Below, piece after piece: positions 1 through 64,000 of a stretch of DNA of 64,000 nucleotides (its first letter is position 1; each line of letters begins with the position of its first letter). Under the pieces are notes generated by a model. The model searched no databases. It saw only the letters and a program-made list of their open reading frames with translations, and was not told where the DNA came from. Position numbers and translations under genes: made by a program. This DNA comes from Cliona cf. orientalis. Lineage: Eukaryota > Porifera > Demospongiae > Clionaida > Clionaidae. The stretch lies in NCBI GenBank assembly GCA_963930775.1, contig OZ005690.1, positions 3,084,225 to 3,148,224 on the forward strand, written 5' to 3'.

Positions 1-22
1 TTGAATTCTGTAGCTACAATTC

Positions 23-1693
23 TTAATTTCTTGATTCTTGATGTCCTGTCATAAATGATGGATCTAGATCTGCTGAATAATCTTCTACTGTCCTACTTGT
101 TTGTGGCTCACTTGCAGGATCTGGTGACGGTAAATTTCCTCGTTCCACATTGTTTGATTCGTTGCCTGGAACTCCTTGATCCACAATGATCAGATTCTGA
201 TCTCTGGTATCTACACTCTGCTCCTCCCTATCACCCTGTTCTTCAGTAGGGCGCAATGCCATATATTTTTTCTGAAGCTTTGCCTTAATGCATGGAAATA
301 GTAATATAGTTGGGATCACCACAAGGAGGAGTATCAAAAGGATCGGATTTACTATTGCAATTCCAATTGTATAAGCCCTGACGGTGTTACTAAAATCATG
401 GCTCTTTAATGTAACATTAACAACAGTGAAGTAGTTTTTCCTTAGGTGATCTTTTTCATATGCTACCAGTACAACATCATTGAACTTCTGATTTACTGGC
501 TTATAGACAGATATGTTTAATACGCAAGACTTTCCAAAGTGATTGATATTTATGCTTTTGTCTGACATCATACAAGTTGTAGGCTGTGTTGAATTTTGTA
601 TGATACCTCTTATGCTCTTCCCGACACCCCTGAGCCAAATGTGATGAATATACACAGCAACATTTGCAGCGATACCTATGTACCAGAAGCTGGGTTGGTC
701 AGCAATAAAGACTTCAGAAATATTACGACGCTCGCCACCTTTTAAGATAACACTCCTACAATCATTTGCACCCTTCCGAAACGTTTCATTATTGGGAGTC
801 TTGAATTTGCTATAATATGTATCTTCATCTGAAAAAGAGCACACAAACAGCTCCGAAGTTGAAAAATTAGATGACACATCTATATCCAACGTTATGTTTG
901 CCTCCAAAAAGTAATTTCTTACATCAAAAATGAGCTGTGAGTAATAATCATCAAAAATCCTAGTATGATTTATCATTCCAAGATTGAAACGATGATCTGA
1001 ATCGCTGCTTGTATTGTTAAAGTGGAGGAGTGATATTTCCAGGTCATTTTGACTAACAGAATACAAAGTGACATTAAAGTTACTCCTATCTTCACGTGAT
1101 TCTAAACTAACATTGGCGAGTGATTCAAAGCATTTTAGATCTTCCACCGAAAAAGTGCCAATAATAGTGTAAACTCCACTTTGAGTGACCTTTGCTACTG
1201 ATGAGGGCCCAGCATTGTGACACCGGTCTAGTGAGGCACGTCGTTGTTGTAGTGGTGCAGCTATAGGCGCTGTTATCGATAAAATTACAATGACTACCAA
1301 TAAAATGCATACTGCCAGTATTACTCGCCGACAACGTGACCCATCTGCAAAACAAAACATGATTCAGAAGTTATGAAAGGAATGTGATAGCTCAGTCTAT
1401 TGATAATATTATTTATAGCGGCTAATCAATGAATAAGATAATACTGATTCTGTAATCTAGTCATATACTATAATAATTATTATATAGGCTAGCTAAGTTA
1501 GGAACGTAATGCTGTAGCATGCAGCCTTAACACGGGCCGCTAATTGGAATTATTCTAGTGACTCACCCAAGTTGAAGCGAGAATTATGCCTCTCGGGGCT
1601 ATCACTTTCCCCGAGGGTAGCGTTATCACCAGAATATCCAGCAATTGAATCTCGCTGAGCTCGCGTAAGAGTGGTAGTTTCGGAATCCGCCAT
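23..1693 (-). CDS. Two-pass membrane protein, unknown family, two exons
   Basis: Two exons join cleanly. Exon 1 is 1693-1567 with donor GTGAGT, and exon 2 is 1344-23 with acceptor TTTTGCAG. Both junctions are phase 1 (G|AT gives Asp). The product is 482 residues. It has an N-terminal segment of about 49 residues without a signal peptide, a membrane helix at about 50-72, a long extracellular-type region rich in NXS/T sites with scattered Cys, a second helix at about 370-395, and an acidic, Ser/Pro-rich tail of 85 residues. Both termini are probably cytoplasmic. Reading exon 2 alone would give a false start inside the intron (Met at 1360), because the frame stays open across the acceptor. I do not recognise the ectodomain and assign no function. 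Confidence 0.75.
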
Positions 1694-1863
1694 AATCTCT
1701 ATCACTTTTAATATCGGACACAAAATTGCATGATCATAGTATTACGTGCGTATGAGTCACGTCACGTCACGTCACATGATGTTATCATCAAAATTCAACG
1801 TACATCACGTGATAGATACTAATGCGCATGCGCAATTAAGTATCTCTGCAGCAGTATGACAAA
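1694..1863. promoter_or_regulatory. Probable bidirectional promoter
   Basis: These 170 bases separate two divergent ATG codons (1693 minus, 1864 plus). They hold four tandem TCACG units at 1757-1776 (CRE/ATF-like), an E-box CACGTG at 1806-1811, and the palindrome GCGCATGCGC at 1824-1833, which matches the NRF-1 consensus. No TATA box is visible, as is common for head-to-head housekeeping promoters. The motif matches are seen directly; their use is inferred. Confidence 0.5.
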
Positions 1864-2028
1864 ATGGCTTGTCAGGCACCAGAGGTCATCCCACCAAACG
1901 TGATCAGTACGTATTCCAAGAAGATAGTCCTGTTGGTACTCAGGATGCAATATCCAGATTCTATAAAAGTTGCCTCTGGCGATTTGGACCACGTTCTCAA
2001 GGAAATTAACCAAGTTAGTGGTGCATGA
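1864..2028 (+). CDS. Small ORF or first exon, unknown product
   Basis: An ATG in good context (AAAATGG) opens 54 codons ending in TGA at 2026-2028. The product begins MACQAPEVIPPNV and has an amphipathic middle (SKKIVLLVLRMQYPD). A plausible donor, GTTAGT at 2014, lies before the stop, so this may be exon 1 (1864-2013, phase 0) of a larger gene diverging from the 23-1693 gene. The next candidate exon at 3962 also begins in phase 0, but the link is unproven. The antisense reading is also open and cannot be fully excluded. No family recognised. Confidence 0.4.
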   Translation: MACQAPEVIPPNVISTYSKKIVLLVLRMQYPDSIKVASGDLDHVLKEINQVSGA

Positions 2029-2412
2029 GAGAGGTTCAGTATGGTCAAGTTAAAACACACACACCCTCAGTTTACTAGACAAAAAGTAAATATAAGTTGT
2101 AATAGATCGATATGCATGCATAGCTAGTCCCTTGTCAATTATGATAATGATCTGAGCGGACAAGCCTGATCAAACCTTAGTGGCCTTACTAAAACTTTGA
2201 GCCAATTTATTCCTAATTAGACACATTTTATTCTCAAAAATTTATAGTCCAATTCACTGCATGTAAGCTTATAGTGTACAGATGGACCACGCTTGTACTA
2301 TAGAGCTCTCTGAATAAAACGATTAGTATTAATGGTGATGCATATTATTGAAAATAGGTTCTATAATATTATTTGTCATTAATCCATGCATGATTGTATA
2401 CTAATGAAAGTA

Positions 2413-3511
2413 CAGTCCAACCTCGATTATCCGAACCCCTTTGGCCAAGGGGAAATCCAGAACCGTTCGGATAAGCAAAGAGTTCGGATAACGTTGACCA
2501 CACCCAAGCCACACCCACAAAATCGATTGTGCATGTAAAAACGTATATACGATAGATTTATTGAGCATTTCAATGATTTTAATCTCATCTTCGATTGATA
2601 GAGCACTTATTTTGCGTTTCTTTTACTTCTTTGAGCGTTAGAATTAGATTTGATAGCAGCGCAGCAGCTGGTTCTCGCGTGACAACTACGCGACGTAGGT
2701 TTACTGCGCATGCGCAATCCGGTCACATGGCCACAATATGTACTTTGACCCTGCATTTTCTTTGGATCTCGAGTTCGGATAATCGAGGGTTCAGATAATC
2801 GAGTATAGGTTACATCACGAGGTGGAGGTCTCTACGGGATTTACACACCGAGGGCCGGAGGCCCGAGGCTGTGTAAATCGCGTAGAGACCGAACCGAGTG
2901 ATGTAACCGACTTGTACCATGGGCTACGTGGTCCTGACAACGTATCTACAGCCTAGCAACTACAGCGCCGGCCATAAAAGGCTCGAGCGCGTACCTAGCA
3001 ACAGTTCAAACCATCGTCGTCGATCGAGTCGACGCTGGACATCGATGCATAGTGAGCTGACGCCATTTTCTGTCCAACTCGAGCTTCTTCCTTGACATTC
3101 AGAACCATAATACTACCGTCGCTGCGTACAAAAGGCCGGCCATGTCATCGCTGTCTTGATTTCAACTCGAGGTAGTCAGAGTGCAGCTCAGTTTTTACTT
3201 CTGCTGACTTGGCAATCATTCGCTCCACCCATTCAATTAACGCAGTAAGACCTGCCCACTAATCATCTGCATACAGTACTCTGCATTGCACCAGAGCTCT
3301 GTACTTCATCTCTTTCACTATTAACAAAAGATGCTGTAACTACCCTAGCAGGCATGATCATGTAAAATTTCATAGCCTCAGAGGTAGGTGTCTATCTAGA
3401 TAGACACCTCCTAGGAGGTGTCTATTTTATTTAGACACCTCCTATAAATCAATCTGATTGGTCAGAATGTTACAACCATGGTACAAGGTTCGGATAATCG
3501 AGGTTGGACTG
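2413..3511. mobile_element. Composite pogo/Tigger-like non-autonomous element
   Basis: The ends are inverted repeats, CAGTCCAACCTCGATTATCC on the left and its complement on the right, flanked by TA (2411-2412 and 3512-3513) as expected for Tc1/mariner-pogo target duplications. The inside lacks any transposase frame. It contains a second pair of GGATAATCGAG motifs at about 2775-2802, a palindrome at 2808-2908, inverted TTGTACCATGG motifs near 2912 and 3478, and a hairpin of TGTCTA/TAGACA units at about 3388-3446. It therefore looks like a small element into which other fold-back DNA has been inserted. Together with short unremarkable flanks it fills the gap between 2029 and 3961. Confidence 0.7.
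2808..2908. repeat. Palindrome with GC-rich loop, inside the pogo-like element
   Basis: GGTTACATCAC reads into GGTCTCTACG and ATTTACACA, then a GC-rich centre (GGGCCGGAGGCCC), then the complements in reverse order. A similar design (AT-rich arms around a CTCGGG/GCCCTCGAG core) occurs at 10747-10862. Confidence 0.7.
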
Positions 3512-3961
3512 TACTTATTTTGAAATAATCGCTAATATTAAAGAGGAGTGAAGAGAGCTAGCCTCTCACTCCACTCCACCACACAGAACTTGATTATACT
3601 CTTTCAAGGGTGAGGTCAAGATGTACTTTTTTGATTTACCTATCTACCCACCAACATCTTGATTTGGTAACCACTACTACAATAGTATGGCCACCTGGCT
3701 TTATTAAATTTTACAGCACTAGTACTAAGAGAGTTCTACCTTACTCATGGATGCATGAATTAACAATAATATTATTATTATGTTAAATATGTACCTGCAT
3801 GATAGAGTGTAGATAATAATATTATGGCTACACAATTATCATGATTGTAGAAACCCTTAGTTTTGATGCAATTATTTGGGTTCGCTTCCCTATCAATGAT
3901 AGTATACCATACTGTGTAACTGTAATAGTATAATTATTATGCAGTCGTTTATGCTACTCAG

Positions 3962-4420
3962 GAAATTTCAGCTAAGCTGAACATAAAGGTACCAATAGAA
4001 TGTTCTCTGGGAGCTCGCATAAACACAGTGAAAACACCGGTAGATCAGCTAACGTGTGAAACGTCATTATCCACCAGTGCTGAACACTCTGAAGGTCAAA
4101 AATGTTTAGGACCAACTGCAGTCATCTCTAGTCCATCGGAAAATTATTATAGCTACTATGCTAAAACTGTGCCCTTCACAGAGGTTGGAAATGGTACATT
4201 TAATGCATTAACGATCACAATACCGATGGTAATAAGATTTGTATTCAACATTACTTATTACAGTTGATAAATATTTGCCTACTATATTGGTGGAGATGTT
4301 TATTAGTGACCAAACACTTATTCAAGGTGAAAATCTACGGAAATGTATAGCTATCATTGCCAATGCTATCAACAGCAAAATCGTTGGTATACAAGAACAT
4401 TGTGACAAAGGAAAGGTCAA
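3962..4420 (+). CDS. Possible exons of an unrecognised gene
   Basis: A 3' splice site (CTACTCAG, ending 3961) opens a frame beginning EISAKLNIKVPIECSLGA with several Cys and Ser/Thr-rich stretches, running to about 4230. A second stretch from about 4267, after a TTATTACAG acceptor, reads VDKYLPTILVEMFISD and continues to a consensus donor GTAAGT at 4421. The frames can be joined with a weak donor at 4193 (intron of 74 nt); a stronger donor at about 4232 gives a different frame that soon stops. No start codon fits, so these would be internal exons, perhaps of the gene beginning at 1864. Protein-like composition is the main support. No domain recognised. Confidence 0.3.
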
Positions 4421-5063
4421 GTAAGTGCATTATAATACTGGTAATAGCTACCGTAGTGTCCTGGGCAAGCGCTCACTCCCAGGTAAGTGCCCATGCATGT
4501 ACTCTATTTCAATGTAGCAGCCTCTATACAAACGCATGTAATTTATATTCCTGCATGGTTGGGCACAAAAGGCCTAAGAGAAGAGGCTGCATGAATGTGC
4601 TTAACCAATAGCTAAGTATGGCTTGCATATATAGACACAGCACTGCTCATGATCAAATGTAGCTATAATGGGGTCACCAATATCACCTGCATGAGTATTC
4701 AGCCTATATTCTCTTAATCAGGCCTTTATGGTGGCCAGGCACTGAATTCTCATGCAAGCATGTGGAACTGAATAATCTATCGTATCTATAGCTAAAAGCA
4801 CATAATATAATTATTAATTTTATTATAATTATAATATATATTTCTGGCCTGCAGAATCTGTGTCATAAATTTTACACCATGTCCTTAAAGAATTTGCTCT
4901 GAAAGATCACTTTAAAGATCATTAACACTACCCATAATAATTAATGAACCATAATTATACCAATGCATGGTCATGTAAAACGTAATAATTATATCAGATT
5001 CTATAATAATTTTGTCGTATGTATTACTATTATGATCATCAGATTCTTGATGTATCGATCTAG

Positions 5064-5127
5064 ATGAAGATTGCTAAGCAGTTCAAAGGCAAAGATCTTT
5101 GCCTTTGAACTGCTTAGCTATCTTCAT
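5064..5127. repeat. Near-perfect 64-bp palindrome
   Basis: Two 32-base arms are perfect complements except for one T/T pair (5072/5119), and there is no loop: the centre is AAAGATCTTT. No flanking target duplication or longer terminal repeat is visible. It could be a fold-back element, a hairpin transcript, or a fresh inverted duplication. Confidence 0.85.
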
Positions 5128-5212
5128 TAAAATGCACACTTGTACTGATTAAATGTATTGCTAGCTATAATAATATGTGTATAAGTTTGGGTGGGGGTAT
5201 AAAGGAGGGGAA

Positions 5213-5376
<164 letters not shown>

Positions 5377-6319
5377 TGCGTATGTGCAGCTACGTCAGCA
5401 TATGTTGCTGCATGGCATGTGTTGTTGATAATAATATGGGAGTGATTATAAAGGACACAGCTCACTATAATGATCGCTACTACACAATCATATCGAATTT
5501 TATTACTGGTGGCCATGGATTAGTCAACAGAGAATGATGACTTATGCATATATAGTAGCTACAAAAGTCCATCCGATATTTAATATTATATGCATGCAAG
5601 GGCATAAATAAATTATTAGATATTGCAGCCCTCGGACACTAATTTAAATAATAACTCCGAACGGGAACCTAATAAAAATGAACTCCTGGGACCATGCTAT
5701 ATATTGAATCTACAACCAGTATGGGAAACAATATAATATTATTATTATTATTATACAATTTGTAGTGGCCTAATCATTAGCGACCATTAGTAGCTAAGCA
5801 GTTGATGTCTGATAACTATCTATTGGGTCAAATTGGTATGGTCTCTTGGAACTATGGGAACTTCTCCAAATAAGTAATAGCTATGTAATAGTATCATCAC
5901 CCATGTAGCTATATATAGGTTTGTTCCAAACCTGGGTCATGCTTTCCTGATAGCTAATACATTAAATTTAACAATTGAAAGTGAAAATAAGTTTATAATA
6001 ATACATTTTATCACGTTGCGCTTCAAATAGTTTTTAGAATAATTTCAAGCTTACAACTGAAATCAATGTAGATAATTATTAATTATTAATTTCACACTTT
6101 GTATAGTAGCTATAAGTATAGTAAATTTACTATGATAAGTTGATCGTGATAATAGCTATGATAGCTACTATTAAATTTAATATAAAGAAGCGGTTCAAAG
6201 CAATTATTATCGATCACTAGCTATGAAGTAAATGTTGTTAGAACGACAGCTGTCAGTGAGTATTAGATTCATACTGGTTAGCCATATAATTATTGTAATT
6301 CAATGTGTAGATACGCATA

Positions 6320-8179
6320 ATGTCTACCAAGTTCTTATTGCCATTAATTTTACTAAGACTTTGTACTATCAGTCAATTGGAGGAGACTTGTCTCAGTAAC
6401 TGTCGGCTTACTTGGACAATGAACTACGCAAATTCACGTAGCTGCATCTGTGGACGAGGCACATATGGACTTGATGGGTATCCTGAGTGTGCAAATCATT
6501 CTGATGACACAATAATGGTGGAGATGGACAAAAAGTACTGTATGACATTCAATGAGAGTGATAATATGACATACATAGGTAGCTGTCCGTATAACAGTTT
6601 GCTATTCTTGAATGAAGAAATTGCAGGGTATGGCAAAATATTTAATAACGTCCGTTTACCCCAAAATGCTCTTGAACTCAATAACTTTGTATGCAATGTC
6701 AGCAATTTTACTGAGCGTGCCAGTTACATACGTAATGTTTGTGGACAGCAGAGACGTCAAGGTATGCTTTGCAGTCAGTGCGGGGATGGTCTAGGTCCAG
6801 CAATTTTATCATATACACATCCATGCGTAGAGTGCAAATGGTACGGGTGGTTACTCTACTTCATCTTATCCTTTGTTCCAGCTACCATTTTCTGCTTCTT
6901 GATTGTCGTCTTAAGAATCGATGCTCTTTCTCCTCCTCTTAATGCCATAGTTATCTTCTGCCACGTGATGGTGTCACATGTTAATCACATGCCGTGTAAG
7001 TTCCTGGAGTACGCTACTATAGGCATAGGCTCTTTTTCTCCGCTGGTTTTAGTAGGTCTCACAATTTATGGCTTTTTTAACATGGATTTTCTGGTGTATG
7101 TAGTACCTCCATTTTGTGTCAGTGAGAAAATATCCACACTGACTGCTATATCTCTGGACTACATTGTTGCCTTATTTCCACTTTTTCTCTCAGCCGTACT
7201 TTATATTCTGGTCGAAAAACACGATAGTGGGTGTTTCCTACTTAGGTTGATATGGAGTCCATTTCATAAGTGCTTTGTTCATTTTAAAAGACGTTGGGAC
7301 ATCAAAGGATCTATTATAAATGCCTTTGCTACTTTATATGTTCTATCGTTCACAAAAATAATTTCAACGTCAGTGAACCTAATGCTATGGGTGTTAGTTA
7401 TCAACACTTGTGGAGATAAATTATGGTTCAGACTGTACTATGATGCCTCCTGCACTATATTTCATCCTTGTCATTATCCATACGCATTTCTCGCAATAGT
7501 TGTGTCAACATTTTTCATTGTTCTACCATCTCTCTTCATTTTTCTCCATCCATGCAAATTTTTCAACAGGTGTAGAAATTTTCAGTGTCGATTGCTACAA
7601 GTGGCAAACGAAGTAGCAAAAGTTTTTCAACAGAGCTTCAAGGATGGGACAGAAAATACACTAGATTGCCGATGGTTTGCAGGGATCTACCTTCTGATAA
7701 GGGTAGTTATTGCCGCATCTGTGACCTGGAAGTCATCTGATTCACTGCAAATAAAAGTGATAAGCGCTTTTGTTGGGCTTATGCTGGTGGCTATTTTTCA
7801 ACCTCACACCAGGACTTGCTATAATGTTTTTGATTCCTTGTTTTTCTCATGTTTGGGAGTAGTTTTCACTCTTTTGCCAGCTGGGCAGAGCCATCATATT
7901 ACACAAGTCTACATCTTCTTTTTACCACTGATCGTCATAATCGTGTTTATTTGCTGGAAATTGATAGTCACTAAGAGGTACGTGAGTGGCGGCTGTGGGT
8001 GGGTAACTTCATATCTTCGCCAAATTATTCATATTATGTTTTGCAATAAAATTGATGCGGCATCTACGTCTAACAATGATAACATCACACAAGATCAAGA
8101 TCAAGAGCAAGAGCCACTTGTTGCTAATAATTCTCAGTCAAAAGTTTTGTATACTGTAGTAGACATCAATAATCATTGA
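6320..8179 (+). CDS. Cys-rich multi-pass membrane protein, paralogue of the beta-helix receptor
   Basis: A single frame of 619 residues. A signal peptide (MSTKFLLPLILLRLCTIS) leads to a Cys-rich ectodomain up to about residue 172, including RQGMLCSQCGDGLG, then about eight to ten hydrophobic helices and a short polar tail ending near DQDQEQEP. The block RxGxLCxxCxxGL-(x)n-C-xxC-xxW, the first helix, and a late motif NVFDSLFF match the membrane half of the protein at 14545-18835, so the two are paralogues. This one lacks the beta-helix region. The role is unknown; the layout suggests a surface receptor or adhesion protein. The start is chosen because the signal peptide follows it directly. No introns are evident. 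The 3' flank is duplicated at 9583-10098. Confidence 0.8.
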   Translation: MSTKFLLPLILLRLCTISQLEETCLSNCRLTWTMNYANSRSCICGRGTYGLDGYPECANHSDDTIMVEMDKKYCMTFNESDNMTYIGSCPYNSLLFLNEEIAGYGKIFNNVRLPQNALELNNFVCNVSNFTERASYIRNVCGQQRRQGMLCSQCGDGLGPAILSYTHPCVECKWYGWLLYFILSFVPATIFCFLIVVLRIDALSPPLNAIVIFCHVMVSHVNHMPCKFLEYATIGIGSFSPLVLVGLTIYGFFNMDFLVYVVPPFCVSEKISTLTAISLDYIVALFPLFLSAVLYILVEKHDSGCFLLRLIWSPFHKCFVHFKRRWDIKGSIINAFATLYVLSFTKIISTSVNLMLWVLVINTCGDKLWFRLYYDASCTIFHPCHYPYAFLAIVVSTFFIVLPSLFIFLHPCKFFNRCRNFQCRLLQVANEVAKVFQQSFKDGTENTLDCRWFAGIYLLIRVVIAASVTWKSSDSLQIKVISAFVGLMLVAIFQPHTRTCYNVFDSLFFSCLGVVFTLLPAGQSHHITQVYIFFLPLIVIIVFICWKLIVTKRYVSGGCGWVTSYLRQIIHIMFCNKIDAASTSNNDNITQDQDQEQEPLVANNSQSKVLYTVVDINNH

Positions 8180-8296
8180 TTAACATTAGAGCAAGCTTAA
8201 AAATTTATTATCACACGGTAGTTATTATAAGTACGAGGGGGCACGGTGCCCAAAATACTCGCGCATGCACAATAATATTGAGCTACCACGATCTCA

Positions 8297-8834
8297 CAGC
8301 GCTGAGGGTTTAGCACCAATGGTGTTCATTAATTTATAGAAAACAAGTTGGAATCATTAGCAATAATTTTATGCAGAGAGTAGATCGGGGTGCCTGGGGA
8401 CGAGGCTATTATATGAAACATCAGCCTGTTTATGTAAACATTTAATTGAGTTGGAGGACTTGCCATGAGAAAAGAGACTTAAATTTGTAGTATAGCTATG
8501 TGTAACTTGTTGCATGCATGTACAGAGTAAAGAAATGTAGTGTAATCGTAGTAATCTACTCTATGTTTGTATATTAATTTTGTAGGGATATTAGCTAATA
8601 TGTAGTTCTGGAAGTGCACTTAAGTTTACTGGGAAACTCATCTCATGTAGATACGCATGACATATACTACATAAGCTTGCACACAATCATTTGTAGCATA
8701 CTCCAAATCCTGGTAGTATATATAATAGTATTTTATGCATAACAAAAAACAGTGCATGCATGTTGTAGCTAATAATGAAAACTATGAAAATGGGATGTAA
8801 GATAGCCAGTAGAACCAGTCCTCTAAGTTGATCA
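8297..8834. repeat. Duplicated non-coding block, copy 1
   Basis: About 540 bases beginning GCGCTGAGGGTTTAGCACC and ending near CTAAGTTGATCA recur as a direct repeat at 9583-10098 with moderate divergence. It lies just downstream of the 6320-8179 gene, so it may be the 3' flank of an ancestral gene copied along with it. Confidence 0.8.
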
Positions 8835-8911
8835 ACTGCTCACAATTATCTCAGTAACCTTTTTCAACTCCAGCTTCCTAAACCTGAGGCATAAAATTTA
8901 ATATTAGCATT

Positions 8912-9160
8912 CAGGGTTTCATCCAGAAAGAAATTTTTGGGGGAGAAGTGGGTGTGGCAGTTTCATGCACTGTGTTCTCCTCCTCCCCCATTAACCATTA
9001 TGAAGTGTTTGTGGATGTCACTGAGGTATTACTTGATTTCATCTAGTGCTCTTAAATAATTTATTACTGATCACTTGCACCGCAGCGCAAAAACAATAAC
9101 ACGCTCCCCTCCCCCACTAAACTCTCTCTCTCCTTTCCCTTCTTCTTCTTTCTCTCTTCC

Positions 9161-9193
<33 letters not shown>

Positions 9194-9246
9194 ATTTCCC
9201 CCATCCTCCCCCCCCCCCCCCCCCCCCCCCATTGGATGAAACCCTG
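8912..9246. mobile_element. MITE with 5-bp target duplication GCATT
   Basis: Terminal inverted repeats CAGGGTTTCATCCA / TGGATGAAACCCTG are flanked by GCATT on both sides (8907-8911 and 9247-9251). Near the right end lie a run of 30 G (9163-9192) and a run of 23 C (9208-9230). Same family type as 40047-40406, 41450-41791, 54368-54706 and 54852-55196. Apparent Pro/Gly-rich frames across the tracts are not genes. Confidence 0.85.
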
Positions 9247-9262
9247 GCATTGGAAAATCACC

Positions 9263-9400
9263 ATGGCTTGCTTTGGTCTCTTGACTAGGTATATCGCTCA
9301 TTCACTGCTCCGTAAATCAAGCAACCGGTGATGTCTACTACAACTCAATTGACCTTTGCACTAGCTATACCACCATGTGTACTGCTCTCTCAGTTTGCTG
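9263..9400 (+). pseudogene. 5' relic of a beta-helix receptor gene
   Basis: Starting at ACCATGGCTTGC, this stretch aligns for about 140 bases with the beginning of the gene at 14545 (ATGGCTTGCTGTGGTCTCTT), covering the signal peptide and the start of the mature protein as far as CTCTCTCAGTTTGCTG. The frame is broken by small length changes and meets a stop after about 22 codons, and the rest of the gene is absent. It is followed by the second copy of the duplicated block seen downstream of the 6320-8179 gene, so a whole gene copy may once have stood here. Confidence 0.75.
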
Positions 9401-9582
9401 ATCTGGTATGCACGTAGTTGATATTATGTAATAGCTTCTGTACAGTCAATATTAGTACAATGTCATTCTTGTGGTCTCTATAACACTGCTAACAGCAACT
9501 ATTGCAGTGACGTTGCTGGTTTTGATTTGTAACATGTAGACAAGCTATAGCTACTCTGTCACTAATGCATGCAATAAATCTA

Positions 9583-10098
9583 ACAGCACTGAGGGTTTAG
9601 CACCTGTGGTGTTCATTAATTTGCAGAAAACAAGTTGAAATCATTAGTTGGATAATTAATTTTTATGCAGAGAGTAGATTGGAGTGCCTGGAGACAAGGC
9701 TATTAGAAACAGCCTGTTTATGTAAAGATTTGGGATGGAGGACTTACCATGAGAAGAGAGACTTAAATTTGTATGTAGCTTGTTGCATATATGTATAGGG
9801 TTGAGTACTGTAGTTTAATAGTACTAATCCACTCTGTGTTTGTACATTAATTTTGTGGGGATGTTAGCTGATGTGTAGTTCTGGAAGTGCAAAAAGTTTA
9901 CTGGGAAACTCATCTCATGTAGATACGCATGACATATACTATAATATTTTAAGCTTACACACAATCATGCATAGCATACTCCAATTCCTGGTAGTATACT
10001 GTGTGCATAACAAAAAAACAGTGCATGCATGTTGTAATGATAAATTCTATAAAAATGGGATGTAGATAGCCAGTTGAACCAGTCATCTAAGTTGATCA
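9583..10098. repeat. Duplicated non-coding block, copy 2
   Basis: Direct repeat of 8297-8834, located after the beta-helix relic. Shared landmarks include GAGGGTTTAGCACC, TTTATGCAGAGAGTAGAT and TAGATACGCATGACATATACTA. Confidence 0.8.
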
Positions 10099-10746
10099 TG
10101 GTGCACTATGTATTAATTCTGAGCACATGGTGTTCTTAGTATTTAATTAAGGCTATGTTTTGTATCATTTTGTCAGTCTGTATGTGTTGTCAAGTCTATT
10201 ATTCTTGCGCTGGCTGCCACGACGTTACAGCCACCAATGCAGGTAAATATGCTATAACATTAAGAATAACAACAGCTATTAAAATTAATTTGTCTGACCT
10301 GCTGCATAAGAAGCAATGCAAATATTATAGTAGCTAAATGGTAAAATCTTCATAGTGCACCGTGGATTAAGTATAATTATACTAATATCATGACTTAGCC
10401 TTGTATCCTAGGTAACAGCCATGGTATAACTCCCATATACCCCAGCCCTCAGGCATTATAACTCCCTACCCCTGACAGTAGTCCAATAACACAGTTGCAC
10501 TGGCATACTAAGTTTGTGTTGTAGTTACTAGCTAGCTTTTCACTAGCTGTAGCCAGTAGCTCCCACACATAATACAATCACTAGCTAAGGAGGGTTCCAG
10601 CTTGATAGACTAACTATTGTACAGATTGTCATTATGATAGAATCTAGCTACCTACTACTCCAACTCTCAGTCAAGTTTCAAATATGAAAAAGTAAACAGT
10701 CTGCTGATTACACTGCCAGTGACCAATCATGGTCAAGATATTAAAC

Positions 10747-10862
10747 AGATAAACTATGTTTGCCCAGGATACACCATTCATATACCACCTTCGCTCTCGG
10801 GCTACGCCCTCGAGCTCAGGGTGGTATATGAACGGTATATCCTGGGCAACCATAGTTTATCT
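10747..10862. repeat. Fold-back element (MITE-like palindrome)
   Basis: AGATAAACTATG leads into TTGCCCAGGATA and ATATACCACC, then a GC-rich core, then the complements in reverse to CATAGTTTATCT. The total is 116 bases. Between 10099 and 10746 I see nothing else that is supported. Confidence 0.8.
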
Positions 10863-11100
10863 ATTACTAATTTATGAGAGAAAGTGTATGGTATGTGTGG
10901 CTTTTTATAGTAAGGTAGATAGTTTAATTCCAAATAAGGCATGGTAGCTAGCTACCAGCAAATCACTTTAAGTGTCAGTGTTTGGTAGCTAGGCCATGCA
11001 GAGTCTCTTTATCTGCAGCTGGTCATGCACCATAATAATCCTTATTATTTTGAGACAAGTATTAAAATAGAGTAGCTATAGATAATAATATTATTATGAT

Positions 11101-11930
11101 CCCACCTGGTAGCCAATCACATTGTGGCCAGCATTACATTTCCTCTTTTATTAGTTGCATGGCCATAACACCTATTTTGATTATTCTGTTTATCCTAGTG
11201 ACTTCATCCCACCTGTCAAAAGCATATTGTTGGCTAGAGTAGCCAATCATATTTAATTTAATTTTTGGCTACTATTATAGCATTAGTTACATGACCTTGT
11301 ATCCTGTTTATGGGACCTATCACAATGCCAGTAATATTATTATCTTGTTTATCCTCTGGAACAATAGTATGAGCCCATCTGTCTTGTCAAAATATTGCAT
11401 ATCAGAGTAAATTACATTATGGCGAGCGTTATATGTCACTGTGCATGCATGTAGAGTTCTCATTTGTAGTATACTGTATATAGTCCACTGTATGACCTTA
11501 ACTGGGATGCATGAGCTAGATGCACAGTTCAATGCACCACAATTAAGGTCTTGCAAATAATTTGTTTGCCTTGACCCATCTCATCACAGGCCTATATGCC
11601 ATGATCACCCATACCTTATTATAAAAAGTTTGGTTGCTAGGCGACGGACAACTAAAGGTTCTAGAGCATAAACATGATGTTTTTCAATTATTGCTTTGTC
11701 ACCAGAGTATCACCTGGTAACAATTAGAGTATAGTCAATCACATTGTGGCCATGAGTGTCCTTTCATGACCAATAATTGGTAACACTTTTATGTAGAATG
11801 TGAGTCCACCTGTCAAAACACTTGTAGTCGAAGTATAACTGATCAAATTGTGGCTAGCAGTACCTGACACCCTGTACATGTAATTCTCATTCATAGCAGG
11901 CCACAGTATTGTATCCTCCCCTCAAAAAAT
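11101..11930. repeat. Degenerate tandem repeat upstream of collagen 1
   Basis: Diverged units of very roughly 150-200 bases share CCCACCTG, AGCCAATCACATTGTGGC, CAGCATTAC, CATGACC and ATCCTGTTTAT. Clear instances begin near 11101, 11210, 11370 and 11750. The words ATCCTGTTTATC and GTAGCC also occur in the 20740, 25105 and 52600 repeats, so the array may derive from that element. Confidence 0.5.
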
Positions 11931-12094
11931 TCTAGAGCATGCATAAACAGGATACCGGTCTTTAATTGCATCACCAGAGAGTATAAAGGGAGCTATGTCA
12001 TTCTGAATACCCTTAAACAAGACTGCACTGAGCTTTAACCTGCATGCATTATTAACTGAGGAAAATTACCAATATTCAGTATTATATTATCGTC

Positions 12095-13057
12095 ATGAAA
12101 TCTACAATTCTATTGTCACTTGGTATCAGCATCATTTTGTTGGTGGATAGCTCATCTGGAATAGCAGCTCCAGAGAAGAAAAATGGAGAGATAATGTCCA
12201 CATCAGAACTTCATCGACAAATCAGAAGCTCTGAAACGAATGATACAGCTGGACCACATCTGCCGGGTACTGTTTGTTTGACTATCGAGAAAGCATTACG
12301 TGGAGACGATGGCAGAGATGGAGAGCCGGGTAAGGACGGCCTCCCTGGACTACAAGGTCCCCAAGGACCGCCAGGAGAACGTGGTTTGCACGGAGAAACT
12401 GGAGAGAGAGGTCCACCAGGAGCACCTGGAATTCCTGGACATTACGGGCTCCCAGGTGCTAAAGGAGTGGCAGGATCAACCGGGCGACGGGGAGCAACTG
12501 GACCACCAGGACCTAGGAGTGGAGGAGTGGTGTATACAAGGTGGGGAAAGAGTTCTTGTCCAAGTACTCCAGGAACAGAGCTGGTGTATGCAGGAAGAAC
12601 AGGAGGAACTCAATTTGGTCATCGTGGTGGAGGAGCAAACCAACTCTGCATGCCACTTGATCCCCAGTACAGCAATTATAAGCCAGGAGTGCAGGGGCAT
12701 AGTTACATGTATGGGTCTGAATATGAACAACTTGTAACTTATACAAAACAAAATCACGATGCCACATGTGCTGTCTGCTATGTTTCCTCGCGCGAGACTA
12801 TTCTAATGGTTCCTGCCAAGACCAGCTGTCCAACGTCATGGACTAAAGAGTATCAGGGATATCTTATGTCCGAAGGTAGAAATAATCTTGGACGTTCAAC
12901 ATTTATATGTGTCGACAGTGCTTTTGAATCTGCTCCTGGTACTCAAGGCCATAGACCAGCTACAGATTTATACCATGTTGAAGCAGCTTGCAATGGTCTC
13001 CCCTGTCCTCCCTATGTTGATTACAAGGAGCTTACTTGTGCAGTTTGCACAAAATAG
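12095..13057 (+). CDS. Short-chain collagen C4-like protein 1
   Basis: A 320-residue single-exon secreted protein. A signal peptide (about 1-24) is followed by a short pro-region, a Cys (VCLTIEKALR), 24 uninterrupted Gly-X-Y triplets (about 70-141), and a C-terminal domain of about 178 residues opening [15 protein letters not shown]. That domain carries about ten Cys and the blocks [41 protein letters not shown]. It matches the short-chain collagen C4 pattern I recall from freshwater sponges; such collagens are matrix or basal-attachment material related to spongin. A TATA-like box (GTATAAAGGG, 11981) lies about 110 bases before the ATG. It is the diverged, uninterrupted outlier of the copies at 24.7-30.6 kb. 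Confidence 0.9.
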   Translation: MKSTILLSLGISIILLVDSSSGIAAPEKKNGEIMSTSELHRQIRSSETNDTAGPHLPGTVCLTIEKALRGDDGRDGEPGKDGLPGLQGPQGPPGERGLHGETGERGPPGAPGIPGHYGLPGAKGVAGSTGRRGATGPPGPRSGGVVYTRWGKSSCPSTPGTELVYAGRTGGTQFGHRGGGANQLCMPLDPQYSNYKPGVQGHSYMYGSEYEQLVTYTKQNHDATCAVCYVSSRETILMVPAKTSCPTSWTKEYQGYLMSEGRNNLGRSTFICVDSAFESAPGTQGHRPATDLYHVEAACNGLPCPPYVDYKELTCAVCTK

Positions 13058-13826
13058 ATGTTACTGAGAATCAAAATAACATTATACTAATTATTAGTAC
13101 TGTGTAGCTACTTTTGCATACACTAAAGATTGAAATTAATTATCTGAATTTTCTTGAAGCGTATTACGGTAACACGATAATTACTGCCATCACATGATGC
13201 AATTAATGTCTTTTTTGTACATATTAGCTACACACTAGCACTATGCACATGCACACATGCATCACATACCACAGCTCCCACACTAATCAGCACCAGTACC
13301 ACAATATTATTATTATGGTCTTGTGCGTGTGCATGCTTGCACACACATACCCAACATACCACTTATATGATATGAATAGCAATTATTATAATTGTGGGAA
13401 ATATTCAGTTGCTACGGTTTGGATTGAAGCAGCTGAGGTGGAATGGTGTCATGATCATACACTCACAGTAATAAAAATAATATAGTACGCACTAAGTTTT
13501 AATTCCCATTCGGATGCCCTTCACTCAATGTCAAACAATGATATAATATTATACAACATTGTGAGATCAAAATGGAGTAGTAATAATTGCGCTGTGCATG
13601 CAGAGTGAATTGCTGAAGAGGATCAATACTATTATCAAAGATGCATGATCCTTACCATAAGAAAGTTGTTCAGAAAGTAACTTTCTCTTATGGAACACTC
13701 CTGGCAGTGAAGGATGCTGTCACTGTGGCTCTCGGCTAGATGCACTAGCCATCAGGCCTAAATTCATTACCGTAGCATTTGTATACAAGTTCCAAGATTT
13801 TCTTTACAGGAAAAGAAAATCTCAGG

Positions 13827-13898
13827 ACATGAGTGGGGATCGAACCCACGCACTCACATCTCCGGTGTCATGCTCTACCAATTGAGCTATCAAGAGAT
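13827..13898 (-). repeat. tRNA-derived SINE head
   Basis: On the minus strand an A-box-like TAGCTCAATTGGTAGAGC and a B-box GGTTCGATCCC with a perfect T arm (GTGGG...CCCAC) are present. The acceptor stem does not pair and the anticodon stem has a mismatch, so this is not a working tRNA. The tail TGAGATTTTCTTTTCC is shared with the tRNA-like unit at 28953. The rest of 13058-14544 is AT-rich with no supported gene; an open frame at 13243-13485 lacks any recognisable feature. Confidence 0.6.
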
Positions 13899-14544
13899 GA
13901 ATCAGACTGATTATCTCAGTTATGTCAGTTGCATACCTCTGTAGTAATAATAATTAAGCAGCATAATATTTTTGCTATGCGCGCACACCACTGTTACCTT
14001 GGTTAAATGTTAGTTGCATGCCTCTTAGTTAAAGGGTATTTCTGCTATGCATGTATTCTAAATAAATAATTAGGAATTATCTGTAGTGGTCTCATTCCAG
14101 AAAATTAAGCTAATTTCATGGCTGTAGAGCAGCATAATTATATCAAATATTAATGATTTGCAACCACTTAAGTTGAATAGCTATACTGTTATATATTGAG
14201 TTATTAAGTAAAATATGCTGGAAATTACAAACTCTGTACATAAAATTATATTATAGCTATCTCTCCCACCCATGGAGCTATAATTGGAATCTGATGATAA
14301 TAATAATGTTAACTATGTCATTCATATCATGGAAGTATAGTATAGCAGAAACTTCCTATGCTTTTTAATGCATGCTAAGGATATATAAACGGATGCATGC
14401 AGTCAACAGTAAATAGAATTAGATCTGTAATTGAATTCGTATCGTGACCAACGGCTTCTCTTCTCCAGATAGTATTGAATATTCGAGACGATAAGAAGTA
14501 CGTTAAACCTCTGGTCAATTCAATGATTGGCAATGCAAGTAAGC

Positions 14545-17500
14545 ATGGCTTGCTGTGGTCTCTTGATAATGATACCGCTCATTCTCTGCTCTGTAAATCA
14601 ACTAGCAACCAGTGAGATCTACTACATCACCACGCAATCAAGTGATCTTTGTGCTACATATACATGTCTAACCCTCTCTCAGTTTGCTGCCAATTCGACC
14701 CATTATCTCCACTCCAACACCACACTGGTCTTCCTCCCTGGAACACACTACCTGAGCGAAGTCAACCTAACATTGTCAAATGTGGACAACTTTATAATGA
14801 AGTCTGAGAACTCAACAGCACAAATCAAATGTACAAGCTACTCACATTTTCATTTCAATGAGTCACAGTTCATCTACATCACTAACCTGGAGTTGGTTGG
14901 GTGTGGGGGGAATCAAGTGAAAGACGTTGAAAGTTTTGTGATCCAAAATACAAAATTTATAGGTGTAGAGAGTAGTAGAACAGCACTGGAAATGATTGAA
15001 ACATCAGCAGAGTTTGTCAATAGTACCTTTGTGTCCAATAGGAATGGATCTTATCGGAAATGCATTCAGTTTGGTGATGGTACATACTGGAATGTGAGTT
15101 TCCATAGTGGATATATTGGAGGTGCAATTATTGCCAAAAATAGTGTAGTAAATATCAGCCAAAGCATGTTTGAAGATAATGGAGCAGACTATGGCGGAGC
15201 AATATTTGTAGAGCAACGCTGCACCATTTACTTGAGTAAAACTATATTTATTAGCAACTATGCCAGGAATGGAGGAGTAATGAGTTCCTCTAGTAGTGAA
15301 TCATTTGATTACTGTAATAGTAGTGATATCAAATCCATTGGAAGTAGTAATATCACAATTACTGAAAGTGAATTTTACAGTAATAAAGCAGCCAACCATG
15401 GAGGAGTACTGTTCTCTAGGGGTAAAGACTTCATCACAATAGAAGAGAGTAAATTTTATAATAATTGTGCTCTAGTGAGTGGAGGAGTACTGCAAATATC
15501 TAGTTCATTAACTGGCAGCCCTATTACAGTGACTATAGAAGTGAGTGAATTTTACAATAATAGTGCTGCCCGGGGAGGTGTAATGCGGACCATCGGTAAC
15601 TCAATTATAACAATAGATTGTAGTAACTTTACTAAGAATCGATCACCAAGGGGAGCAGTCATATATGCTACAGACGGCCTTAAAATAAGGTATATCAAAC
15701 ATGTTCTATTTGATAGTAATTCAGCCAATGATTATAATTATGGTGTGGTATACCTATATAACTCTGAATTCAGCGGTGACCGTCATGCAAGAGGAAGTGT
15801 TACATTCTCAAACAACATTGGATCACTAACAGCATTCAGCAGCAACATCACTTTCACTGGTCATGCTACATTTATGAATAATCATCGAGGTGCAATAATT
15901 ATTTTTCGGAGCAATGTACGCTTTAATGGAGTATGCACTTTTGAATTCAACCATGCTAACAATGGCGGAGCAATACAGGCTACCAATAGTAAACTGTATG
16001 TGAATGGTAATTTAACTATAGCATATAACACAGCCACTAGAAATGGAGGAGGTGTCTACCTCTCAAATAGTGAGTTTAACTGCCAACCGAAGAGCTCCTT
16101 TGAACTTATCAATAATACAGCAGCATATAAAGGAGGAGGAATCCATGCCATTAGCTCATCTATTAATAAGGTAACTTCATACATAAACTGGTGCAAACAA
16201 TTAAGTTCACCTTTTTGCTATGGTGAAAATTTGAAGTTTATAGGAAATGCAGCGGAAATAGGAGGAGGATTATCTTTGGAAGCTAATGCAAAAGTTTACA
16301 TGCTGAGGCATCGATCTATTAAAATTTTTGATAATCTCGACTTGCATGAAAAAGATGGCAGCTACAGCATGTTAAGATTCATAGCCAATAGTGCACATTA
16401 TGGTGGAGCCATATACGTCAATGACAATACCAACTCAGGTACGTGTAGCAGTCATCCAAAAACAGAATGTTTCTTTCAAGTGCTGGCGCTCTATGATCAT
16501 CATAGTAAGCGACGTAATATTATTATCACACAGGGTCTATATTTCTCACAAAACCTTGCTAACGTATCAGGATCCATTCTCTATGGTGGACTACTAGACA
16601 GATGTGCTGTGAGTCAATTTGCAGAAGTTAAAAAGACTCATGCACCTAAATATAGGTCAGGTAAGAGTAATGGGATTGCCTACTTCACGATTGTTTCCAC
16701 TGCATATTATGATACTGATCGATATCGTGATTTATTGATTGACAACGTGTCATCTTCTCCAGTCCGAGTGTGCCTTTGCATTGATAGTAAATACGATAAC
16801 TGCACCCACCAACACTATAAGGCTCAAGTGAAGAAAGGAGAAACATTCCCATTGTCTCTTATCGCTGTTGATCAGATTGGCCACCCAGTTAATGCAACCA
16901 TCCAAGCCTCCCTCACCTTCACTGACAGTAGTCTAGCTGAAGGACAGTTATTTAGGAAAATATCTGCAAAGTGTACTGACTTAGGATTTAATATCGCTTC
17001 ACCTCATAGCTTAGAAAAGCTTACCATTTATGCTTCAGATGGTCCATGTAAGGATTCCGCTCCTTCTAGTACAATTGTAGAGATCCACTTTCTTTCTTGT
17101 AGCTGTCCAATTGGACTACAAATTTTTGGAAAGAGTACCACAAACTGTACATGTGAATGCCACAGCAATATCAGTCGATACATGGAACATTGTGATAGCC
17201 ACTCTGGATCACTTGTCAAGAGGCTCCAATCAAGAGCGTGGATTTCCTACATCAATGGCACAGAACTAACTGGTTACTTAGTCTACCCCAACTGTCCTCT
17301 CGATTACTGCTTATTAACTAGTCCACCAGTTAACCTCAACCAGCCGAATGGAGCTGATGCTCAGTGTGCCTTCAACCGGTCGTCTCTGTTGTGTGGATCT
17401 TGCCAACCTGGTCTCAGCCTCTCTCTTGGTAGTTCACGCTGTCTCTCGTGCCCTAGCTACTGGCCAGCACTATTCACAACCGCTACTATAGCAGCTAGTC

Positions 17501-18835
17501 TAGCTGGGATAGCATTGGTTACTTTATTGCTAGTACTCAACATGACTGTTGCAATTGGAACTTTAAATGGACTCATCTTTTATGCCAATGTTGTACATGC
17601 AAATAAAAACATTCTGCTTCCATTTCAAGAGACAAATTTCATTACAGTATTCGTATCTTGGTTGAATTTAGAGTTAGGAATTGACTTCTGCTGCTTTCCA
17701 GGAATGGACTATTACATTAAAATATGGCTGCAGTTAGCTTTTCCTGCCTACGTCATTTTTCTCGTCATCTCAGTTATCGCCTTAAGCTCCTACTCTACTA
17801 AATTCTCTAACCTCATTGGAAAGAAGGATCCAGTGGCAACTCTTGCTACGCTAATCCTACTCTCTTTTGCTAAGGTTCTTGAAATCTGCTTTAAGTCTCT
17901 GTCGGTTGGCATTCTTAAGTATCCCAATGGCTTGAATGAAAAACTATGGCTCCCTGATGCAACTGTCAAATATCTCTCTGGAAAGCACATTCCTCTCTTC
18001 ATTGTAGCTGTTCTCATTCTCCTGGTTGGTCTGGTCTACACTGCTCTTCTCTTCTCCTGGCAGTGGCTCCTTCACCTTCCAAGATGGAAAATTTTCAATT
18101 GGTCAAGGAATCCAAGGATACAAACTTTCATTGAAACCTATCATAAGCCTTACACTCCCAAACATCGCTACTGGACTGGTCTGCTGTTGATTGCTCGTAT
18201 CGTCTTGTATTTTGTAGCTGCTGTTAATGTTTCCAATGATCCCACAGTTGCTCTTACAACAATTAGTCTCACTCTTTGCTGCATCATTCTTCTTAAAGGA
18301 TTCATTGTGAGTAGATTAGCTATACAGAAAATGGCCAATGGATGTGCTTGAGACTCTTTTCTTTTTAGATGCCCTATTCTTTACAGTACTCACCTGGTCC
18401 AGCCTCAGCAATGAACATATTCACCTGGAGGCCATTTCATACACTTCAGTCATTGTAGCATTCGTGCTTTTCCTGCTCATGATCATCCACCATGTGTACA
18501 CGTACACCACTGTCTTCTCAAAGGTCAAGAGGACAAAGCTTGGTAGGAAGATTGACAGATTGTTCACCGAAACTCAGCCAAACCCCAACCCCAGGCAGCG
18601 TCGCTATAGTCCCCCACCTGATGACGACATTCATAGGTTTGATGAGCTACTGGATGAGCTGGACTGCCCAGTCAACACTGATGACTACAACACAGTGCCA
18701 CTCCTCAGATCCCCCCCTGTGGTGGAGCCAACCTACTCTGTATTGGAGTTGCCCAAACCTCGTGGTCGGGCAGCACCAGATGATACGGATCATGATCAAG
18801 TGACCGACACAAATCACCTACCGGGGATCATATAG
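14545..18835 (+). CDS. Giant beta-helix, Cys-rich, multi-pass membrane protein, with frame break
   Basis: From the ATG at 14545 (MACCGLLIMIPLILCS, signal peptide) a frame of 1,268 codons runs to a stop at 18349-18351. Residues about 30-640 are repeats of the type F-x-N-N-x-A-x-x-GG(A/V/I), as in chlamydial Pmp and other right-handed beta-helix proteins. A Cys-rich region (about 840-970, with SSLLCGSCQPGLSLSLGSSR) and about eight helices follow. Just before the stop the +1 frame reads LYRKWPMDVLETLFFLD, matching NVFDSLFF in the paralogue at 6320, and continues to 18835 with two more helices and an acidic, Pro-rich tail. A single-base insertion near 18318 or a sequence error best explains this. 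Whole length would be about 1,430 residues. An ATG at 14533 in the same frame is a weaker start. A role as receptor or adhesin is inferred. Confidence 0.8.
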
Positions 18836-18974
18836 AATTTGAGTTCATGACAAAATGTTTGATTGTTGCAAAGCGTACTGAAATAAATATTAAGTTTATG
18901 ATTCAGTAACAAAAAGATGTGACTTGATATCTTCAAAGTTTATCAATTATTTTCAGTTATTAACACTAAATTAT

Positions 18975-19485
18975 TTCTTTTCTGTGTAGATAAGAAATTA
19001 ATGTAATAGGATACGAAAGTAGTTAATGGACCATAATTTTTGTTGTATGCAATTTTTGTGTTTTGCTCTTCTCAAGATATTGATGTCTGATTTAGAATTC
19101 TAATGGCTTCGAGCTGGCATATCTAATTTAACAACATTAATAAAGGATGTGACATGTCTATGAATTTAGCATGACAAGGATAACTAAAAACATAGAATGA
19201 GTGCTGTTATATATACCATTATAATATTATTGCTTCTTTCTGTGAAATTAACATAATAGGATATGAAAGTAGTTAATGGACCATGATTTTTGTTGTGTGC
19301 AATTTCCTGTTATTTTGCTGTAGATATTATTGATGTCTGCATGATTTAGAACACTATTGGGTTTGAGCTGGCATATATATCTATAGCCACTATCCGACTT
19401 AATAAAATTTACAGTAACAAAGCATGTGACATGCATACGTATGTCTATGAATTTATCATGATAAGGATAACTAAAAACATAGCAT
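18975..19485. repeat. Two-copy tandem duplication upstream of the lectin gene
   Basis: Units at about 18975-19200 and 19230-19485 share TAGGATA(C/T)GAAAGTAGTT, AATGGACCAT, GAGCTGGCATAT, TATGAATTTA and GATAACTAAAAACATAG. Copy 2 ends about 45 bases before the lectin start codon, so it supplies the proximal promoter. No clear TATA box was found. Confidence 0.8.
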
Positions 19486-19530
19486 GAGTGTGTGGCAACA
19501 ACAAGCTATTTTGTTACATTGAGGTGCACA

Positions 19531-20571
19531 ATGAAGTCATTCTTGTCTCTACTCGTTTATGTGCACCTTTTTCAAGCTTCTTTAGCTATTTATCGGTCTC
19601 CACTGTTCGGTGGGAGTGACAAGGGAGGAAATTTTGATGATCGAGCTTATTCCATGACACCAAAAGTGATTGGATTTACAAAGTTTTTGATTCAAAGCAG
19701 CACAACTGGCATAAAGGGAGTACAGGCCACTTATGAACTAGAAGATGGTCAAATCAAGACCTCTCCTTTCCATGGTGGAAACGCTGGACCAGTTAATAAC
19801 AGCATTGGTATCGGTCGTGGAATGCCGATTGTACGAATCGAAGGAGAATTGTCCTCAGAGGGGAACACTTCTCAACAGCATTTGACCAGCCTAACACTCT
19901 ATGTGAGATACCCTGAAAGCCTTAATCTTGGAAAGTATGGTCCGTATGGGGGGAACATTGGCTCAGTTAAGAAGCGCCCATTTGGCTTTCCTGGTATAAT
20001 TCTGGGCCTATTTGGACAAAGCAATGACGATGTGGAAGCGATAGGGTTTGATATTGACACTTCTCCTACTCCCGCTATACCTTATTACAAAAAAACTTCT
20101 GTTATCGGAGTTGATATCGGCAAACCGTTTGACGATGCACTTGCTTCACTGTCACCCGTGAAAATAAAGACATTGAAGATACAGTACAGTGACTGGATTG
20201 ATGGTATTGAGACTACTTATGTTCTTCGGAATGGGACAACAGCCGTGAAAGGTCATGGTACATTCACCTCTACTAGAGTAACTTCTTTACTAGTCTTGAG
20301 TGAAGATCACGTGAAGGCTATAGCACCAGAGGATGTTGTGATTAACCTTGCTGATGATGAGTGGATTTTACGGATCGATGCTGGTGTTGAAGACGGAAAA
20401 GGGCCAATTAACTATCTAAAGTTTAAGACGCGGGATTCCCAGGGGATGTGGAAAAGCTACGGCCCCTATGGACATACAACCACCTCTGATACTGTTACTA
20501 TTGATGGAACTATTTCAGGATTTTATGGATACAAAAGTGAAAGAGTAAATGCACTTGGATTTTATTTCTAA
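19531..20571 (+). CDS. Secreted protein with two jacalin-like lectin domains
   Basis: A 346-residue protein. The ATG at 19531 opens directly into a signal peptide (MKSFLSLLVYVHLFQASLA). Two jacalin-like (mannose-binding lectin, beta-prism) domains follow at about 19-165 and 176-346. The first has FGGSDKGGNFDD and KYGPYGGNIG; the second has DWIDGIETTYVLRNG, a SYGPYGH block and the closing VNALGFYF. In this family the GG near the N-terminus and the GxxGxx(D) loop bind sugars; the second repeat lacks the first glycine pair, so its sugar site may be weakened. Family members act as secreted carbohydrate-binding proteins (for example ZG16-like). It stands alone between the beta-helix receptor and the fibrinogen-related relics, with no intron. 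Confidence 0.85.
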   Translation: MKSFLSLLVYVHLFQASLAIYRSPLFGGSDKGGNFDDRAYSMTPKVIGFTKFLIQSSTTGIKGVQATYELEDGQIKTSPFHGGNAGPVNNSIGIGRGMPIVRIEGELSSEGNTSQQHLTSLTLYVRYPESLNLGKYGPYGGNIGSVKKRPFGFPGIILGLFGQSNDDVEAIGFDIDTSPTPAIPYYKKTSVIGVDIGKPFDDALASLSPVKIKTLKIQYSDWIDGIETTYVLRNGTTAVKGHGTFTSTRVTSLLVLSEDHVKAIAPEDVVINLADDEWILRIDAGVEDGKGPINYLKFKTRDSQGMWKSYGPYGHTTTSDTVTIDGTISGFYGYKSERVNALGFYF

Positions 20572-20739
20572 GACAGTGTTAATAATTTTATAGTCAAGTT
20601 TTGTGTTACTAGAATCTGGTATTAGCTATTATATGCAGTGCCATGCATATTATAGGTGTGCTTATCACCTACATAATCCTTCCACTAAAGCTGAAATTTT
20701 CACATTAATTTTACTGCTGCTTCTCATCATAACAATCCT

Positions 20740-21170
20740 ATACTGTCTTCAAGTACAATAGTAGCTATACATCATCTGAATAATCAGTTCCAATCTGTTA
20801 TAATATAATAATATCATAACAGTTGTGACCCTTAGTACCGTACGTAGATATAATAATATAGTAGCTTTTGAGGAGGTATGTAAGTTTGTAGCCTTTGACC
20901 GGCCCTTACTACTGATTATCCTGTTTACTCTCTTGTAATTTCCGACTAAGAAATGCATCAAAGAGCTCCAAATAATGAGTTTGCTTCCAAGTGAGTTTAA
21001 CAGATCTGATCCTTAGAGATAACAACTAGCTTACGGTATGGGAAAATGCAATGATAGTAATTATTTGTGTTGTAGCTACATATCAACACTCATACATTAA
21101 CCCTTTGAACGATCTGTGTCGACCTGATTATCCTTTAGAGTATGATGAACTGCATCAAAGAACTATATAA
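20740..21170. repeat. Dispersed repeat R430, copy 1
   Basis: About 430 bases with landmarks ATAACAGTTGTGACCCTTAG, TAGCTTTTGAGG, GTAGCCTTTGACC, ATCCTGTTTACTCT, TCTGATCCTTAGAGATA and AACCCTTTGAA. It recurs at 25105-25530 and, shortened, at about 52600-52755. No terminal repeats or coding frame are visible; the class is unknown. Confidence 0.75.
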
Positions 21171-21230
21171 GTCAATTTTCATCCAGGTTTAGAATAAAAA
21201 GAATTAAAAATTAGCCGGTTTGTAGCCGAT

Positions 21231-22140
21231 GATATTTGACTCTTGTAGTTCTCTATCTTTTGCCTGGACTCTGGGGACTGATCAGTCACCATGACCAGTA
21301 GGTAGCTAGCAATAAAATAATGATTGATGCTCGAATACTAGATGGAGGTGATGATGGACAGTACTGTCAGTACAAGTCCTCCAATGGGGGAAAGACAGAC
21401 AAAAAAAATGACTGACAGGGAGAACATGAATTTCTCCCACATGCCGGCAAGTCAATAACACTCCAAGGATAACATGCCTTGAATAAGTTCACATCTAATA
21501 GGTCTGTAATTAGAATCAAGAAAGCAAGCGTAGGGATATAGTGGTTGCGATTATCTCTTTTCCCTAAAAATCTTGTTTGTGCACTTTTTGGCATTGCAAT
21601 CCCTACTTCATCCTTCAATTTTATTAATCTTATGTAATATCTACAACCCTCAAATTTTACTTGTGCGCATACTTACACTGATTCTGTGTTAGGACATTAT
21701 TATAATAATATTATTATGCATGCAGCCTCGATTCTGATTCATCAGTTTCTGTAACGTGGCTGTCATAAGTGCTTTGGATGAGCAGGCTTTTATGACAATT
21801 GGCCCAACAGAATGGTACAAAATTAGTATGTCTCCAAAATTTATAATAGCTATATTTATCAACCAATGTATTACGCACTCAGAATGCACCAGAATCGCTC
21901 AAAAACGTGAAAATCCAAATTAAAATTTCCTGGAAGAGCATACCCCCAGACTCCACTATATTTTGGCGGAATAGCCCACTATAGCTACTGATCAAATTAG
22001 CTACCAATTATCAGCTCCCCACTCCAAAACATCTTCTTAATTATTATACCACTGATAACTGCATGCATGGCCACCAGCTCCACACCAGGTCCTGCAATGG
22101 GACACCAGGATGGAGACGTGTTGCTTTTATCAACTGCCCT
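21231..22140 (+). pseudogene. Split relic of a fibrinogen-related gene
   Basis: Two islands resemble the gene at 23385. The first (21231-21375; TTGTAGTTCTCTATCTTTTGC, ATTGATGCTCGAATACTAGATG) corresponds to its signal peptide and following residues. The second (about 22073-22135; CAGCTCCACACC, GGACACCAGGATGGAGACG) corresponds to the QLHTCNGTPGWRR segment. About 700 bases of unrelated DNA separate them, and the remainder is missing. An open frame on the minus strand at 21367-21618 lies in the inserted part and has no recognisable feature. Confidence 0.65.
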
Positions 22141-23384
22141 ACTCTCTTCATGCAACGGTTAATTAGCAGTAAATAAAGTTGTTCCCATCAAACTCTGCTT
22201 TCTTAATAATATAGAGTCAGACTCGTGGTTAGTGTGTAGTCATAAATATATGGGTCGAGTTCTTTTTCCGTATAGCAAGTAACATATCAGGGACTATACA
22301 TTATTACCCTGCGCGCATGCGCAAGGGGTAAAGCAATCGGTTTAGCTCTCACAGGATTCTACACAGCGCAAGTAGCTATATAGTAAGCCCCAATCTTGCT
22401 TTACTAGGTGCACAGTATTCTTTTGAGCTGGAAGGCACTCTAGGAGCACAAGACCCCCTAAATTTAAAAATTTACTTGACAAGATGGACACCTTTTGTGC
22501 TGGATATATAATCTCACGAACTAAAACAGACATGAGCATTATTCAAAAGTCAAAAGTAATGGGTAAACAACATTAATTTTGGTGTACTGTCAGACATTTC
22601 CGGGTACACTTCCGGCCGTAACGATGATTGTAGAATTTTTGTGAGCGTAATAATGTAGCGTTTCCAGTCCATCTGAAAGATAATGTATATATATATAGTC
22701 CGTAGTAACATTAATTTTGGCAAAATAATTATTACTCATTTGATATTAAAAATTTGGTGATCTGAATTGTCAGCATCATTATGTTGGTGTGCATGTGTGT
22801 TAAGTTATAATTTCCTGGTTTGTCCAATTTTATGCATGCGCAACATTGAAAACAGAGATACTGCAGCTATGTATGTATGTACATAGTATGTATGCATTGC
22901 TATCATAATGTTGATATAAATCCTCGTGTCCCTGTTTCATAATTAATTTTGCAGTGCAGATCGATCTGTGATCAGTGGCTTTCTCTCACAATTTCTTTTT
23001 GCACATAATACCGTATAGTGTCCTGGGTAAGTGCCCATGGGCGTTTAAACGTAAATCATGATTTTGGTCCACATGGATTTAAAATTAATTGGATGCATTT
23101 ATATGGTGTATATAATTACAAATACAAATATAGAGCGAATTGTATTACTCTCTTCATGCAATAAACTACAAATTACAAACAAATAATGCCAGATTGTGCC
23201 TTTACTGATAGCTGGTCACATTATATAAGAAATTTGACCGACGTTAGTTTGGCAGTTGTGAAGTTAGAGTATTCCAACTGGCTGGTATAGCATTTCGAAA
23301 AATATATGCATCTGCTAATATCATAGATACAAACACCTTGCTTGCTGTACATATACTGACGATTGGGCCTGTTTTTGATTTGAA

Positions 23385-24275
23385 ATGAGCCAGTTTGTAA
23401 TGTACTCAACTCTTATAGTTCTCTGTCTATCTCTTGGATCAGTCACCATCATCAGTGGCCAGAGACAAATAATTGACGCTCAGATACTGGATGAAGGTGG
23501 TGTCAGCAGTGTCCTTCAGTGGAGGCAAGAGAGAGAACTAGAAATGAAATTGTTAACTCTGCAATTTCAGCCATAACCGGTCGTCAGCTCCACACTTGCA
23601 ACGGTACACCAGGATGGAGGCGTGTTGCTTTTATCAATATGACTAATACCAGCTATAACTGCCCTACTGGACTCAACTTGGCATCATATTCCAAGAGAAC
23701 ATGTGGAGCATCACATACAACTATGCATGGGAGGATGTTCTTCAACCACATTCAGTGTTGGAAGTTTATCATACAGCCGTGTGTGTGGGAGGATAAGGGG
23801 ATACCAGTTTGGAGGAACTGATGCTTTTTGGGCCTATGGTAATCAAAATCAAGGAATAAATGGCTACTATGTTAATGGTGTAAGTCTGAGTCATGGAGGT
23901 GCTGGCAGCCGACAGCATATTTGGACATTTGCCGCTGGAGTATCAGAGATGGGCACAGACATTGATCCCTTTATGTGCCCATGTGACACACATAATTACG
24001 ATCTTGTCCCTACATTTGTTGGCGATGATTTCTTTTGTGAGAGTGGCGTAAACTCTCCCTGGAGTTATCAGCTCATACTCTACCCCGATGATGTTCTCTG
24101 GGATGGTCAGAACTGTACATCCACCAGCACATGCTGTCAGCTCAACAACCCTCCATGGTTTACAAAGAACCTGACCAATGTCACAACTGATGACATTGAA
24201 TTGAGGAGCTGCACTAACTATCTACCATCACATGAAGATGTTTTCCTTGAACTCATCGAACTCTACGTGCAGTGA
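23385..24275 (+). pseudogene. Fibrinogen-related secreted protein, frame-broken copy
   Basis: Three frames in sequence encode one protein. They are a signal peptide (MSQFVMYSTLIVLCLSLG) from 23385, a second frame from about 23521 reading RQLHTCNGTPGWRRVAFINM, and a third from about 23735 reading GGCSSTTFSVGSLSYSRVCG through HIWTFAAGVSEMG to LELIELYVQ. The blocks GWRRVA, CPTGL, SRVCGR, HIWTFA, CPC, FVGDDFFCE, WDGQNC, TTDDIELR and ELYVQ match the intact gene at 37988. There are two single-base-scale frame changes and no sign of introns. It is either a recent pseudogene or carries sequence errors. Family members are secreted, fibrinogen-like proteins of cnidarians and sponges with possible pattern-recognition roles. 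Confidence 0.75.
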
Positions 24276-24405
24276 CAATATAATAGATAATACTGAGAAC
24301 ATTACATGAATCCTGTATAGTATATTATAGCTAGTGTGTAGTCATGGATACAAGTATAATAAATAATATTATAAACTGACTTTGTATTTTTTTCTGATAT
24401 TGATG

Positions 24406-24600
24406 TACCGAAAACTGCGAATATTTTGTGTCCAAATGTTTTGTGCGATAATTTTTCGCGTTAAATAAATTTTGGACAAATGTCCCTGTACCACATTTGA
24501 TTGTCAATATTGCGCATATTTTATGCATTTTTAATTAATTTTCACATAAGCCAGGCTATCCAAAAATATTTTAACAACGCAATATTTATGATTTATGGTA
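24406..24600. mobile_element. TACCGT-type MITE, diverged copy
   Basis: Terminal inverted repeats begin TACCGAAAACTGCGAATATT and end AATATTTATGATTTATGGTA. Inner words GCGATAATTTTTCGCGTTAA and ATATTGCGCAT match the better preserved copy at 61419-61608. Confidence 0.75.
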
Positions 24601-24682
24601 GGTGGAGTAATACATATAGCTACTTGCACTGATAAGTGTTGCTGCACAATTCTGTGTCTATTTTGCTCGATTGTCAATAAAA

Positions 24683-25092
24683 ATGAGTTGCACTTTACAT
24701 TATCTGCTTGTGGGTACAATTCTCCTCATAGCTAGCTGTTCAAATTAAATTATGGACTACCACGTATGACTGAAGGAAAGGACAGAGAAGCAATATCTTC
24801 ACTGCAGCTTCACCGTGACACTAGAAACACTGAAGACACCCGCTTGCCCAACTCTTGAGCTATTAAGAGGCCGTGATGGTAAAGATGGTTCTCCTGGAAG
24901 AGATGGACGTGATGGAATACCTGGAGTTCAAGTGCCATTAGGACCTCCAGGAGAACGCGGTCCAGCAGGGGGACCACAGGGTCCACCAGGTGTACCAGGA
25001 GCAAGGGGACTAACTGGACAACAAGGGCCTCCAGGACCTCCAGGACCAAGGAGCGGAGGGGTGATCTACACCAGGTGGGGAAAAAGCAGTAG
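24683..25092 (+). pseudogene. Short-chain collagen pseudogene (copy 2)
   Basis: The ATG and signal peptide ([20 protein letters not shown]) match the copies at 27466 and 29684, but an 8-base insertion brings a stop immediately after the signal peptide and a small deletion precedes the collagen part. The Gly-X-Y region, including the GPAGGPQ interruption, is preserved up to [13 protein letters not shown]. Sequence is then replaced by the dispersed repeat at 25105, so the whole C-terminal domain is lost. Confidence 0.85.
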
Positions 25093-25104
25093 CTATAATG
25101 TATC

Positions 25105-25530
25105 ATCTTTCAAATTGGTTCCTTAAGCTGTGATAACAGTTGTGACTCTCACTCCAATACTGTAGACATAATAATAATAGTAGCTTTTAAGGAATACCAG
25201 TTTGTAGCCTTTGACCAGCTCATACTAGCTACTGATATCCTGTTTACTCTGACTATAATATACGAAATGCATGGGAGAACTTGAGACAATGAGTTTGCTT
25301 CATCAGTTGAACTGTTCCAAGTTTGTTTTAACAAATCTGACCCTTAGAGATACACCTAACTTACAATAATGGGAAAGTAGCTATTAGACGCTACAGTAAT
25401 AATAACTGTTGTTTGTGGTGTACAAGGGTTGACACCCACCATCTATACTCATACGTATAACCCTTTGAATAATTTGTAGCTATCCTGTTTATCCTTTATA
25501 ACAAATGACATCAAAGAGCAAGTAACAATA
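25105..25530. repeat. Dispersed repeat R430, copy 2
   Basis: Aligns with 20740-21170 along its length (TAACAGTTGTGACTCTCACT, GTAGCCTTTGACCAG, ATCCTGTTTACTCT, TCTGACCCTTAGAGATA). It abuts the broken end of the collagen pseudogene. Confidence 0.75.
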
Positions 25531-25768
25531 AAATTTGCTCCATCACGGTTGCAAGTCGACTAAATTAATTCAAACAGGTAGCTATGAATATTATAATCAT
25601 TGTAAGCTAAACAATCCAGGATCGTCCAATTGACTTTGTGACATGATAGCTATCTCCCCAGGAAAAAAAAAAGATTTTACCAGGTTCCCATCTGCCTATA
25701 AATAGCCCACTGATTGCTCTATCATACTATCCTGCAGCTTCTCTGTTGGCTTATCAAAATTTATAATA

Positions 25769-26683
25769 ATGGGTTGCTCTTTACCCTATTTGCTTGTTGG
25801 TATGATTTTCCTGACAGCTGGCTGTTCAAATGGACTACCACGTACGATTGAAGAAAAGGACGAAAAAGCAATATCTAACCTGCAGCTGCGCCGTGACACT
25901 AGAAATGCTGACAACATTAGTGGTATACCCACTTGCCCAACTCTTGAGCTATTGAGAGGCCGTGATGGTAAAGATGGTGCTGCCGGAAGAGATGGACGTG
26001 ATGGAATGCCTGGAGTTCAAGGGCCATTAGGGCCTCCAGGAGAACGCGGTCCAGCAGGGGGACCACAGGGCTCACCAGGTGTACCAGGAGCAAGGGGACT
26101 AACTGGACAACAAGGGCCTCCAGGACCTCCAGGACCAAGGAGCGGAGGGGTGATCTACACAAGGTGGGGAAAGAGCTCATGTCCCACTATTGCAGGTACA
26201 GAGCTACTTTATGCTGGCCGAGTTGGAGGAACTTTTTCCGGTCATAATGGTGGAGGAGCAAATTTTTTGTGCATGCCACTTGATCCTCAGTACAGTAGTT
26301 ATACACCTGGGGTACAGGGGTGGAGTTATATGTATGGAGCTGAATATGAACATCCTATTGGTGGTACTGGCACTACAAATGATGATGCCACTTGTGCTGT
26401 ATGCTATGTTTCCACACGTGAGACTGAACTAATGCTTCCAGCTAAAACCAGCTGTCCAACATCTTGGACCAGAGAGTATTACGGCTACCTTATGTCAGCA
26501 CGTGTAAGGGATAGTGGACGCTCATCATTTGTATGTGTTGATGGAGATTTCGAACCTGTGGATGGTAGCCGAGGCCAGAGAGATGCTGGCCATTTATACC
26601 CTGTTGAAGCTGTCTGTGGCACTATGCAGTGTCCTCCTTATGTGAATTATAAAGAACTGACTTGTGCAGTCTGTACAAAGTAA
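25769..26683 (+). CDS. Short-chain collagen C4-like protein (copy 3)
   Basis: A 304-residue single-exon protein. A signal peptide ([20 protein letters not shown]) is followed by a pro-region ending near RRDTRNADN, then [16 protein letters not shown] and about 19 Gly-X-Y triplets with a one-residue interruption (GPAGGPQ). The C-terminal domain of about 180 residues starts [15 protein letters not shown] and ends ELTCAVCTK, with ten Cys; [18 protein letters not shown] is a conserved block. Probable role: trimeric secreted matrix collagen of the spongin-related class. A TATA-like box (CTATAAATAG, 25697) lies about 70 bases upstream of the ATG. Confidence 0.92.
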
Positions 26684-27164
26684 CTTTTGGAAACTGTATG
26701 ATAGTGACTCATGCAAAAGAGTAAACAATAATATTATCCGATGAACCTTAGATCTTAGACTAGTACATGTTACATTTTGCTAATTATGGCAAAAATTTGA
26801 TTTACTTTTGAGATGCTGCTTATGATTCTGCTACTTTAACTGATTGAAGCAATGCAACAAACTAGCTAAGCAACTACAAGTATGTCCCTGACAATGTTAA
26901 CTAACACTATAATAATTAACCTATATCTTGCAAATAATTTTTGCAAGTGGCAGGGTTGATAAACCTATAGCCTTGGAGTATAACCACAAGAATGCAATAA
27001 TACCAATGGCATGACATTACGCTATAGTACCACAAATATTCTATATACCTTGGTGTGATTAATTTTCGGTTGTAGACTCGCAATGATAATATTGTCATAA
27101 TAGCTAACTTGATATTAGTAGCTATAATATGAGATTATTTTGCCTATATTATAATTAAGTAGCT

Positions 27165-27465
27165 ATCCCAATTCCAGGTAAACTAAAATCTTTTGTAGAT
27201 AATGGGTAGGTCATAATCAACTGCACCCATTATTCTGTATTTCCTGTACTTACCGTATATATTAATTATTAGCTATATTATACTACAATGATGCAATTTC
27301 CTGTAGCTACTACTGCTATGTTAGTATTGTTAGTACCATGTGCTATATAAAAGCATTGTGCTCACCCTCTCTCTTAGAAAACTAGATTCCCTCTATTTAG
27401 CTACTTGCACTGATAAGTGTTGCTGCACTATTCTGCGTCTATTCTGCTTGGTTGTCACAATAAAA
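27165..27465 (+). promoter_or_regulatory. Duplicated collagen promoter (copy 4)
   Basis: This block is repeated at 29410-29683 before the next collagen copy: AATTCCAGGTAA, TCATAATCAACTGCA, TATTTCCTGTACTTAC, ATGATGCAATTTCCTGTA and CACCCTCTCTCTTAGAAAAC. Each has a TATA box (GCTATATAAAAG, 27341; GCTATAAAAC, 29568) about 115-125 bases before the ATG, and the CTCTCTCTTAG stretch about 30 bases later is the likely start region. Confidence 0.65.
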
Positions 27466-28380
27466 ATGAGCTGCACTTCACATTATCTGCTTGTGGGTGC
27501 TATTCTCCTCGTAGCTAGCTGTTCATTGACAAATGGACTACCACATATGAGTGAAGAAAAGGATGGAGAAGCAGTATCTCCACTGCAGCTTCATCGTGAT
27601 ATTAGGAACACTGAAGACACTAGTGACATACCCACTTGCCCAACTCTTGAGCTATTGAGAGGCCGTGATGGTAAAGACGGTTCTCCTGGAAGAGATGGAC
27701 GTGATGGAATGCCTGGAGTTCAAGGGCCATTAGGGCCTCCAGGAGAACGCGGTCCAGCAGGGGGACCACAGGGCTCGCCAGGTGTACCAGGAGCAAGGGG
27801 ACTAACTGGACAACAAGGGCCTCCAGGACCTCCAGGACCAAGGAGCGGAGGGGTGATCTACACAAGGTGGGGAAAGAGCTCATGCCCAACGACACCAGGT
27901 ACTGAGCTACTGTATGCAGGCCGGGTTGGAGGAACTTACGCAGGGCATGGTGGTGGAGGAGCTAATTATTTGTGCATGCCACTTGATCCTCAGTACAATA
28001 GTTACACTCCTGGGGTACAGGGGCATAGTTACATGTATGGAGCTGAATATGAAAATCCTATTGGCGGTAACGACGATGATGATGCCACTTGCGCTGTATG
28101 TTATGTGTCCACACGTGAGACTGAACTAATGCTTCCGGCTAAAACCAGCTGTCCAGCATCTTGGACCAGAGAGTATTATGGATACCTCATGTCAGGACCT
28201 ATTGGGAATAGTGGACGTTCATCATTCGTATGTGTTGATAGAGCATATGAACCGGTACCTGGTAGTCAAGGGCATAGAAATGGTGCCCACTTAAACCATG
28301 TTGAAGCTATCTGTGGCACTATGCAATGTCCTCCTTATGTAAATTATAAAGAACTGACTTGTGCAGTCTGTACAAAGTAA
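27466..28380 (+). CDS. Short-chain collagen C4-like protein (copy 4)
   Basis: The ATG at 27466 (AAAAATGAGC) opens into the signal peptide [20 protein letters not shown]. The frame is open further upstream across the promoter, but that part is non-coding. The product has 304 residues with the same plan as copy 3: pro-region, one Cys ([10 protein letters not shown]), about 19 Gly-X-Y triplets with the GPAGGPQ interruption, and the ten-Cys domain ending TCAVCTK. A run of Asp (NDDDDATC) sits before the CAVCYV block and differs among copies. Its promoter and 3' flank are shared with the neighbouring copies, showing tandem duplication of whole gene units of about 2 kb. Confidence 0.93.
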
Positions 28381-28653
28381 ATGTTGAAAACTGTATGATA
28401 GCGACTCATGCAAAAGAGTGAACAATAATTATTATTTTCTGATGAACCTTAGATCTTAGACTATAATAGTACATGTTACATATAAATTTTGCTAATTTTG
28501 CTAGTTTATGCAAAATCTGATTAATTTTACTTTTGTGATATGCTTATGATTTTGCTACTTTAACTGATTGAAGCAATGCAACAAACTAGCTAAGCAACTA
28601 CAAGTATGTCCCTGACAATGTTAACTATCACTGTTACAGTAATAATATTATTG

Positions 28654-29071
28654 TTGAAACAGGCGATTGAGAAGTGAAGGAAGAGAAAAAATCTCAAGAC
28701 TTAGCCGGGATTTGAACCCAGGACCTTCTGAATTCTAGTCATGGTAATTAGCCTTTAATTATCAACCCCGCCATCAGTCAGGCCACGACTGGAAACGACT
28801 CCTCGGAGGGCTTCGGCCACGGCTGTGAACTTAAGCTGCTTGCAGCTAGTCACAGTTGAGTCACACCATCACTAAGATTGAGAAGTGAAGAGGCCAGGTT
28901 TGAACTCGTTCCTAGGATGTATACCACCTATCCTACACTCCGCTGCCATCAGGGCTTAGTAGCTCAGTTAGTAAGAGTGTCTGACTAGAATTCAGAAGGT
29001 CCTGGGTTCAAATCCCGGCTAAGTCTTGAGATTTTTTCTCTTCCTTCACTTCTCAATCGCCTGTTTCAACA
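28654..29071. repeat. Inverted repeat with tRNA-like arms (SINE fold-back)
   Basis: The left arm (28654-28740; TTGAAACAGGCGATTGAGAA to GACTTAGCCGGGATTTGAAC) is the complement of the right arm (28980-29071). The right copy includes a complete tRNA-like cloverleaf; the left holds only its 3' half. The words TTTAGCCTTTAATTATCAA occur just inside the left arm's inner edge (28748) and again beyond the right arm (29096). The element sits in the 3' flank of collagen copy 4 and is absent from the matching flank of copy 3. Confidence 0.75.
28953..29025 (+). tRNA. tRNA-like cloverleaf (anticodon AGA), probably a SINE head
   Basis: These 73 bases fold into a full class-I cloverleaf: a 7-bp acceptor stem GGCTTAG/CTAAGTC (one wobble), D arm GCTC/GAGT, anticodon stem TCTGA/TCAGA with loop CTAGAAT, 5-base variable loop, and T arm CTGGG/CCCGG. 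The A-box and B-box (GGTTCAAATCC) are intact and TTTTTT follows at 29032. Anticodon AGA would mean Ser, but a Ser tRNA should have a long variable arm, so a tRNA-derived SINE head is more likely than a working tRNA gene. Confidence 0.45.
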
Positions 29072-29683
29072 CCTGCCTTACCAGGCTTATGGTATTTAGC
29101 CTTTAATTATCAATATTATTGTTCAAAACACTCGATCGGGACATTACAATAGTTAGCCTATATCTCGCAAATAATTTTTGCAAGTGGCAGGGTTGATAAA
29201 CCTATAGAATAACCACAAGAATGCATTAAGACTATTGCATAACATTACACAATAGTACCACAAAATTTAATATTCTATACACCTTGGTGTGATTAATATT
29301 TTATTGTAGACTCGCAATGATATTATCATAATTAGTAGATATAATATGTGATTATTTTATTGTGACTATTATTTTGACACAAAGTATTATATTATTATTA
29401 TACTTTTGAAATTAAGTATCAATTCCAGGTAAGCTAAATTCGATAATGAGCTATTCATAATCAACTGCATGCCCACTATTCTGTGTGAGTATTTCCTGTA
29501 CTTACAGTACATACTAAAATGATGCAATTTCCTGTACTACTGCTATGCCTGTGTTGTTACTGCTATGTGCTATAAAACAGCATTGTGCTCACCCTCTCTC
29601 TTAGAAAACTATCTAGCAACTTGCACTGATAAGTATTGCTGCACTATTCTGCGTCTCTTTTGCTCGCGGTTGTCACAATAAGA

Positions 29684-30602
29684 ATGAGCCGCACTTTACA
29701 TTATCTGCTAGTTGGTGCAATTCTCCTCGTAGCTAGCTGTTCAAATGGACTACCACGTATGAGTGAAGAAAAGGACGGAGAAGCAACATCTCCACTGCAG
29801 TTGCATCGTGATATTAGGAACACTGAAGACACTAGTGACATACCCACTTGTCCAACTCTTGAACTATTGAGAGGCCGTGATGGTAAAGACGGTTCTCCTG
29901 GAAGAGATGGACGTGATGGAATGCCTGGAGTTCAAGGGCCATTAGGACCTCCAGGAGAATGCGGTCCAGCAGGGGGACCACAGGGTCCACCAGGTGTACC
30001 AGGAGCAAGGGGACTAACTGGACAACAAGGGCCTCCAGGACCTCCAGGACCAAGGAGCGGAGGGGTGATCTACACAAGGTGGGGAAAGAGCTCATGTCCG
30101 ACGACTGCAGGTACACAGCTTCTATATGCAGGCCGGGTTGGAGGAACTTATGCAGACCACAGTGGTGCATGGTGGAGCAAATTATTTGTGCATGCCACTT
30201 GATCCTCAGTACAATAGTTATACTCCTGGGGTACAGGGGTGGAGTTACATGTATGGAGTTGAATATGAGTATCCTATTGGTGGCACTGCAAATGATGATG
30301 CCACTTGTGCTGTATGCTATGTGTCCACACGTGAGACTGAACTAATGCTTCCGGCTAAAACCAGTTGTCCAACATCTTGGACCAGAGAGTACTACGGCTA
30401 CCTTATGTCAGCACGTACAAGGGATAGTGGACGTTCATCATTTATATGTGTTGATGGAGCATATGAACCGGTTCATGGTAGTCAAGGGAATAGAGCTGCT
30501 GGTCATTTATACCATGTTGAAGCTGTCTGTGGCACTATGCAGTGTCCTCCTTATGTGAATTATAAAGAACTGAGTCAGACTTGTGCAGTCTGTACAAAGT
30601 AA
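29684..30602 (+). pseudogene. Short-chain collagen copy 5, frame-shifted
   Basis: The ATG at 29684 (signal peptide [20 protein letters not shown]) opens a normal collagen frame through the Gly-X-Y region into the C-terminal domain. Near 30165 a 4-base insertion (GCAT) shifts the frame, which then stops at 30200-30202. The remainder ([20 protein letters not shown] to TCAVCTK) continues in another frame to 30602. One Gly-X-Y triplet has Arg replaced by Cys (GEC), and two residues are inserted near the end (ELSQTC). It is probably a recent pseudogene; sequence error at one point is possible. Confidence 0.8.
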
Positions 30603-30894
30603 CTATTGGATCATGACAGCGGTTCATGCAACAGAGAGAATTATTATCTAACTTGCTAAAGCTGATAATTTTAGAATCTGATTTTCACCCTTAATTTGTG
30701 TGTATAGTAATAATGACGGCATAATTAGCTATTGATTTTTTGCTTAATTGATGCAATCTACCATCATTGTGAATTCTATTACTTATGACCGCATGAAGCA
30801 ATACCGGTAACCGCATGGAGCAATACCAGTAACAACTACATTCAGAGAATTTCAATAATGAGTGGCTAAATATATTATCGGGATCATCTCTTTC

Positions 30895-31230
30895 CATACA
30901 TGCACTTTAAAATCTCACTATATATGACTTGCATAAATAGCTCTTGACCGTAACAGATGGGTGCATGTTGTTGAGTGAAACAATTTGGGTGGCCATTAAT
31001 GCACATGCAAACACGAACTGGATGTGAGGATACTTGTTGCACCGACGAAGCGTTAGTAACTCTCCAAAAGTATGATGTTGAATTGACACTAAAGAATAAT
31101 ATGCCTTGTACTATAGGCTCTACTATATTGCATCTGTGAAGTAGCCCTCCAAAAAGATTGTCACCTCGTGATGTTACTTGGTTGTGTTCGAAGTCCATGT
31201 TAGCTAATATAATTTGAATGACAGAAGTAG
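30895..31230 (-). pseudogene. Internal relic of a beta-helix receptor gene
   Basis: The minus strand reads DNLFGGLLHRCNIVEPIVQG, then a Cys-rich stretch with HPVRVCMCINGHPNCFTQQH. This matches the segment SILYGGLLDRCAVSQF through SPVRVCLCIDSKYDNCTHQH of the gene at 14545 (near 16570-16810). Only this middle part is present, without signal peptide, beta-helix or membrane helices. The rest of 30603-31925 holds nothing I can identify. Confidence 0.7.
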
Positions 31231-31924
31231 ACTCCAAAAGGCTCAGTATTGATTTGTATATACTCTGAAGATGGCTATCTACATAATATCATCAAAGGGA
31301 AGCCACTGATTGATAAGGCAGCTGTAGTGGTGTGTGTTGCCTAGCAACCAAAGTTTCCCTACCTGTTAATGCTGGCTATGATATGAATTTTATATTATAA
31401 GCAATAGAAAGCCTTGTATCCAGTTTCAATATTTAATACATCACACATGTAAAATTAATTATTTTCAACAGTTTTGGTGTGTGCAACGTCAAAAATCCAT
31501 GGGAAGTGAGGTTAACCTAGTATATCTGCACAAGGTATACCAGCATACCTATTATTGTTATGCTATAACTATAATTATAACCATCTGAATATAGTGGTTT
31601 ACAGCTTATTTGGAGTACTCCGTGCATGTTGCTAAATGAAAAGGCAGAAAAGAGACCACTATATTATTATTATTATATACCACACCTATGCACACACATT
31701 GCATGGTGTGGATTGTTGTAGCTCCAGTTGTGGATCTATAATAATATTATACAATCTGAGATTTTTTTGCCCATATATAACTGTACGAAGTATCCCTGTA
31801 CTAACAGTGTTCCAAGTAGGCCGAAGTCCATATAAATTATTGTTATGAGCCAATCTATACAAATTATATAAGTATATAAAGTCAGTATCAACAGATCTGA
31901 TCAATTCACGAGTAACTTCACGTC

Positions 31925-32884
31925 TTGGGAGGTATTGAGGATGAAGATAAAAAATATATTACTGGTTTACATGGCAAATATCTGATGTGTGATGTTCTTT
32001 GAGACGGTAGTACTGTATCGTAACCGCTATGTTATCACTTTGTGTTCTTAGGTGAGATTATGGTGAACACATGCAAACTTGAATCCAGCTATGTAAGTTT
32101 GAGGTATATGAATTATGCAAACTTCTCTATCTTATGCAGAAACTTTAGGGGAGGATCAAACACACGACGAGCATAAAGTTCACTGGTACACATGTACACA
32201 CAGCTGTCAGGTTACTTAGCCGTGACCCAAGGGCATAATAATTTAAACTGTATGCCACGTATTATTATGAGACATCAGTATAACACTATTAACTTATGCA
32301 CACACAAGATTAAAATTAGATTTCACAGAATATTTATGTAATAACTGTTATGAATTTGTACAGTGAAAGCAAATAAAAACAAATTCTTGAATATTGATCA
32401 ACAAGCTATTGCATGCATAAAAAATTTATTTACCCTAACCACTTGCACATGTACACACAACATTAGTACAAAATAAAAATTAATGTGTCATAATTTATAA
32501 GGTATCAAAATAATTTGTTTTGACATGGTATAGCTACTTGATTTTGTTTTGGCATCCGAGATAGTAATGCTACATTGGTAACCACATCTTTGATGAGATT
32601 AAAGTGAGTGGGTATCTACCTTTGTTGCGATAGGATGCACTCATGCATATCTTAGCGAAGTGTATCTCAAAATCTGCTCAAGAATTCAATTGGTCACCCT
32701 TTGTGTGCTTACTAAGCAGATTTTGAGGTGGATCTACTACGATTTTGGTGGGTGAATTGGCGCATAACTTTCATCCATCTGCCTGGCAAACCATGACGTG
32801 ATTTGCTGGCACCATGCCTTATTTGGAAATTCAAAAAAATTTAACTCTATAAAAAAGCTACCACTCTCAGGATTTTCTCATTTT
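31925..32884. repeat. Intergenic unit of the fibrinogen-related gene pair, copy A
   Basis: A block duplicated (with gaps) at 33865-34334 plus 37391-37960, at 39430-39910, and at 40960-41449 plus 41797-42460. Landmarks: TATGTTATCACTTTG, AGTTCTTAGG(T/C)GAGATTA, TATCTTATGCAGAAAC, ACACAGCTGTCAGG, GACCCAAGGGCAT and, near the right end, CATAACTTTCATCCATCTGC. The right end is the promoter of a plus-strand gene copy: CCTTATTTGG at 32818 and TATAAAAAAG at 32848. This promoter now points into the antisense of the minus-strand relic at 32885. Confidence 0.75.
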
Positions 32885-33079
32885 CTCAACGGTGGCTGTA
32901 AGATCGGAATTGGAAATCTGAACACTGATTCAGAACTTGCTTTCGAGCCTGGAAATAGCTTCCTCTACTGTTGCATTCACCATGGCTCTAATCTCATCAC
33001 ACTCACAAGTCTCCAAGTGAGTGCAGGCTGCCTGCTGCACAAAAAGCAATGCAAGTATTGTAACAGGCAAAAGCTTCAT
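32885..33079 (-). pseudogene. Truncated fibrinogen-related gene, minus strand
   Basis: The ATG at 33079 opens MKLLPVTILALLFVQQAACT, followed by the same region as residues 20-55 of the intact gene at 37988 (THLETCECDEIRAMVNATVE). A short insertion then gives a stop after about 49 residues. Homology continues to about 32885 and ends at the junction with the plus-strand promoter of copy A. Its own promoter (TATA TTATAAAAG near 33158, minus strand, and CCTTATTTGG at about 33185) is intact, so a short secreted peptide could still be made. Confidence 0.75.
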
Positions 33080-34334
33080 AATTTTTGACTCATGAAATAT
33101 TAGAGCTTGTAGTGTAAGAAGAGTCCTAGAGTTATACTGAGAAGAAAATGTGAATGCTGGCTCTTTTATAATGTTCAAAATTTCCAAATAAGGCAAACAG
33201 ACGTCAGCAATGTTTCTACTTCTGTTACCAATCATATATCATATGCTTTGGCAGTTAATAAACCATGGAAAGTCAATAATGGATATGCAGTGTCCACTAT
33301 ATAGTGTCCACCTCCAAAATCATAATAGGTCCACATCAAAACATGCATACTGAAGAACAGCTGCATGTGGTCATGTGTGTGGTTAGAATACAACTACAAG
33401 GAATCCACCTTCACAGATTATCTCTGAGACATCCTTGCATGAGTATGCATCCTATCACAACAAAATTTACCAGGTAGCCTACAAAGTTCTGTAGCTCACA
33501 AACTTGAATTTACTACCTCTTTCCAATCTCAGAGTGCATAATGATAGCTAGCTGCATGGATTATGTTGCTTCTAATAATAATTATTGAGAACGAGAAACA
33601 ACATAGTACTTAAAAAAGGAAAGTATTATTATGTATGACATTGCTTTTAGCACTTTCAAAAGTGACTGAGGACTAGTTGTCCAGGTTGTTTGCTCGAGCA
33701 CAGGCTTAATCATATCACAATGTCATGGCACAAAGATATCTATTTTAAGTACACCCTGTGCATGCACAGTACTTCCTTGAGCAGTTAAAATGCTCATCAT
33801 TCAATTTCTTCAAGAAGCTGCCTATTATTCAAATAAAAATTATTCATGAATATTTGGCCCAGGCCTAGTGCTTGGGTGGTATTGAGAATGAGTTGCTGGT
33901 TTACAGCTGATATGTAATATACTTGGAGACTGTACGTAGTACTGCATTGGTAGCTACTATGTTATCACTTTGAGTTCTTAGGCGAGATTATGGTGAACAC
34001 ATGCAAACTTGAATCCAGTTAGCTACGTTATGGTATGCATTGCCAAATTATGTCAACTTTTCTATCTTATGCAGAAACGTTAGGGGAAGATCAGACATGC
34101 ACATGATGTGCATGATATTTAATTATACACACGTACACACAGCTGTCAGATTACATAACTTTGACCCAATGGCTTGACACACTGTATGCCACATATTTAT
34201 TATGTGGTATTAATTATACTGAAGTGTCCTCTCAAGGAGTCAATGTATATAGCAGCTTCTATACAAACGTATATGGAATTATGTCCCGGGTATATATATA
34301 AGCGCCCGTGCGGGATGTATATTTAAGTGCCCAT
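33080..34334. repeat. Intergenic unit of the fibrinogen-related pair, copy B (left part)
   Basis: Holds the minus-strand promoter (33080-33240), then sequence duplicated at 40425-41449 (GGATATGCAGTGTCCAC, CAACTACAAGGAATCCACC, TGCATGCACAGTACTTCC). Its right end (34235-34334) is part of a small element (GTGTCCTCTCAAGGAG...GCCCATGAGTGC) that is interrupted by the LINE. No gene apart from the promoter. Confidence 0.7.
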
Positions 34335-34342
34335 GAGTGCTT

Positions 34343-37300
34343 TTTTTGCTTATAATACTTTATGCATGAATATAATATGCACAGGATACACAATAGTAAA
34401 TGTATACTAATCGAGTGTGCACCCAGAACATAACTAAAATAAATAGCATGAAATTATAGTAACTAAATGACTAATAATAATTGTTTCCTGAATGAGGAGT
34501 ATGTTTGTGATGTGACAAGATCATTTGATAATGAGTTCCAAGCCAACGTCGTCCTAGGGAAAAAGGAGTTCTTGTAGGCGTTAGTATGGGCAAATGGTGG
34601 AACTAATTGGAGTGTATGAGTAGCTCTTAGGTTGGGCAAGTTATCCCTGATTTGTGGAAGATTGGGAAAGTAACACAGTCGATGAATTACTTTAAACATT
34701 AGCCCTAGCTTAAGATAGAGTCTTCGATGCTCAAGGGTTTCGAGATCAAACATCTCGAGAAGCTCCCGATATCCAGTATCCCACTGGTGAGCTGCAAGCC
34801 TGCATCCAAACTTTTGGACATCTTCCAACTTTTTTCTGTCTTTAACCAGATGGGGGTCCCAGACCTGACAAGCATATTCCAGGTGTGGTCGCACTAACGA
34901 GAGGTAAAGCTGCTTGAGTGTGTCGTGGCTCGCAGATCCATAAAACCTTCTATAGATTAATCCTAGAATCTTTTTAGCTTTAGAGCAGATGGAGTCGATA
35001 TGAGCTGACCAGCTCAAGTTGGTAGAGAGTAGGAGACCCAAATATTTGTAGCACTCGACTCGTTCCATTGGACTTCCAAAAAGCATCAAAGGGCTGCAAG
35101 GGACTTTTGGAAATTGCTTCCGCGAGACTATCATATACTTGCATTTTCCTGTATTGAAAGATAAGAAGTTAGATTTAGACCATGCCTCGATTGAAGACAC
35201 TGCCAACTGCAGAGTAGCATAGTCAGCAAGACTTGTAATAACATGATGGAGAAGGATGTCGTCAGCAAACAAATTAACGTTTGAGTCACTCAGAAGTCCT
35301 TGAACAACAATCGGTAAATCATCAATATATATCAGAAACAGCAAAGGACCCAACACAGAGCCCTGAGGAACACCAGATAAAACAGCAGCTTCAGACGACT
35401 CAGAACCATTGACTACGACCACCTGGGATCGACCAGCAAGATAGTTGTTTAGCCAGCAGATTAAGATCTCATGAAGCCCAAGAGAGTGTAGCTTTTTCAT
35501 CAACGGTAAGTGGGGCACAGAGTCAAACGCTTTTCGAAAGTCGAAGAACACTGCACACACATCATGACCTACCTCCAATGCTTGGAGCCATTGATCAGTC
35601 AGATGGAGTAGAGCGGTAACTGTTGATCTACCTTCAAGAAAGCCCCACTGAAAGGCAGAGAGTGGCCGATTCCGCTGGAGGTGATCCATTATAAGCATGA
35701 AAACATAACGCTCTAGGATTTTACTAAGAATAGGGAGAAGTGAAACTGGGCGGTAGTTGGATGGATCAGAAAGTTTTTGATTTTTAGGGATGGGGACCAC
35801 AGATGATTTCTTCCATGCCAACGGAAGAATGCCAGTAGTCAAAGAAAGGTTGAAAAGTTTAGTAAGTGAAGGAGCGATGCTGTATGCTGTATTCTTCAGC
35901 ATTTTAGCAGATATTCCATCCCGTCCGGTAGCTTTGGTTGGGTCGAGAGCCACTAGCAGGTCACACACCTCGGATTCTGAGCAAAGTGTCTCTTCTGGAA
36001 GAATTGAGTGTGGAGGGGGCACCCGAGATTGAATAGGTGGATGAGATTTGTTAAAGCAGGTCACGAAGAATGAATTAAGTAGGTTTGCCTTCTCCAGATC
36101 AGACTGAGCCACTACGTCATCCAAGGTGAGAGTAGGAATTGATGACGTGTTCTTATTTAAAACTTTAATTGTCTTCCAAAACTTCTTGGGATCCCTTGGA
36201 TTGAGCTGACGGAGGTACTTCTTTTTGGCCAGTCGTAGTTGAGCAAGAGTACGGTTGCGTGCAAGCCTGTACTGACGATAATCCCCAGACCTCTTTGCCC
36301 TTTTAAACAATAGGTTCCTCCTTTTCATTAAATTAACAATGGATTTATCAAGCCAAGGGAGGTTCTTTCTCGTGCGAATTATCCTGTTGGGAATTGACTC
36401 CGACATTATTTTCATAAATTGATGGTGCCATAATTTCCAAGAAGTTTCAATATCTTCAGACAAAATCGAATCCCAACTATAATTGTCAATTAGCTCGCAT
36501 GCTTTTGTCCAGTCTGCGAAGGCATAACGCCAGATCAGTCGGCCCTGGGTTTTTGCAGTTTTGATTGGCTTTATTGAGAGATCTATGGAAATTCCCAGGT
36601 GGTCGGAGTTGGCCAATGGAGGAATGGTTTCACATCGATTCAACATACTAAATGATGGCTCAGACATGAATGCCAAATCGATTGTAGATTTGGAGCCATC
36701 ATGGTGAATGTGTGTTGGACCTGTAACACTTTGGTGCAAACAGTACAAATTAGAAATAGTACACAAATGAGAAAACATGGGGTGTGAAGGGTCGTCATGG
36801 TTGACATTGAAGTCACCTAAAAATACAAAATTATTAAACTTACAAACATTTATGCAATCAAAATAAGAAAGTAAATTATCAAAAATAGAACTGGTAGAAC
36901 TAGGTGGTCGATAAAAAAGACAAAGATATATTTTAAATTTATCAAAAAGTATGGAAAGGGTAAGAATTTCAAGGGAAGGAGCTGGGCGTAAAATAACTGA
37001 GGCAAAAAACATTGATGACACATAGATGAGCACACCACCGCCATGACGGTTTCTATCATTCCGGAACAATTGAAAGCCTGAAATACTAATTTCACTATCA
37101 GAAATTTCAGTGGAAAGCCAGGATTCTACCACACAAATTATATGGGGTTTATGTAATTCTACAGAAATTAAAAGGTTGTCAAATTTTGGCAGGAGACTCC
37201 TAGCATTATAATAAAGTATACACAAATTATTACACTTACTGATAGATGGGTTGTGGGTGCATGACGTAATCGTTTCCAGTCACTTGCTCCCAGCCTCTGG

Positions 37301-37382
37301 AATCTCCAGATTGCTGGGTTCCCCTTCTGCAGCTACAGTTAATTGAGATGATTTGGAAGAAGAACTATTAGTAGGAGGATGG
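34343..37382 (-). mobile_element. LINE retrotransposon (CR1/L2/Jockey-like), 5' truncated
   Basis: Bounded by the direct repeat GAGTGCTT (34335-34342 and 37383-37390). At its 3' end (left, minus strand) it ends in a short A run after ATAAGC. It holds the last part of ORF1 (Ser-rich, ending EIPEAGSK) at the 5' edge and a full ORF2. It is inserted into a MITE that itself lies in the duplicated spacer of the fibrinogen-related genes; the matching spacer copy at 41.3-41.8 kb lacks it. Confidence 0.85.
34463..37225 (-). CDS. LINE ORF2: endonuclease and reverse transcriptase
   Basis: About 920 residues without a stop. The N-terminal apurinic-type endonuclease has the residues NARSL, VVESWLS, GDFNVNHDD and NSDHLGI. 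The reverse transcriptase has SNYRPVSLLPILSKILER, FDFRKAFDSVPH, SGVPQGSVLGPLLFLIYIDD and FADDILL, then a C-terminal region typical of CR1/L2/Jockey-type LINEs (VRPHLEYACQVWDPHL, AWNSLS). The frame is open a little upstream of 37225 with no ATG, so translation would follow ORF1 by re-initiation or another route. All catalytic motifs are present, so the source copy moved recently. It supplies target-primed reverse transcription. Confidence 0.92.
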   Translation of the reverse strand: MCILYYNARSLLPKFDNLLISVELHKPHIICVVESWLSTEISDSEISISGFQLFRNDRNRHGGGVLIYVSSMFFASVILRPAPSLEILTLSILFDKFKIYLCLFYRPPSSTSSIFDNLLSYFDCINVCKFNNFVFLGDFNVNHDDPSHPMFSHLCTISNLYCLHQSVTGPTHIHHDGSKSTIDLAFMSEPSFSMLNRCETIPPLANSDHLGISIDLSIKPIKTAKTQGRLIWRYAFADWTKACELIDNYSWDSILSEDIETSWKLWHHQFMKIMSESIPNRIIRTRKNLPWLDKSIVNLMKRRNLLFKRAKRSGDYRQYRLARNRTLAQLRLAKKKYLRQLNPRDPKKFWKTIKVLNKNTSSIPTLTLDDVVAQSDLEKANLLNSFFVTCFNKSHPPIQSRVPPPHSILPEETLCSESEVCDLLVALDPTKATGRDGISAKMLKNTAYSIAPSLTKLFNLSLTTGILPLAWKKSSVVPIPKNQKLSDPSNYRPVSLLPILSKILERYVFMLIMDHLQRNRPLSAFQWGFLEGRSTVTALLHLTDQWLQALEVGHDVCAVFFDFRKAFDSVPHLPLMKKLHSLGLHEILICWLNNYLAGRSQVVVVNGSESSEAAVLSGVPQGSVLGPLLFLIYIDDLPIVVQGLLSDSNVNLFADDILLHHVITSLADYATLQLAVSSIEAWSKSNFLSFNTGKCKYMIVSRKQFPKVPCSPLMLFGSPMERVECYKYLGLLLSTNLSWSAHIDSICSKAKKILGLIYRRFYGSASHDTLKQLYLSLVRPHLEYACQVWDPHLVKDRKKLEDVQKFGCRLAAHQWDTGYRELLEMFDLETLEHRRLYLKLGLMFKVIHRLCYFPNLPQIRDNLPNLRATHTLQLVPPFAHTNAYKNSFFPRTTLAWNSLSNDLVTSQTYSSFRKQLLLVI

Positions 37383-37390
37383 GAGTGCTT

Positions 37391-37987
37391 AACCAGGAAA
37401 CTGCGGTATTATACTATTAACTTATGCACACATTAATAGGATTCAGAAGGTTTCACGGAATGCTAATGTAATAACTATTATAAAGTTTTACAGTGAAAAC
37501 AATCTTCTTTAATAATAATACAAGCTCTTTGCATGCATAACATTTTAATTATAATTTTTACCCTATAACGTAACATGACATTGTATGCGCAATTGGCTGC
37601 ATAGTTATTACACATGTTTTATAAGTGGATCTTGGTCAAGTATGAAAGCTACATGGTTTATTATTGTCTACCTTTGTTGTGATAGGATGCACGCATGCAA
37701 GGATATCTTAGTATGATAATTTGAAGGTGATAGTAAGTTCATCTCAAAATCTGTTTAAGCATATTGTAGATTCATTGGTCACCCTTAGCATGCTTATTGA
37801 GCAGCTTTTGAGGTGGACTGGATCATCGCATAACTTTCATCAGTCTGCCTGCCAAACCATGACGTGACTTGCTGGCACCATACCTTATTTGGAAATTCAA
37901 AAAAATTTAAACTCTATAAAAGGCCACCACTCACAGGATTATCTCTCATGTGCAACATCCAAACTACCTCCAAAGATTCAAGCCGCT
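37391..37987 (+). promoter_or_regulatory. Promoter of the intact fibrinogen-related gene
   Basis: This is the right part of spacer copy B. A perfect CArg-type box CC(A/T)6GG (CCTTATTTGG, 37883-37892) lies about 22 bases before a TATA box (TATAAAAGG, 37915). The start codon is at 37988. The same pair of motifs in the same order occurs before the plus-strand promoter at 32818 and the minus-strand copy at 33185. Binding by SRF/MEF2-class factors is inferred from the motif only. Confidence 0.55.
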
Positions 37988-39076
37988 ATGAAGAGTTTGC
38001 CTGTTACGATACTTGCGCTATTTCTTGTGCAGCAGGCAGCCTGCACTCACTTGGAGACTTGTGAGTGTGATGAGATTAGAGCCATGGTGAATGCAACAGT
38101 AGAGGAAGCTATTTTCAGGCTCGAAAGCAAGCTCAGTGTTCAGATTTCCAATTCCGATCTTACAGCCACATTTGAGAAACTCTTAAAACCCATTCAAAGG
38201 CAATTGGACTATCACCTACCACCACCGCCAACTACACCACAGGAGGATTTCACTGAGGCTAACCCAGCTATATCATGCAAAGCTATCTACGACAAAAATC
38301 CGGATTCTAAATCTGGCTACTACTGGATAAAAAATTCAGCAGGCTCTGCAGTCAATGTGTACTGCAAGATGGATGCTAACTGTACTGGCTACACTGGAGG
38401 ATGGATGAGAGTGGCTCATATTGACATGAGAAACTCCAGCCACCAGTGTCCTAGTGGATTTCAAACACTAACACGAAGCTCAAATCCAAGAAGGGTGTGT
38501 GACACAACCGGTCAGAGTACTTCTAGTTGTCCTAGTACTAGTTTCTCTGTTCATGGTCTGAGCTACAGTCATGTCTATGGACGAATTATTGCATACCAGA
38601 ATGGTTTTCCAATTGCCTTTTTTAGACCGTACAAGGGCATAGACCAACCTTATGTCTATGGAGTGAGCCTTACTTGTGGTCGAAATCCTCGTAAGCATAT
38701 CTGGACATTTGCAGGAGCAGCTGACGAGACCTCAAGTAATCCGACCTTTAAGTGCCCTTGCATCAATCAATACATGTCTTCATCAACGATTCGCATTCCA
38801 AGTTTCATAGGCAATGACCTTTTCTGTGATACCAGTCTCAGTAACACCTATAGTAACTACGGCAGAAATTTCTTCCCGAACGATCCCCTTTGGGATGGGA
38901 GCGGATGTGGCTCCAGCAATACATGCTGCTCTGTTTCAAATCTGTGCACCAAGAGTCCACCGTGGTTTATCAAGCATCTGTCATCATCCACCACTGATAA
39001 TGTAGAGATGAGATTGTGCAAACCTAATTATGATGGATCTACACCTATTGAAGTAGTTGAGCTCTACGTACAATAG
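37988..39076 (+). CDS. Secreted fibrinogen-related protein, intact copy
   Basis: A 362-residue single-exon protein. The ATG at 37988 follows the TATA box by about 70 bases; the frame is open further upstream but that part is promoter. A signal peptide (MKSLPVTILALFLVQQAACT) is followed by a Cys pair (TCECDE), a helical stretch (EEAIFRLESKLSVQIS) suited to oligomerisation, and a Pro-rich hinge (LPPPPTTPQ). A fibrinogen-like N-lobe follows (SCKAIYDKNPDSKSGYYWI, VNVYCKMD). The main domain has GWMRVAHIDM, SHVYGRI, YVYGVSLTCG, HIWTFAGAADE, FIGNDLFCD, WDGSGCG, CC, PPWFIKHL, TTDNVEMRLC and a VVELYVQ end. Cnidarians and sponges have many such proteins, thought to be secreted recognition or matrix proteins. 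It is the only whole copy among at least five here. Confidence 0.9.
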   Translation: MKSLPVTILALFLVQQAACTHLETCECDEIRAMVNATVEEAIFRLESKLSVQISNSDLTATFEKLLKPIQRQLDYHLPPPPTTPQEDFTEANPAISCKAIYDKNPDSKSGYYWIKNSAGSAVNVYCKMDANCTGYTGGWMRVAHIDMRNSSHQCPSGFQTLTRSSNPRRVCDTTGQSTSSCPSTSFSVHGLSYSHVYGRIIAYQNGFPIAFFRPYKGIDQPYVYGVSLTCGRNPRKHIWTFAGAADETSSNPTFKCPCINQYMSSSTIRIPSFIGNDLFCDTSLSNTYSNYGRNFFPNDPLWDGSGCGSSNTCCSVSNLCTKSPPWFIKHLSSSTTDNVEMRLCKPNYDGSTPIEVVELYVQ

Positions 39077-39429
39077 TCACATTATACCATAATACTGAAA
39101 ATTATTATAATATTGCTATACTATAGCTGTGATTTTTGTAGAGTTTTAAAATTATATTGGATGCTAATACTGTGAAATTTATATACAAAATATTGATAGT
39201 GACTCCTTTAAAACCCACCTAGGTAGGCCACACTTTAACGCCTGCTGGATTGATCAATCCCTGTTGCTACAGTACTGTAAATCAATAGTTTTATCAGTCT
39301 CTATAATTCACCTGTGTAATTACGAGAGAAGGAAAAGCTATACAATGCGAACTGCTGATCGAAGAGGATCAATATTTAATATTAAGGCTGCATCCTCACC
39401 ATAAAAAACGTTAAAAGTGGACAAATCAT

Positions 39430-39910
39430 TAACACCCAGGCCAATGGTGTTATAGGGGAGGATCAAACACATGAAGTTCACTGATACATACGTACACACA
39501 GCTGTCAGGTTACTTAACCGTGACCCAAGGGCATGATAACTTGTATGCCACGTATTATTATGTGACATGAGTATATATGCACACACAATAATAATATATT
39601 AATGTTGTTTGTACATGTGCATGTAGACAATTTTTTATGCATGCAAACAGCTTGTAGATCAAATGAAGATCTCACAGAATACTTACGACATTGTAATGAA
39701 GTTGTAGAGTGAAAGCAAACAAAAATAAACTCTTTAATATTGATCTACAAGCTGTTTGCATGCATAATAATTGTCTACATTTTACCCTAACCACATGCAC
39801 ATGTACAAACAATATTAATACAAAATAAAACATGTGCCGTAATTTATAATTTACATGGTAGCTACTTGTTATTGTTTTTGACATCCGAGATAGTAATGCT
39901 AACCTCATGC
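39430..39910. repeat. Intergenic unit of the fibrinogen-related pair, copy C, with an internal inverted duplication
   Basis: Matches copy A (ACACAGCTGTCAGGTTACTT, CCCAAGGGCAT). Inside it, 39598-39665 is repeated in inverted form at 39752-39838 (TTGTACATGTGCATG, GCATGCAAACAGCTTGTAGA), which copy A does not have. The rest of 39077-39430 holds nothing recognised. Confidence 0.65.
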
Positions 39911-39961
39911 CCATTCCTATATTTCCACTTTTTCAATGCTACATGCAGAAAAGGTGGAAAT

Positions 39962-40600
39962 AGGGATGTTGTGCTGGTGGTAGTGGTAGGTAATAGTCCA
40001 GTTGCCTAATCTTCATAATTCCTTGACTCATAAAATTTATAGCTTGCAGGGGCGTAGCCAGGGGGGGGGGGGGGCACAGGGGGCATTTGCCCCCCCTTTT
40101 TTCCCAGAGTCATATAATATTTATCACTTCTTACCGTATAAATACCAGCACCAAGTTGTTACAGCAGTCTTCAGAGTCAAAAATCATCACAGAAAAGCTG
40201 ACTATAAAGCTATCTGTAAACAAACTTTCGAGCTATGCCTCGATCGAGCAGTGTCTGATCTGGAATCTCGAACGTTTGATGAGTTCAAAGGGCACAAAAC
40301 GGAGCGCGTGATTTAATTAGTGGGTGTGGTTTCCGGTCTAAAATTTTTCGCGCGCTTCGCGCGCAATCTTGCCCCTTCTTTTTCTAAAATCCTGGCTACA
40401 CCCCTGGCTTGTAGTCTAAGAAGAGTCCCAGAGTTGTAGTGAGAAGAAAATGTGAGTGTTGGCTCTTTTATAGTGTTTAAAATTTCCAAATAATAAAGGC
40501 AAACAGACGGCAGCAATGCTTCTACTTCTATGACCAATCATACATCATGCTTTGACAGTTAATAAATCATAGAAAGTCAATAATGGATATGCAGTGTCCA
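39962..40600 (-). pseudogene. Degraded minus-strand fibrinogen-related gene with its promoter
   Basis: On the minus strand the promoter region (40600 to about 40030) matches 33235-33080. The start ATGAAG at about 40026 is joined by a deletion directly to GGCAACTGGACTATTACCTA, which corresponds to the RQLDYHLPPPP hinge of the intact gene. Signal peptide and main domain are gone. A MITE (40047-40406) sits in the 5' untranslated region. Confidence 0.7.
40047..40406. mobile_element. MITE with 5-bp target duplication GCTTG
   Basis: Inverted ends CAGGGGCGTAGCCAGG / CCTGGCTACACCCCTG, flanked by GCTTG at 40042-40046 and 40407-40411. The paralogous spacer at 33101-33115 reads TAGAGCTTGTAGTG with a single GCTTG and no element, so it is the empty site. 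Inside are a G run (about 40060) and the module TTAGTGGGTGTGG...CGCGCGCTTCGCGCGC near the right end. Confidence 0.92.
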
Positions 40601-42460
40601 CCTCCAAAATCATAATAGGTCCACATCAAAACATGCATGCTTAAGAACAGCTGCATGTGGTCATGTGTGTGGTTAAAATACAACTACAAGGAATCCACCT
40701 TCACAGATTATCTCTGAGACATCCTTGCTGGAGTATGCATCCTGTCACAACAAAATTAACCACGTAGCCTACAAAGTTCTGAAAATTTCACAAAATTCAT
40801 TACCTCTTTCCGATCTCAGAGTGCATAATGATAGCTAGCGCTAGCTGCACGGACTATGTTGCTTCTCTAAAAATTAAGTGCACCCTGTGCATGCACAGTA
40901 CTTCCTTGAGCAGTTAAAAAGCTCATTATTCAATTTCTTCAAGAAGCTGCCAAATATGAATATTTGGCCTAGGCCTAGTGCTTGGGTGGTATTGAGAATG
41001 AGTTGCTGGTTTACAGCGAAAGTATCTGAACAGATGTATATAATGTACGTACTTGGAGACAGTACATATAGTGCTGCATAATAGGTAAATACTATGTTAT
41101 CACTTTGAGTTCTTAGGCGAGATTATGGCAAACACATCCAGTTAGCTACGTATGGTATGCAAATTATGTCAACTTTTCTATCTTATACAGACACGTTAGG
41201 GGAGGAGGATCAGATGCATGATGTGCATGATATTTGCGTACACACACCTGTCAGGCTTACTTAACCGTGACCCAATGGCTTGACACACTGTATGCCACAT
41301 ATTTATTATGTGGTATGAGTATATATACCAAAGTGTCCTTTCAAGGGGTCAATGTAGCAGTTTCTATACAAACGTATGGAATAGCTATATGTCCCAGCCG
41401 GGTAAGCATCCATGCATGCTGGCCAAAATCGTGATGTATGTTTATAGCACATGGGCGTCGCACCCGGGGGGTCAGGGGGGGCTATGGCCCCCCCACTTTT
41501 CATGACCGGACACACCCACTTTTAGATTATGCCATAGAATAAGCTGACCTTACCTGTCTGTATGAACGTTTTGCCTGAAAGCTAGACTGCTTTCATCTGT
41601 GCTCGAGTTACCAGCAGCTTCCATCTGCCCTACAGTCGTCCCCGCTGCTTTTGCTCTTTAAATTCAGTGCCGTTCACGAACTCGTTTCCCGTTAATTAGT
41701 GGGCGTGGCTAAAATTTTGCGCGCGCGCTTCGCGCGCGCACTGTTACTTGACCCTTGCCCCCTCACCTTCCAATTGCTTCCGACGCCTATGTAGCACCCA
41801 TGGGCGCTTACCTGGGAAATTATGGTATTATACTATTAACTTCAAAATTCAATCGATAGAAGTCTAATGATTTCACGAAATACTAATGACATTGTAATAA
41901 CTAGTACAGTGAAAACAATCATAAAACAAATTCTTTAATATTGATCTATAATACAAGCTGTTTGCATGCATAACATTTTAATTATAATTTTTACCCTAAT
42001 CATGTGCACATGTACACACAACATTAAAACAATATAATAAGTTTATCATGGCAAGAAAGCCATCAAAATTATTAATCTATTTTTATGCAGTAGCTACTTG
42101 ATGTTGTTTAGACAGTAATGCTGCACTGGCAGTCACATCTTTGATGAGATTGAAGTGAATAGGTATATGCACTACTAATGTCACATTGTGTGTGCAATTG
42201 GCTGCATAATTATTATAGATTACATAAGTGGATTCATGGCCAAGTATGAGAGCTACGTGGTTTATTCTTGTCTACCTTTGTTGTGATAGGATGCACTCGT
42301 GCAAGGATATCTTAGTATGATCATGAATTCGAAGGTGATAGTAAATTCATCTCAAAATCTGCTCAAGTATAATAATATAGAATGGTCATGCTTATTGAGC
42401 AGATTTTGAGGTGGACCTATTATGATTTTGGTTGGTGATCACCACATAACTTTCATCCAT
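40601..42460. repeat. Intergenic unit of the fibrinogen-related pair, copy D
   Basis: Paralogous to copy B. It is broken by a small element (about 41330-41830, GTGTCCTTTCAAGGGG to GCTTACCTGGGAAATTATGG) that itself contains the MITE at 41450. The right end stops within the plus-strand promoter just after CATAACTTTCATCCATCTGA, so the gene expected there is missing. Confidence 0.7.
41450..41791. mobile_element. MITE with 5-bp target duplication TAGCA
   Basis: Ends CATGGGCGTCGCACC and GGAAGC...GACGCCTATG are imperfect inverted repeats, flanked by TAGCA (41445-41449 and 41792-41796). It holds a GGGGGG/CCCCCCC fold near the left end and TTAATTAGTGGGCGTGGC followed by GCGCGCGCTTCGCGCGCGC near the right. 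Confidence 0.88.
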
Positions 42461-43943
42461 CTGACCCTTGATCTTAACCGTTACCTAAAATTCATCTAAG
42501 TCTACCGTAGTTCTTTGCCAATTATGCTTATTGTGACAAGTCTTGCCATCAAAGACTAACGAAATTGACAAAAATATAAGAAGATTCATTCACCTTTAGT
42601 GAAAGGTTTTGATGAGGCAATCAGAATTGTTGGTCACCCAACTGCAAAGAAGGGTTTTATTTGGTTCTTGAAGCTCAGGAGGGCTTGTTTAGGATCTATT
42701 GTACAACAGTCTTTCAAAACATTGACTTGGTGAGCTCTATGGGAGAGAAAGGGCCTGGTCCACACCACATGCGCATACACAAACTTTACGAAATTTTTTC
42801 TGGTATAATTCGTTTGCTACCATGGGTATGAGGCTAATGTCCCTTGTGAGTTCAGTGCACTAAGTTGTGTGTGATCTGCATGTGTACTTGGTGAGTTCAT
42901 GATCAGTTAAGTGCAATGCTGCTGGCTGATATTTACATGTATCAAGGAGTGTACGATTTTATCTTCCTTACCTTCACATTTTCTTCATGGAAAGCCACGA
43001 TTGTTGAATGCTTCAGAGCTAGCTATCCATGGTTGTTTTGTTTGTGTGACCACAGAGTCCAACCTATGGCATAGAAAATATCCATACGCGTATGACATAA
43101 TTATGATTATGATTCCCCCCCTCTCTTTCTCTATCTGTCTCTCCCTCTCTTTAGGGACATGGCCAGTGCATATTACAGGCGTGAACAACTCCCAGGGTTG
43201 GTAGGTTCCTTGAACCATAGCCTAATAACTGGGTAGTCATCCCCGGTAAGAGCTACATGTATGTAGGTCAACACACTTTTTTGTATGGTGCAAATTTTCA
43301 CACACCATATATTATTTGCTGTATAGGTTAGTATAGGTAAGCGTAAAAAATTTTCATTGCTTTGTGCAAAACAAAACTTTTATGATGAAAAATGTGTGCT
43401 GGACTAACATTAATTTTGTGACAACAATCAAGACTAAATTCTGATTGGGCATTAGCTTTTTTATCATTGCTAAAAATCAAGTTCAACTAACTGATTAATA
43501 TTATTTCTTGTCCAAAACTACAGTTTACACTGGGCGGTATCAAACCATCAGTCACAGCAGGTATGTTAGTTGCTATCTCTTAAATCACAACACATACTAC
43601 TAGAGTACAGTTAAGAGTATCTTTATATGCAATGAAAGGGACATGCAGCTAGCCTCGTGCCATAGATACTTTCAACTACTCGTACCGAGGAGAAAGCAGC
43701 CTGATACCTATTGTATTAATTTTCATTGTGCATAATATGTCAATATTTCTGTGATTCTGCCATTGAGTATATCTAGGATTCTGTTGGTATTAATTTATGT
43801 CTGTCTGAATGACATGGCGTAGTTTACTGATGTGTACTGGAGGGAAATATCAGAGCCTATAAAGCGTATACACATGCAATGAGGGTACTAGGCCCTCCTG
43901 TGGTGCCATGCATATGGACTGGGTAATCCATGTGATATATTAA
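42461..43943. other. Intergenic DNA without a recognised gene
   Basis: Moderately AT-rich, with short open frames but no splice structure, signal peptide or family motif that I can support. A CT-rich stretch lies at 43115-43155. Confidence 0.5.
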
Positions 43944-44762
43944 TCTCGCGCAGCCAGACTCTTACACCTCGGGAGGGGGAGGGAGAGAGTCTGGTAAAGT
44001 GCTATACATCCAGTAGCCTCGTCCCCAGGCCTTCTGAGGGGGGAGGGGGAAGGAAGGCCTGGTATCCACTGCATGCGCATGCGCTGTTATTATTCAGATT
44101 CTGAATAATCCGATTACGTACGGATACTGTCTAGTATACTTGTCCTTTGACCTTAATGCATCGTGCTCAACGTATCTAGTAATGGCAGGCTTAGACAGTT
44201 GGAAGTTCGAGCAAGATTTCGAGGTGGCCCGAGCGATATTGTCCATCGATCGACAAAGGCCTCTGAACAGCGTGGGCACGCGTTTAGCGTGATCGCTAGT
44301 ACAAAGGTCGGGAGGTCATTCCGTATTCTTTAGACACATGGACCGTTTCACTTGTCAGCACGTGGTAGATATTAGTGTACGGACACTTTACGGTAAATTA
44401 TACGGAAAATGTAGCGCATGCGCATGCAGTGGATACCAGGCCTTCCTTCCCCCTCCCCCTAGCTCAGAAGGCCTGGGGACGAGGCTATACATCCAGTTGT
44501 CCCAGCGCCTCGTACGAGGCGCGACCAATCAGATTGCATCTTTACTTTGCGGTGGCATATCTGATTATGAACGGAGAATAAATACGCGCGCGCAATAATA
44601 TCTCGTCCATTCACAGTATACGCCATCGCAAACTATGTAATGCCATAAAGATGCAATCTGATTGGTTGCGCCTCATACCAGGCGCTGGAACAACTCGATG
44701 TATAGCACTTTACCAGACTCTCTCCCTCCCCTCCTGAGGTGTAAGAGTCTGGCTGCGCGAGA
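43944..44762. mobile_element. Outer fold-back element, host to a nested element
   Basis: The left arm (43944-44013; TCTCGCGCAGCCAGACTC, GGAGGGAGAGAGTCTGG, AAAGTGCTATACATC) is complemented in the right arm (about 44693-44762). Between the nested element and the right arm, 44497-44692 is itself a palindrome: CCAGCGCCTCGTACGAGGCG and CAATCAGATTGCATCTTTA face TAAAGATGCAATCTGATTGG and CAGGCGCTGG. No clear target duplication was seen. Confidence 0.8.
44014..44487. mobile_element. Nested element with 9-bp target duplication TACATCCAG
   Basis: Inverted ends TAGCCTCGTCCCCAGGCC / GGCCTGGGGACGAGGCTA extend for roughly 75 bases, flanked by TACATCCAG at 44005-44013 and 44488-44496. A 9-bp duplication with long inverted repeats fits the Mutator/MULE superfamily. 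The 330-base interior is not palindromic. On the plus strand it holds a 36-codon frame from ATG at about 44180 (MAGLDSWKFEQDFEVARA) in good start context, so it may be captured host DNA. A fragment CCTGGGGACGAGGCTA also occurs at 8394. Confidence 0.82.
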
Positions 44763-45566
44763 CTAGTGATAGATACTTACTTTTGGCCACAAGCTGATTT
44801 AAGCTTGCTTTCTCTCACCGGTCTACACTCTCCCCACACGCTCTCTCAACCCCTATTATCCCCCAGAGCCCCAAGTTATAAAATTAATAGTACCACAGTA
44901 TACTCACAGTTTAATAATATAGTCCACAGCAGCTCTAGAGTATCCAGGAGGTCACGAGTCCCCCAGAGGCCTCGATGATCATACGAACAATCAACGATGG
45001 GACCTGCCGCGAGTTTCTCAGGTTGAATCAAGCGTCTTTTTAACACAGTGGTCGACAGCAGGAACGTTGACAGAGCTAGAAATTAATCCTCTCTCGAATC
45101 TCGACATCATACTACAACAGGCTGACAGCTGGCCCTCAGTACAGCGATCTCCAGTTGAGCTAGCTCTGCTCGCGCTCCATAAAATTTGAATTCAACGCAC
45201 GTGATCTGATACATGCACGCGCGCACGCCCTATCCCGCTAACGAAGCCACGCCCTAAACTTTGGGATTTCAAGTACTTTTCAAGCATAAAATTGAAGCAT
45301 GCTTTATTTCACACAACTTTGCAATACTGTTTGAAAACATTCAATTTTATTCAAACAGTTTTCAAGTAAGTGTATTTAACTACAACATTTTTCAAACATG
45401 CTTGAATTCTGTCTAATGCATTTCAAGTATTAGTCACATACTATGTGAAATCATTCCCATGGGCTAGACCAGAATACAAGTACTTTTCACATATTGGATT
45501 ACTGCATCACACATATTTCAAATACATTTTCAACAATTCTCAAACAAACAGCTTCCAGTAGTGTAA
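44763..45566. other. Intergenic DNA without a recognised gene
   Basis: 44763-45200 is less AT-rich than its surroundings and may hold decayed coding sequence, but no frame is supported. 45270-45560 repeats words such as TTTCAAG, CAAGTACTTTTCA and TTCAAAC without a clear unit. Confidence 0.4.
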
Positions 45567-46398
45567 GGCTAACCCAGCTATATCATGCAAAGCAATTTAC
45601 GACAAATATCCGGATGCTAAATCTGGCTACTACTGGATAAAAAAGTCAACAGGCTCTACAGTCAATGTGTACTGCAAGATGGATGCTAACTGTACTGGCT
45701 ACGCTGGAGGATGGATGAGAGTGGCTTATATTGACATGAGAAACTCCAGCCACCAGTGTCCTAGTGGATTTCAAACACTAACACGAAGCTCAAATCCAAG
45801 AAGGGTGTGTGATACAATTGGTCAGAGCTCTTCTAGTTGTCCAAGTACTAGTTTCTCTGTTCATGGCCTGAACTACCGTCATGTTTATGGACGAATTCTT
45901 GCATACCAAAATGGTTACCCAATTGCCTTTCATTATTCATACAATAGTATAGATCAAGCCTATGTCTTTGGAGTGAGTCTTACTCATGGTCGAAATCCTC
46001 GTAAGCATATCTGGACATTTGCAGGAGTAGCTGATGAGACGTCAAGTAATCCAACCTGGAAGTGCCCTTGCATAAATCGACACATGTCTACATCAACGAT
46101 TCACATTCCAAGTTTCATAGGCAATGACCTTTTCTGTGATAGCTACCAGTTTCAGTAGCCATTACGGTAATTACCACCAATGTTTCTACCCACACGATCC
46201 CCTAAAAGGCTTTGGGATGGGAACGGATGTGGCTCAAACAATACATGTTGCTCTGTTTCAAATCTATGTACCAGAAGTCCACCGTGGTTTATCAAGCATC
46301 TATCATCATCCACCACTGATAATATTGAGATGAGATTATGCAAACCTAGTGCAACTGGATCTACACCAATTGAAGTAGTGGAGCTCTATGTACAATAG
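45567..46398 (+). pseudogene. Fibrinogen-related gene, 5'-truncated and frame-broken
   Basis: Homology to the intact gene begins abruptly at GCTAACCCAGCTATATCATG (residue about 90 of that protein), so promoter, signal peptide and hinge are missing. The frame runs SCKAIYDKYPDAKSGYYWI through GWMRVAYIDM, HVYGRI and HIWTFAGVADE to FIGNDLFCD, then is broken near 46145 by a changed stretch. The end (WDGNGCGSNNTCC, PPWFIKHL, VVELYVQ) lies in another frame to 46398. High identity suggests recent duplication without its 5' part. Confidence 0.82.
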
Positions 46399-46629
46399 AG
46401 TTACACAATACTGAGGAGAAAGTTACTATTAATATAGCATGCTGCATATTTGACAATGTAGAATCGTCCTGGTAATTCCATTATAATAATAGAGTCATAA
46501 TATGCACCATGAAACTTTATTCAAAATTTGCGACTACTTAATTTAAATAGAGCTATTGTTTATTATTAGTAGGCTGCCAGGAGCAATTATTAAAAATAGT
46601 AATAACACTAATGTATAATATATATAATT

Positions 46630-46858
46630 GGGGCGAGACTTGAGCAAGCCCCACATAAACGTGAAAATCTGTAACACTGCAAATAATATTTTGGGGTGAT
46701 AATATCACTCCAAAAATGGGTGCACTTCAACCCATCAGTCAATCACTCTAGTGGGTGAAGGACCATGCAATATGCCAAAAGGGTGAATTCACGTCCAAGG
46801 ATGAGTATAGTTCACTCTTGTAGCAAATCACTCCTAAGGAGTGAAGCACTCACCCCAG
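46630..46858. repeat. Cluster of short palindromes
   Basis: In about 230 bases: GGGGCGAGACTTGAGCAAGCC (hairpin, from 46631), GTGATAATATCAC (46696), ATGGGT...ACCCAT (46716-46735), CACTCTAGTG (46744), GTGAATTCAC (46783) and CACTCCTAAGGAGTG (46829). CACTC/GAGTG is the recurring half-site. No terminal repeats. Confidence 0.6.
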
Positions 46859-47265
46859 CTAAGTGGCCTTGGAGTAACTTTTAAAGTGCATGGGTCGTAC
46901 CCTGAGTGTGGTATAATGGTATTCTGAGGGCAAAATTATTATATACCACATCATGTACATGCACACATGCACAAATACCATGCTCCTGCATACAGACACA
47001 CTGCATACTTTCAGGCTCCTATTTGGACAATTATTGAGATGAAATGGTGTCATGACCACACGAAGTAGTTACAATTAAATGTACCTACTTAGTTCCCAAT
47101 TCTTTAAACCGAGTAATATACGATACAACATTGTGCAATCTATTGATATTACTGATAGTGTTTATGTGCAACTGAACCTGTGAAAAACAAAAGTTACTAA
47201 AGCTATAACATACTTGGACCCTATGGAAATCATTCTGTTTTTTTGTAATACACGGTGTGTAATAA

Positions 47266-47500
47266 TTATCCCACTCCATTGGCCAGCAGTTGTCTCCTCT
47301 TCATGGTGAACTGATCCTTGACATAAGACACATCCTCATCATTATAATGATACTCCTGCAGCCGACATAGAGAGGCAGCATGAGAGCCACGAGGAGTCTG
47401 TCGTAGGTCATGATAGGCACTGCCCACAGGATGACAAGGGGACTGAGGAAGATTAATTGGGTGACGGCTGTGCTCGAGAAGCTCGAAAATAAAATTTGAC
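47266..47500 (-). CDS. Possible exon or gene fragment, unknown
   Basis: The minus strand has an open frame of about 78 codons with protein-like composition: RHPINLPQSPCHPVGSAYHD, then TPRGSHAASL, EYHYNDEDVSYVKDQFTMKR, ending LLANGVG and a stop at 47266. No start codon with context and no clear splice site were found; upstream sequence looks repetitive. It could be the last exon of a gene or a fragment of a mobile element. I do not recognise the family. Confidence 0.3.
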
Positions 47501-47867
47501 CGGACATTTAAACCAAATGCCCGGACACCAATGCACATTAATTTTGTATTGGGCCAATGTTAGCTACTATCAACGCTGTAACAGGTATGTTGAAATAAAC
47601 ATTATACTGTATAATATTATTATATATATATATATTTAATGGTGAGAGGCAATAGCTACATGATTGTGAAAAATCCTGCTTAATTAGTGAAATGATTATT
47701 AATTATTTCTAGTATATTATATGGTGCTGCACTATAGCTGATAGTATCAGATTCTAGTAACATAAAATTTGACTACAAGAGTAATAACACTGTTATGATT
47801 ATAAAAATCCAAGTGCATTTGTCATCAGCAAAGTTAATCACGACTCACATCCTCTGAACCAGATGTT

Positions 47868-48082
47868 TGTAGTAACTTGAACAGTGCACTGTGTATGTAT
47901 GTATGTTTTGAGTTGATGTAATGTTATTGTGGTTTATTGTTATTTCCTGTATCTAAGGATGTGTTACTTATGATGTAATTTTTGTCAGAGTATAAAGCAT
48001 GCATATGCATAAACTATATTATCAGTTGCCAAGCAAATCATACACTTGAGAGCAGCAGCGACCTGCGTGCACGGTCACCACA
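47868..48082 (+). repeat. 5' LTR
   Basis: 215 bases with TG...CA ends; nearly identical to the 3' LTR. A TATA-like GTATAAAGC lies near 47993. Confidence 0.92.
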
Positions 48083-48110
48083 TATTGGCGACGAGATAAA
48101 ACTCGTGGAG

Positions 48111-48962
48111 ATGGCAACTCACGGCTCGCTATCGGCTTTTGATCCCAGCAAAGAGGACTGGACTAGTTACACTGATCGAATGAAGCACTACTTTATTGCA
48201 AACGATGTTACTGACGGCGATAAGAAGCGATCTATTCTGTTGTCAGCGTGTGGAGCGTCCACGTTTAAATTGATTCAGAACCTCGTGGAGAAAGACAAAG
48301 TGAACACTACTTCGTTCGAAGACATCGTCGCAAAATTGAAGACCCACTATGACCCCGAGCCGTCCGTGATCATGCAGAGATACAAATTTAACACGCGCAC
48401 AAGGGCTGAGGGAGAATCAGTCGCAAACTACGTCGCTGCGTTAAGAGAGCTAGCACAGCACTGTGACTACAATGACACGCTATCAGACATGCTGAGGGAT
48501 AGGCTCGTGTGTGGTGTGAAACATAAGGGCATTACAAACAGACTACTAAACGAGAAGAAATTAACGTATGAAAAAGCTCTGGAGCTAGCCCAGGCTATGG
48601 AAACAGCCGAAAAGGACACGAGGCACCTGCAGACGACGCAGAGTGCACCAGAAGTACACCATAACACTTCCCAGAAACGAGGTACGGGCCAAAAGAAACA
48701 GCCAGCTGCGAGACAAGGCCAGCGTGGCGCCACTCAGCTGTCGTGTTACAGATGTGGAGGAGATCACTTACCCACAAAGTGTCGATTCAAGGACACTGTT
48801 TGTCATGCGTGCAAGAAAAGGGGGCACATCATGAAGGTGTGCAGGTCCAGGGTCAGTCAAGGAAGGCCCACCAGGAGAACTCATTACGTAGATGAGGAGG
48901 ACCTGGATCCCCAAGAAGAAGGAGACAGTGTGTACGTACTCCTTGTTTGCTCTCAAGAGTGA
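48111..48962 (+). CDS. LTR element gag
   Basis: Gag-type capsid region followed by two zinc knuckles (CYRCGGDHLPTKC and CHACKKRGHIMKVC). Its 3' end overlaps the pol frame; a -1 read-through between gag and pol is common in this family. Confidence 0.85.
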   Translation: MATHGSLSAFDPSKEDWTSYTDRMKHYFIANDVTDGDKKRSILLSACGASTFKLIQNLVEKDKVNTTSFEDIVAKLKTHYDPEPSVIMQRYKFNTRTRAEGESVANYVAALRELAQHCDYNDTLSDMLRDRLVCGVKHKGITNRLLNEKKLTYEKALELAQAMETAEKDTRHLQTTQSAPEVHHNTSQKRGTGQKKQPAARQGQRGATQLSCYRCGGDHLPTKCRFKDTVCHACKKRGHIMKVCRSRVSQGRPTRRTHYVDEEDLDPQEEGDSVYVLLVCSQE

Positions 48963-51879
48963 GGCGTGTGAACCTATCATCAAGAACGTGACCATAAATG
49001 GAGTTTCTGTGGAGATGGAATTGGACACTGGTGCCGCTTTTACAGTGATTACACAGATGACTTATCAGAAGATAGCCCAACAGAAGCACATCAACTGCCT
49101 GGAGTATTCTGACCTCAAGCTGAAATCCTACAGTGGAGAGCTCATCCCAGTCTTTGGACAGGTGGCAGTAAAAGTCAATTATGGTCAGCAGGAATGTGAG
49201 TTGTGTGTACATGTAGTAGATGGGGATGGACCAGACTTGATGGGCAGAGATTGGATTAAGGCCCTAGGAGTCACCCTTAAGCTTGGTGAAATTCATTCTA
49301 TTGAAGAATCTAAGTCCCTACATGATGTTCTAGAAAAGCATTCAACTTTGTTTGAAGAGAAATTGGGGTGTCTTAAGGGAACAGAAATAAAGCTAAACGT
49401 TGATAGCAATGCAACCCCAAAGTTTTTCAAAGCCCGTTCGGTACCACTGGCTCTAAAGGGGAAGGTGGAAGCAGAACTAGATAAGCTTGAAAGCATGGGA
49501 ATCATCTCCCCTGTACAATTTTCAAGATGGGCCGCACCTATTGTTCCGGTACTAAAGCAGAATGGGGCTATAAGGATCTGTGGCGATTATAAAGTGACCA
49601 TAAACCAAGCTAGTCTGGTTGACACATACCCCCTGCCGAGAATCGACGAATTTCTTGCTAATCTGTCGGGAGGAAAGCATTTTTCAAAATTAGACATGTC
49701 ACAAGCTTACCTGCAGTTACCCTTAGACAAAGAGTCCAGAGAGTATGTAACAGTGAATACACCTAAGGGATTATACGAGTATAACCGCTTACCTTTCGGA
49801 GTCTCGTTGGCTCCTTCCATTTTTCAGAGAACCATGGACAACTTGCTTCAAGGAATCAAAGGAGTATCCGTCTATATAGATGACATCCTTATCAGTGGTC
49901 CAACAGTTGAGGGGCACCTTCGAACACTGGATACGGTCCTGGAGAAGCTCAGCAATGCTGGTTTGAGGCTGAACAAGTCTAAATGCTTCTTCCTGCGCCC
50001 TTGGATCGAGTACTTGGGCCATATCATCGACCAAGACGGACTGCACCCTACCAAGGAGAAAGTGCGTGCTATCCAGGAAGCCCCTACGCCCAGAAACGTT
50101 GGTGAGCTAAGATCATTTTTCGGAATTATTAACTATTACAGCAGGTTCCTACCAAATTTGTCAATGAAGCTAGCACCCCTCTACCGATTGTTGCAAAAGG
50201 ATACGAAGTGGACTTGGGGAAAAGAGCAACAGAAAGCATTTGAAGCCGCTAAGAGTGCCTTACAAGCGGACTCCCTTCTCGTCCACTACGATGAGTCTAA
50301 AGCATTAGTTCTTGCTTGTGATGCTTCCCAGTACGGCCTGGGAGCAGTTCTGTCCCATATCATGGAAGATGGACAGGAAAGACCAGTTGCATACGCATCG
50401 AGGACGTTAACGCCAGCGGAAAAGAACTATTCACAACTTGAAAAAGAGGGACTCGCAATCATCTTTGGTGTAAAGAAGTTCCATAACTATCTGTTCGGAA
50501 GAAATTTTTCAATTGAATCTGACCACCAACCGCTTTCCTATCTATTCAACGAAACTAAAGGAATTTCGCAAACAGCATCCTCCAGGATTCAGAGGTGGGC
50601 ACTTACCTTAAGCGCATACCAGTATACGATCCGACACAAGTCAGGAGTTACCCTGAGTAATGCTGATGCACTCAGCAGATTACCACGACCCACCACATCC
50701 TCTGTCGATTACGTGCCTGGAGATCTCATTCACCTAGTGGATCATTTATCAGCTACCACTGTAACTGCTTCTCGTATCAAAGAGTGGACGTCGAAAGATC
50801 CGATTTTGTCGAAAGTCAAAAAGTATGTGATGGTAGGATGGCCTGACGAAGTAGGCACTGATCTGAAACCCTATCGATCGAGATGGCAGGAGCTGAGCAC
50901 ACTAGATGGCTGTGTTTTGTGGGGATCAAGAGTTGTTGTACCACCACAAGGCCGAGCTGCAGTGCTTGGAGAACTACACGAGACTCACCCAGGCTGCAGC
51001 AAGATGAAAGCGCTTGCCAGGAGCTATATCTGGTGGCCTAAGATGGACCAGGAGATCGAAGATATGGTCAAACGATGCAGCGTGTGCCAGGAGAGTAGAC
51101 CCTCTCCTCCGTCAGCTCCCCTTCACCCATGGCAATGGCCGACTCAGCCATGGACCAGACTTCATTTGGATTTCGCAGGCCCTTACATGGGACACATGTT
51201 TTTAATCATTGTCGATGCTTGCTCCAAATGGCTAGATGCCTACATCCTATCAACGATTTCTTCATCGAAAACGATCGAAACGCTCAGAACAGTATTTGCT
51301 ACTCACGGTTTGCCGCAAACGATTGTCACAGACAACGGATCCTCGTTCACGAGCGAGGAATTCAAACGATTTATGGAAAAGAATGGTATTAAACACATAA
51401 CCTCCGCTCCATATCACCCCTCCAGTAACGGCCAAGCTGAGAGGGCAGTACAGACACTGAAGCAAGGTATTAAACGCACTCCTGGAGAAAGTGTACAAGA
51501 AAGAATGTCCAGATTTTTATTCGATTACAGAATCACTCCACATGCTACAACTGGTGTCGCACCATGTGAACTACTAATGAACCGAAAATTGAGATCACGA
51601 TTTGAACTTTTGTATCCAATGGTGAGGAGGAAAGTAGAAAGAAGTCAAGAGAAGCAGAAAGAACTGCACGACGGAAAGAGAGATGTGAGACAGTTTGCTC
51701 TACAGGATCCAGTGTACATTGAAAACTTCACTAGTAGAAAGCCTAAGTGGATTCCTGGGACGATTGTTAAGGTCACTGGACCCCTGTCGTATGTGATAGA
51801 GCTACAGAATGGAACTACAGTGAGAAGGCATGTTGACAGTATCAGGAAGAGAGAGAGTTTGAACTCAGAACAAGACTGA
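48892..51879 (+). CDS. LTR element pol
   Basis: Contains in order an aspartic protease (LDTGAAFTVI), reverse transcriptase (around VYIDDILIS), RNase H (ACDASQYGLG) and an integrase with an HHCC-type zinc region (CSVCQESRP) and a DDE core (IVTDNGSSF). Ty3/Gypsy order. Treated as a fossil. Confidence 0.9.
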   Translation: MRRTWIPKKKETVCTYSLFALKSEACEPIIKNVTINGVSVEMELDTGAAFTVITQMTYQKIAQQKHINCLEYSDLKLKSYSGELIPVFGQVAVKVNYGQQECELCVHVVDGDGPDLMGRDWIKALGVTLKLGEIHSIEESKSLHDVLEKHSTLFEEKLGCLKGTEIKLNVDSNATPKFFKARSVPLALKGKVEAELDKLESMGIISPVQFSRWAAPIVPVLKQNGAIRICGDYKVTINQASLVDTYPLPRIDEFLANLSGGKHFSKLDMSQAYLQLPLDKESREYVTVNTPKGLYEYNRLPFGVSLAPSIFQRTMDNLLQGIKGVSVYIDDILISGPTVEGHLRTLDTVLEKLSNAGLRLNKSKCFFLRPWIEYLGHIIDQDGLHPTKEKVRAIQEAPTPRNVGELRSFFGIINYYSRFLPNLSMKLAPLYRLLQKDTKWTWGKEQQKAFEAAKSALQADSLLVHYDESKALVLACDASQYGLGAVLSHIMEDGQERPVAYASRTLTPAEKNYSQLEKEGLAIIFGVKKFHNYLFGRNFSIESDHQPLSYLFNETKGISQTASSRIQRWALTLSAYQYTIRHKSGVTLSNADALSRLPRPTTSSVDYVPGDLIHLVDHLSATTVTASRIKEWTSKDPILSKVKKYVMVGWPDEVGTDLKPYRSRWQELSTLDGCVLWGSRVVVPPQGRAAVLGELHETHPGCSKMKALARSYIWWPKMDQEIEDMVKRCSVCQESRPSPPSAPLHPWQWPTQPWTRLHLDFAGPYMGHMFLIIVDACSKWLDAYILSTISSSKTIETLRTVFATHGLPQTIVTDNGSSFTSEEFKRFMEKNGIKHITSAPYHPSSNGQAERAVQTLKQGIKRTPGESVQERMSRFLFDYRITPHATTGVAPCELLMNRKLRSRFELLYPMVRRKVERSQEKQKELHDGKRDVRQFALQDPVYIENFTSRKPKWIPGTIVKVTGPLSYVIELQNGTTVRRHVDSIRKRESLNSEQD

Positions 51880-52066
51880 TGCAGAAGAGCCAGGATTTGA
51901 GCTGATCGGAGTACCTGTTGAACCAGAACCGCAAAGTCAGGAACCGGAGAACGTACCCGGGGAAGAACCTGACGCTCAACCCCAAGTGAGAAGGTCGACT
52001 CGATCTCGACAACCCCCAGAGCGCTATGGACAGTGACTTTTGTTAAAGGATTTAAGAGGGGGAAGA

Positions 52067-52279
52067 TGTAGTAACTTGAACAGTGCACTGTGTATGTATG
52101 TATGTTTTGAGTTGATGTAATGTTATTGTGGTTTATTGTTATTTCCTGTATCTAAGGATGTGTTACTTATGATGTAATTTTTGTCAGAGTATAAAGCATG
52201 CATGCATAAACTATATTATCAGTTGCCAAGCAAATCATACACTTGAGAGCAGCAGCGACCTGCGTGCACGGTCGCCACA
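52067..52279 (+). repeat. 3' LTR
   Basis: 213 bases matching the 5' LTR almost exactly, preceded by a purine-rich tract (AAGAGGGGGAAGA). Confidence 0.92.
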
Positions 52280-52284
52280 ATGTT

Positions 52285-52565
52285 ATTCAACACTTTGAGT
52301 CTGTCCTGGTAGCTCACGCCATGCCATTGCCATGGTGCATACTTTGGTCCAGGATGCAAACCTCTGTACAGATTCAATGGCCTCAATGTCTTTGGACAAG
52401 TAAGGGTCCCAGACAGGAATTGCATATTCTAGATGGGGGCTCACCTGTGTGATGTAAAGGGCTCGGAGGTATTAGAATCTTTGTAAAATTGGCGGTAGAG
52501 TAGACCGAGTTGCTGCTTGGCTTTTGAGCAAAGTCTGGATATGTGATCACTCCATGATATGCAGG
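52285..52565 (-). pseudogene. LINE relic (C-terminal ORF2)
   Basis: On the minus strand short frames read WSDHISRLCSKAKQQLGLLY and PHLEYAIPVWDPYLSKD, matching WSAHIDSICSKAKKILGLIY and PHLEYACQVWDPHLVKD of the LINE at 34463, with frame breaks. Its continuation may lie to the left of the LTR element (about 47834-47867), which would make that element an insertion into this relic. Confidence 0.7.
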
Positions 52566-52599
52566 CTATTACGTACCTTCATTGAATCAAATACATGCA

Positions 52600-52930
52600 G
52601 TGTAGTAGCTATGCATTATCTGAACTTGTTGATTATAATGAATTTTAGGCTGTTATAACAGAAGTGATGCTTACTAATATATGAAGTGTATGCAAGTGTG
52701 TAGCCTTTGACAAATTGACTGGTCGACTGATATCCTGTTTACTCTCTTGAAATTGCTGAAGGACCACTAGGGCCTCCAGGAGAATAAGACACATGACGCA
52801 CATGAAATTCACTGATACACATGCACATGCAATGTCATACATGCGCGCAGCTGTCGGGTTTATGTAGCCGTGAACCAAATGCATGCATGTATACTATGCA
52901 TGCGGTATGAACATAAAAGATTTCACAGAA
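52600..52930. repeat. Patchwork of three paralogous pieces
   Basis: 52600-52755 is a shortened R430 repeat (GTAGCCTTTGACAA, ATCCTGTTTACTCTCTTG). 52757-52784 is a scrap of the collagen Gly-X-Y region (GGACCACTAGGGCCTCCAGG). 52785-52930 resembles the spacer of the fibrinogen-related genes (GAAATTCACTGATACACATG, CGCAGCTGTCGGGTT). The pieces are directly joined. The remaining 52931-53203 holds nothing recognised. Confidence 0.6.
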
Positions 52931-53203
52931 CGTATTAATTATGCATATTATAGTCTTCCAATTAAAATTATTTCATTTCTCTACACCCTTGTTCACCGTA
53001 AGGCAGGAGAAAACTGAAACTGTTGTTGGATTACATTATGATGATTGCTGTCATAGTCGCTGATAACATAATAATTATTGCAATATCAAGAGACCTATTC
53101 CCAGTAATGATTTATTTATGATTCTGAAAGCAAACACCTCATGCAGTGCTCTTTGGGAATTGTAAGCACAGATTTGATAGATTATACGAACTTACTAACA
53201 GCT

Positions 53204-56200
53204 ATGAAGCTGACTTCGCTCAAACTTTTTATCACTCTATTGTGTTGCAGTGTATGCACGAATGGTGAGCATTATACCAAATTGAATAAATTAGTTACGG
53301 TTACTGTATATTATTATTATTATTATAATCCTACCAGGACTCGCAACAATATTTCCTCCAAAGACAACACCAGCGTGTCTTGGTGATCAGCTCCAATTGA
53401 CATGTAACACAACTGGCAACCTTCTTAAATGGAGTTTTTATGAAAATGGAAGTAATATACTTCACATGCTAACTATTCAACGCTTGGGTGAAAGTGATCA
53501 GATGCATCAATTTTACATAAATTCTGTTAGCTACACTTTCATAAGAATTTCTATTGGAGGATCCTTGCCACTAATATCAAACCTCACAATTAGTCCAGTG
53601 ACAAGAGATCTAAATGGAACTGAAATAAACTGTGAAGATCAAGATACAGGAGAATTTTCATCAACTGTTATCAGCATCATATTGAATGGTAAAGCACACC
53701 AATAGCTAGCCATAGCTTCCGCTAGCTTCCATGATTAATTATTTCAGATAATGTAGGCCATACTAAATTCAATGGATATCTTGATAGTGCATGGTGATTA
53801 GTTGTGATTACCTATACAGTAAGCGAGTCTATAATTATTTTATAATAGTATAATTTTCTTGTTTTTGGTGCATGTGCCCATGCAGTCCCAATTCAGGTGG
53901 ATCAAGCATTATCTGATGATGCATGTCATCTATACATGATTCTAATCATGATTTATCTCTATATTAAAGTTCCATAGGGCAATTATCATTCTTAATTGCA
54001 CACTTATTCGCTTAGTAGTTGCACACTTACAGATCAGTAGCGGCGTACGTGCACTAGACCAATGACATGCAGACCATATAGCAATATAATATAGGCTTAT
54101 TAACAATAGTCTGAGAGCCTGTGTAACCCCATCATGCTTTCAGAAACTTAAAATTTCATTGTCATTAAGATAGGTTAGGATTCAGATGGTCTGTTAAAGA
54201 AATTAGCCGCATTGCCCAATAATTATTGATATTGGTATATAAAGTTTGTTGTATGACATAGATCAAGGCTACCACCAGGGATACTGGATATTGCTCTGTG
54301 GTGCAGCTGACTACTAGCTGGCGCAGTGGTCAGACTCAGACATGCATGGGGATATAACAATCATTATCAGGATTCTATCTAGAAATTTTGGTTTGGGGTG
54401 GAAGGATGCATGGCACTTTCACACACAGTCCCTTCCTCCAAGCCATTAATAGGTATTATAATTTTATGGGTTTTAGGTGTAACATAGTATACTCTTTGAC
54501 ATTAATTTAGAGGAATGCTATTTACAATGTGATGTATTATCATAGCAGCCAAATAGTATACGTTCCCCACCTCCTCCCTCTCTAGATCTCTCCGTCTCTC
54601 TTTTCTCTTGCTACTCTTCTTTTGGGGGAGAAGCTGGTGGCTTTGGGGGGGGGGGGGGGGGGGGGAGCTTCCCCCTGCCCCCCCCTCCCCCATGGATAGA
54701 ATCCTGATTATTAATACAAACCAGTTCTACTATGCATGTAGTGTTTTATGGAATAATGCACATAGCTATACAAGCAGCCCTTGGGCTTTGCCCTTGTGCT
54801 GCGTGTATGTGATTACCGCACTCATGCATTAATAATTACAGAGCACTAGTACAGGCCCGTAGGCAGGGGGGTGCAGGGGGTGCACGTTTTTTCAGCCTAA
54901 TAATTGCATGTCATTTCATAGAAGTTCTTAATTGTATGAGCAATAGACTGAGGCTGCATGCTATCCTCTCTATCAGCTTGACAAAACCACACTAAGTGCA
55001 GCTAATTAACATCACACCTCAATCAATAAGCAGTTGTGACCAATACATGCATAATCTATTATAGTAGTCACTTCTATGATTGTCATGTGACTGAGCAGCT
55101 GTGAGTTAACATCCCAACCCTTGTTGTGAGTACATTATAGTAATTAAACCCATACACATGTGCACCCCCCTTTTAAAAAGTCTGGCTATGGGCCTGTAGT
55201 ATGATTTTATACATTAAATGATCAATTATTATTATAGACCCTCAACTAGTGATTTTTGATCCACTACTGGAACGCTTTGAGAGCACTGGTATCACAGTCA
55301 TGATAAAGTGGATGGAAGAGAGTCCCTTTTATTTATATCACATCACCGTTTTCCCACAAGCAGAGATCATATTTGCTGGAAGAGACCAAGTTCAATTAAA
55401 TATTTTGTATAATATCTTTTATAATGTGAGTGTTGTAGCGTCATCTCCATGTGGATTAGATAATGCCACCAACACTACAGAAATATTCTTCAGTGAGTTA
55501 GCTACAATACACTATTACAATTAAAATTAATGTCAGTGATAATATATTATTGGGTTTCAGCAAGCTGTAGAAATGTAACACTGAATTTGGCTGATAATCT
55601 TATAGCAGTTGCAGGATATCAGAGTCCAGCAGTTGAGGGAACAAATGTCACTTTCACCTGTTCCCCAGGACTAGAGTTGACTGGATCTAGCATATCTACT
55701 TGCACAGGGAATGGAGAATGGGAACCTGATCCCATGGATATAAATTGCAGTAGTAATGAGATGCTCAGTATTGTAATAACACACAGGCTAAGTGTGCAAT
55801 AATTCTCAAATACTTACACACACCTATTATGCTCAAAATTTTATGCCGCATAATTTACCCACCCCTAGTGGGCAACCAATTCAGGGTGGTATTTGTGCAT
55901 GGCACGCAAACCATCTGATCTCAAAGTGTACAGGTTGCATAGCAGGGGCGGATCTCGGGGGGGGGGGGGGTTCAGGGGTTGCAACCCCCCCATAAAATTA
56001 ATGATTTTGAGCAGCTCCTCCCACTTATGTGCACAGTAGCTGCCACTGTATGATTAGCAGCAGACAAGCTGCAAAATTGGCCTCAAACCAACACGTGGTG
56101 TACGGTGGTTATAGTGAATATGGTTTCAGCTATGAATAATCTACTGTAACCACAAGAGTTAGCTGTGGTGCCAGGAGTGATAAAGCTCTATACCTACAGC

Positions 56201-57276
56201 GTAGGTGATTAAAAGTGGGCGTGGTCGCAAAATTTCGCGCACTTCGCATGCAATCATACCTACAACCCCAACTGGTATCTCATGCAACCTGAAAAGTGTT
56301 TTGAAAGGGTATGTATGACATTGTGTGTGTTGTACACACTACAAGGTGTGAATTATACTGCTACACCATGATTTATATAAGGTGTTTAGCCCACGATGTC
56401 ACCACTTACATCGCTAAATGGTACCAAGTATAGTGCAGCTTTTGTTAACATTGTAATTGGTTCAACTTGAGCATAATGGGCAATACATTGGGAATTATAT
56501 AGGTGCATGCCCATCTGGAGCAATATTAAGGATTTTTTGAGCATTCGAGAATAGCAATATAGGCCAAAAAATTAGAATAATTTACGTACCTACCCCTATT
56601 TCCCACACAAATCAAGCTATAGATTATTATAATTATAGACGGTAGCTAACTAAGTTATAATAATTGTTATTAAACATAAACTTAGTATTAAACAGCTACC
56701 GTCTTTCTTCTAAAAATTCGGCCCTTCTATTAAAATTATTCGGTACCCTTTACCGAATTATTGAAAATAGTCTCTAATTTTCGGCAAAGGTCGTCATTCA
56801 TATAATATAATATTATTATTATTATGCTATAAACGGAAATGGCATGCACACACAGGTAAATGTTGATTATAAATTCGGTGAAGCTAAAGCAATATTATTA
56901 TTTTCATGCCGAATTTTTAGAAGAAATACGGTATTAAATTTTAATATTAAATACCAATCATCACTAAAATTAATTTTAATTAAATTATTAATGTTGCACA
57001 ACAAATACATGTGCAGGAACAGTAATCCATATTGAAAGCTCAACACCTATGAGTGAAGGATTGAATCAAATTGCCATAGTATCTAGTATGACAGTCTTTT
57101 CTATAACATCTTCAATAACACTTTTCATTTTCGGATTATTTTGTGGAAGATACTGTTGCAAGCGAAAGGTGGCTGAGACTTATTCTCAAGAACAGAATTC
57201 AATTCCATGTCAACATGAACACTGTCAGTTAGAACTAATCATGAATCAAAATGAAGCATATGGTCCAATACAATAA
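53204..57276 (+). CDS. Ig / FN3-like / sushi single-pass receptor, five exons
   Basis: Exons 53204-53264, 53338-53688, 55238-55492, 55561-55752 and 57017-57276 join to 372 codons plus stop. All four introns are phase 1 with GT-AG borders (GTGAGC/ACCAG, GTAAAG/TATAG, GTGAGT/TTCAG, GTAATG/TGCAG). Exon 1 is a signal peptide (MKLTSLKLFITLLCC). Exon 2 is an Ig-like domain (CLGDQLQLTCNTTG to NGTEINCEDQDTGEF). Exon 3 is FN3-like (VMIKWMEES, YNVSVVASSPCG). Exon 4 is a sushi/CCP domain (VTFTCSPGLELTGSS, CTGNGEWEPD, NC). Exon 5 encodes a stalk, one membrane helix (MTVFSITSSITLFIFGLF), a Cys/basic stop-transfer and a tail of about 45 residues with Tyr near YSQEQ and AYGPIQ. One domain per symmetrical exon suits exon shuffling. 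Introns 2 and 4 are swollen by MITEs. A cell-surface recognition role is inferred. Confidence 0.85.
54368..54706. mobile_element. MITE in intron 2, 5-bp duplication ATTAT
   Basis: Ends CAGGATTCTATCTAG / ATGGATAGAATCCTG, flanked by ATTAT (54363-54367 and 54707-54711). It has a long G run then a C-rich run near the right end, as in 8912-9246. Confidence 0.88.
54852..55196. mobile_element. MITE in intron 2, 5-bp duplication TAGTA
   Basis: Ends CAGGCCCGTAGGCAGG / CTGGCTATGGGCCTG, flanked by TAGTA (54847-54851 and 55197-55201). Its right end lies 41 bases before exon 3, close to the branch-point region. Confidence 0.88.
55943..56285. mobile_element. MITE-like sequence in intron 4, right end unclear
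   Basis: The left end CAGGGGCGGATCTCGG with a G run and a GGGGTTGCAACCCCCC fold is of the same type as 40047. The module AAAAGTGGGCGTGGTC then AAAATTTCGCGCACTTCGCA near 56212-56250 is shared too. I could not find a matching right terminus or target duplication. Confidence 0.55.
56697..56933. mobile_element. TACCGT-type MITE in intron 4
   Basis: Inverted ends TACCGTCTTTCTTCTAAAAA and its complement ...TTTTTAGAAGAAATACGGTA, with one mismatch over 26 bases. It lies 83 bases before exon 5. Confidence 0.85.
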
Positions 57277-57891
57277 CAAATATTATTTCAACCAAAAAAA
57301 AAAAAAAAAAATTTATAGTAACGAACTATATAGATAGATTAATGGTGTTGATCATTTTTATTGTCAATTTTGAACTCATAGACTCTATAACAAGAGAGTG
57401 AAATAGCTACATGCAATGAGATAAGCAGCTAAGACTAGGGATGTCAATTCACTGCATCATTAGCATTATTACTTTGTACCAGTGTGTAGAGTAGGTATAG
57501 CTGATCACTCTGATATGTGTATATGACCTATATTAATTCCATATTTATGTCTCAATCCTGGGTTAATTCATGTCAACATTCTCTGGAGTAAGCAATACAA
57601 AAAATGGCATAATTGGTCTATTACAAGTAATGGTAGTTCTGAAAGTCCACATTGTACAAAGTCAGAAAAACTTGTCTTTGAAGAGAAAAACTATGTAAAC
57701 CATCATGTTCAGCACCCAAACTTACCCTATATTATTAAGTGGTCTGGGTGCCTCACCATTGGATCTGCAGCATGCGCAAACTTAGCTACATTTCATTTGT
57801 GCCACGTCACTGATATAAATATGAGGAGAAAAATTTTAGCGAATCCAGCCAATGTTTGACATCACTACTAAGAGTCTAAATATAATAATGC
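57277..57891. other. Intergenic DNA without a recognised gene
   Basis: An A run (57294-57310) follows the stop codon of the Ig receptor. No gene is seen beyond. Confidence 0.5.
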
Positions 57892-58536
57892 CGTAGAATC
57901 CTGCGATTACGCCCCCCCCCCTCCCCCCCCCCCCCCCCCTCCCCCCCCCCCCCCCCCCCCCCCCTGTACACGCTTGGGCAAAAGTGGGGAGGCAGGATCC
58001 TTATAGTAAGTTATACCTTTCCGCGTGACGACCACTACCGATCGTCCGCTGCCAAGTACAGAGGCCAATGTGGTCAGCACTACATAAAGGTTACCACAAA
58101 CCAGTACAGGTGCATGACCGCAAATTATAGTATTTTAGTGCTCATCATTGCTCACTAGACCACTACATGTGTATCATGCATGCAAGTACAAGCGCGTGGT
58201 TATATGCCAGACGTTTGTGTGTATTGACCTCTGTACTTGGCAAAGCACAGTAATAGGAAGTAGGATACTCTCTCTCCCTCCTCTTATATACTCTTGATAA
58301 AAATAATACTATATGACGACACACAATATTAATAGCTATTATAGTTTGGTAGCTGTAGCTACTGTTTTTATGGACTTATGGCATTTTACAGTCAGGGGGG
58401 GGGGGGGGGGGGCTTATGCGCTGGACAAAACTACTATAGCTATAATATACCTAGCATGCAGGAACTTGCTAAAACTTAAAAGTGCAGGGGGGGTGCTTAT
58501 GAGCGAGTGAAGGGGGGCATAATCATATGGGATTCA
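57892..58536. mobile_element. CCTGCGATTACG-type element, copy 1
   Basis: The left end GTAGAATCCTGCGATTACGC leads into a C/T tract (57911-57964). The right part has two G tracts (58387-58402, 58487-58493) and ends GGGGGGCATAATCATATGGG. Paralogue at 60228-60528, with shared CTACTGTTTTTATGGAC-like and CATTTTACAGTCAG words. Confidence 0.6.
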
Positions 58537-60227
58537 TTTCCTGTACATTGCTCGAATCCACTAATAAAATTAATTAATTTGCATTTTATATCATTTTCAA
58601 TACTGAGGCTAATAACAAAATAATTAATATACAGCATGCCAACAATAATCATTTGCTGCATGTTTTTACTGTTTATGATCAATCATGATAACAATAATTA
58701 TTATTGTGACTTAATTAATTACAATAATTATTGTTATTCAATGCGGCAAGAACCACCTTGGTTATAATCGGAGAATGGCTAAGGCTTCTTGCAGCTGAAT
58801 GCTATTCCTGGTTGTACAAGCAGGGTGAAGGTGAACATCAACATGTCCTCAACAATGCTCTCTTACCAGCTGTTAATGATTATTTTTAATTTACACATGA
58901 TGCCACCTTATAATGAATATATATTAATTATTCTGATCATTGTCCATGACCAGAATCATAATAATTATTGCTTTTTTCCTACTTAGGATGTCAGTAAACA
59001 CTTAACTTCAATAATATTAATGAACAATCTAAATCAAAATAATAATGGAAAATCTAAAGCAAATACAAAACATAATCTAAAATAAATGAAACTATTACCT
59101 GATCATAAAATCAAATCAAGAAAAAATTGAAAACCTGCTTGATCACAAAAAAGGGTCGTTATTAAATTTTTCACACTCTAAATAAAAAAAAAATCTAATT
59201 TTTGACTAATTAACAATATATTACATAAGTTCCACACACAAGCATAATTCAATAATTCAGGCAAGTCTACACTTTGTTTACTCAAATCAGCTGTATTATT
59301 CAATATTAGTGTTCAGTTTAGAATTCAAGAATGCTAATCACGGTTACTTCATGTAACTGTTAACACTCTGCATGTACCAAGATTCGATTTCGGATACAAA
59401 AATTATGAGTATCTAATTAGACAGGTGAATTTAGTTTATTATCAGAGCCCTGTAAGGAAATGAAAATGTGATTGTTACAATAATGAGGAAGCATGAGATG
59501 TAGAATGATACCGCACTTCACATTATTAGGTGCATTTTGGTTATAAGCGCATGTTGTTTATTATAGTCATTCGTCCATAAGCGTGCATATGCATGACAAC
59601 ATGTGAAGAGCGTCATAGACCTGCAGGCTGCAGCGCACTACCAGGCTATAACTTCAGACTCTAAATCACAGATATAATATTTCGGGGTGAGCTTGAACGA
59701 GCCCCGAATACACGAGAGATAGCAAGCAGTTTTATGCGCCTATCAATGTCAAGCCCCACTAGTACCCGCTATAGGGGCATTTCAATGTCCATTGATGCAA
59801 ATGTTGACCTAACAGGGTGGGGCATTTGACCCAACAGGGGATGGAAAGGGAATTTATTGTGCCTAGTGTGCAGTTATTGCACATGTGCATTAATACACCA
59901 TTAATTTTATTATTGTGCATGGCAAAATACTTCTATAGAATTGGTAAATAGGGGGGTTTTCCTGTGATTTTGGCCAAGGGGGCAGTGATTTTGAACTTCT
60001 TGGGTGTCAAATCCTCACCCTCGCCCCTATATGGGGGTAGTGGGGCTTGATACTGATAGGTACATTATATATCATAGGCTCCTACTTTTCCTGAATAGCT
60101 CCAGGGACATAGACCACATCCACTAGATCTGCCTATCATTAATTAAAGCTCCACCCAATATGATTGAAGTATGATAGGTGAGTTACTTAGCTTAGCATAG
60201 CAAAGATTTTTCATAAAACTTGGACGT
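58537..60227. other. AT-rich intergenic DNA without a recognised gene
   Basis: Holds an inverted pair (AACAATAATTATTATTGT near 58689, ACAATAATTATTGTTATT near 58721) and a hairpin TCGGGGTGAGCTTGAACGAG at 59682 that resembles the one at 46631. Short frames only. Confidence 0.5.
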
Positions 60228-60528
60228 TTCGGTCCTGCGATTACGTCCCCCCCTTGTGCATGCTAGCATTAGGCAAAAACAGGAAGGGCTATTGGGATCC
60301 TCATAGTTCCGTCCATTACTGACCGTTGAATGCCATGTGGGCGCACGATCCCTGGCTGTTTGATGGGCAAACTAATATGACACAGTGGCTAGTTTGCTAG
60401 CTGTAGCTACTGCTTCTATACTCATTTTACAGTCAGAGAGGAAGGGGGGCTTATACGCGAGACAAAATTACCCACAAGGGAACTTAAGCTAAAAGTACAG
60501 GGTGGGGCGTAATTGCGGGATTCTACAG
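60228..60528. mobile_element. CCTGCGATTACG-type element, copy 2
   Basis: Ends CCTGCGATTACGTCCCCCC and GGGGCGTAATTGCGGGATTC form an imperfect inverted repeat. Shorter and cleaner than copy 1. Confidence 0.7.
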
Positions 60529-60941
60529 TGATGCTAATTGAGAAAGTCACATGATACGCATGCATGTGCACCGTTGTTACATCCCATATCTCTGGGCCAT
60601 TCCCTTGTTTTCGGTACCCTGCGAACGAGGCTCAAAGATGACACAAACAGTAACGAACAATAAGTCGATCAGAATAGACTTTGTAACTACTTATTCTTGA
60701 AATTCAATTATTATGATATTAAAAATTTTCATAGTCAGGACTACAGGCATTGCTCTGGCTGTTGGGGTACTGCCCCCTTCCTTGCTGGTTGGGGGGCACC
60801 CCCCCCCCCCCCCCCCCCCCCCCCGGTTCTTATACCTATGGTCCAACTCACCATAGTGTCTCCACGTTGTTTTTTAGACTTTTTCCTGAAGGGAAGAACA
60901 AGTTTTGGCTAAAATTTGTCAGACATCTCAAGCATACGTAC

Positions 60942-61167
60942 TACCGTATAGCCAGAAATATTGGCGGGAATTAAATTTGGTGGTTGAGCCCAAAATCACT
61001 ATTGCAAGAATATTGGCGGATTTAAATTTGGCAGTTCGGTACGGGACTGCCATATGTATATAATATTATGTGAGTAGGAAATTTGGCGAATTTTAATTTG
61101 GTGGCTGTAACATAGACCGCCAAGCTGCCAAACTTAATTCCTCGCCAAATTTTCCGGCTATACGGTA
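60942..61167. mobile_element. TACCGT-type MITE
   Basis: Ends TACCGTATAGCC...GAATTAAATTTGG and CCAAACTTAATTCC...GGCTATACGGTA. An inner TTGGCGG/AATTTGGC motif repeats. A homopolymer C run (about 60790-60824) lies to its left in DNA with no gene. Confidence 0.8.
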
Positions 61168-61183
61168 TAACACGTGTAGTAGT

Positions 61184-61351
61184 ATGTCTAATTTTAACAC
61201 TCGATGCATATGTGAAGGATACGATAGCCATCTCCCTGATGAGTTATCAGTGGACCTGATAAACATTAGCGCGTTCTTCATTGACAAGATACAAAGTGAG
61301 ACAAGATCATTGTGTCCTCTAGGGAGGCTAGTTGTGAGTTACAAAGGTGAA
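61184..61351 (+). CDS. Possible first exon, unknown
   Basis: An ATG at 61184 (AGTATGTCTAA) opens MSNFNTRCICEGYDSHLPDE and continues with protein-like composition to a good donor, GTAAGC at 61352. Without splicing it stops at 61376-61378. The following DNA is a MITE (61419-61608). Nearby frames on both strands (61622-61740 minus, 61800-62105 plus) also look weakly protein-like, but no joined gene can be supported. No family recognised. Confidence 0.25.
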
Positions 61352-61418
61352 ATACACGTAAGCCTTCTAGCTACCTAGTCTGTACAGCTGCTGTGCATGG
61401 AGCCCATTATTAAGGCAA

Positions 61419-61608
61419 TACCGTAAATCGCGAATATTTCGTGTCTAAAATATTTCATGCGATAATTTTTCGCGTTAAATAATTTTCGGACAAACGACCC
61501 TGTACCGCATTGTTGTTAATATTGCGCATGTATTTCGTCCGTTCAATTTTCGCACAAGCCATGCTGTCCGAAAATATTTTAACATCGAAATATTCGCGAT
61601 TTACGGTA
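61419..61608. mobile_element. TACCGT-type MITE
   Basis: Ends TACCGTAAATCGCGAATATT and AATATTCGCGATTTACGGTA are perfect inverted repeats, flanked by AA/TT. Diverged copy at 24406-24600. Confidence 0.88.
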
Positions 61609-61739
61609 TTACAGTTCGCATGTGCTGGCTTTGTTACAAGCCCAGCTAGATTTACCAAACCACGAACATCGACACCATTTTTGCTTCTTAGGCACCAAAG
61701 AAGAAACAGCTCATTATCAATGTCAAAATCCGAGTCCTA

Positions 61740-63236
61740 AATCCAGTCAATTACTATCTTAACAATTACATGTATATGTACATGTACATGCATGTAAATA
61801 CTAATTTCCATTTTGTGGTCAGTGAGGAGATCTTACCTCTTATTTCCTTTCTTCTCCTTGGGGGACTCATTAACATCCCCAGTAGCTGCATGGTTCTAAT
61901 GGTGCGTGTAGTAAAAGGTCGTCAACATCGTGCATACGCTGTCTACATTGATGACATATGCATACTCCCTTTCGAGAAATCACATGCAAACTTAGTATCA
62001 ATAACTTACTGTTTTATTGTTCAACTTGTTCAACTTGTTCAGTATGCACCAGATTGTGGCGGCTGTCATATTCGCAATGATGCCAATACTGACAAAAGTG
62101 GATAAAAATATCCATCCTAATAATAATGTAATAGTATAAGATGCATACACATGTATGTACTGTATAATAACATATACATCAATTGGAGTTTCTACATGTA
62201 ATACTACATGTACATGCATAATAATCTATGTAGCCAGACAGATAATCCTGCTTCGCACGTCATTGCATGTGAAAAGTTCTTTTACCATACGAAATCGAGA
62301 TTTTCTAGGGAATATACACGTAATTTGTGCATGTTATGATGAACTAAGTTCATGACATGAGTCAGCCGTTTGTTGTCGATAGGGGTGATGCATGATTAAG
62401 TTGCATGTGCAAGGGGGTAAAGTAATCGGTCGTATCGTTGTTGTTGTCGTCATCGTGAGCACAAAAATCGCCATATCTCGAGATCTATATGTACATGTAG
62501 GCACCTGAGCGACTCATTAGCACAACAAATCAGTCAAATTTGGCGAAAAGCTGGCTTCAGTATGCTTCAAATCAATGGACATAATACACGAGTGTCACAA
62601 ATAGTGCCTTTTTGTTAGCCATCATAACCACGCCTATCGACAGTGCCTACTCTCAATGCATAATGCATAGCTTTCTGCTCATGCACACAACTAACCAGCC
62701 TAGTATATGAACTGGTAAGGATCATCGATTTGTTCTGCTGGTGACCATACTCTATAGTTCAGCTGCTATCCCCTATGGAACCGGATCTGACCGTACGATA
62801 GCTATATTTAATAACATACAATGTCATAATAATATGTGTATTATATCAATAGCAGTTCATACTTGTAATGTACATGTATCTTCCTAGTCTAGATCTGGTG
62901 CAGAGAGAGAATCAGTGTTTTTTTGGCTGATATCACCACTAAGCCTTTTCTACCAGCTACATGTAATTCTACAAAAAAATGATAATGTACACAAAAGTAG
63001 ATCTACAGATTGTATAATGTGCACATGGGGTACACGTATGTGCTCTATAGAGCTCTAGTTATCAAATATATTCTTGATTTAGTGTACAGTAGGGGGCATA
63101 AAAACGGTGACGCTCCCGTCCCGCCCTGTTCCGTTTAAACAGAAATGCGTGCCCGTTCCGTTCAACAAAAAACGGGAAGGTGGAGCAGGTGACAAATGGT
63201 GCGACCAACTACGCAAACTGTAGCTACAGTAGCAGT
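61740..63236. other. Intergenic DNA without a recognised gene
   Basis: Contains GTACATGTACATG-rich short palindromes near 61775. A block at about 62405-62430 (GCAAGGGGGTAAAGTAATCG) is shared with 22320 (GCAAGGGGTAAAGCAATCG). No gene is supported. Confidence 0.45.
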
Positions 63237-64000
63237 CAAAAAACAGTGACGCTTCCGTTCCGTTCCGCCCCGTTCAGACGCCGTTGCACCATTCATTCCA
63301 GCCGTTCTATTTCTGTTGCATATGCATGTGTGCATAATTATTAGTAATTGGGCGTGGTCTTTCGACGTGCAAAAAAAAAAAAAAAAAAAGAAAGGCCAGC
63401 TCCTCGACTTGCAACTAGAATCGATAGTTTCATACTGCTATGGTGTTCTGGGGCAGTTCACTGCTGCTGCTCTTCGATTTTGAGCGAGTTCTGCGATCGA
63501 GGCTCGAAATCTGCTATCGACGATTGATCAATCTTGCATTGCCAATCGACTCTGATCACCTTCAAATGTGATCACTTGGATAGAGCAATGCTTCTTTTGG
63601 CCTTCTTAGGCTCATGAGGCGTCATTTTCGTGCTAGCTATGATTGGAATAGTCGACTGCATTTTCTGTTGTGTCGGCCTCCGCCCGTCCCATTTCCATTC
63701 TAAGACTTGTGCATTGGGATTGGCCGTTTTATTTCCGTCTCGATGGGGCGGAACGGAACTGTTTTTTGTAGCTCCAGGGGCGGATCCAGGATTTCCTGGG
63801 GGGAGGTTCACTGCTTGGGTGCACATGCGCGCTAATATAGGACCACACCCATTTCGGAAAACCACGTCCACAAACGGGCAGTAAATATGACTACACTGAA
63901 TGGTGACAAACTGCTAGAGATCTCAACTTTTCAGGTTGTTTTGGTCTAATTTTGTACAGAATGTTTATCAGATAATGTAATATAGCTATAGCTTGTTGGT
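63237..64000. mobile_element. MITE-like elements at the right edge
   Basis: CAAAAAACAGTGACGCTTCC (about 63237) faces GGAACGGAACTGTTTTTTG (about 63749-63767), suggesting a 530-base inverted-repeat element. It includes an A run (63371-63389) and words rich in CCGTTCCGCCCC. A CAGGGGCGGATCCAGG end at 63776 starts another element of the 5-bp-duplication type that may run past the window. Confidence 0.5.

Follow-up and report, generated by a model that had tools for sequence, protein, structure and literature searches.

The genes at positions 6320 and 14545 of the window (the whole stretch of 64,000 nucleotides analysed, C2:3084225-3148224 in a genome of 216.8 Mb and 149 contigs) belong to a single large protein family in the sponge Cliona cf. 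orientalis. Both encode Cys-rich modules followed by a multi-pass membrane core, and the long form carries a beta-helix ahead of them. The two forms share common descent, the loci of the family are clustered, each region compared is under purifying selection, and the long-form gene in the window is interrupted by a frame break. Judging from these features, we give about even chances to the reading that the family consists of lineage-expanded cell-surface recognition or adhesion receptors.

A long form with a beta-helix and a short form without

The long-form locus encodes P0001 and has the following features.

14545..18348, + strand: long-form gene encoding P0001 (1268 aa) in an open first frame (ORF; stop at 18349-18351)
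14545..14616, + strand: probable signal peptide of P0001, judged by eye
14617..16614, + strand: beta-helix region of P0001, made up of 12 Pmp-type repeats at residues 209-677 plus an N-terminal part (profiles and pattern count; the N-terminal part also aligns with L069, a distant long form from another array)
16687..17094, + strand: conserved stretch from beta-helix to Cys module (VCLC..GETFPLSLIAVDQ..), common to P0001 and L069
17095..17373, + strand: first Cys-rich module of P0001 (CSCPIGL..CTCECH..CPLDYC), from profile alignments
17374..17454, + strand: NRSSLLCGSC..RCLSCP module of P0001, from alignments; some relatives match DUF7630 at this place
17455..18315, + strand: P0001 membrane core as far as helix 7, from hydropathy and charge
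18316..18319, + strand: 4 extra nucleotides causing a frame break in the helix 7-8 loop, from alignment with paralogues
18320..18832, + strand: family continuation in another frame, with helices 8 and 9 and the tail (positions 429-588 of the long-form profile A1, E 7.8e-60)

P0001 exceeds the cut-offs of Chlam_PMP (PF02415, Pfam; 31.2 bits versus 20.6) and POMP_repeat (TIGR01376, NCBIfam; 28.4 bits versus 15). The Pmp-type repeat pattern matched 12 times in its ectodomain, where 2000 shuffles averaged 0.52 matches and never exceeded 4, and was found neither in its membrane half nor in P0002. For P0001, NCBIfam also gave a weak match to tandem-95 (E 0.29). An earlier note on this DNA had described the 14545 gene as joining a Pmp-like beta-helix to a Cys-rich part and membrane helices. 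That architecture stands, but the single open frame from 14545 to 18835 that it assumed does not, as the locus is frame-broken.

The short-form gene encodes P0002 and has the features below.

6320..8176, + strand: short-form gene, P0002, 619 aa, a single open frame
6320..6379, + strand: N-terminal hydrophobic segment of P0002, probable signal peptide (from the hydropathy peak at residues 5-16 alone)
6389..6751, + strand: first Cys-rich module of P0002 (alignments A2 and A4)
6752..6835, + strand: RRQGMLCSQC..CVEC module of P0002, at the DUF7630-like position (from alignments; P0002 itself has no Pfam match)
6848..7957, + strand: membrane core of P0002, with eight clear helices and two weak candidates (hydropathy; charge favours nine, N-out / C-in)
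7958..8176, + strand: probable cytoplasmic tail of P0002 (charge pattern)

P0002 is intact. It had no match in Pfam at E ≤ 1 or at E ≤ 5 and none in NCBIfam or PHROGs, and neither P0001 nor P0002 matched a PDB sequence at E ≤ 1. Its open reading frame, hydrophobic N-terminal segment, Cys-rich ectodomain and numerous helices, together with the absence of the Pmp-type repeat, bear out the earlier description of this gene as made up of Cys-rich and membrane parts. A third family member was not found when the long- and short-form profiles were searched against all window ORFs of at least 30 aa, the next unrelated ORFs scoring E 0.063 (A1) and 0.12 (A2). Neighbouring genes encode short collagens and a jacalin-like lectin. 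The short collagens, and the many class C GPCR matches in the genome, are consistent with a sponge.

Common descent of the two forms

Directly compared with BLASTP, P0001 and P0002 align over 356 columns with 19% identity (E 4e-4). Profiles made the relationship clearer. We built profile A1 from 16 long-form membrane halves, profile A2 from 21 short-form proteins, and alignment A4 from 21 members of both forms, which overlap with A1 and A2. The two profiles aligned to each other with a probability of 99.3% (E 2.2e-20) over 420 columns that include both Cys modules, and the short-form profile recovered P0001 among the window ORFs of at least 30 aa with an E of 1.9e-15. As a control, the same profile comparison (hhalign) against eight class C 7tm_3 domains from the same genome gave probabilities of 0.1-0.7%. 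These results uphold the common descent of the 6320 and 14545 genes claimed in the earlier note.

Eleven columns of A4 are invariant: six are cysteines in the Cys modules, two are an N and a C from the loop preceding helix 3, and the rest are a proline and two arginines. The wording of the blocks previously cited as shared between the two genes needs correction. P0001 reads R-x-S-x-L-C rather than R-x-G-x-L-C, and the block given as D-x-L-x-x-L-F-F is N-V-F-D-S-L-F-F in P0002 and D-V-L-E-T-L-F-F at the 14545 locus, there in the other frame. Homology among long forms extends outward from the core. L069 aligned with residues 559-1224 of P0001 at 26% identity (E 8e-47) and with residues 41-394 at E 7e-7; therefore, the beta-helix part and the stretch preceding the Cys module are common to both.

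A tree of 40 membrane halves, taking in 14 of 31 long loci and 26 of 30 short loci, split the long and short forms with support of 100/100. According to warnings from the tree program, several branches are long (L069 and L049 among them), and long branches come together where the two forms join. Since the tree has no outgroup, loss of the beta-helix by the short form and its gain by the long form are not told apart. The earlier wording that the 6320 gene "keeps only" the Cys-rich and membrane parts implies a loss that this unrooted tree does not show; the short class is a separate branch.

A frame break at the long-form locus

The four extra nucleotides at 18316-18319 are absent from all 24 other aligned paralogues; five more, in which the search motif was missing, were left out of this alignment. 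We considered whether a very short intron might account for the break, because removal of a 13-nucleotide GT...AG segment (18307-18319) would restore the frame. We know of no animal introns anywhere near that short. We rejected this explanation on that ground; a 4-nucleotide excess over all 24 aligned relatives offers a simpler account. The core of P0001 has an omega of 0.23 against 20 relatives, and for this reason the lesion looks recent, or like a null allele or an assembly error. The frame break may have been caused by misassembly.

Topology of the membrane core

Helices were counted from hydropathy averaged over the profiles, which was the sole predictor. Eight segments were clear in both forms, with peaks of 1.53-2.89 in the long form and 1.48-2.54 in the short form. 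Two further stretches were weak: candidate helix 2 (peak 1.28 long, 1.22 short) and a stretch preceding helix 3 (1.21 long, 1.07 short). With the cut-off set at 1.3 for a minimum of five residues, the long form retained seven segments and the short form the same number in addition to its signal segment. When helix 2 was counted and the stretch preceding helix 3 was not, the resulting nine helices placed more K/R in inside loops than in outside loops. For the long form L011, the inside loops held 0, 3, 8 and 3 K/R, with 6 more in the first 30 tail residues, versus 2, 3, 0 and 2 outside. The corresponding values for P0002 were 0, 6, 7 and 1 inside and 2, 2, 2 and 0 outside.

Our best count is therefore a predicted core of nine helices, N-out / C-in, although ten would also be possible. 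A count of ten, combined with an outer N-terminus, would put the tail on the outside as well. The earlier figure of about ten helices is compatible with eight clear and two weak segments, even if nine now appears the better number. Among the 29 long relatives, 17 have a C-terminus of the form [ST]x[VIL], which in 16 cases is VSQV; among the 26 short forms, 2 have one. The 17 long tails do not represent independent events because they come from closely related genes.

Family size and clustering

We merged the listed matches to the long, short and L069 queries with those to the HLPYAILA pattern and the first 100 of 270 matches to the HRYWTGLL pattern. The merged set comprises at least 424 distinct loci, of which 295 are long, 129 are short and none is mixed; this number is a lower bound and includes broken copies. 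The "two members" of the earlier note thus understated the family. Protein searches with the long query scored the best 122 of 1463 candidates; with the short query they scored the best 87 of 1139, and with L069 the best 100 of 1492. Patterns drawn from the family gave 270 exact matches for degenerate HRYWTGLL (none for the reversed control), 58 for HLPYAILA (control 0) and 103 for a Y[KR][KR]WP-type pattern (control 0).

Loci of the family tend to lie close together, with 299 of the 424 positioned within 20 kb of another, compared with a mean of 32 under random placement. An array on contig C7 (2.21-2.43 Mb) contains 33 matches to the Y[KR][KR]WP-type pattern, every one of them in + orientation, to which protein search adds one broken fragment on the minus strand. 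Many copies have a single long open frame without visible introns, such as P0002 and the 1266 aa L069. Among the best-scoring places, a stop fell inside the match in 3 of 122 for the long query, 11 of 87 for the short query and 7 of 100 for L069 (21 of 309 overall, with frameshifts uncounted).

Comparison with known proteins

Pfam scans were performed on individual members of three overlapping sets: 21 members of A2 (E ≤ 5), 16 of A1 (E ≤ 5) and 21 of A4 (E ≤ 10). None gave a convincing match to the membrane core, the best E being 0.007, and profile searches of PDB with the family found no sequence match at E ≤ 5 or 10. These scans agree with the earlier view that the family has no named counterpart. 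In particular, the membrane half had no strong match to a characterised family in Pfam or among PDB sequences. LapA_dom appeared on the core in 5 of 16 members (best E 0.0076) and in 3 of 21 (0.0071), scoring 14-14.7 of 28 bits where the cut-off was given. We read these matches as chance on hydrophobic helices, along with weak matches to Phage_holin_8 and Cyt_c_ox_IV. Connexin matches, in 4 of 16 members (best E 0.054) and 1 of 21 (0.083), were also attributed to chance.

If the core were instead an ion channel or transporter, the ectodomain could be a gate, a mechanical tether or an assembly part. Such a role would suit a strongly conserved core in which N239, R407 and R417 are invariant across long and short forms and K307 and H349 reach 90% or more (residue numbers follow the first row of A4), as well as a helix count above that of a 7TM receptor. 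However, the Pfam scans uncovered no channel or transporter family save Connexin, and hundreds of variable copies would be unusual. We consider this reading unlikely.

Of the domains that recur in these member scans, the one we regard as meaningful is DUF7630 (PF24633), a 45-position Cys-rich model matched, within the E limits given above, by five members of A2 (best E 0.014), five of A1 (0.0077) and seven of A4 (6.3e-6), but by neither P0001 nor P0002 at E ≤ 1. As a whole protein, L069 scored 25.9 and 26.7 of 27 bits. In the genome, where the best 150 of 812 candidates were scored, at least 83 matches had E ≤ 0.01 and 43 were over the cut-off. For at least 30 of the 83, a family core or motif among the matches listed followed on the same strand, no more than 1.4 kb downstream; 37 places from those lists entered this comparison, and no such tie was seen for the other 53. 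DUF7630 thus describes the CxxC module in 30 relatives or more. Since some relatives reach DUF7630, the Cys module is not entirely new; for the core we found no named relative in Pfam or among PDB sequences.

Several known systems resemble the family in part. Chlamydial Pmp proteins are adhesins whose repeats are predicted to form a right-handed beta-helix and which end in an autotransporter beta-barrel. P0001 shares with them an F-x-x-N-x-A-x-x-G-G-type repeat, predicted to lie outside the cell, although its membrane part is helical and its genome is that of an animal. Pfam gave no match to an autotransporter beta-barrel in P0001, and its C-terminal half is helical by hydropathy. L069 stayed below the Chlam_PMP cut-off at 16.1 bits. 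Class C GPCRs carry a Cys-rich module ahead of the membrane core and, like this family, are present in many copies in the same genome (7tm_3, with the best 150 of 413 candidates scored). Nevertheless, the core considered here is unrelated to theirs in sequence (the hhalign control above) and has more than seven helices. We rejected a class C origin on the basis of that comparison and the lack of a 7tm_3 match in Pfam.

Scans of members revealed neither GAIN/GPS nor 7tm_2, the features of adhesion GPCRs, and PF06011 (fungal TRP-like / flavin carrier) was absent from the per-member scans to E 5 or 10. SRCR domains were likewise absent from Pfam scans of P0001, P0002 and members of A1, A2 and A4. 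Pattern matching retrieved 75 and 23 stretches in two scans of IMG/VR and 24 in one scan of bacterial and archaeal genomes, none of them a relative by tblastn, and PHROGs gave no match at E ≤ 0.01. Similar-looking uncharacterised proteins presumably occur in sponge and cnidarian databases. The portion of the published literature covered by our search contained nothing pointing to the family, which may have been published elsewhere. The same portion held no mention of DUF7630 or PF24633, never placed "polymorphic outer membrane protein" alongside Amphimedon, and never combined Demospongiae with beta-helix and transmembrane. Another large lineage expansion of Cys-rich proteins in a sponge is that of SRCR receptors (PMC10855680), which the present family resembles in this respect.

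Selection across regions of the protein

We estimated omega for those 20 of the 30 long loci whose frames reach 900 aa or more, the ectodomain being represented by its last ~390 residues only. Median omega was 0.50 for the beta-helix part, 0.33 for the first Cys module and 0.25 for the core (190 pairs each), and 0.42 for the tail, where 188 pairs were compared and 5% exceeded 1. All four regions are under purifying selection, which is strongest in the core. The difference between 0.50 and 0.25 indicates that the ectodomain changes faster than the core. No 20-codon window had pN/pS above 1 among 40 in the beta-helix ectodomain or 37 in the core, and a single tail window reached 1.05. Positive selection on the ectodomain was thus not found by simple counting of omega medians and 20-codon windows. 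As no beta-helix window exceeded 1, we saw no direct sign of an arms race and, so far as can be judged from so simple a test, the faster change of the ectodomain reflects relaxed constraint.

The strong constraint on the core bears on the possibility of adhesive or matrix-anchoring surface proteins that do not signal and whose helices merely hold them in the membrane. The likeness of the beta-helix repeats to chlamydial Pmp and the neighbouring collagen and jacalin-like lectin genes would fit such a role. Yet one helix suffices as an anchor, and it is the core that is best conserved, which leaves this alternative improbable.

Selection is also informative about a mobile or selfish expansion, wherein single-frame copies spread and decay and most have no cell function. 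Hundreds of copies, many of them long single open frames lacking visible introns, might be expected from such a process, as might the stops, short frames or frame breaks of some copies. Purifying selection in all four regions, including the core of the 14545 gene itself, argues against it, and so does the rarity of stops among the best-scoring places (frameshifts uncounted). We regard a selfish origin as very improbable.

Proposed role of the family

Returning to cell-surface receptors, we propose that the proteins of both genes would reside in the plasma membrane. In the long form, the beta-helix would reach outward and bind partners, which might be microbes, other cells or matrix. The conserved linker and two disulphide-rich modules would couple it to the core of about nine helices, N-out / C-in, and the core and cytoplasmic tail would relay a signal or anchor the protein. 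The VSQV tails of one close group of long forms resemble PDZ ligands and could act as such. The short form would use its Cys-rich modules as the sole ectodomain. Copies probably multiply mostly by local duplication, and some break, as at the 14545 locus.

In favour of receptors, we counted the Pmp repeats, the homologous cores, the fit of the topology, clustering, the scarcity of stops, the faster ectodomain, the VSQV tails and the homology of the long ectodomain in a distant array. Against them, we counted the lack of beta-helix windows with pN/pS above 1, the close kinship of the 29 long tails, the small number of short tails with the motif, and the multi-pass nature of the core, which could equally be that of a channel or transporter. 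Animals often keep chemosensory and immune repertoires in large, clustered families of multi-pass surface proteins. A bolder version sees in these genes a receptor superfamily of animals that has gone undescribed, whose membrane part of about nine helices has a fold of its own, and whose many hundreds of copies provide a germline-encoded repertoire for recognition of microbes or of self and non-self, with an adhesin-like beta-helix as sensor. We advance this version tentatively, considering it doubtful on present sequence comparisons.

A single genome thus holds hundreds of loci whose core has no named relative or solved structure that we found, and whose outer part is best known from bacterial adhesins. 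If the family is a recognition repertoire, it would offer a direct handle on how an early-branching animal discriminates microbes and strangers. If it is not, a large block of genes can still be named as one family.

An intron-like segment at the frame break

The frame break in the 14545 locus, caused by four extra nucleotides, lies within 13 nt (window 18307-18319) that begin with GTGAGT and end with AG, and whose removal would keep the reading frame. We considered whether this segment could be an intron, but rejected this because 13 nt is shorter than any animal intron known to us. Its intron-like ends are probably a coincidence.

Other genes and repeats in the window

The remaining features, with strand where assigned, were as follows.

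26-1360, minus strand: ORF for a 445 aa protein
About 5175-5500: long (GA)n/(CT)n microsatellite
12095-13057: short collagen-like gene, Pfam Collagen match
19492-20571: jacalin-like lectin domain protein, Pfam E 1e-23
25769-26683: short collagen-like gene, by eye
27340-28380: short collagen-like gene, Pfam Collagen match
29636-30602: short collagen-like gene, by eye, split across two frames in the ORF list
34463-37225, minus strand: LINE-type endonuclease/reverse transcriptase ORF, ORF list and by eye
37889-39076: ORF matching part of COLFI, the C-terminal domain of fibrillar collagens, at E 1.1e-6
45667-46158: ORF, by eye apparently related to two others (see below)
47982-51879, plus strand: Gypsy-type gag and pol ORFs, ORF list and by eye

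The Pfam scan covered two of the four short collagen-like genes (12095 and 27340) and found Collagen in both; by eye, all four share a similar Cys-rich C-terminal part. By eye, ORFs 37889-39076, 45667-46158 and 23703-24275 appear to be related to one another; a Pfam scan of 23703-24275 returned no match. The jacalin-like protein is probably secreted. The 445 aa protein had no Pfam match at E<=0.01; by eye, its sequence contains two hydrophobic stretches as well as several sites that resemble N-glycosylation sites. Artificial ORFs arise on both strands of the microsatellite.

Other matches across the genome

In the whole assembly, 150 matches to the class C GPCR model 7tm_3 were scored (the best 150 of 413 candidates), many of them clustered on common contigs. 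A pattern search located an array of a distant long-form subfamily on contig C7 (2207814-2426070), comprising 33 matches, all on the same strand, and including the long-form relative L069. Among the best 150 of 812 candidates scored, the top DUF7630 scores in the genome belonged to the Cys module of this subfamily.
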